Positions 1-27,861 of a DNA stretch of 27,861 nt are shown here, piece by piece; the first letter of the stretch is position 1; the number at the start of each line of letters is the position of its first letter. The position numbers and the translations under genes are program-made. The notes under the pieces are model-generated. The model was not told the DNA's origin. It saw nothing but the letters and a program-made list of their open reading frames with translations, and ran no database searches. Source of the stretch: a virus; IMG/VR virus record IMGVR_UViG_3300035250_000268, positions 1 to 27,861 of that record, one strand, 5' to 3'.

Positions 1-432
1 ATTCAGAAAGCAAGAGATCATGCTCTATCTATTGGTATTACACAAGAAGAGCTTGATAAGATAGATGAAAAGGCAAAAGCACAATCAGCAAAATGGAAAG
101 AACTTTGGAAAGGAAGAGCAAAGAAAGGTACTGAAGATTGGTCAGATGAAGATTGGGATAAAATGGAACAAACTTTGGTTAGATTTGCACAATCTCACTT
201 ATTAATTCAAGATATTAATAATAAGGATATGATATACCAAAAATTTACAAACTATAGGTATAATGATAAAGTAAGTGGAACAGAAGTGGATAGAACTGAT
301 GGTGTTAATTGTTTAGGATCTATTAAAGCTGCTATGAATATGGGATTTACTTGGAGTGAAGGTGGTGGAGTGAGACCGCAGAATACTTTTTCAAGTAGAA
401 TTGGTAATACCTGTAAGGATGTGAAAAAATAA
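1..432 (+). CDS. Unknown protein, C-terminal part (cut by window edge)
   Basis: The reading frame is open from base 1 to the TAA at 430-432, so this is the last 143 residues of a longer protein. The ATG at 163 is internal, because the frame continues upstream without a stop. The N-terminal visible part is charged and rich in Lys, Glu and Trp (a KWKELWKGR-like stretch, then a WSDEDWDKM-like stretch). The C-terminal half is polar with a glycine-rich segment (SEGGGVRP) and two cysteines. I see no signal peptide, membrane segment or catalytic motif that I recognise. It is followed after one base by the next unknown gene, so the two are probably co-transcribed. Codon use looks like that of the rest of the phage. 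No function is proposed. Confidence 0.6.
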   Translation: MQKARDHALSIGITQEELDKIDEKAKAQSAKWKELWKGRAKKGTEDWSDEDWDKMEQTLVRFAQSHLLIQDINNKDMIYQKFTNYRYNDKVSGTEVDRTDGVNCLGSIKAAMNMGFTWSEGGGVRPQNTFSSRIGNTCKDVKK

Positions 433-433
433 T

Positions 434-856
434 ATGAAGACACAATTATTAGCAACATTTTGTAAAAGAAATAAACTATACGAAACTATAGATTTAATTA
501 TAGTGTGTAATGAAATCATTTTTGATAAGATATATGTATTTCAAAATGAAAATGATTATCATCAATTGATTTGTACATATAATGTAGAAGCAACAGATGA
601 ATTTACAGATGGCACTATAGATACTATTTCTATACATAGAAAGAAACAATCCAATACATTGTACACTATAAATGCACTTAATGAATTGGTTAAAGAATTG
701 AACAACGGGGTTTTGAATAATAAATTTCCAGTTCCCTGGGAGAATTATAGAAATCGTTTGCTATTGACAAACGATGAAGGACTATATGAGATACCTACAA
801 GGGTATATTCAATAATACATACTAAGTCTTGGGAATCCAAATTAGACGAAAAATAA
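434..856 (+). CDS. Unknown small protein (140 aa)
   Basis: The ATG lies one base after the preceding stop. The Shine-Dalgarno is poor: the nearest purine run, AAGGA at 415-419, is about 14 bases away, so translation may be coupled to the upstream gene. The protein looks like a soluble, compact alpha/beta domain. It starts with a strand-like stretch (QLLATFC), continues with hydrophobic strand-like stretches (IIVCNEIIFDKIYVF, HQLICTYNV), then a polar helix (TINALNELVKELNN) and a final strand (RVYSIIH). There are no transmembrane segments, zinc ligand pairs or nucleotide-binding loops. It is the last gene before the gp32 regulatory gap. I have an impression that similar short proteins occur in marine T4-like phages, but I cannot assign a function. 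Confidence 0.7.
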   Translation: MKTQLLATFCKRNKLYETIDLIIVCNEIIFDKIYVFQNENDYHQLICTYNVEATDEFTDGTIDTISIHRKKQSNTLYTINALNELVKELNNGVLNNKFPVPWENYRNRLLLTNDEGLYEIPTRVYSIIHTKSWESKLDEK

Positions 857-874
857 ATTGTATTTTCAGAAAGT

Positions 875-894
875 TCAATGATATATATTATTGA
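875..894. repeat. 20-bp near-perfect palindrome upstream of gp32
   Basis: The segment reads TCAATGATATATATTATTGA. It equals its own reverse complement except for one symmetrical pair, positions 880/889, which would form a G-U wobble in RNA. As RNA it could fold into an 8-bp stem with an ATAT loop. It lies about 55 bases before the gp32 start and is followed by an A/T-rich stretch with little evident structure. No T-run follows, so it does not look like a terminator. T4 gp32 represses its own mRNA by binding a structured nucleation site plus an unstructured leader. A similar role here is an inference; an operator for a dimeric DNA-binding protein is the alternative. Confidence 0.5.
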
Positions 895-948
895 TGTTAA
901 TTGTTACACTAAGTAAAACAATAATAAATGACAAATAGGAGATAGAAA

Positions 949-1728
949 ATGGATATTAGCGCAATCAAGAAGCGTCTTAATCAGCTTCAAACTACAAACA
1001 CTCGTACATCAAATCTTTGGAAACCTCAACCAGGTACAACTCAGATTAGAATTGTTCCTTATAAACATAATAAGGACAATCCTTTTATTGAGTTATTTTT
1101 CCATTATGATTTGGGTAGAAAATCTTATCTTTCACCCGTTTCATTTGGTCGTCCAGACCCGATTGAAGAATTCGCACAGAAACTAAAATCTTCTGGTAAT
1201 AAAGAAGACTATCGTTTAGGTAGAAAAATTGAAGCAAAAATGAGAACTTTTGCTCCAGTTGTAGTTCGTGGTGAAGAAAAAGAAGGTGTTAAGTATTGGG
1301 GCTTTGGAAAAACAGTTTATCAAGAACTGTTATCTATAATCGCAGATCCTGATTACGGAGATATCACAGATCCAATGAATGGTCGTGATGTTTCTGTAGA
1401 ATTCAAGACAGCAGAAGAGACAGGCGGTTCGTTTCCGAAAACGACTATTAGGGTTAAACCTAATCAGACTCCAGTTACGGAAGATGCTGATGTTCTTGAA
1501 CTAATGACTAACAACCAAACAGACATTCGTGAGATTTATAAGGAACAAACTTATGAAGAACTTACAGAAGTACTTAACGATTGGTTAAATCCTTCTGAAG
1601 ACGAAACAGAAAAAAATGGTGTTAAGGCAGAGAGTTCGGATAAATCGGTAACACAATCTGTAGTTAAAGAAGATGTAAAATCTACAGAAGATGTGTCGGC
1701 AGCATTTGACGATCTATTTAATAAATAA
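949..1728 (+). CDS. 32: Single-stranded DNA-binding protein gp32
   Basis: This is the T4-type helix-destabilising protein that covers single-stranded DNA during replication, recombination and repair and contacts the polymerase and recombination proteins. The 259 residues show the gp32 layout. A short basic N-terminus (IKKRLNQL) serves cooperative binding. A core follows with the family's WKP...IRIVPYKHNKDNPFIELFFHYDLG block around residues 24-55 and VVRGEEKEGVKYWGFGKTVYQE around 83-105. An acidic linker ends in AAFDDLFNK. T4 gp32 (301 aa) binds zinc through one His and three Cys; this protein contains no cysteine at all and has SFGRPDP at the corresponding place, so it should be zinc-free. 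The start is well supported by AGGAG at 937-941, seven bases before the ATG. A terminator follows directly, giving the gene its own expression unit. Confidence 0.95.
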   Translation: MDISAIKKRLNQLQTTNTRTSNLWKPQPGTTQIRIVPYKHNKDNPFIELFFHYDLGRKSYLSPVSFGRPDPIEEFAQKLKSSGNKEDYRLGRKIEAKMRTFAPVVVRGEEKEGVKYWGFGKTVYQELLSIIADPDYGDITDPMNGRDVSVEFKTAEETGGSFPKTTIRVKPNQTPVTEDADVLELMTNNQTDIREIYKEQTYEELTEVLNDWLNPSEDETEKNGVKAESSDKSVTQSVVKEDVKSTEDVSAAFDDLFNK

Positions 1729-1745
1729 AAATCAAATAATAAGTT

Positions 1746-1778
1746 GGGGAGTGATTAGGTTTCGCTCCCCTAGGTTTT
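1746..1778 (+). terminator. Rho-independent terminator after gp32
   Basis: GGGGAGTG (1746-1753) can pair with CGCTCCCC (1763-1770), including one G-U pair, around the 9-base loop ATTAGGTTT. The stem is followed by TAGGTTTT. It is the most G/C-rich short segment for kilobases around, in a 71-base gap between gp32 and uvsX. The T-run is short and interrupted, so termination may be partial, letting uvsX be read at a lower level than gp32. In T4 a terminator also follows gene 32. Confidence 0.75.
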
Positions 1779-1799
1779 GAATTGAAACGGAGTTTATAG

Positions 1800-2897
1800 A
1801 TGTCTACAAGAGACAAATTAGCAGGGGCTCTAGCTGAAAGTTTAAACAAAACATTCAAAGATACAAAAGTTGCATACTTTCTTGATGGTTCTGGCACAAC
1901 ACCCACCGATATAAAAGAATTTATTTCTACAGGTTCTACATTATTAGATTTAGCAATATCTAATAAGCCAGATGGTGGAATTGCTGTAGGTAGAATTACA
2001 GAAATCAATGGATTGGAATCAAGTGGTAAATCTTTGGTTGGTGCACATCTTTTAGCAGAGACTCAAAAAAAGGGTGGAGTAGCAGTTTATATTGATACAG
2101 AAACCTCAGTAAGCCAAGACTTTTTAAAAGTTATTGGTGTAGATGTAGGTACAATGTTATATCTACATTTAGAAACAGTTGAAGATATATTCGCAGCAGT
2201 AGAAGAAATCGTATCCAAAGTACGTGAATCAGATAAAGATAGATTAGTAACTATACTTGTAGATTCGCTAGCAGCTGCATCTACAAATGTAGAGATGGAA
2301 GCAGACTTTGATAAAGATGGTTGGGCTACAAGTAAAGCAATCATTATATCTAAAGCTATGAGAAAAATAACACAAATGATTGGTAGACAGAGAGTAGCTC
2401 TTGTGTTTACAAATCAACTCAGACAAAAACTTGGTGTGATGTTCGGAGACCCCTGGACTACAAGTGGTGGTAAAGCATTACCATTTCACGCATCTACAAG
2501 AATTAGATTGAAGAACAAAGGTCAAATCAAAGATACTAAAAAGAATACAATTGGTATGACGATACTTGCACAAGTTATTAAGAATCGTTTAGGTCCACCT
2601 TTGAGAAGTTGTGAGTTCCCTCTATATTTTGAGAGTGGAATTGATGATGTGGGTAGTTGGTTAAAAGTGATGAAAGATCATAAGATAGTGAAACAGGCTG
2701 GTGCTTGGTATACTATAACTGACCATTTAGGTGAAGAACATAAATTTCAATCAAAAGAATTCGCACATAAGTTATCAGACCCAGACTTTAAATCATATGT
2801 ATATGACCAAATTTGTGAAAAGGTAATATTAAAGTATGATATAAAAGATTTAGGTATTGATGATGTTATTGAGACAGATGAGGTGGTTGGTGAATAA
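1800..2897 (+). CDS. uvsX: UvsX RecA-like recombinase
   Basis: This is the phage strand-exchange protein. It polymerises on single-stranded DNA, displaces gp32 with a mediator, and drives recombination-dependent replication and repair. The 365 residues carry a RecA/UvsX core. The Walker A loop is GLESSGKS at residues 71-78. An IDTET segment at 98-102 supplies the likely catalytic Glu101. The Walker B strand is LVTILVD at 149-155. A TNQLRQK segment with the glycine-rich loop WTTSGGKALPFH matches the DNA-binding loop region. The acidic C-terminus is typical. GGAG at 1789-1792, seven bases before the ATG, supports the start. The stop overlaps the next ATG by one base (TAATG), so the RNase H gene is translationally coupled. 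Confidence 0.95.
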   Translation: MSTRDKLAGALAESLNKTFKDTKVAYFLDGSGTTPTDIKEFISTGSTLLDLAISNKPDGGIAVGRITEINGLESSGKSLVGAHLLAETQKKGGVAVYIDTETSVSQDFLKVIGVDVGTMLYLHLETVEDIFAAVEEIVSKVRESDKDRLVTILVDSLAAASTNVEMEADFDKDGWATSKAIIISKAMRKITQMIGRQRVALVFTNQLRQKLGVMFGDPWTTSGGKALPFHASTRIRLKNKGQIKDTKKNTIGMTILAQVIKNRLGPPLRSCEFPLYFESGIDDVGSWLKVMKDHKIVKQAGAWYTITDHLGEEHKFQSKEFAHKLSDPDFKSYVYDQICEKVILKYDIKDLGIDDVIETDEVVGE

Positions 2898-3961
2898 TGT
2901 CAAATGCCAAATATCTGTCTATATTTGAAGAGATAAAGAAAAAGGGGGGATCTGTAGATTTTGATAACCCCGACAAAAAAGTTTTAATAGTTGACGGCTT
3001 GAACACTTTCATTAGAGTGTTCAGCGTAATGCCAACTCTAAACGAAAACGGTGTTCATGTTGGTGGTATTGTTGGTTTTCTTAAAAGCATAGGATTTGCC
3101 ATTAATATGTTTAATCCCACCCGTACTATCATTGTATTTGACGGTAAGGGTGGGAGTAACCGCCGTCGTAAATTATATTCCGATTATAAAAATAAACGTA
3201 GAACTTCTTACAGAGTCAATAGAGTAGAAAGTATTGGTGGAAATGTTGATGAAGAAAGAAAGAATATGTATATGCAGCTTAGAAGAGTTGCAGACTATCT
3301 TGAACTATTACCATTAACCACTATATCCGTAGATGGTATCGAAGCAGATGATGCTATAGCATATATTGCAAAGAGTGTAATACCAAATGGTAAGAAAGTC
3401 ATTATGTCAACCGACAAAGATTTCTTACAGTTAGTATCTGATGATATCAAGGTTTGGTCTCCTACAAAAAAGAAATTATATGACAAAGAAGCAGTTTTAG
3501 AAGAGTATGGATTGACGCCTGAAAACTTTATTCTTAATAAGATAATTGAAGGAGATAAATCAGATAATATACCTGGTGTAAATGGAGTAGCAAATAAAAC
3601 TTTGATAAAAAATATACCAACTTTGGCTGAAGATAATACTAATTATAGAATAGATGAACTACTTAAATATTCTCATGAAAATAAGGATAGTGGTGGTAGT
3701 TTTTTTATAAAAATATTGCAAAGTAAAGATATACTTGAACGAAACTATAAGTTAATGCAATTAGAAAATGTTGAAATTAGTGCTTCAACTAAAACTAAAT
3801 TGATTGATTTAATCAGAGGTCCTATCAGACGATTAGTTAAATATAAATTCGAATCCATGTTCATGGAAGATAGATTATTTCAGAATTTACCAAATGTAAG
3901 TAGTTGGTTAGCTCAGAACTTTACTACTATGGATAGGTACGCGGAGAAAACCAATGGGTAG
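2897..3961 (+). CDS. rnh: RNase H-type 5'-3' exonuclease (FEN/PIN family)
   Basis: This is a T4 RNase H-like flap/5' nuclease that removes RNA primers and adjacent DNA from lagging-strand fragments, working with gp32. The acidic metal ligands of the family can be seen in order: Asp33 (IVDGLN), Asp82 (VFDGKGG), Glu149/Asp151/Asp152 (GIEADDAIAY), Asp173/Asp175 (STDKDFLQL) and Asp220/Asp223 (EGDKSDNIPGV). The last block also begins the helix-hairpin-helix region. A basic stretch (NRRRKLYSDYKNKRR) around residues 88-102 corresponds to the bridge/helical-arch region. T4 RNase H is 305 residues; this one is 354, longer in the C-terminal part. The gene starts inside the uvsX stop and its end overlaps the start of a small basic gene by eight bases. 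Confidence 0.9.
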   Translation: MSNAKYLSIFEEIKKKGGSVDFDNPDKKVLIVDGLNTFIRVFSVMPTLNENGVHVGGIVGFLKSIGFAINMFNPTRTIIVFDGKGGSNRRRKLYSDYKNKRRTSYRVNRVESIGGNVDEERKNMYMQLRRVADYLELLPLTTISVDGIEADDAIAYIAKSVIPNGKKVIMSTDKDFLQLVSDDIKVWSPTKKKLYDKEAVLEEYGLTPENFILNKIIEGDKSDNIPGVNGVANKTLIKNIPTLAEDNTNYRIDELLKYSHENKDSGGSFFIKILQSKDILERNYKLMQLENVEISASTKTKLIDLIRGPIRRLVKYKFESMFMEDRLFQNLPNVSSWLAQNFTTMDRYAEKTNG

Positions 3962-4133
3962 AAAAAGAAAATATTTTACTGCTAAAGAAAAGAAAGAAGC
4001 ACAACGAAAATGGCAGATGGAACACTATGAGAGAAATAAAGAAGTTATTCTCAAGAAAATGAAAGAGAAATATAGACTTAAAAAGGTTAATGCATTGAAA
4101 TCAGAAAAAATGAAGACGATATATGGAGAGTAA
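3954..4133 (+). CDS. Small basic protein, possibly DNA-binding (59 aa)
   Basis: This short gene starts with ATG at 3954 inside the end of the exonuclease gene and stops with TAA at 4131-4133, 11 bases into the helicase gene. It fills the 161-base space that would otherwise be empty. The product is very basic, with 16 Lys and 5 Arg among 59 residues. It reads as a helix-forming peptide (TAKEKKEAQRKW, then EHYERNKEVILKKMKEKYRLKK). Similar Tyr/Asn/Lys/Glu-rich helices occur in the DNA-binding parts of some phage and viral homing-type nucleases, but no nuclease domain is present here. GGAG is absent; GCGGAGAAAACC at 3942-3953 offers a weak GGAG-like site. Reading on both sides is tightly coupled, which supports it being real. 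Its function is unknown. Confidence 0.6.
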   Translation: MGRKRKYFTAKEKKEAQRKWQMEHYERNKEVILKKMKEKYRLKKVNALKSEKMKTIYGE

Positions 4134-5499
4134 TACATTACATACGTATGGAAATGCCTTTCAATCAAAAACTATTTCTGCATTTTTAACTGATAGTTTA
4201 TTTTTACAAACTATTATAGAGATTGTTAAGCCAGAGTATTTTGAATCGGAAGCAAATAAATGGCTAGTTACAGAAATACATAAATATTTTATTAATTATA
4301 AAACTTCACCTACATTAGAAGCATTGAAAATTGAAGTTAATAGTGTAGAGAATGAAGTTTTTCGTCTTACTATAATAGAAGCACTTAAAGAAGCTTGGAA
4401 ACACAAAGATTCTACCGATTTAAAATATGTTCAAGAAAAAGCATTAGATTTCTGTAAAAATCAAGTTTTAAAATCTGCTATTATGGAATCTGTAAGTTTA
4501 TTAGAAAATCAAAACTATGATGGTATTAAAACTGTTATAGATAGTGCTATGAAGGCAGGAACTGCTGTTGATATAGGACATGAATATAATATAGGTATAG
4601 AAGAAAGATTAACTAAGTCTACAAGAACTACTATAAAAACGCCATGGGATGTGATAAATGATATAATGGATGGTGGTCTTGGAGAAGGTGAGTTAGGGGT
4701 GGTCGTTGCGCCTGCAGGTATTGGTAAAACATGGTTATTGCAAAGTATTGCTGCAGGCGCAATTAAAAAAGGATTTACAGTAGTACATTATACTTTAGAA
4801 TTAAATGAAAATTATGTTGGGTTGAGGTATGATACAGTTCTTAGTGGTATAACTACTCAAAATATAAAATATCATAAAGATGAAGTAAAGAAAATAATTG
4901 AAAGTGTCCCAGGTAAGATGGTTATTAAATATTATCCAACACGGGCAGCAACAGTTAATACAATTTCAGCACATTTAAAACAATTAGAATTAAAAGATAT
5001 AAAACCTGATTTAGTTATAGTAGATTATGCAGATATATTGAGAGATGTTAGTGGTATGAGAGAAGTTAGACACCAATTAGGTAGTATTTATGAAGATTTA
5101 AGAGGGTTAGCGGGTGAGTTTGAAGTTCCGTTGTGGACTGCATCTCAGGCTAATCGTTCAGCACTTGAAGAAGAAGTTATTGAAGCAACAAAAGTTGCTG
5201 AAGCATATAGTAAAGTTATGATTGCTGATTTTGTGTTAAGTATTAGTAGACAAGCACAAGATAAAATAAGTCATACTGCTAGGTGTCATATTATTAAGAA
5301 TAGATTTGGTGTTGATGGTTTAACTTATCCAATGGGTATGAATACTAACATTGGTAAGATAGATATTTATGAAAGCACGAGTAAACCAGGCAAAGAACAA
5401 CAAGGTAAAATGGATAATAGAGAAGAGTTTAGAAGAAAATTGTTAGCTAGTAAGTATAACGACATGAAGGATGAAAAAACTTCAGAAGGATTTGAATAA
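4123..5499 (+). CDS. 41: gp41-type replicative DNA helicase (DnaB family)
   Basis: This is the hexameric 5'-3' replication-fork helicase of the T4 type, which also activates the primase. The first 150 or so residues form the helical N-terminal domain typical of phage DnaB relatives. The RecA-like motor domain follows. It has Walker A APAGIGKT at 196-203, a catalytic-type Glu226 in YTLELN, Walker B LVIVD at 297-301, the H3 motif with Gln342 (TASQANRS) and an arginine-finger-like IKNRFG near 391-396. The 458-residue length is close to T4 gp41 (475). The ATG at 4123 lies within the end of the small basic gene and has no strong Shine-Dalgarno, so coupling to that gene is likely. No in-frame alternative nearby fits better. 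No gp59 helicase-loader gene was recognised in the window. Confidence 0.92.
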   Translation: MESNTLHTYGNAFQSKTISAFLTDSLFLQTIIEIVKPEYFESEANKWLVTEIHKYFINYKTSPTLEALKIEVNSVENEVFRLTIIEALKEAWKHKDSTDLKYVQEKALDFCKNQVLKSAIMESVSLLENQNYDGIKTVIDSAMKAGTAVDIGHEYNIGIEERLTKSTRTTIKTPWDVINDIMDGGLGEGELGVVVAPAGIGKTWLLQSIAAGAIKKGFTVVHYTLELNENYVGLRYDTVLSGITTQNIKYHKDEVKKIIESVPGKMVIKYYPTRAATVNTISAHLKQLELKDIKPDLVIVDYADILRDVSGMREVRHQLGSIYEDLRGLAGEFEVPLWTASQANRSALEEEVIEATKVAEAYSKVMIADFVLSISRQAQDKISHTARCHIIKNRFGVDGLTYPMGMNTNIGKIDIYESTSKPGKEQQGKMDNREEFRRKLLASKYNDMKDEKTSEGFE

Positions 5500-5585
5500 A
5501 GTCATTAAGAATACAATATATATTATACTTACTTATAGTGGGAATTAAAAAACCAGAAGGTATTAGATTATAGGAGATTGGTAAA
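5500..5585 (+). promoter_or_regulatory. AT-rich gap before nrdJ, possible weak promoter
   Basis: This 86-base gap separates the helicase from the ribonucleotide reductase. It contains overlapping -10-like hexamers (TATATA 5517-5522, TATATT 5519-5524, TATACT 5524-5529), but I find no -35 hexamer at a good distance. The best is TTGAAT at 5492-5497, 19 bases before TATATA. AGGAG at 5572-5576 lies nine bases before the TTG at 5586 and decides the nrdJ start. The promoter call is weak; the ribosome-binding site is clear. Confidence 0.35.
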
Positions 5586-7577
5586 TTGGATAAGTTTTTT
5601 CTGTCTGAAAATTTTGTAGGTAAATACAAAAGAAAAAAACCACCATTCGGTTTCAACGGTTTAGGTGAATTAGTTTATATGAGAACTTACTCTCGTATTA
5701 AAAAAAACGGTAAAAACGAGAGATGGTGGGAAACAGTTCGTAGGGTTGTAGAAGGTACTTACTCTATGCAAAAGGCATGGATAGATCAACACCAACTCGG
5801 TTGGAATGCTTGGCAGGCTCAAGCATCAGCACAAGAAATGTACGATAGAATTTTTAATATGAAATTCCTACCACCTGGCCGAGGTCTTTGGGCTATGGGA
5901 ACACCAATTACAGAAGAAAAGAATTTATATGCAGCACTAAACAATTGTGCATTCGTATCCACTTCCACACTTAAAGAAGATTATTCAAAACCATTTTGTT
6001 TTCTAATGGATGCCTCTATGTTAGGTGTTGGTGTTGGTTTTGACACTAAAGGTGCAGGTGAAATTGTTATTAAAGGTGTAAACCGTGATAGAAATGAAGA
6101 AATATTTATGATACCTGATACAAGAGAAGGTTGGGTAGAATCTTTAAAGTTATTATTAGAGAGTTATTTTCATGGAACAGGGCCTATTGCGTTTGACTAT
6201 AATCAAATTAGAGATGAAGGTGAACCAATCAAAGGTTTTGGTGGTGTCTCAAGTGGTCATGAACCATTAAAAGAAATACATGAAGATATTCAGAATGTTT
6301 TAGAAGACAATACAGGCGAACCAATTTCAGTTACAACAATAGTAGATATAATGAATTTGATTGGTAAATGTGTTGTAGCAGGTAATGTTCGTAGAACTGC
6401 TGAGATCGTTTTTGGTGATCCAAAAAACGAAGAATATTTAAATTTAAAGAACTATAAAATGAATCCACATAGAGAAATGTATGGGTGGACTTCTAATAAT
6501 TCAGTATTTGCTGAACTTGGTATGGATTATACAGATATCTGTAAAAGAATTGTAGACAACGGTGAACCAGGACTTGCTTGGTTACAAAATATGAGACACT
6601 TTTCTCGTATGAAAAATGGTGGAGATGACAAAGACCATAGGGTAGCAGGTGGAAATCCTTGTTTAGAACAATCATTAGAAAGTTATGAATTATGTTGTTT
6701 AGTAGAAACATTTCCAAACAATCATGAAAATTTAGAGGATTATAAGAGGACACTTAAATATGCTTATTTGTATGCCAAGACAGTAACACTTGGTAAAACT
6801 CATTGGCCAGATACTAATAGAGTTATGTTAAGAAATCGTAGAATTGGTTGTTCAGTTAGTGGTGTTGCACAATTTATTACAAATAGAGGTTTAGAAGAAT
6901 TAAGAAATTGGTTGGAGAATGGTTATGATACTATTCAAGATTGGGATTGTGTGTATTCTGATTGGTTAGCAGTACCAAAGTCAATTAAAACTACTTCAGT
7001 TAAGCCAAGTGGTACAGTTTCATTGTTAGCAGGAGCGACACCAGGACTTCATTACCCTGAGAGTCGTTTTTATATTCGTAGGATAAGACTATCCAAACAT
7101 TCAGAATTAGTAACACCATTAAAAAAGGCAGGATATAAAATAGAACCCGCATTTGGTTCAGAAGATTCTACAGTTGTTGTAGAAGTGCCAGTTGATGTAG
7201 GAAAGGGTATCAGAACTGCCGCTGAATTGTCTATTTGGGAACAATTTAGTTTAGCAGCATTCATGCAACGCCATTGGGCTGACAATCAAGTAAGTTGTAC
7301 CGCAACATTTGATCCAGATACAGAAGCTGAAGAACTACCATATGTGTTGAATTATTTTCAATACAGATTAAAAGGTATATCATTATTGCCACGACACGAC
7401 TTAGGTGCGTATAAACAAATGCCTTATGAAGCAATAGATAAAAAAGAGTATAATAAGCAAGTAAAACAACTTAATAAATTAACTTTCGGTGTAATCAAAA
7501 ACGAAGAGGCAGAAATAGACAAATTCTGCAATAATGATGTATGTGAAATACCAGGGGAAACTTTAGAAAAAGCTTGA
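5586..7577 (+). CDS. nrdJ: Class II (adenosylcobalamin-dependent) ribonucleotide reductase
   Basis: This enzyme reduces ribonucleotides to deoxyribonucleotides using a cobalamin-generated thiyl radical and needs no separate radical subunit. It belongs to the monomeric Lactobacillus leichmannii-type triphosphate reductases. Conserved residues match that enzyme in spacing. Cys121 (NNCAF) and Cys370 form the substrate disulfide pair. Asn357, Cys359 and Glu361 (NPCLE) are the radical site, with Cys359 and Cys370 eleven apart as in the known enzyme. Cys648 and Cys653 (CNNDVC) form the C-terminal thiol relay. LGVGVGFD near 146-153 and the N-terminal ELVYMRTYSR are also typical. The start codon is TTG, with AGGAG nine bases upstream; the first ATG would be residue 32 and would remove conserved sequence. 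Dependence on B12 implies that the host makes or imports it. Confidence 0.93.
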   Translation: MDKFFLSENFVGKYKRKKPPFGFNGLGELVYMRTYSRIKKNGKNERWWETVRRVVEGTYSMQKAWIDQHQLGWNAWQAQASAQEMYDRIFNMKFLPPGRGLWAMGTPITEEKNLYAALNNCAFVSTSTLKEDYSKPFCFLMDASMLGVGVGFDTKGAGEIVIKGVNRDRNEEIFMIPDTREGWVESLKLLLESYFHGTGPIAFDYNQIRDEGEPIKGFGGVSSGHEPLKEIHEDIQNVLEDNTGEPISVTTIVDIMNLIGKCVVAGNVRRTAEIVFGDPKNEEYLNLKNYKMNPHREMYGWTSNNSVFAELGMDYTDICKRIVDNGEPGLAWLQNMRHFSRMKNGGDDKDHRVAGGNPCLEQSLESYELCCLVETFPNNHENLEDYKRTLKYAYLYAKTVTLGKTHWPDTNRVMLRNRRIGCSVSGVAQFITNRGLEELRNWLENGYDTIQDWDCVYSDWLAVPKSIKTTSVKPSGTVSLLAGATPGLHYPESRFYIRRIRLSKHSELVTPLKKAGYKIEPAFGSEDSTVVVEVPVDVGKGIRTAAELSIWEQFSLAAFMQRHWADNQVSCTATFDPDTEAEELPYVLNYFQYRLKGISLLPRHDLGAYKQMPYEAIDKKEYNKQVKQLNKLTFGVIKNEEAEIDKFCNNDVCEIPGETLEKA

Positions 7578-7603
7578 CAAGTACCTGGTTTTTGTCGTAT
7601 ATT
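7574..7603 (+). promoter_or_regulatory. Sigma70-like promoter for the polymerase gene
   Basis: A perfect -35 hexamer TTGACA (7574-7579) is followed after 18 bases by TATATT (7598-7603), one mismatch from TATAAT. The -35 overlaps the nrdJ stop codon, and the -10 lies about 28 bases before the proposed polymerase start, giving a very short leader. It is the best host-type promoter I found in the window. An inverted repeat GACAA (7576-7580) / TTGTC (7592-7596) spans the spacer and could be an operator, but this is speculative. Confidence 0.6.
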
Positions 7604-7617
7604 CAGATATCAAATTG

Positions 7618-7633
7618 AAGAGGTATAGTCATA
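7618..7633 (+). promoter_or_regulatory. Shine-Dalgarno and ATA start of the polymerase gene
   Basis: AAGAGG at 7618-7623 is seven bases before ATA at 7631-7633. The frame is closed upstream by TGA at 7616-7618. Between that stop and GTG at 7832 the frame has no ATG, GTG or TTG. The ATA position matches where family N-termini begin, so this pair is the best candidate initiation site. The 8-mer ATATCAAA occurs at 7607-7614 and again at 7633-7640, flanking the site. Confidence 0.5.
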
Positions 7634-10132
7634 TATCAAAATATCTTTTATCAGATAAGTAAAAGTAGAATACATATTTGGGATGATAAAAAAGGATATG
7701 CAGTTTATCCATTTAAACCATATGCTTATATAAAAGACTCAAAAGGTACGTTTACTTCTTTATATGGTGATAAGGTAAGAAGAATTGCTAAATCACAAAT
7801 AGAAGAATATGATACTTCTTTTGAATCTGATGTGTTAGCAGAAACAAGGTTTTTAGTAGATAACTATACAGATTCAGATGATGTATCAGAGGGTCATAGA
7901 GTTATGTTTTTTGATATTGAAGTAGAGGTTACAGAAGGTTTCCCTTCAGTAGAAAAAGCTGACAATGCAATTACTTCTATTGCTTTATATGATAAATTAA
8001 CTAAAGAATATCATTGTTATGTACTTGACGCTGAAAATGCAGTTAATAGTGAAAATTTTGATAATGCTACAGTAATAAAGTTTAAAGAAGAGAGAGATTT
8101 ATTAAATAAATTTTATCAAAAATATCTTGAGATATCACCAACAATTATTAGTGGTTGGAATAGTGATAGATTTGACATTCCTTATTTATATAATCGTTCT
8201 CGGAGGTTATTAGGTGAGGATGTTGCTAAATGTTTATCACCAATAGGTATTGTAGACTATAATAAACATAGAGGTGCTTATAAAATAGCAGGTGTATCTA
8301 GCTTAGATTATCTTGAACTATATAAAAAACTTACTTTTGGTGAAAGGTCTTCATATAGATTAGATGATATTGGAAATTATGAAGTAGGTATAAAAAAAGT
8401 TTCATATGATGGTACATTGGATGATTTATATTATAATAATAGGAATAAGTTTGTAGAGTATAATATAAATGACGTTGTTATTCTTGAAAAACTTGATGAG
8501 AAGTTAGATTTTATTGGTATTGCTAGAGCTATTTGTCATTTGGGTCATGTTCCATATGAAGATGTATATTATTCATCACGATTTTTAGAAGGTGCTATTC
8601 TTGTATATCTTAAAAAACTTGATATTGTTGCGCCAGATAAGAAAAAAGTAAATAAAGAATTAATGAACAATGGTGATAAGTTTTCAGGAGCATATGTACA
8701 AGAACCAATAAAAGGTAGACATGAGTGGATTTATGATTTAGATATTACTTCAATGTATCCATCAATTATTATGACATTGAATATTTCTCCTGAAACAAAA
8801 CTTGGAAGGTTAACAGGTTGGAATTCAGAAGAATTTGTTAAAGGAGTAGATAAAACATATACTATAGAAGATGATTCAGGAAAAGAAAGTGCTAAACTAA
8901 CTACAGCAGAGTTTAAGAACTTTTTAAAAGATAATAATGTATCTGTATCTACTAATGGTGTGTTATATACACAAGATAAAAGAGGGTTAATTCCAACTTT
9001 GTTGGAAAAATGGTTTGATGATAGAGTAGAATTTAGAAAATTAGCAAAGAAGTTCGCTGAAGAGGGTGATAAAGAGAAATATGCATACTTTGATAGACGA
9101 CAGTATATTCAAAAGGTTGTTCTAAATTCATTGTATGGTGTGTTGGGTTTACCTGTATTTCGTTTTTATGACTTAGATAATGCAGAAGCAACAACGACAA
9201 CGGGTGTTGAGTTAATTAAATATACTAAGAAGATAGCTAACTATTATTATAATTCTGTTTTGGAAGATTCGGAAGATCATTGTATATACATTGATACAGA
9301 TTCAGTTTTTTATTCTGCTGTTTCTATGATTCAAAAGAAATATCCACACATTAATGTTAAAGATGAAAATCTAATGATGGATAAGATTTTAGATATTGCC
9401 TCAGAGGTTCAAGAATATTTAAATAGTTCATATGATTTATTTGCTAAAAAGTTTCTTAATGTAGATAAACATAGATTTGAGATTAAGCAGGAATTGATTG
9501 CTAGAAGTGGGTTATTTGTTACAAAGAAAAGATATGGATTGAAAGTTGTTAATGATAATGGTGTTAAGATAAATAAACTTCATGTAAAAGGTTTAGATAT
9601 TGTTCGTTCAAGTTTTCCAATAGCTATGAAAGAATGTTTAACAAAAGTATTAGAAGATATATTAGCAAATGTACCTCAGAATAAGATTAATGAGTTTATT
9701 CTTAATTTTAAGAAATCTATGAAGTTGAAAAACTATGATACTATTGCAATGCCAACTTCAGTTAAAAATGTTAAAAAATATGTTCAGAGGGGTGATGGTA
9801 GATTGTTAGCTAAAAAGGGTGCACCTGTTCATGTTAAATCAGCAATAAATTATAATAACTTTTTATTGTCAAGTAAACTTGAAGCAAAGTATCCTTTAAT
9901 TGGAAACGGTGAAAAGATTAAGTGGATGTATTTAAAAGACAATCCATTTAAATTTGAGACTTTATGTTATAAAGGACATGAGGATCCTCAACAAGTGTTA
10001 GATTATATAAAAGAGTATATTGATACCGATAAGATATATAAGCAAGCACTTAGTAAAAAAATAGTAATGTTATATGATGCATTAAAATGGGAAGAACCAA
10101 ATGATGATTTTGGTTTTAATAAATTCTTTTAA
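7631..10132 (+). CDS. 43: Family B DNA polymerase gp43
   Basis: This is the replicative polymerase with 3'-5' proofreading. Counting from ATA at 7631 it has 833 residues (T4 gp43 has 898). The exonuclease motifs are DIE at 95-97, NSDRFD at 177-182 and YNIND with Asp281. The polymerase motifs are A, DITSMYPS at 371-378; B, KVVLNSLYG at 495-503; and C, DTDS at 555-558. The first 67 codons precede any ATG, GTG or TTG but clearly encode the family N-terminal domain: IYQNI aligns with T4 FYISI, and FTSLYGDK with T4 YKDIYGKN. A start at GTG 7832 would delete this region, so I favour ATA at 7631. A base error turning ATG into ATA is the alternative. The C-terminus DDFGFNKFF resembles a clamp-binding tail. 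The clamp gene follows after 51 bases. Confidence 0.93.
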   Translation: MYQNIFYQISKSRIHIWDDKKGYAVYPFKPYAYIKDSKGTFTSLYGDKVRRIAKSQIEEYDTSFESDVLAETRFLVDNYTDSDDVSEGHRVMFFDIEVEVTEGFPSVEKADNAITSIALYDKLTKEYHCYVLDAENAVNSENFDNATVIKFKEERDLLNKFYQKYLEISPTIISGWNSDRFDIPYLYNRSRRLLGEDVAKCLSPIGIVDYNKHRGAYKIAGVSSLDYLELYKKLTFGERSSYRLDDIGNYEVGIKKVSYDGTLDDLYYNNRNKFVEYNINDVVILEKLDEKLDFIGIARAICHLGHVPYEDVYYSSRFLEGAILVYLKKLDIVAPDKKKVNKELMNNGDKFSGAYVQEPIKGRHEWIYDLDITSMYPSIIMTLNISPETKLGRLTGWNSEEFVKGVDKTYTIEDDSGKESAKLTTAEFKNFLKDNNVSVSTNGVLYTQDKRGLIPTLLEKWFDDRVEFRKLAKKFAEEGDKEKYAYFDRRQYIQKVVLNSLYGVLGLPVFRFYDLDNAEATTTTGVELIKYTKKIANYYYNSVLEDSEDHCIYIDTDSVFYSAVSMIQKKYPHINVKDENLMMDKILDIASEVQEYLNSSYDLFAKKFLNVDKHRFEIKQELIARSGLFVTKKRYGLKVVNDNGVKINKLHVKGLDIVRSSFPIAMKECLTKVLEDILANVPQNKINEFILNFKKSMKLKNYDTIAMPTSVKNVKKYVQRGDGRLLAKKGAPVHVKSAINYNNFLLSSKLEAKYPLIGNGEKIKWMYLKDNPFKFETLCYKGHEDPQQVLDYIKEYIDTDKIYKQALSKKIVMLYDALKWEEPNDDFGFNKFF

Positions 10133-10133
10133 T

Positions 10134-10176
10134 TTGGAGAAATAATATGATACTTATATATATGTATATAAAGGAG
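10134..10176 (+). promoter_or_regulatory. Leader of the clamp gene: promoter-like element and ribosome-binding site
   Basis: TTGGAG (10134-10139) is 17 bases from TATATA (10157-10162), a possible but poor sigma70-type match. GGAG at 10173-10176 precedes the gp45 ATG at 10184 by seven bases. TTATATATAT followed about 20 bases later by GGAGTTAC also occurs before the small ribbon-helix-helix-like gene (16576-16601), suggesting a shared expression element. Confidence 0.35.
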
Positions 10177-10191
10177 TTACAAAATGGATAA
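10147..10191 (+). CDS. Possible 14-codon leader peptide upstream of the clamp
   Basis: An ATG at 10147 has GGAG (10136-10139) seven bases upstream. It opens a frame of 14 codons (MILIYMYIKELQNG) ending in TAA at 10189-10191. The stop overlaps the first codons of gp45 in another frame, and the gp45 Shine-Dalgarno lies inside the small frame. This arrangement would suit translational coupling or a control peptide. Short frames like this also arise by chance in A/T-rich leaders, so the call is tentative. Confidence 0.3.
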   Translation: MILIYMYIKELQNG

Positions 10192-10915
10192 ACAAACGTT
10201 GATGGGATTCATCAATAGGTTTTATTTAGGTGGGCAAACTCAATCAGCACCTGTAAAATCAACAAAAGACACACTTAGTTGTGCATTTATCAACTCAGCA
10301 AAAAGTTGTGTTGGTGATATTGTTTTAGCTAAGAATGGAATTGGTGATTATGAAATGGGGCTGTATGAGATTCAAGACTTAATTAAACTAATTAGTGTAT
10401 TGGATGGTGATATGGATGTTGATGTTAAAACTGTAGGTGAAGTAGCATCACAGTTAGTCCTTTCACAAAAAAATACTAAAGCAAGAATAAATTATGGTCT
10501 TGCTAGATTGGATGTAGTTCAGAAGAAACCAGATTTATCAAATGTTCCTGAGTTCACATTAGAACTTAAACTTGATAAGAAGTTCATTAGCACATTTATT
10601 TCAGGTAAAAGTGCGTTAAGTGAAGTTGCAACATTTGCTGTATTAGCAGATGGTAAAGAAGCAAAGGTTGTAATAGGTTATAGTTCTACAACACAATCTA
10701 ATAAAGTTACAATCCCTGTAGAATGTGGTAAAGTAGATAGTTTTGAAGAGGCTGTATTATTTGATGCAGATACTTTCAAAGAGATATTACTTGCTAACAG
10801 AGATTGTGAATCTTCAACTCTTTACATTTCAGATAAAGGGTTAGCTAAAGTTAATTTCAAGGTAGATAATTTCGATTCTACATACATACTAGTTGCAAAA
10901 ACAACAGTAGACTAA
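10184..10915 (+). CDS. 45: Sliding clamp gp45 (polymerase processivity factor)
   Basis: This is the ring-shaped trimeric clamp that tethers gp43 to DNA and, in T4, also activates late transcription. The 243 residues are close to T4 gp45 (228). The assignment rests on overall pattern: an alternating strand/helix composition without catalytic motifs, a central MGLYEIQDLIKLISVL segment and a C-terminal STLYISDKGLAKVNFKVD segment like the clamp fold. Its position between the polymerase and the clamp-loader genes supports this. In T4 the order is 45-44-62-regA-43. Here the clamp follows 43 and is separated from 44 by three extra genes, and no regA is recognised. The start has GGAG seven bases upstream. 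The stop overlaps the ATG of the Mom-like gene (TAATG). Confidence 0.87.
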   Translation: MDKQTLMGFINRFYLGGQTQSAPVKSTKDTLSCAFINSAKSCVGDIVLAKNGIGDYEMGLYEIQDLIKLISVLDGDMDVDVKTVGEVASQLVLSQKNTKARINYGLARLDVVQKKPDLSNVPEFTLELKLDKKFISTFISGKSALSEVATFAVLADGKEAKVVIGYSSTTQSNKVTIPVECGKVDSFEEAVLFDADTFKEILLANRDCESSTLYISDKGLAKVNFKVDNFDSTYILVAKTTVD

Positions 10916-11673
10916 TGGAAAATACTGTAGATAAATCAAAAGTTTATCTACAAGAGATAGACAAAAAGACTGCGAAGGAAATGATTGTAAAACATCATTA
11001 TTCGCATAGAGGTTCTTCTTGTAGATACGCTATAGGAATATATTATAAGTCAGATAATCCTCATCCTTTTTTTAAGGATACGAGTGAGGAAAAACTCATT
11101 GGGTGTATGACTTATGGTTATCCTGTAGGAAGAACTGTATTGGGATCTATGTTTAATGAAAACGTTAAATTAGAAACTAATAATATTTTGGAATTGACAA
11201 GATTATTTATACATGATGGTTATGGTAAAAATATTGAATCATATTGTATTTCTCAATCATTTAAATGGTTGAAAAAACATGATGAAAATGTTAAAACATT
11301 AATAAGTTATGCAGATCCTGATGTATTACATTTAGGTGGTATTTATAAAGCTACTAATTGGTTGTATCAGGGTGCAGGATTAAATTTAATGCCAAATTAT
11401 TCAATATCTTTAACAAAGGATCCATATGAATGGATACATAGTAGAACTGTTTCATCAAGATTTGGTAGTCATAATATAATAAAGTTAAAAGAAGCAGTTG
11501 GACATACGTTTTGGAGAAGAAGAGAACCTGAAAAACATAGGTACATTTACTTCTTAGGTAGTAAAAAAGAGAATAAAAAGTTTATGAAGAATTTGAAGTA
11601 TGAAACTAAACCGTATCCTACAAATGCAGAAGAGTATTTACCGCCAATAGAAGAACATAAAGGGAGTTTATAA
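10915..11673 (+). CDS. Mom-like DNA-modification protein, copy 1
   Basis: The protein resembles the phage Mu Mom family, GNAT-fold proteins that convert adenine in DNA to a methylcarbamoyl derivative and so block restriction. Family features visible in the 252 residues are HHYSH at 27-31, an LIGCMTYGYP strand near 61-70, ELTRLFI near 93-99, and a SYADPDVLHLGGIYKATNW block at 131-149 with Asp134. The closing RYIYFLGSKK and KPYP segments are also typical. HYSH and the (Y/F)AD aspartate are shared with the second Mom-like gene at 14221. The gene starts in the gp45 stop and is followed by a membrane-protein gene after three bases, so it is expressed with the replisome. The family assignment is good; the exact chemistry and base are inferred. 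Confidence 0.75.
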   Translation: MENTVDKSKVYLQEIDKKTAKEMIVKHHYSHRGSSCRYAIGIYYKSDNPHPFFKDTSEEKLIGCMTYGYPVGRTVLGSMFNENVKLETNNILELTRLFIHDGYGKNIESYCISQSFKWLKKHDENVKTLISYADPDVLHLGGIYKATNWLYQGAGLNLMPNYSISLTKDPYEWIHSRTVSSRFGSHNIIKLKEAVGHTFWRRREPEKHRYIYFLGSKKENKKFMKNLKYETKPYPTNAEEYLPPIEEHKGSL

Positions 11674-11676
11674 AAT

Positions 11677-12018
11677 ATGAATAAATTATTAGCAGCTATG
11701 ATATTGTCTGTATTGGGGCATATAATAGCATTTTTTCATATGAATGCACAGTTTAAATGGGAATGGGCTAAATCACAATGGTGGGTAATATTAGTAGGGC
11801 TTCCAATAAGTTATCTATTTTATTATTCAACAAGATATTCATTTGAATATTTTGGATATTATTGGAACATAAGATTGATTGGTTTTGGTATGGGAACATT
11901 TATATTTGGTTTAATGACGTGGGGAATATTAGGAGAAGCACCAAATGCGAAAGTTATGGTAAGTTTAGCTTTAGCATTAATAATAATTTTAATACAAATG
12001 ACTAATGTGGTGAAATGA
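11677..12018 (+). CDS. Small multi-pass membrane protein
   Basis: The 113-residue product is mostly hydrophobic, with about four likely membrane helices: residues 4-20 (LLAAMILSVLGHIIAFF), about 35-53, about 64-85 (including LIGFGMGTFIFGLMTWGIL) and 94-110 (VSLALALIIILIQM). Basic residues sit in the short linkers. The small size and four-helix layout recall small multidrug-resistance-type or phage inner-membrane proteins, but no transport motif is evident. GGAG at 11663-11666 precedes the ATG by ten bases. The stop overlaps the next start (ATGA). A membrane protein among replication genes is unusual; it could anchor replication complexes or transport a metabolite, both speculative. Confidence 0.75.
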   Translation: MNKLLAAMILSVLGHIIAFFHMNAQFKWEWAKSQWWVILVGLPISYLFYYSTRYSFEYFGYYWNIRLIGFGMGTFIFGLMTWGILGEAPNAKVMVSLALALIIILIQMTNVVK

Positions 12019-12587
12019 AAGTTAAAACAAGAATAGGTATAGATATAGATGGAGTGCTTAGAGATTTTTCTTGGCAATTACATAACTATATGTCCGTTAA
12101 TTACCCCGAATCAATTATAAAAGATGCTATAGATGATTGGGATTATCAGAATTGTTTTAAAGGTTGGGATAAAAAATCTTTACAAGAATTATATTGGGAT
12201 AAGTATCCAGAATTGTTTTTTAGAGATTCACCACCTATATATGGTGCTATAGAACAAATGCATGCTTTATTTGAGTGGGGTAGTGGAAAAGGTTATAAAT
12301 TTGTTTGTATATCTTCTCAGAGAACACCAGGAACTTATGCTTCTTTAGAGTGGTTGGGAAAACACGCATTAAGTTTTAGAGAAGTATATTTTGTTAGTGG
12401 TGGTGATAAGTGGAAAATAGATGTTGATTGGTTAGTAGATGATTCACCATCTAATTATCAGGCTTGGTTAAAGGGTAGAGGTGATGATTACGGATATATT
12501 TTAATGGATGCACTATATAATCAACACATTAAACCTACTAATAGGGTAAAAGAATTAAAAGAGATAAAGGAAATAATAGAATGGTAA
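12015..12587 (+). CDS. HAD-family 5'(3')-deoxyribonucleotidase-like protein
   Basis: This is a haloacid-dehalogenase-type phosphatase, probably acting on nucleoside monophosphates. The family motifs are in order: motif I DIDGVL at 10-15 (nucleophile Asp10, acid/base Asp12), motif II with Ser100/Ser101 (VCISSQ), and motif III Lys132 or Lys134 followed by WLVDDSP with Asp142/Asp143. A helical cap lies between motifs I and II (residues 20-90). The 190-residue length fits small deoxyribonucleotidases. Placed among clamp, modification and reductase genes, it could remove particular dNMPs or balance pools, but the substrate cannot be read from the sequence. Its start overlaps the membrane gene and its end overlaps gp44. 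Confidence 0.75.
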   Translation: MKVKTRIGIDIDGVLRDFSWQLHNYMSVNYPESIIKDAIDDWDYQNCFKGWDKKSLQELYWDKYPELFFRDSPPIYGAIEQMHALFEWGSGKGYKFVCISSQRTPGTYASLEWLGKHALSFREVYFVSGGDKWKIDVDWLVDDSPSNYQAWLKGRGDDYGYILMDALYNQHIKPTNRVKELKEIKEIIEW

Positions 12588-13498
12588 ATCATAGTTTATG
12601 GGTAGAACAGTATAGACCAACTGAATTAGAAAACTATGTTGGTAATACACATTTAAAATCTAAGGTAGAAGCTTATCTTACAAATAGTGATATTCCTCAT
12701 TTATTATTATATGGAAGAGCAGGTACAGGTAAAACAACACTTGCTAAACTGATTGTTAAGAATATTAAATGTGATTATCTATACATTAATGCTAGTGATG
12801 AGAATAATGTAGAAACTGTAAGAACAAAAGTAAAACAGTTCGCATCTACGATTGGTTTTACAGATATGAAGGTAATTATCTTAGATGAATGTGATTACAT
12901 TACACCTAACGCACAAGCCGCTTTGCGTAACCTTATGGAGACTTTTAGTAAGTACTGTAGGTTTATTCTAACCTGTAACTATGCAGAGAGAATCATTAAT
13001 CCGATACAAAGTCGTTGTCAAATTTTTGAAATTATACCACCATCTAAGACAGAAGTAGCTCAAAGATTGAATCAGATTTTAAAAGAGGAAGGTGTTAAAC
13101 ACGAGTTAGAAGATTTAAAAATATTGATTGATTCTAATTATCCTGATATTCGTAGAACAATTAACGCAGCTCAAAGAAATGTGGTTGATTTACAATTAAA
13201 ATTAGATGTAGAGAGTATTACTCAAAATGATTATAAGTTAAAAGTGTTAGATATTTTAGAGAATCAAGATAAGAAAAACGCATTTAAAAATATAAGACAG
13301 TTATTAGCAGATAATGCTATTAGAGACTTTTCAGATTGTTTTCGTTTGTTATATGATAATGTAGATTCTTATGGTAAAGGTCATATAGCAGAAATAATAT
13401 TAATATTAGCGAGATATGAACTATCAGATAGCCAGGTAGTTGATAAAGAAATAAACTTTATGGCTATGTTAATTGAAGTATTGGGAGTTATAAAATGA
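12581..13498 (+). CDS. 44: Clamp loader ATPase subunit gp44
   Basis: This is the large clamp-loader subunit. Four copies with one gp62 open gp45 and place it on primer-template DNA using ATP. The 305 residues (T4: 319) begin with the family's WVEQYRPTELENYVG. Walker A is GRAGTGKT at 45-52, Walker B ends in DECD at 102-105, sensor-1 is TCNYAE at 131-136, and the SRC arginine-finger motif is at 144-146. Sensor-2 (DIRRTINAAQ) and a helical collar domain follow. The ATG lies seven bases before the end of the nucleotidase gene, and the stop overlaps the next start (ATGA), giving tight coupling on both sides. Confidence 0.95.
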   Translation: MVNHSLWVEQYRPTELENYVGNTHLKSKVEAYLTNSDIPHLLLYGRAGTGKTTLAKLIVKNIKCDYLYINASDENNVETVRTKVKQFASTIGFTDMKVIILDECDYITPNAQAALRNLMETFSKYCRFILTCNYAERIINPIQSRCQIFEIIPPSKTEVAQRLNQILKEEGVKHELEDLKILIDSNYPDIRRTINAAQRNVVDLQLKLDVESITQNDYKLKVLDILENQDKKNAFKNIRQLLADNAIRDFSDCFRLLYDNVDSYGKGHIAEIILILARYELSDSQVVDKEINFMAMLIEVLGVIK

Positions 13499-13749
13499 GT
13501 ACAAAACCAATGAAACCACTAAAGAAACCAGCACAAAAGGTTGATTTATCACAAGCAGATACTATGAAATGTGAGAAATGTTCTAATTATCTTTTTATCA
13601 CATCATATGTATTAAAAAGAATATCTGCTTTAATATCACCCACAGGGCAAGAAGGTATAGTTCCAATTCAAGTTTATAGTTGTGGTAATTGTGGCCATGT
13701 ACCTGCTAAGTTAATGGAAGGTAGTGGAGTTGAAGAAGAACTTAGTTAA
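13495..13749 (+). CDS. Zinc-ribbon protein of unknown function (84 aa)
   Basis: The protein has a Lys/Pro-rich N-terminal tail (residues 1-16), then two CxxC pairs, Cys26/Cys29 and Cys63/Cys66. The latter pair lies in YSCGNCGHVP, a classic zinc-ribbon knuckle. The intervening 33 residues form a strand-rich loop. GGAG at 13484-13487 is seven bases before the ATG. It sits between the two clamp-loader subunits and overlaps both genes (ATGA with gp44, 26 bases with gp62). A role in replication or late transcription is suggested by position only. Confidence 0.8.
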   Translation: MSTKPMKPLKKPAQKVDLSQADTMKCEKCSNYLFITSYVLKRISALISPTGQEGIVPIQVYSCGNCGHVPAKLMEGSGVEEELS

Positions 13750-14224
13750 GAGAAAAGGATTATTCGATCATATTAAGCACATAACATCTGTACAAAGTTC
13801 CAATTATTGGGATACTATTACAGATGAAGATAAGAAAACGTGGTCGAATTATATGGTTCATAGATTTTTATCTATGAGAACAGATTTTTTAGATGTGGTG
13901 AACGAGATACAGATGTATAATTTATCACCAGAAATAATATATAAATTTTATTCTGATATTATTCCAAAGGGAAAATATTGGTTAAAATATATTAAAGGGA
14001 GAAAACAAATGGATTATCCAAGATGGTTGTTAGATGTTGTGGCAAAAGAGTTAGAGGTAAGTTTAAGAGAAGCTGTAGATGCAGTTGATATGTATATGTT
14101 AACTGAAGGTGGTCAAGTAGAACTTACTGAGTTGTTACAATCATATGGTGTAGATCGCAAGAAGTTAAAAGAAGTGGGCTTGCAATCTGATACTTGGTTA
14201 AGTGAAATCAAAGAAGACGAATGA
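13724..14224 (+). CDS. 62: Clamp loader small subunit gp62
   Basis: This is the non-ATPase subunit that completes the T4-type clamp loader. The 166 residues (T4: 187) have the family pattern GLFDHIKHIT...YWDTITDEDKKTWSNYMVHRFLSM near the N-terminus, followed by all-helical sequence. It directly follows the gp44 region, as in T4. No ATG is available: GTG at 13724 gives the frame used here, while TTG at 13730 has the better-placed Shine-Dalgarno (GGAAGG at 13716-13721, eight bases away) and would shorten the protein by two residues. Either start lies inside the zinc-ribbon gene. The stop overlaps the second Mom-like gene (ATGA). Confidence 0.88.
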   Translation: MELKKNLVKRKGLFDHIKHITSVQSSNYWDTITDEDKKTWSNYMVHRFLSMRTDFLDVVNEIQMYNLSPEIIYKFYSDIIPKGKYWLKYIKGRKQMDYPRWLLDVVAKELEVSLREAVDAVDMYMLTEGGQVELTELLQSYGVDRKKLKEVGLQSDTWLSEIKEDE

Positions 14225-14859
14225 GTTTAGACGGTTATACCGTAGATCAAGTACCTAGAAAATCCATTCAATCCTTTATAGAAAAGTATCATTATAGTCA
14301 TAGTTGTAATGGTATACAAGGTTTAGAATGTTTTGCTTTGTTTAGACCAGGTAAATTTAATATACCTGAAATGGTAGGTGCTATGATGTATGCTATACCA
14401 TCAATGCCAAATACGGCTAAGAAGTATAATCCTATAAATCCCGATAGATGTGTAGAATTGAGAAGATTAGTTAACGTAGATGAGGCTCCCCCGAATAGTG
14501 AAAGTTTTTTTGTAGGAAAAACTATTAAATGGTTAAGACAAAATACAAATTATGAAGTTATAGTTTCCTTTGCAGATTTACACTATGGACATTCAGGAGT
14601 TATTTATAGAGCTAGTAATTTTGAATATGTCGGACAAACATCTCCAGGTAGAGTTTTAATGGTAGATGGTAAGGAATATCATAGTAGGTCTTTAAGTCAA
14701 CCGATTAAACCATACAGTAGAGAAATTAGACGTAGGTGGGAAGCTAAAGATCCTAATATATTTTTTGTAAACAGAAAGTGTAAAAATATTTATGTTTATT
14801 ATTTGAACAAAGGTATTAAGAAGAAGATAAAAAGAATAGAAGCTAATGAAAAGAATTAG
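14221..14859 (+). CDS. Mom-like DNA-modification protein, copy 2
   Basis: This second Mom-type protein (212 aa) is clearly diverged from the one at 10915. Shared features are YHYSH at 23-27, a MVGAMMYAIPS strand, ELRRLVNVDEAPPNSES at 79-95, a TIKWLRQN helix, and SFADLHYGHSGVIYRASNF at 116-134 with Asp119. The C-terminus is basic (REIRRRWEAKD, IKKKIKRIEANEKN) and contains an IYVYYLNK strand. It is closer to the commonly annotated Mom consensus (ELRRL...SES, ADxxxGHxGxIYRASNF) than copy 1. It is coupled to gp62 by ATGA and overlaps the next nuclease gene by 14 bases. It probably modifies bases in phage DNA; the exact product is unknown. Confidence 0.75.
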   Translation: MSLDGYTVDQVPRKSIQSFIEKYHYSHSCNGIQGLECFALFRPGKFNIPEMVGAMMYAIPSMPNTAKKYNPINPDRCVELRRLVNVDEAPPNSESFFVGKTIKWLRQNTNYEVIVSFADLHYGHSGVIYRASNFEYVGQTSPGRVLMVDGKEYHSRSLSQPIKPYSREIRRRWEAKDPNIFFVNRKCKNIYVYYLNKGIKKKIKRIEANEKN

Positions 14860-15709
14860 TTATAGTCAATACAGCCAATGGGCTGTGTGTCCTCATAAAT
14901 GGAAATTAAATTATATAGATGAATTGAGGACATTTAAGGGTAATATACATACGTTGTTTGGTTCTGCTATGCATGATGTATTACAGACTTATTTAACTAT
15001 AATGTATAATGATACAATTAAGAAAGCTGATTCATTACCATTAGCAGATATGTTACTACATCGAATGAAACATTACTACAAAGAAATAGTAAAAGATTTA
15101 CATGGTGAGGAAATATCAAGTCAAGAAGAAATGCAAGAATTTTATGTACATGGTATGGCTATAATAGAATGGTTTGTTAAGAAAAGAGGAATGTATTTTA
15201 ATAAAAAAGGATATGAGTTAATAGGCATTGAAGTTCCTATTGAATATAAATTACCGAATGATATTGAGTTTGTTGGATATATAGATGTTCTTTTATACGA
15301 TACTGTAAGAGATAAGTATAAAATCATAGATATCAAGACTTCCACAATGGGTTGGAATAAGTGGGCTAAAGCAGATAAGACTAAGACAGATCAATTATTA
15401 TTATATAAACAGTTCTATGGTGCTCAACATGATATACCATTGGATAAGATTGAGATAGAGTATTTTATTGTAAAACGTAAACTATATGAGAAAGTAGATT
15501 TCCCTCAACGTAGAGTACAAACTTTTGTACCTGCAAATGGAACACCAAGTCTTAATAAAGTTACACGTAATGTTAAATCTTTTATTGATGAATGTTTTAT
15601 TGGTGGAGAATACAACCAATCACATATTTATAGAAAAGAAGCATCAAAGAAAAATTGTAGATTCTGTGAGTTTAATCAAACTGAATATTGTGATGCAGGA
15701 GTCAAATAA
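14846..15709 (+). CDS. PD-(D/E)XK nuclease with Fe-S cysteines (Cas4/RecB-like)
   Basis: This is a DNA exonuclease-like protein of the RecB/AddB/Cas4 group. Catalytic elements in order are His43 (GSAMHDVL), Asp147 (VGYIDVLL), Asp162-Ile-Lys164 (IIDIKTS) and the Gln183/Tyr187 motif (QLLLYKQ). Four cysteines have the Fe-S arrangement: Cys15 near the N-terminus (AVCPHKW) and Cys271, Cys274 and Cys282 near the C-terminus (CRFCEF...YC). The 287 residues make a complete stand-alone domain without a helicase. It overlaps the second Mom-like gene, so the two are co-expressed. Roles in DNA-end processing, recombination or degradation of host DNA are all possible. Confidence 0.85.
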   Translation: MKRISYSQYSQWAVCPHKWKLNYIDELRTFKGNIHTLFGSAMHDVLQTYLTIMYNDTIKKADSLPLADMLLHRMKHYYKEIVKDLHGEEISSQEEMQEFYVHGMAIIEWFVKKRGMYFNKKGYELIGIEVPIEYKLPNDIEFVGYIDVLLYDTVRDKYKIIDIKTSTMGWNKWAKADKTKTDQLLLYKQFYGAQHDIPLDKIEIEYFIVKRKLYEKVDFPQRRVQTFVPANGTPSLNKVTRNVKSFIDECFIGGEYNQSHIYRKEASKKNCRFCEFNQTEYCDAGVK

Positions 15710-15711
15710 AT

Positions 15712-16167
15712 ATGTACAATAGATATAATGTAGGTTTAAGATTACCATTACATTCTTTTATAGGAGCTGATTGTGAATCAGAAATAATTGCAAAAATAGA
15801 AGATTCTTATACAAAAATACCAGTGAATTGGGAATTACATATGTGGTTTGATGATAATCAAGTAACATACAAAGAAGTATCAGAATTTACAAAGAAACAC
15901 GAAGATAGTTTTAAATACAGAACATTTATAAAAGCAAGAGATGCTTGTCAAAATCCAAATTATTATGTTCAGTTTGAGGTAGAAGATATAAATAATCCTA
16001 TGATAGATAAGTCAAATCAATGTACATCAAATCACAGATTTAAATACAGTATACTATCAGGTGGACAAATAATAAAGGGATTAGATAAGTTTATTGAAAT
16101 AAGTAATTTTATTCTCACAGTAAATGAAAGGACTAGTTATAAACCAAGAAAGAAATATGAACGTTAA
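15712..16167 (+). CDS. Unknown protein (151 aa)
   Basis: This gene starts two bases after the nuclease stop and ends overlapping the SLOG gene by 11 bases. The product is soluble-looking and rich in aromatic and acidic residues. It has an N-terminal LRLPLHSFIGADCESE segment, an HMWFDDNQVTYKEVSEF segment and a basic C-terminus (SYKPRKKYER). Three cysteines are scattered and not in zinc-type pairs. No catalytic or binding motif is recognised. Its tight position between nuclease and SLOG genes indicates shared transcription but not its function. Confidence 0.7.
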   Translation: MYNRYNVGLRLPLHSFIGADCESEIIAKIEDSYTKIPVNWELHMWFDDNQVTYKEVSEFTKKHEDSFKYRTFIKARDACQNPNYYVQFEVEDINNPMIDKSNQCTSNHRFKYSILSGGQIIKGLDKFIEISNFILTVNERTSYKPRKKYER

Positions 16168-16564
16168 AATAGCAATTGTTGGATCAAGGGATTATACAAA
16201 TAAATCAAAGATTAAAGATTTTATTTATAAATTAAAAGAGGAACATGGAAAATTAATAGAAATAGTTAGTGGTGGAGCAAAATATGGTGCGGATAAGTAT
16301 GCAAGGAAATATGCATTGGAATTTAATATGAAATATACAGAGTTTCCACCATATCACGAACCACATAACATATATTGCGTAGAAAATAGATTTAAGTATG
16401 ATAAAAAGTATAATGTTAAACATTATTTTATAAGAAATGAGGAAATTGTAAAGTATTCTGATGCAGTTATTGCATTTATTACTGATGGGGAAATGTCTTC
16501 AGGAACAAATAATACTATAGGTCATGCTAAAAGACATAAGAAAAAATATATACTAATTTCTTAG
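16157..16564 (+). CDS. SLOG-domain (YspA/DUF2493-like) protein
   Basis: The 135-residue product is a Rossmann-like SLOG domain. It has an N-terminal strand with the IAIVGSRDY motif, VSGGAKYGADKYARKYA as the nucleotide-ligand loop and helix, and a C-terminal SDAVIAFITDGEMSSGTNNTIGHAK block with the family's glycine/serine signature. SLOG proteins bind nucleotides or nucleotide-derived ligands, including signalling molecules, and some take part in conflict systems. I place the start at 16157, where the homology begins and which overlaps the previous stop. An upstream in-frame ATG at 16124 would add 11 residues unlike the family. Confidence 0.8.
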   Translation: MNVKIAIVGSRDYTNKSKIKDFIYKLKEEHGKLIEIVSGGAKYGADKYARKYALEFNMKYTEFPPYHEPHNIYCVENRFKYDKKYNVKHYFIRNEEIVKYSDAVIAFITDGEMSSGTNNTIGHAKRHKKKYILIS

Positions 16565-16606
16565 TATATTCATATTTATATATATACATGAATGGAGTTA
16601 CTACAT

Positions 16607-16798
16607 ATGGAAAGTAAATTAACGTCGGTTAAAGTTCTTACCGATTTATATAAAAAATTCAAAACTAAGAGCATAGAGGATGAGTTTACACTTCAAAAAT
16701 TGGTAAATCGCTCAATGGACTTATATTGTCATGATATGAGTTTTGAAAAAGTTATCAATGAATATTCAAACTTAATACAAAGCGGCAGTAGATACTAA
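16607..16798 (+). CDS. Small ribbon-helix-helix-like DNA-binding protein (63 aa)
   Basis: The sequence has an N-terminal strand (LTSVKVL), a helix (TDLYKKFKTKSIED), then the turn and second helix (FTLQKLVNRSMDLYCHD), the order seen in CopG/Arc-type repressors. The short remainder is helical. The in-frame ATG at 16592 would place the Shine-Dalgarno inside the gene; ATG 16607, with GGAG at 16594-16597 nine bases upstream, is preferred. The leader TTATATATATA (16576-16586) resembles that of the clamp gene. The stop overlaps the first glycosyltransferase ATG (TAATG), so it heads the sugar operon and might regulate it, an inference from position. Confidence 0.65.
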   Translation: MESKLTSVKVLTDLYKKFKTKSIEDEFTLQKLVNRSMDLYCHDMSFEKVINEYSNLIQSGSRY

Positions 16799-18186
16799 TG
16801 CCAAAGAAGAAAATTCTTTTACTGTCAGATGACCTACGAATGTCTAGCGGGGTTGGAACAATGTCAAGAGAATTTGTCATGGGAACTATACATCATTACG
16901 ATTGGGTACAGTTAGGTGGTGCTATAAAACATCCTGAAGAGGGCAAAGTTGTAGACATGAATGAATCTGTTAGAGAAGAAACAGGTGTTGAAGATGCTAA
17001 TCTTAAAATATTTCCTATCAATGGGTATGGTAATGAAGAGTTAATAAGACAATTAATGTTTCACGAACGACCCGATGCCATTTTGCATTACACCGATCCA
17101 AGATTTTGGCAGTGGTTATATCAAATGGAACATGAAATTAGACAAAATATACCTATTTTTTATTATAATATATGGGATGATTTACCTTATCCATTTTATA
17201 ATGAAAACTATTATGAATCTTGTGATTTGATTATGAACATATCTAGACAGACAGATAATATTGTTAGGAATGTTTGTAGGAATAAACCAAGAACTGATTG
17301 GGATTGTACTTATATTCCTCATGGTATAAATGAGAAATGGTTTCATCCTATAGATAAAAGTCATGAAGACTATTCAAATTTACAAAAGTTTAGAAATCAT
17401 ATTTTTAATAATAAAGATTATAAATTTGTAGTTTTTTGGAATAACAGAAATATTCGTAGAAAATTGCCTGGTGATGTTGTTATGGCATTCAAGACATTAT
17501 GTGAAATGGTAGGTGAAGAAAATCATAAACATTGTGCATTAATTATGCACACATCACCTATAGATGATAATGGTACAGATTTACCTAAACTTATAGATCA
17601 TTTATTACCTGCCAGTATAGGAGATAATATATATTTTTCACATGATAAGTTAGATAATAAACAAATGAATTTTATGGTTAATATAGCGGATGTAACAATT
17701 AATATAGCATCTAATGAGGGATTTGGATTAGGTACTTGCGAATCATTGATGGCAGGAACACCAATTGTTGTGAATGTTACAGGTGGATTACAAGATCAAT
17801 GTGGGTTTAAAAAGGAAGATGGTTCGTATCTTACTGTAGACGATTATACAGATGAATTTCAATCAAATCATACAGGTCGTTATAAAGATCATGGTGAATG
17901 GGTAAAACCTATATGGCCCGCTTGTCGTTCACTACAAGGTTCACCACCTACACCATATATTTTTGATGATAGACCAAAATTTGAAGAAGCAGGAGAAGCT
18001 TTGAAATATTGGTATGATATGACACCTGAGAAGAGAAAAGAATGTGGTTTAAAAGGTATGGAATTTGTTAAACGTGAGGATATTGGTATGACGGCGGAAC
18101 ATATGAGTAACAGATTTATAAAAGATATGGATACTGCATTTGATAAATGGGAACGACGTAAACGATACGCCATGTATAAGGTATAG
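16798..18186 (+). CDS. GT4-like glycosyltransferase (GT-B fold)
   Basis: This 462-residue protein probably transfers sugar from a nucleotide donor. It has an N-terminal Rossmann-type domain beginning KKILLLSDDLRMSSGVG, an IPHGINEKWFHP linker segment near 173-184, a second domain starting KFVVFWNNRNIRRK, and the EX7E signature with Glu307 and Glu315 (NEGFGLGTCESLMAG) followed by TPIVV. There is no membrane helix, so it acts in the cytoplasm. It is the first of a run of sugar enzymes and is coupled to the small ribbon-helix-helix-like gene. The acceptor (surface glycan, virion protein or DNA) cannot be told. Confidence 0.85.
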   Translation: MPKKKILLLSDDLRMSSGVGTMSREFVMGTIHHYDWVQLGGAIKHPEEGKVVDMNESVREETGVEDANLKIFPINGYGNEELIRQLMFHERPDAILHYTDPRFWQWLYQMEHEIRQNIPIFYYNIWDDLPYPFYNENYYESCDLIMNISRQTDNIVRNVCRNKPRTDWDCTYIPHGINEKWFHPIDKSHEDYSNLQKFRNHIFNNKDYKFVVFWNNRNIRRKLPGDVVMAFKTLCEMVGEENHKHCALIMHTSPIDDNGTDLPKLIDHLLPASIGDNIYFSHDKLDNKQMNFMVNIADVTINIASNEGFGLGTCESLMAGTPIVVNVTGGLQDQCGFKKEDGSYLTVDDYTDEFQSNHTGRYKDHGEWVKPIWPACRSLQGSPPTPYIFDDRPKFEEAGEALKYWYDMTPEKRKECGLKGMEFVKREDIGMTAEHMSNRFIKDMDTAFDKWERRKRYAMYKV

Positions 18187-18194
18187 GAGTTAGA

Positions 18195-19550
18195 ATGACA
18201 AAACCTTTTATTTTATTTCAAGCACCAGTAGCAACAAGAAGTGGTTATGGTGCACATAGTAGAGATTTAGTTTTAGAGTTATTAAAAACTGATAAGTATG
18301 ATATTAAAATAGCATCACTTCGTTGGGGAAATACACCAATGAATGCGTTAAATTCAAAGAATCCAGATGATAAGTTAATACTTGATAATTTATTAGATAG
18401 TCCTGAATTACCTAGACAACCAGATTTAGGTATTCAAGTAACAGTTCCAAATGAATTTAATCCCATTGGTAAAAAGAATCTTGGAATTACTGCAGGTCTT
18501 GAATCAACTGCTATACCAAAACATTGGATAGATGGTTTTGATAGAATGGATTTAAATATTGTACCTTCTCAATTTGTAAAAAAAGTTTGTGAGTCAACGG
18601 AATATGAAGAAAATAGAGATGGAGAAACTACTCGTAAAGGTATAAAAATTCAGAAGCCAGTAGAAGTTTTATTTGAGGGTTACGATGAAAATGTTTATGG
18701 CAAAACCAATAAGTTCAGTCCAGAAATAGTAAAAGAGTTTAATAATATAAGAGAAAATTTTTGTTTTTTGTTTGTAGGGCATTGGTTACAAGGAAATATG
18801 GGTGAAGATAGAAAAGATGTTGGTATGTTAATTAAGACATTCTTAGAAACTTTTAAAAATAAAGGTAAAAAGAAGAGACCAGCACTAATTGTAAAAACAG
18901 GTGGTGCTACATTTTCAGTAATAGATAGAGAAGAAGTTCTTGATAAGATTAGGTCAATTAAAAAATCAGTTGATGCTAAGATAATGCCTAATATTTATTT
19001 TATACATGGAGATTTTGATGATGATGAGATGAATCAACTGTATAACCACCCTAAAGTAAAAGCACATATTACTTTTACACACGGTGAAGGATTTGGTCGT
19101 CCACTACTTGAGGCATCATTAAGTGGTAAACCTATTATATTTCCTAATTGGAGCGGTCATGTAGATTTCTTACCACCAAGTTTAAAGACGGCATTAAAGG
19201 GTAGTGTAATACAAACACCAAAAAGAGCATTTCCAAAGGAAATGTTTGTTGATGGTATGGGTTGGTATGGAATTGATTATAATAATGCAACTAATGTTAT
19301 GAGAGATGTGTTTTTAAACTATAAAAAATATACACCAATATTTAATCAGTTAGCTAAGTCAAATAAAGCTAAGTTTACAAGAACTATAATGGGAAAGAAA
19401 TTGGTAGAGATAGTTGATAGTATGGTTGGTGAAATTCCACAAGAAGTTAGTTTGAAGTTACCAAAATTGAAAAAGATTAGTGGTGGACAGACAGGTGCTA
19501 TTAAACCACCACCACAAAGTATAAAATTACCTAAATTAAGGAAAATGTAA
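18195..19550 (+). CDS. GT4-like glycosyltransferase with C-terminal motif repeat
   Basis: This is a 451-residue GT-B enzyme. Its N-terminal RSGYGAHSRDL loop resembles the donor/acceptor loop of the preceding enzyme. The EX7E signature is Glu298 and Glu306 (HGEGFGRPLLEASLSGKPIIFP). FLFVGHWLQGN near 191-201 opens the second domain. The last 33 residues hold two near-copies of a short basic motif, SLKLPKLKK (419-427) and SIKLPKLRK (442-450), joined by a Gly/Pro-rich linker. These lie outside the enzyme fold and look like a peptide for binding a partner. GGAG at 18186-18189 is five bases before the ATG, and the stop overlaps the next ATG (TAATG). Confidence 0.85.
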   Translation: MTKPFILFQAPVATRSGYGAHSRDLVLELLKTDKYDIKIASLRWGNTPMNALNSKNPDDKLILDNLLDSPELPRQPDLGIQVTVPNEFNPIGKKNLGITAGLESTAIPKHWIDGFDRMDLNIVPSQFVKKVCESTEYEENRDGETTRKGIKIQKPVEVLFEGYDENVYGKTNKFSPEIVKEFNNIRENFCFLFVGHWLQGNMGEDRKDVGMLIKTFLETFKNKGKKKRPALIVKTGGATFSVIDREEVLDKIRSIKKSVDAKIMPNIYFIHGDFDDDEMNQLYNHPKVKAHITFTHGEGFGRPLLEASLSGKPIIFPNWSGHVDFLPPSLKTALKGSVIQTPKRAFPKEMFVDGMGWYGIDYNNATNVMRDVFLNYKKYTPIFNQLAKSNKAKFTRTIMGKKLVEIVDSMVGEIPQEVSLKLPKLKKISGGQTGAIKPPPQSIKLPKLRKM

Positions 19551-20044
19551 TGGAAAGAGTAATAGTATGTTCTGTATGTAAAGATATGGATTCGTGTTTT
19601 GAAGAGATACAAGATAATTTTAGTAGTTTTATGTGTTTCAATTGTGGTTATATGAGTGATACGAGATATAGAGCAGGTAGTGTTGAGTTATTGGATAATT
19701 TAAACAAGAGTCCACAATTGATACAAGATTTGCAGTATCATGATGAACAAAAAGATATAGTTTGGTTTCCTTGTGTTATTAATATGGGAGAATTAGGAGT
19801 AATTTATCCCGATGAAGACCTACAAGAGAAAGCTGCGTTTAGAGCTAAAGAAAAGAAAAGTTATGTTTGGAAATATGCTAAAGTTGTGGATGTTCCTGAA
19901 GATGAACGTGAAAAGTATAATAATTATGATAAGAGACTTGATGTAGAAAATGCACAAGTCTATGATAAACATGAATTTTTAAACGCTTGTCAAGATATGG
20001 GTATAATTAAGGATTTGAAAGATGGCATTTCTACCCCGACATAG
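19550..20044 (+). CDS. Cys-rich zinc-ribbon protein of unknown function (164 aa)
   Basis: The N-terminus has Cys7 and Cys10 (CSVC), Cys16, then Cys29 and Cys32 (CFNCGY), consistent with a zinc ribbon. The rest is acidic and probably alpha/beta, with VWFPCVINMGELGVIYPDE near the middle and an ENAQVYDKHEFLNACQDMG helix close to the end. No enzyme motif is visible. It starts in the stop of the glycosyltransferase gene and overlaps the next gene by 23 bases. Lying inside the sugar cluster does not prove a sugar function. Confidence 0.75.
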   Translation: MERVIVCSVCKDMDSCFEEIQDNFSSFMCFNCGYMSDTRYRAGSVELLDNLNKSPQLIQDLQYHDEQKDIVWFPCVINMGELGVIYPDEDLQEKAAFRAKEKKSYVWKYAKVVDVPEDEREKYNNYDKRLDVENAQVYDKHEFLNACQDMGIIKDLKDGISTPT

Positions 20045-20510
20045 ATCAAGAATACTGAATAGAGTTCCCGTTTCAAAAAGTACATTAAGAAATGGAACTA
20101 TAATTGAGTTTCGTTATCAGAAAAAAGATGGTACAGGTGGTTTATATATGGCTATTGTTTTGAGTGTGTGGCCACCCGCAGGTGGTATTACACAAAAAAA
20201 GGTTCACGCATTATCTTTAGATGAGGTTTCAGATAATAGATTAATGAGATTTGTTAAACAAATTGGAAGACCATCTTTGGATGAAGATGTTAGAACAAAA
20301 ACTGAACAAGAAATAAGTAAGTTTATTTTACCAAAAGGTCGTTCAGCACCAAAAAGATTTTATAAAATAAAGTTAGATAAGATACCAGGTATGACAGCAG
20401 GAGCATATAGAACATTTCACTTAAAAAATATGAGTCAAATAAGACTTATAGATTATGATTTTGAAAACGTTGTACCTGAAAGGTTTATGGGTCAAATAAG
20501 TGAAGATTAG
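20022..20510 (+). CDS. Unknown basic protein (162 aa)
   Basis: The protein starts with a basic tail (LPRHRSRILNRVP) and continues with strand-rich sequence: IIEFRYQKKDG, LYMAIVLSVWPP, KVHALSLDEVSDNRL, then RFYKIKLDKIPGM, AYRTFHLKNMSQIRLIDYDFE. AAGGA (20009-20013) eight bases before the ATG supports the start. The YRTFHLKNM...IRLIDYDF ending gives the impression of a conserved phage family, possibly a small beta-barrel, but I cannot name it. It overlaps genes on both sides. Confidence 0.72.
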   Translation: MAFLPRHRSRILNRVPVSKSTLRNGTIIEFRYQKKDGTGGLYMAIVLSVWPPAGGITQKKVHALSLDEVSDNRLMRFVKQIGRPSLDEDVRTKTEQEISKFILPKGRSAPKRFYKIKLDKIPGMTAGAYRTFHLKNMSQIRLIDYDFENVVPERFMGQISED

Positions 20511-21147
20511 TTATGCAATTACAGTTTGTAATGAATTACAAGAGCTCAAAAAGTTAGTTACTTTTTTATTGGATCATAAGAGAAAAGATGATGAGATAGT
20601 TATAACTTATGATTCCAATAATGGTAATGAAGAAGTAGAGGATTATCTTAGATATAATCATATTAATGCAGGTCCTTGTGAACCTGGCTATGATATTCAA
20701 TTTGTTTGGGAAGGTTTTGAGTTTAAAGGAAACTTTTCAGATTTAAAAAATCATACGAAATCAATGTGTAGTGGAGATTATATATTTCATTTAGACGCAG
20801 ATGAATATCCACATGAAATATTAATGGAACAATTACCAAGTATAATAGAAATGAATGATGTAGATTTAATATGGGTGCCAAGAGTAAATACAGTAACAGG
20901 TATTAATGATGAATGGATACAAAAGTGGGGTTGGAGAGTTAGTGAAAAAGGTTGGGTAAATTATCCTGATTACCAAGCAAGAGTTTTTATAAATAAAGAG
21001 GATATTAAATGGAAAGGAAAAGTACATGAGGTTATAGGTGGATGTAAAACATATGCACATTTACCACCACATGAAGAGTTATCATTATATCATCCTAAAA
21101 CAATAGAGAAACAGATAAAACAGAATGAACTTTACCAAAGTTTATGA
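20500..21147 (+). CDS. GT2-like glycosyltransferase (GT-A fold)
   Basis: The 215-residue protein opens with a typical GT2 strand, ISYAITVCNELQELKKLV, and carries the metal/nucleotide-sugar motif Asp99-Ala-Asp101 (FHLDADEYP). A later WVNYPDYQARVFINKEDIKWKGKVHE segment resembles GT2 enzymes of the waaE/sunS type. The start codon is GTG, 11 bases before the end of the previous gene, with only a weak upstream GGG. The C-terminus is short (KTIEKQIKQNEL), consistent with a compact catalytic domain. It overlaps the next gene by 23 bases. Confidence 0.82.
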   Translation: MKISYAITVCNELQELKKLVTFLLDHKRKDDEIVITYDSNNGNEEVEDYLRYNHINAGPCEPGYDIQFVWEGFEFKGNFSDLKNHTKSMCSGDYIFHLDADEYPHEILMEQLPSIIEMNDVDLIWVPRVNTVTGINDEWIQKWGWRVSEKGWVNYPDYQARVFINKEDIKWKGKVHEVIGGCKTYAHLPPHEELSLYHPKTIEKQIKQNELYQSL

Positions 21148-22675
21148 ATTTGAATCTTTAATCGGAGATACTTATGGTGTTTTCAAATATGAAGATTTAG
21201 ATTTTAATAGTTACAAACAAGTCAAACATAAAGATAGTCGTTGGGGAGAAGAAAATCACAATAGAACTATCTATCAGACAGATGAATACTTTGTCAAAGT
21301 ATGGGATGAAGATTATATCAGAGCAAACACATTACAAAGTGCATTCGCAAGTGGTTTTTATGACAGTACAATTGTACCAAATTTTGTTGGTATAATATAT
21401 GATGAAAATGATATTTGTAGAGGTTATATAACTAAAGAATCTACACCATCAGAAGAACATTTTGAAGAACTTTTCAAAAGAATAAAATTAAAAACTATAA
21501 ATACTAATTACTTTACTTACGATTTTTGTAAAAACCACACATATGAATTTGAAGGAAAGCCAACTCTAATAGATTTAGAAGGAATATATCATATAGACGA
21601 GTACACTAATCTAAATAAACATCACTACGAAACTTATCTTTCAGCTGGAAATTTTATAGAGGATAATACTTATAAAACATTTATTGAAAACTTATTGATT
21701 ACAGTACCAATCAACTTAGAATATTTTCTGAATATGGAGTTACAACATGGTAGTGGTGGTAAAGAGATTATACATAATGACAAACAAATCAAAACTGTAA
21801 GAGAAGCTTTAGAATATTTTTCGAATAAGAATAATGTAAAAGAAACTGAAAAGAAAGTTAATAAAGAAAATCATCAATATTGGAATGGTATGTGGGCTGA
21901 ATTTAGAAATGATGTTCAAGGTCATCACGAAAGAGGTTGGGTGAATATGACTAAAGAATATTATGATTCTTTAGAACCAATGACTGATGAAGAAATAAAG
22001 ATAACTTTGATTGATGATCCTGTTAATTTTGATGGTGGGTGGATAAAACATAGTTATCATAGAGCAGTTGCTATGATTGGTAGATTAATTAATGGTAAAA
22101 AATATATTCCATTTCATATGCTGAAGCATAAGATTTATGAAACAAAGACAGGTAATAAAAATTGTATAGATACGGTAGATTATATAAATTATATTGAAAT
22201 GATGGATGTAATGGGATTTCCAAGAGAAGAGTATGCAATTTGTAATAGTGCTATCTTAGCAGTTATGGGTGTTGATGCAAGAAAGAATAAGAATGGTGAT
22301 TTAGATTTAGTCTTCAGTAGTAAGTTAAGAAAACAAATTGAAGATGAGAATATAGAGTTACCAAAAGAGATACATCCATTTGGTAAAGATAGTGATAAGT
22401 TTAGATTCTTTGGTTGTAAGGATGATGATGATTTGGTATATAACTATAGTGTAAACATTAATGGATATAATTTCGCAGAACCAAGATTCTATTTTAGTAG
22501 AATGCATATGTTAAAACCATCAGCACATAGAAGTTTAGAAGAGAATAGAAAGATAAAAGAAGAAGGTAAAAAAGGTGTTGAAAAATTTATTGAAATGGAA
22601 AGTTACAAAGGTTATCCGTTTAATGAAATAACTGAAGAACAATGGGGATTTGATTTGATAAAGGATGTTGGATAA
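21125..22675 (+). CDS. Multidomain protein: kinase-like N-terminus, nucleotidyltransferase-like C-terminus
   Basis: This 516-residue protein appears to have at least two domains. Residues 1-160 resemble a small sugar/aminoglycoside-kinase-like fold: Lys58 in FVKVW as possible ATP-binding lysine, then Asp133 and Asn137 (YDFCKNHT) and Asp150 in LIDLEGIY in the catalytic-loop and metal-binding order. Residues 293-333 (ITLIDDPVNFDGG...YHRAVAMIGR...YIPFHML) recall a ParB/Srx-type substrate loop. Residues 382-402 (GVDARKNKNGDLDLVFSS) recall a nucleotidyltransferase active-site loop with a DLD pair. All of these are motif-level impressions, not confirmed homologies. Its place between glycosyltransferases suggests activation or phosphorylation of a sugar or other small group. 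The stop overlaps the next ATG. Confidence 0.6.
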   Translation: MNFTKVYEFESLIGDTYGVFKYEDLDFNSYKQVKHKDSRWGEENHNRTIYQTDEYFVKVWDEDYIRANTLQSAFASGFYDSTIVPNFVGIIYDENDICRGYITKESTPSEEHFEELFKRIKLKTINTNYFTYDFCKNHTYEFEGKPTLIDLEGIYHIDEYTNLNKHHYETYLSAGNFIEDNTYKTFIENLLITVPINLEYFLNMELQHGSGGKEIIHNDKQIKTVREALEYFSNKNNVKETEKKVNKENHQYWNGMWAEFRNDVQGHHERGWVNMTKEYYDSLEPMTDEEIKITLIDDPVNFDGGWIKHSYHRAVAMIGRLINGKKYIPFHMLKHKIYETKTGNKNCIDTVDYINYIEMMDVMGFPREEYAICNSAILAVMGVDARKNKNGDLDLVFSSKLRKQIEDENIELPKEIHPFGKDSDKFRFFGCKDDDDLVYNYSVNINGYNFAEPRFYFSRMHMLKPSAHRSLEENRKIKEEGKKGVEKFIEMESYKGYPFNEITEEQWGFDLIKDVG

Positions 22676-23481
22676 TGTTATATATACTTACAGTACATTT
22701 CAAAGATAAGTGGATAGATATTCAGAAAAGACAATTAGAAAGATTTATATCAGAACCATATAAAGTTTATACAAGATTAGGTGATGGAGTAAAACAAGGT
22801 ACTACTACAGTAAATTATGAAAAGAATAAACATAAGTTTGACGGTGCTATACCAGGAGCAGGACACGTGTCTGAATCATTTGGTAAAATTATAGATTATA
22901 TAACAAAGAATGAAGAAATAAAATCAACTGATAAGATACTATTGTTGGATTCAGATGCTTTTCCAATAGTATCCATATCAGATTTTATGAATGAGAAGTT
23001 AAAAGAGTATCCATTTATAGCAGTACAAGAACCAATGCACGAGTGGGATAGAAACCCATTGTATATAATACCACACTATTGCTTTATGATGTTTAAAGCT
23101 AAACATATTTTAGAGGATAACTTAACTGATTGTCTTAGAGAAATTATTGTAGATAAAAATAGTAATTGGTGGTATGGAATTGTACAATGGTTAACAGAAC
23201 GTGGATATGATTACTACCCATTAACAAGAAGTAATAAAGAAGATTTACATGAATTATATTATGGAATTTATAATGATATGGTTTATCATCATTGGGCAGG
23301 CTCAAGGAATATGATTACAAGGCCAGATAGAATGAGAGCTCAACATTCGGGAGAGGATGTTGAAGATATAGCAAAAGAAAACCACGAAGTGTCAAATCAA
23401 GTTTTTGAGAGAGTATCAAGTGAAACAGATATAGATAATATGATGGCATATTTGAAAGGTGAGTATGAAGAGAATAACTAA
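22675..23481 (+). CDS. GT-A-like glycosyltransferase
   Basis: The 268 residues begin with a strand (LYILTVHF) and a nucleotide-sugar-binding-like region. The metal motif is Asp92-Ser-Asp94 in KILLLDSDAFP. A hydrophobic core segment, NPLYIIPHYCFMMFKAKHI, follows, and the YNDMVYHHWAGSRN segment around 200-213 supplies a histidine often found late in GT-A folds. The last 40 residues are acidic and probably helical. It is coupled to the preceding gene by TAATG. The sugar and acceptor are unknown. Confidence 0.7.
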   Translation: MLYILTVHFKDKWIDIQKRQLERFISEPYKVYTRLGDGVKQGTTTVNYEKNKHKFDGAIPGAGHVSESFGKIIDYITKNEEIKSTDKILLLDSDAFPIVSISDFMNEKLKEYPFIAVQEPMHEWDRNPLYIIPHYCFMMFKAKHILEDNLTDCLREIIVDKNSNWWYGIVQWLTERGYDYYPLTRSNKEDLHELYYGIYNDMVYHHWAGSRNMITRPDRMRAQHSGEDVEDIAKENHEVSNQVFERVSSETDIDNMMAYLKGEYEENN

Positions 23482-23872
23482 TATAGATACGTTATCAGCA
23501 TACTTCGATAGACTGATAACAGAAAACATAAAGTTGTTTTTCTTTAAGAAAGAGAAAGACTTACAAAAGATACACCATCAAGAGGTAGCAATTGATATGA
23601 TTAGAGAAAAGATATCACAATTACTACAAGAGACTTTCGATACAGGCGAATATCAGTACGTTGGTGAGAAGAGAACTTTTGATTCAAGTTCTATTGTAGA
23701 AGAGTTAGAAGATTTGGTTACTAATGATATTCATATTGGTGAATCGGATAGAGCTAGACTTAGAATTGCACAGATGGAAGATAAAAGATTAAGAAAAGCA
23801 AATGAGGGTAGAGCTAAGAATAAGAATCAAATAGACATTTTGTTTAAGGATATGGTTGAGGTAAAAAAATGA
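23465..23872 (+). CDS. Unknown helical protein (135 aa)
   Basis: I chose ATG 23465, with AGGTGA just upstream, rather than the GTG at 23459 that adds two residues. The protein is charged and mainly helical: TLSAYFDRLITENIKLFFFKKEKDLQKIHHQEVAIDMIREKI-type helices split by polar turns, then GEYQYVGEKRTFDSSSIVEELEDLV and a Lys/Arg-rich end (DKRLRKANEGRAKNKNQ). The layout gives the impression of a recurrent hypothetical family in marine T4-like phages. No catalytic motif is seen. The stop overlaps the epimerase ATG (ATGA). Confidence 0.7.
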   Translation: MKRITNIDTLSAYFDRLITENIKLFFFKKEKDLQKIHHQEVAIDMIREKISQLLQETFDTGEYQYVGEKRTFDSSSIVEELEDLVTNDIHIGESDRARLRIAQMEDKRLRKANEGRAKNKNQIDILFKDMVEVKK

Positions 23873-24891
23873 ATATATTAATCACAGGTGTAGCAGGTTT
23901 ACTTGGTTCAAGATTAGCAGATTGGATACAAAAGAATACAGAACATACTGTTATTGGTATTGATGACATGAGTGGTGGTTATAAAGAAAATGTACCAACA
24001 GGTGTTATATTGTATGAATTAAATTTATGTACACAAGAATATGTTGAAAAAGTATTCATGGAAGAAGATATTGATATAGTTTATCATTTCGCAGCATATG
24101 CAGCAGAAGGTTTAAGTCCATTTATTAGAAATTATAATTATAAAAATAATTTATTAGCATCAGCTAATTTAATTACTTGTTCAATAAAGTATGATGTAAA
24201 AAGATTTGTTTTTGCAAGTTCTATGTCAGTATATGGTAATATATATGAACCACCATTTGATGAAGATATGCCACCTCAACCAATGGATCCATATGGTATT
24301 GCAAAGTTCTCAGTCGAACAAGATTTAAGAGTTGCTTATGATCAACACAGGCTACCTTACACTATAGTTAGACCACATAACTTTTATGGTAGAAATCAAA
24401 ACATATGGGATAAGTATAGAAATGTATTAGGTATATGGATGTGGCAAATATTAAATGGTTATTCACCAACAATATTTGGTGATGGTTCTCAAGTTAGAGC
24501 ATTCAGTTATGTAGATGATTCATTAGAACCATTTTGGAAGGCTTCACAAAAAGATGAATGTATTGGTGAGATAATTAATCTTGGTGGAATAAATGAATAT
24601 ACAATACAAGAAGCTTGTGATATTTTATTAGAAGTTACAGAAACAGATTTACAGCCAGACTATTATGAGATGAGACATGAAGCACACTATGCTTATTCTA
24701 CATATGAAAAGTCAGTTAAGATGTTAGATTTTAGACATTTAACAGATTTGGATAAAGGATTAGTTAAAATGTGGGAGTGGGCTAAACAACAACCAAATAG
24801 AGATAGATTTATTTGGGAGAATTATGAATTAGAAAAAGGAATTTATTCCTATTGGAAAAATGAAGAAGATAGTAATAGCACCAGTATTTAA
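23869..24891 (+). CDS. NAD-dependent sugar-nucleotide epimerase/dehydratase (SDR family)
   Basis: This is an extended short-chain dehydrogenase that modifies a nucleotide sugar, probably supplying a donor to the nearby glycosyltransferases. The NAD loop is Gly7-x2-Gly10-x2-Gly13 (TGVAGLLG), and Asp32 at the end of the second strand favours NAD. The catalytic set is Ser117/Ser118 (FASSMSVYG) with Tyr142 and Lys146 (YGIAK). The RPHNFYGRNQ segment and VRAFSYVDD are typical of UDP-glucose 4-epimerase-like and related enzymes. The 340-residue length is normal. The exact reaction cannot be distinguished from the motifs. It overlaps the next gene by 32 bases. Confidence 0.9.
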   Translation: MNILITGVAGLLGSRLADWIQKNTEHTVIGIDDMSGGYKENVPTGVILYELNLCTQEYVEKVFMEEDIDIVYHFAAYAAEGLSPFIRNYNYKNNLLASANLITCSIKYDVKRFVFASSMSVYGNIYEPPFDEDMPPQPMDPYGIAKFSVEQDLRVAYDQHRLPYTIVRPHNFYGRNQNIWDKYRNVLGIWMWQILNGYSPTIFGDGSQVRAFSYVDDSLEPFWKASQKDECIGEIINLGGINEYTIQEACDILLEVTETDLQPDYYEMRHEAHYAYSTYEKSVKMLDFRHLTDLDKGLVKMWEWAKQQPNRDRFIWENYELEKGIYSYWKNEEDSNSTSI

Positions 24892-25810
24892 CGATACACA
24901 TCTTGTAAAGTTACAGATACCAAATATAATTAAGTCAATTAATCCTGATTATATTTTGTATAATGAGGGTATGTTCCCAAGTGGTCCTGAAAGTAATACC
25001 TTTGTTACTAACCATTTTCTACAGACTTATACTTTAGATGGTAAGAGAGGTTTTGATTATGAAGAACTTCAAGATGTTATTTCAGATGCACAAAAGGAAT
25101 ATAAAGATACAAAGATAATGTTAAATCCAATGGATTATATGTCTACAGACGCACCAACTAATTATTATGTTGGTTGTAATAATTTTAATGATTTTGGTGT
25201 AGAGGTAGAAGAGGGTGATTTGATATTTCCATATGAGGGAGATGTATTTCATCACGAAGATGATGCTGATACAATAGAAGAAGTATGTAACAAGTTAGAA
25301 CCAAATCAAGGATTGAAAACTATTTGGGTTGACTTTGTAGCAAATCAATATTATGCAGAAGAGAAGACATTAAAACCATTCTTCAAGGCTGAGACAGGTA
25401 GACAAAGAAGATTTGTTATCAAGTATGGAACTCCTGATTATTACAAAAATGTATTGTTAAATTTTATGACACAAAAATACGATATGTTAGAAGACTTAGA
25501 AATGATAACTTATCATTATGCTTGGTTCAGACCTGGTAAGTATGCTGAGATGAGAATGCACCAATTGAATAGAGATCATAACTATTGGAGTTTCTTTCAA
25601 GAAGCATTAAAACAAATAGCGGCATTTAATTATAAAAGGATAAGAATTAGACCAAATCCACCTCTCGACCCAAAGTTAACTCATGCTTGGATAAGGTTTT
25701 GTGATTTCGACCATCCTGAGGATATTAAATCACATTCAAATTATTGTGAAATATTAGATGAAGAAGTAGTAGATAGAATTATAAAAGAAGAAAAAGAGTT
25801 TTATGGCTAA
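24860..25810 (+). CDS. Glycosyltransferase-like protein (GT-A-like, unassigned)
   Basis: The 316-residue protein begins with a strand, KKIVIAPVFNDT, then YILYNEGMFPSGPES, a pattern like the start of GT-A enzymes that act on activated sugars. A possible metal-binding acidic cluster is EEGDLIFPYEGDVFHHED near residues 117-134. The MITYHYAWFRPGKYAEMR segment around 216-233 is distinctive. The C-terminus is helical and acidic. No canonical DxD was certain, so this is less sure than its neighbours. The ATG lies inside the epimerase gene and the end overlaps the next start by eight bases. Confidence 0.55.
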   Translation: MKKIVIAPVFNDTHLVKLQIPNIIKSINPDYILYNEGMFPSGPESNTFVTNHFLQTYTLDGKRGFDYEELQDVISDAQKEYKDTKIMLNPMDYMSTDAPTNYYVGCNNFNDFGVEVEEGDLIFPYEGDVFHHEDDADTIEEVCNKLEPNQGLKTIWVDFVANQYYAEEKTLKPFFKAETGRQRRFVIKYGTPDYYKNVLLNFMTQKYDMLEDLEMITYHYAWFRPGKYAEMRMHQLNRDHNYWSFFQEALKQIAAFNYKRIRIRPNPPLDPKLTHAWIRFCDFDHPEDIKSHSNYCEILDEEVVDRIIKEEKEFYG

Positions 25811-26561
25811 AAATATTATATTCATTCCATGTGTTCCATCCAAACACTTATCAGACGTAGATGATTATAAGGACTATTCACTAAATACTTGGAAACATTA
25901 TGCACATAGAATTGGTGCAGAGTTGATGATAATGGATACGCCATTAAGAGATCCTGATATGATGAAAATATGTTGGCAAAGATGGTATGTTCATGATATA
26001 TTAGAAAGTAATGATATAGAATATGATAATATCTTTATGGTGGATGTAGATACTATGGTTAGGTGGGATGCACCTGATATATTTGAAAGGTATTCTAATG
26101 ATAAGTTAAGAGCTTGTGTTGATAATGATAATTTAGGTTGGTTGAAGGCAAGTATAGAAGGATACCAACATATGTTTACTGGTGTTGAATTAGATTGGGA
26201 AACTTATTTTAATTGTGGTGCAATACTAATGAGTAAGAAACATAAGGATTTGTGTAAAGAGATTACTACTTTTTATGAAGAGAATGAATCACACTTATTG
26301 GATTTACAACATAATACTTTAAAGAAAGGTTCAGATCAAACACCTGTAAATTATATATTGAATGGTGATAAATGGAAATATGAACTATTACCAAAGAAGT
26401 GGAATTTAACCCACATGAATAGAAAAGAAGTATTACATGATTTTTTATTTACAGATATTGCTTGGGTGTGGCATTTTAATGGGTTTGATAAAGCATTAAG
26501 AAAACAAGTTATGTATTCTTTTTGGGATTATTATAGAGGAAATTATGAAATTAAAAAATAA
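25803..26561 (+). CDS. GT-A-like glycosyltransferase (GT8-like)
   Basis: The 252 residues start with an IIFIPCVPSKHL strand and contain the metal motif Asp81-Val-Asp83 in NIFMVDVDTMVRW. FNCGAILMSKKHKDLC near 137-152 matches the N-x-G-hydrophobic block of GT8-type folds. GSDQTPVNYIL and AWVWHFNG-type segments follow in the usual order, with a late histidine before the small domain. Its start and stop overlap its neighbours, so it is part of a polycistronic sugar run. The sugar and acceptor are unknown. Confidence 0.78.
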   Translation: MAKNIIFIPCVPSKHLSDVDDYKDYSLNTWKHYAHRIGAELMIMDTPLRDPDMMKICWQRWYVHDILESNDIEYDNIFMVDVDTMVRWDAPDIFERYSNDKLRACVDNDNLGWLKASIEGYQHMFTGVELDWETYFNCGAILMSKKHKDLCKEITTFYEENESHLLDLQHNTLKKGSDQTPVNYILNGDKWKYELLPKKWNLTHMNRKEVLHDFLFTDIAWVWHFNGFDKALRKQVMYSFWDYYRGNYEIKK

Positions 26562-27546
26562 ATATGTTATTGGAACTCATGTTATGTTCTATGAGATAGA
26601 TATGATAGAAGAGTTTATAGAAAGTTGTGCTAATGCACTTGATGGAATAGATAATCCTGAGAATGTTACTTTCGATTTTTGTTTGAATTTATCTCAGTAT
26701 TTTGAGAAGTTTGATACTGATACAAGAAGAGTTGAGATAATATCTAAATGGCATGAAATTATAAATACCTTAGATGAAATAGGTGTAGAGGTAGATACAG
26801 ATTACTATGAGAATGATGATAAACCATATTGTATTGGTGATTATCGTAGAGATTTAAATAGCAAATATTGCATGGATAATGATTTTGTTATTTGGGGAGA
26901 ATCAGATTGTTTACTACCAAGAGAGTTATTTGTATGTTTAGAAGAGGTTAGTAGATATGCAGAATCACAAAACATAAATAAATACATTACAACTTTTGGT
27001 GTAAGAAAAATGTGGGATGATAGCTGGGCTATGTTACAACATCCTAAGTTTGATGATGCTACATACCATGAAATGCACCATGATACTTGGCAAGATGATC
27101 CTTCAAGTATATGGTATACAATGAGTAAGGAAGAAATGTATGAAATCAACGATGAATCTGAAGATATAGAATTGATTACACTCAACTCACCAAGATTTGA
27201 TGGAAGTGGATTGGTTATATCTACAGACTTAATCAAAAATGGTTGTAATGTTCCGCATGGTGTTTGGTCATGTGGGGAAGATACTGCATTTCAGAATATA
27301 GTTAAAAGAATTATGGGTAGTGCTTATACTCAATTTGTGGTTAGAAATATACTTAAAGTTCATAATAGAAATCACCCAAAGAAGAGAGAGTATGTTAAAG
27401 GTGAAGAGAATATGAAAACAAACAAAGAAAAGAGAAAGTCTAATGAAAGGTGGATGAAAAACCATGAGACTTGTCAGTATAATTTAGACAATGTGTTAGG
27501 TCAAAATCAGAATAAATTTAGGAAAATAGGAGAAGATGATGGCTAA
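26545..27546 (+). CDS. Glycosyltransferase-like protein (GT-A-like)
   Basis: The 333-residue protein begins KYVIGTHVMFYEIDMIEEFI, a strand-helix start like GT2 enzymes. It has an acidic metal-type motif, Glu119-Ser-Asp121 (VIWGESDCLLP), at the expected position. A WDDSWAMLQHPKFDD segment and a histidine/aspartate-rich stretch (ATYHEMHHDTWQDD) lie in the middle. NSPRFDGSGLVIS precedes VPHGVWSCGEDTAFQN, which could be the catalytic-base region. The tail of about 50 residues is very basic. The start overlaps the preceding gene by 17 bases and the end overlaps the next by eight. Confidence 0.65.
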   Translation: MKLKNKYVIGTHVMFYEIDMIEEFIESCANALDGIDNPENVTFDFCLNLSQYFEKFDTDTRRVEIISKWHEIINTLDEIGVEVDTDYYENDDKPYCIGDYRRDLNSKYCMDNDFVIWGESDCLLPRELFVCLEEVSRYAESQNINKYITTFGVRKMWDDSWAMLQHPKFDDATYHEMHHDTWQDDPSSIWYTMSKEEMYEINDESEDIELITLNSPRFDGSGLVISTDLIKNGCNVPHGVWSCGEDTAFQNIVKRIMGSAYTQFVVRNILKVHNRNHPKKREYVKGEENMKTNKEKRKSNERWMKNHETCQYNLDNVLGQNQNKFRKIGEDDG

Positions 27547-27861
27547 ACAGAGGAAGTGGCTACCAACATTAGGAGAATTAATAGATAGACTTAGTATACA
27601 TCAGTTGAAGGAAGTTTTTATACCTGAAAATAAAGATAACTATGCAAAAGAGATGAATGATATGGTTCATGATATTGATATGATACTTAAAGAACATAAA
27701 GGTGAAATAACAGGAGAAGTTATCAGAGCTATAGTTGTATTATCACAAATGAATCTACATATTTGGCATAACGAATCACAAGTTAGACAAGGTAAAAAAG
27801 GTACAGATAATCTTATGTTAACTCATGGATTAAATGGAATTAGAAATACTGCTATTAATAA
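27539..27861 (+). CDS. Unknown protein, N-terminal part (cut by window edge)
   Basis: The ATG at 27539 follows AGGAG (27528-27532) by six bases and overlaps the previous gene. The frame stays open to the window end, giving 107 complete codons. The visible sequence is mainly helical and polar: KWLPTLGELIDRLSIHQLKEVF, then MVHDIDMILKEHK, EVIRAIVVLSQMNLHIWHNESQVRQG and LTHGLNGIRNTAIN. Histidines are spaced along the helices, but no known motif is certain. It looks like a conserved hypothetical of marine T4-like phages that sits beside sugar genes. Its true length is unknown. Confidence 0.75.
   Translation, partial: MAKQRKWLPTLGELIDRLSIHQLKEVFIPENKDNYAKEMNDMVHDIDMILKEHKGEITGEVIRAIVVLSQMNLHIWHNESQVRQGKKGTDNLMLTHGLNGIRNTAIN

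Follow-up and report, generated by a model that had tools for sequence, protein, structure and literature searches.

The window is the whole stretch of viral DNA that we analyzed, 27,861 nucleotides from IMG/VR record IMGVR_UViG_3300035250_000268 (positions 1 to 27,861). It carries a cluster of replication genes that includes two genes for Mom-family proteins. Such enzymes modify viral DNA chemically and so hide it from host defenses. We refer to these two as MOM1 and MOM2. The features of the locus are as follows.

7832..10132, plus strand: family B DNA polymerase (gp43-like; PolB), 47.7% by tblastn to the annotated PolB of Microcystis phage Mel-JY01
10184..10915, plus strand: sliding clamp (gp45-like), from a 25-relative profile against the PDB; stop overlaps the MOM1 start
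10915..11673, plus strand: MOM1 (P0001, 252 aa), Mom-family DNA modification enzyme, long subfamily (PF25680, PHROG 1384, 8bv8)
12581..13498, plus strand: clamp-loader large subunit (gp44-like; PHROG 168, E 3.7e-82)
13495..13749, plus strand: 84-aa CxxC...CxxC protein between gp44 and gp62, with Zn-ribbon-type matches below cut-off only
13724..14224, plus strand: clamp-loader small subunit (gp62-like; PHROG 225, E 2.2e-14; PF16790, E 5.6e-5, under cut-off); stop overlaps the MOM2 start
14221..14859, plus strand: MOM2 (P0002, 212 aa), Mom-family DNA modification enzyme, short subfamily (PF25680, PHROG 1384, 8bv8)
14846..15709, plus strand: PD-(D/E)XK nuclease immediately 3' of MOM2 (PF12705, E 1.9e-19; PHROG 69 exonuclease, E 1.2e-22)

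The original prediction placed two Mom-like genes inside a replisome cluster, and that is where they lie. Both reading frames are present, each with an ATG start, and PolB, the clamp, and both clamp-loader subunits surround them. MOM1 is directly 3' of the clamp gene and MOM2 of the small clamp-loader gene, with overlapping stop and start codons (TAATG at 10915 and ATGA at 14221), and near relatives keep this order. As a single sequence, the clamp ORF had no Pfam match and no convincing PDB match. The profile built from 25 relatives had three PDB matches at E up to 1, and all are sliding clamps (RB69 gp45, E 0.0015; T4 gp45, E 0.25; 6drt, E 0.28). Mel-JY01 is the top-ranked annotated phage by PolB and our nearest isolate, and its gene order of PolB, hypothetical, HolB ATPase, hypothetical, and clamp loader A resembles that of the window. 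It has a hypothetical gene of similar length at the position of the 84-aa CxxC protein. No Mom match was found in its 190,001 bases with a profile that matched in 22 of 22 related records.

Profile searches and structure predictions, as had been proposed, both identified Mom. Pfam Mom (PF25680; cut-off 27.1 bits) matched MOM1 with 162.3 bits (E 1.5e-47) and MOM2 with 131.3 bits (E 4.6e-38), and PHROG 1384, "Mom-like DNA modification protein," matched them at E 9.9e-46 and 1.5e-50, respectively. AlphaFold2 models (pLDDT 92.6 for MOM1 and 93.6 for MOM2) were compared with known structures. The crystal structure of Mu Mom (8bv8) aligned best with both, at Z 20.3 for MOM1 (rmsd 2.8, 173 residues aligned; next chain Z 11.5) and Z 19.9 for MOM2 (rmsd 2.7, 172 residues aligned; next chain Z 14.9). 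Identity to Mu Mom was about 23% over the structurally aligned residues, and the MOM2 sequence also matched 8bv8 by phmmer (E 1.5e-11). The title of 8bv8 contains the words "inactive mutant S124A." The fold is that of the GNAT family, with 589 (MOM1) and 849 (MOM2) of 998 aligned chains at Z of at least 8, and the structural matches listed were mostly GNAT acetyltransferases. DruA (PF14236) had no match to either protein at E up to 1, and NCBIfam had nothing above its cut-offs. MOM1 and MOM2 are Mom-family proteins.

Protein and small-molecule acetyltransferases have the GNAT fold too, so one might imagine that the two act on RNA, protein N-termini, or small molecules instead of phage DNA bases, but this is very improbable, because the Mom crystal structure outscores every other aligned chain and all of Mom's nearly invariant residues are kept. 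There are 25 such positions in an alignment of 84 Mom proteins, and MOM1 and MOM2 each keep 25 of 25. They fall in the motifs HY, E-L-x-R, N-x-E-S (which includes the S124 serine), S-x-x-D, and G-x-x-Y-x-A-x-N. All 84 proteins have serine at the Mu S124 position. The motifs first noticed by eye are also there: HYSH (P0001 residues 28 to 31 and P0002 residues 24 to 27), ELTRL in P0001 (93 to 97) and ELRRL in P0002 (79 to 83), and the YAD...GGIYKATN and FAD...GVIYRASN blocks, respectively. With all 25 nearly invariant residues kept, neither protein looks like a dead partner, and this reading is not supported for the window pair. Both are apparently intact enzymes, judging by their sequences. In sister lineages, some copies depart from these residues: 6 of 84 rows have N at the position of Mu D149, and 3 of 84 have S at that of H183.

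The two proteins were described as strongly divergent paralogues. They are indeed divergent, at only 29% identity, yet related, because their BLASTP alignment over 146 columns (E 6e-14) shows a likeness beyond chance. However, they are not duplicates made within this lineage. A tree grouped MOM2 with the single Moms of ICP1 and similar phages and MOM1 with that of Polaribacter phage P12002L. Forcing 14 MOM1 and 16 MOM2 orthologs together cost 253 log-likelihood units (p-AU 8e-57), and forcing all 66 metagenomic rows together was also rejected (p-AU 4e-5). The tested groups were defined after the first tree had been viewed, and the tested tree was without five long-branch isolates (Mu, Pan3, MenE, Sorpresa, and AS-zj). 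These tests reject a single clade for the pair and with it a recent, in-lineage duplication. MOM1 and MOM2 belong to two old Mom subfamilies.

Annotated phages that have a Mom nearly always show one. A search at E up to 0.1 found 323 places in 322 records with a Mom match, and only one record had a second place. The relatives of MOM2 in Vibrio phages ICP1 and VnaP, Corynebacterium phage Darwin, and Staphylococcus phage PMBT8 (42 to 47% identity) share its short subfamily, which is a supported side of the tree. Each of those records has one Mom place at the sensitivity used, whereas the window has two, and their Moms are no more than about 5 kb from ribonucleotide reductase genes, with annotated clamp genes not adjacent. 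The nearest annotated-phage relative of MOM1 is the Mom of P12002L (46%). Unlike the window phage, this 48.7-kb phage has one Mom place, which adjoins an annotated DNA methyltransferase. A search of bacterial genomes with P0002 as the single-sequence query found no relative. Our survey of the open-access literature, made largely from listings, found no T4-like phage described as having two Moms. One possible multi-Mom case is the Clostridium clostridioforme LM41 prophage, for which a table in the part of the source available to us gives neighboring ORFs "33,34" as PHROG 1384 Mom-like, as in the window (PMC11318856). These may be two genes or one gene called in two pieces, they are in a prophage rather than a T4-like replisome, and the available text does not treat them as a pair. 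Large phages with a Mom domain were also known already, as was the family itself, but the Mom of jumbo phages is described, in the text available, as typically fused to an endonuclease domain (PMC7824862). The window Moms are free-standing, with a separate PD-(D/E)XK gene after MOM2. The window thus has two anciently separate Moms in one T4-like replication cluster, which raises the question of why there are two.

Both genes are under strong purifying selection, similar to that on the polymerase and the clamp loader. Median dN/dS values for pairs of six near relatives were 0.088 (MOM1), 0.085 (MOM2), 0.097 (PolB), 0.083 (gp44), 0.066 (clamp), and 0.130 (gp62). Mean identities to eight near loci were 80% for MOM1, 78% for MOM2, 77% for the clamp, 76% for gp44, and 59% for gp62. 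All eight near-relative loci that extend past gp62 carry both Moms (L003, L005, L006, L008, L009, L010, L011, and L016; some are near-copies of one another), and seven further near loci stop short of that point. Among 22 records chosen as related to the window phage, 18 have at least two Moms. The other four, which are possibly fragments, have only one, and a lone Mom of MOM1 type or MOM2 type is found in G008, G015; G019, G020. In L083, L084, and L086, MOM2 is 80 to 81% identical to that of the window, versus 61% for MOM1 and 35% for gp62. Therefore, MOM2 appears to have been exchanged there without its partner.

Mu Mom targets adenine, where it leaves a methylcarbamoyl-type adduct, with acetyl-CoA and iron; Karambelkar and colleagues are said to have found in 2020 that Mom binds acetyl-CoA and iron. 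MOM1 and MOM2 have in common with Mu Mom the fold and the active-site residues, including the S124 position. Our main reading, with a probability of roughly 0.6, is that two intact Moms write on N6 of adenine in different contexts and together mask more adenines during copying. The GNAT-fold enzymes would be produced together with the replication genes, and each would put a methylcarbamoyl-type, acyl-CoA-derived group on N6 of DNA adenine, as Mu Mom suggests. They would differ in short sequence context and not in adduct or timing. Combined, they could hide more adenines of an AT-rich genome (69% A+T) from host nucleases while DNA is copied. MOM1 and MOM2 are thus most likely non-redundant adenine modifiers that widen protection. 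We infer the non-redundancy from their maintenance and fixed differences: between the ortholog sets (14 MOM1 and 16 MOM2), 31 columns are conserved and identical and 20 are conserved but different. This pattern fits shared chemistry with different recognition, although extra dose, timing, or an ongoing replacement might also preserve both genes for some time. A paired, diverged, and intact set of Moms with 31 shared and 20 fixed-different positions offers a comparative handle on specificity versus chemistry, on how Mom selects adenines and how it makes its unusual adduct. The pair further suggests that a phage can combine more than one Mom enzyme.

A tentative extension is a multi-writer masking system, in which two Moms (elsewhere three), at times next to a DruA-like gene, might share the work on newly replicated DNA by placing different adducts or acting as hetero-dimers, in place of a single enzyme with a single mark. 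The DruA profile matches a separate third Mom-like gene in relatives. This gene is linked to Mom by hhalign (93% and 89%) and by weak profile matches, and a PDB search with its own profile at E up to 1 came back empty. Mom does not always accompany it, because 62 of 80 loci that have it show no Mom within the fetched stretch.

Redundancy, in which one Mom is a later arrival that only raises the dose or is taking the place of the other, seems unlikely. MOM2-type genes do move (after gp62, between RNaseH and DnaB, or between DnaB and RNR). However, purifying selection is strong and equal on both, the 20 differences between the ortholog sets are fixed, and both genes are kept across 16 loci over which MOM1 orthologs average 58% identity and the clamp 40%.

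The original prediction also allowed for a regulatory or specificity partner. A dead partner conflicts with the residues retained, but two intact enzymes could still pair as a hetero-dimer in which each subunit completes or directs the other, so that two genes make one enzyme. Pairing of subunits is possible because a 2026 preprint, in its available text, counts PHROG 1384 (8bv8) among experimentally validated dimer structures (PMC13232217). Near relatives retain both genes together, and the sister copies altered at D149 or H183 look as a specialized partner might. Even so, we judge a hetero-dimer quite unlikely. One type is the sole Mom in the four single-Mom records (which may be fragments), two of these show no Mom besides a D-to-N copy (L032 in G008 and L073 in G015), many annotated phages have a MOM2 relative as their one found Mom, and MOM2 seems to have been swapped alone in the three loci above.

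Returning to two non-redundant writers, their placement supports co-expression with replication genes, as far as gene order can. The mom gene of Mu is a late, tightly held gene, and the window suggests that Mom can instead belong to a replication gene cluster. Mu has a single mom that overlaps the control gene com (NC_000929 annotation), unlike the two genes here. A Mu-type com-mom operon was rejected because the genes directly upstream are the clamp and gp62, and no Com match at E up to 1 was found among the scanned neighbor proteins, including the 84-aa Zn-ribbon-like ORF. A Mom without a found Com was already known in Riggi (PMC3853051, in the part available). Physical coupling of modification to the moving fork, which had been suggested, was not borne out. 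Mom positions vary among other related phages (RNaseH/DnaB, DnaB/RNR, gp44/Zn-ribbon gene, or in tandem between DnaB and PolB). C-terminal tails such as FGFNKFF bind clamps, and by eye no tail like this one of PolB was seen at the end of MOM1 or MOM2.

A 216-kb record of the same phage had no match to PF01555, PF02086, PF00145, or PF00303. Therefore, the Moms are the sole candidate DNA-base modifiers among these families. Mom does not preclude other modifiers in this lineage, because three multi-Mom records (G011, G014, and G016) do match PF01555 and PF00303. Palindromes are still underrepresented in the 216-kb record (13 of 16 tetramers and 55 of 64 hexamers are below expectation), so it is not evident that modification has eliminated restriction pressure. 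GATC and CTAG are absent from 40 kb of Mel-JY01 and present in 40 kb of the window phage, two phages whose hosts differ.

A Mom profile found two matches in the 27,861-base window, MOM1 (252 amino acids) and MOM2 (212 amino acids). Both open reading frames are intact and contain the motifs from which the original prediction had proposed two Mom-like proteins. Identity between the two is 29% over 146 columns. Each far exceeds the Pfam cut-off for Mom, and each also matches PHROG 1384 (Mom-like DNA modification protein). AlphaFold2 produced confident models (mean pLDDT of 92.6 for MOM1 and 93.6 for MOM2), for which the best solved structure was Mu Mom (PDB 8bv8, whose title names the inactive mutant S124A; Z of 20.3 and 19.9, respectively). 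Therefore, the assignment of both proteins to the Mom family is secure, and the profile search and structure prediction proposed as checks bore it out.

From 140 distinct Mom proteins we selected 84 representatives, 18 of them from isolates, for comparison. MOM1 and MOM2 each keep all 25 columns that are conserved at 90% or above. This does not suggest that one of them is a regulatory or specificity partner, as had been proposed. The Mu S124 column is serine in all 84. The Mu D149 position is asparagine in six rows, all sister-lineage copies (in loci L047, L058, L073, L028, L067, and L036, at about 9977-10777 or 396-1199); in some records such a copy is the sole Mom seen. The Mu H183 position is serine in three rows (L021:1873-2577, L023:8853-9557, and L116:10641-11357), which form their own group in the tree. 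A specialised Mom partner is conceivable in sister lineages. Constraint on MOM1 and MOM2 is much like that on the replication machinery: for pairs of six near relatives, median dN/dS was 0.088 for MOM1 and 0.085 for MOM2, compared with 0.097 for PolB, 0.083 for gp44, 0.066 for the clamp, 0.130 for gp62, and 0.298 for the fast-evolving neighbour ORF 15712.

Mu Mom modifies adenine at N6 with an acyl-CoA-derived group. As family members, MOM1 and MOM2 would be expected to do the same. Their ortholog sets have identical residues at 31 conserved columns, active-site motifs included. Another 20 columns are conserved but differ between the sets, several of them within the loop after the third strand and immediately beyond it:

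Differing conserved columns, loop after third strand
MOM1: V71, G72, R73, V75
MOM2: S61, M62, P63, T65

The simplest reading is that the two proteins have the same chemistry and different DNA recognition, so that more adenines would be masked. A MOM1-MOM2 hetero-dimer is a less likely alternative; PMC13232217 includes Mom in its set of validated dimers. The pair makes Mom specificity and redundancy directly testable. In G002, a 216-kb record of the same phage with genes 99 to 100% identical to those of the window, profiles for N6/N4, D12, and C5 methyltransferases and for thymidylate-synthase-type enzymes found nothing. Three other multi-Mom records (G011, G014, and G016) match two of these profiles (PF01555 and PF00303).

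The two subfamilies appear separately in trees. In groups that were named only after the first tree was seen, MOM2 falls among short Moms from ICP1, VnaP, Darwin, PMBT8, K64-1, Phynn, phiSHEF2, S-SSM7, and AS-zj (SH-aLRT 97), and MOM1 falls with P12002L and tandem copies from other metagenomic phages (SH-aLRT 84). A second tree without AS-zj gave 99 for the corresponding 29-row MOM2 side. A single clade of both ortholog sets was rejected (p-AU 8e-57). Resolution is weak at the deep root of the family, and the Mu branch is long. MOM2 has apparently been exchanged between phages, since in L083, L084, and L086 it is 80 to 81% identical to that of the window, compared with 35% for gp62 and 61% for MOM1.

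Both genes lie within the replication cluster:

Gene order in the window, all on the plus strand
PolB
clamp
10915-11673, MOM1
113-aa ORF
NT5C-type nucleotidase
gp44
Zn-ribbon-like protein
gp62
14221-14859, MOM2
PD-(D/E)XK nuclease

The clamp was recognised solely via a profile built from 25 relatives; this profile had three PDB matches, each to a sliding clamp (E of 0.0015, 0.25, and 0.28). The start of MOM1 overlaps the stop codon of the clamp gene (TAATG), and the start of MOM2 overlaps that of gp62 (ATGA). These overlaps point to translational coupling to, and expression with, replication genes. Placements were counted in 153 loci labelled as the window's lineage, some with no Mom in the stretch examined. 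Of the 148 distinct Mom sequences in these loci, 33 of MOM1 type have the clamp, and 31 of MOM2 type have gp62, as the closest window-type gene upstream (within 2.5 kb). Other Moms of the lineage are in tandem, in the DnaB-RNR or RNaseH-DnaB gap, beside gp44, or near PolB. The constant feature is the replication cluster, not the clamp gene; in three-Mom records the third copy can sit elsewhere (G017 and G022). Nothing similar to the PolB tail FGFNKFF was seen at the C-terminal end of MOM1 or MOM2. Given the varied placements and the missing tail, we interpret the position of the two genes as probable co-expression with replication; the proposed coupling of modification to the fork is not supported as physical docking on the clamp. 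Downstream of the replisome genes, translations at 16798-27546 resemble glycosyltransferase and sugar-metabolism genes.

One Mom per annotated phage is the rule at the tblastn sensitivity used: MOM1 (E up to 1e-3) matched 319 places in 319 records, and MOM2 (E up to 0.1) matched 323 places in 322. In a nonrandom sample of 22 metagenomic records picked from matches and possibly fragments, 18 had at least two Moms over the Pfam cut-off (four had three), and four had one. One of the two Moms in G005 has an internal stop. A broader scan (the best 80 of 549 confirmed, minus 8 already in the set; up to 10 kb per side) gave 72 further loci, several of them near-copies of each other. A threshold of 45% identity in any of four replication proteins defined the window's lineage. 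Of the 15 loci that passed it, 8 had at least two Moms, as did 5 of the 18 whose replisome matches were weaker and none of the 39 that lacked such matches. In the MOM1 scan, however, two 5-kb loci lacking replisome matches contain two Moms (L080) and three (L021). A possible two-Mom case in print is a Clostridium clostridioforme prophage, listed with Mom-like ORFs "33,34" in a table of PMC11318856, although a single gene called in two pieces could explain the entry. Microcystis phage Mel-JY01, the isolate that ranked first by polymerase, had no Mom match. A 40,001-base stretch of this phage has no GATC or CTAG, compared with 102 and 58 in 40 kb of G002 (both strands counted).

A gene of about 200 amino acids directly follows MOM2 in L095, L110, L111, and L113, and a similar one lies upstream of the clamp in L020 and L025.

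DruA-like genes (PF14236)
L095:10620-11213
L110:6558-7172
L111:5882-6487
L113:8309-8914
L020:13335-13925
L025:19134-19754
L115:9415-9996

Four of these proteins matched Pfam DruA (E of 2.4e-10 to 5.6e-6, one under the cut-off). All four matched PHROG 1384 (2.3e-7 to 1.4e-4), and two also weakly matched Mom (0.0015 and 0.0041). By hhalign, the link between this group and Mom scored 93% and 89%. This gene possibly bridges Druantia DruA and Mom. Ten window proteins scanned gave no DruA match, and 62 of 80 loci with a DruA-like gene had no Mom in the stretch examined. Published work already describes DUF4338/DruA as GNAT-like (PMC10853773) and DruA-like proteins of cyanophages (PMC12774648).

Finally, G002 encodes a protein of 930 amino acids (184538-187327) whose start is signal-like. 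Part of it resembles the carboxypeptidase-regulatory-like domains found in outer-membrane proteins of the Bacteroidota type, which hints weakly at the host.
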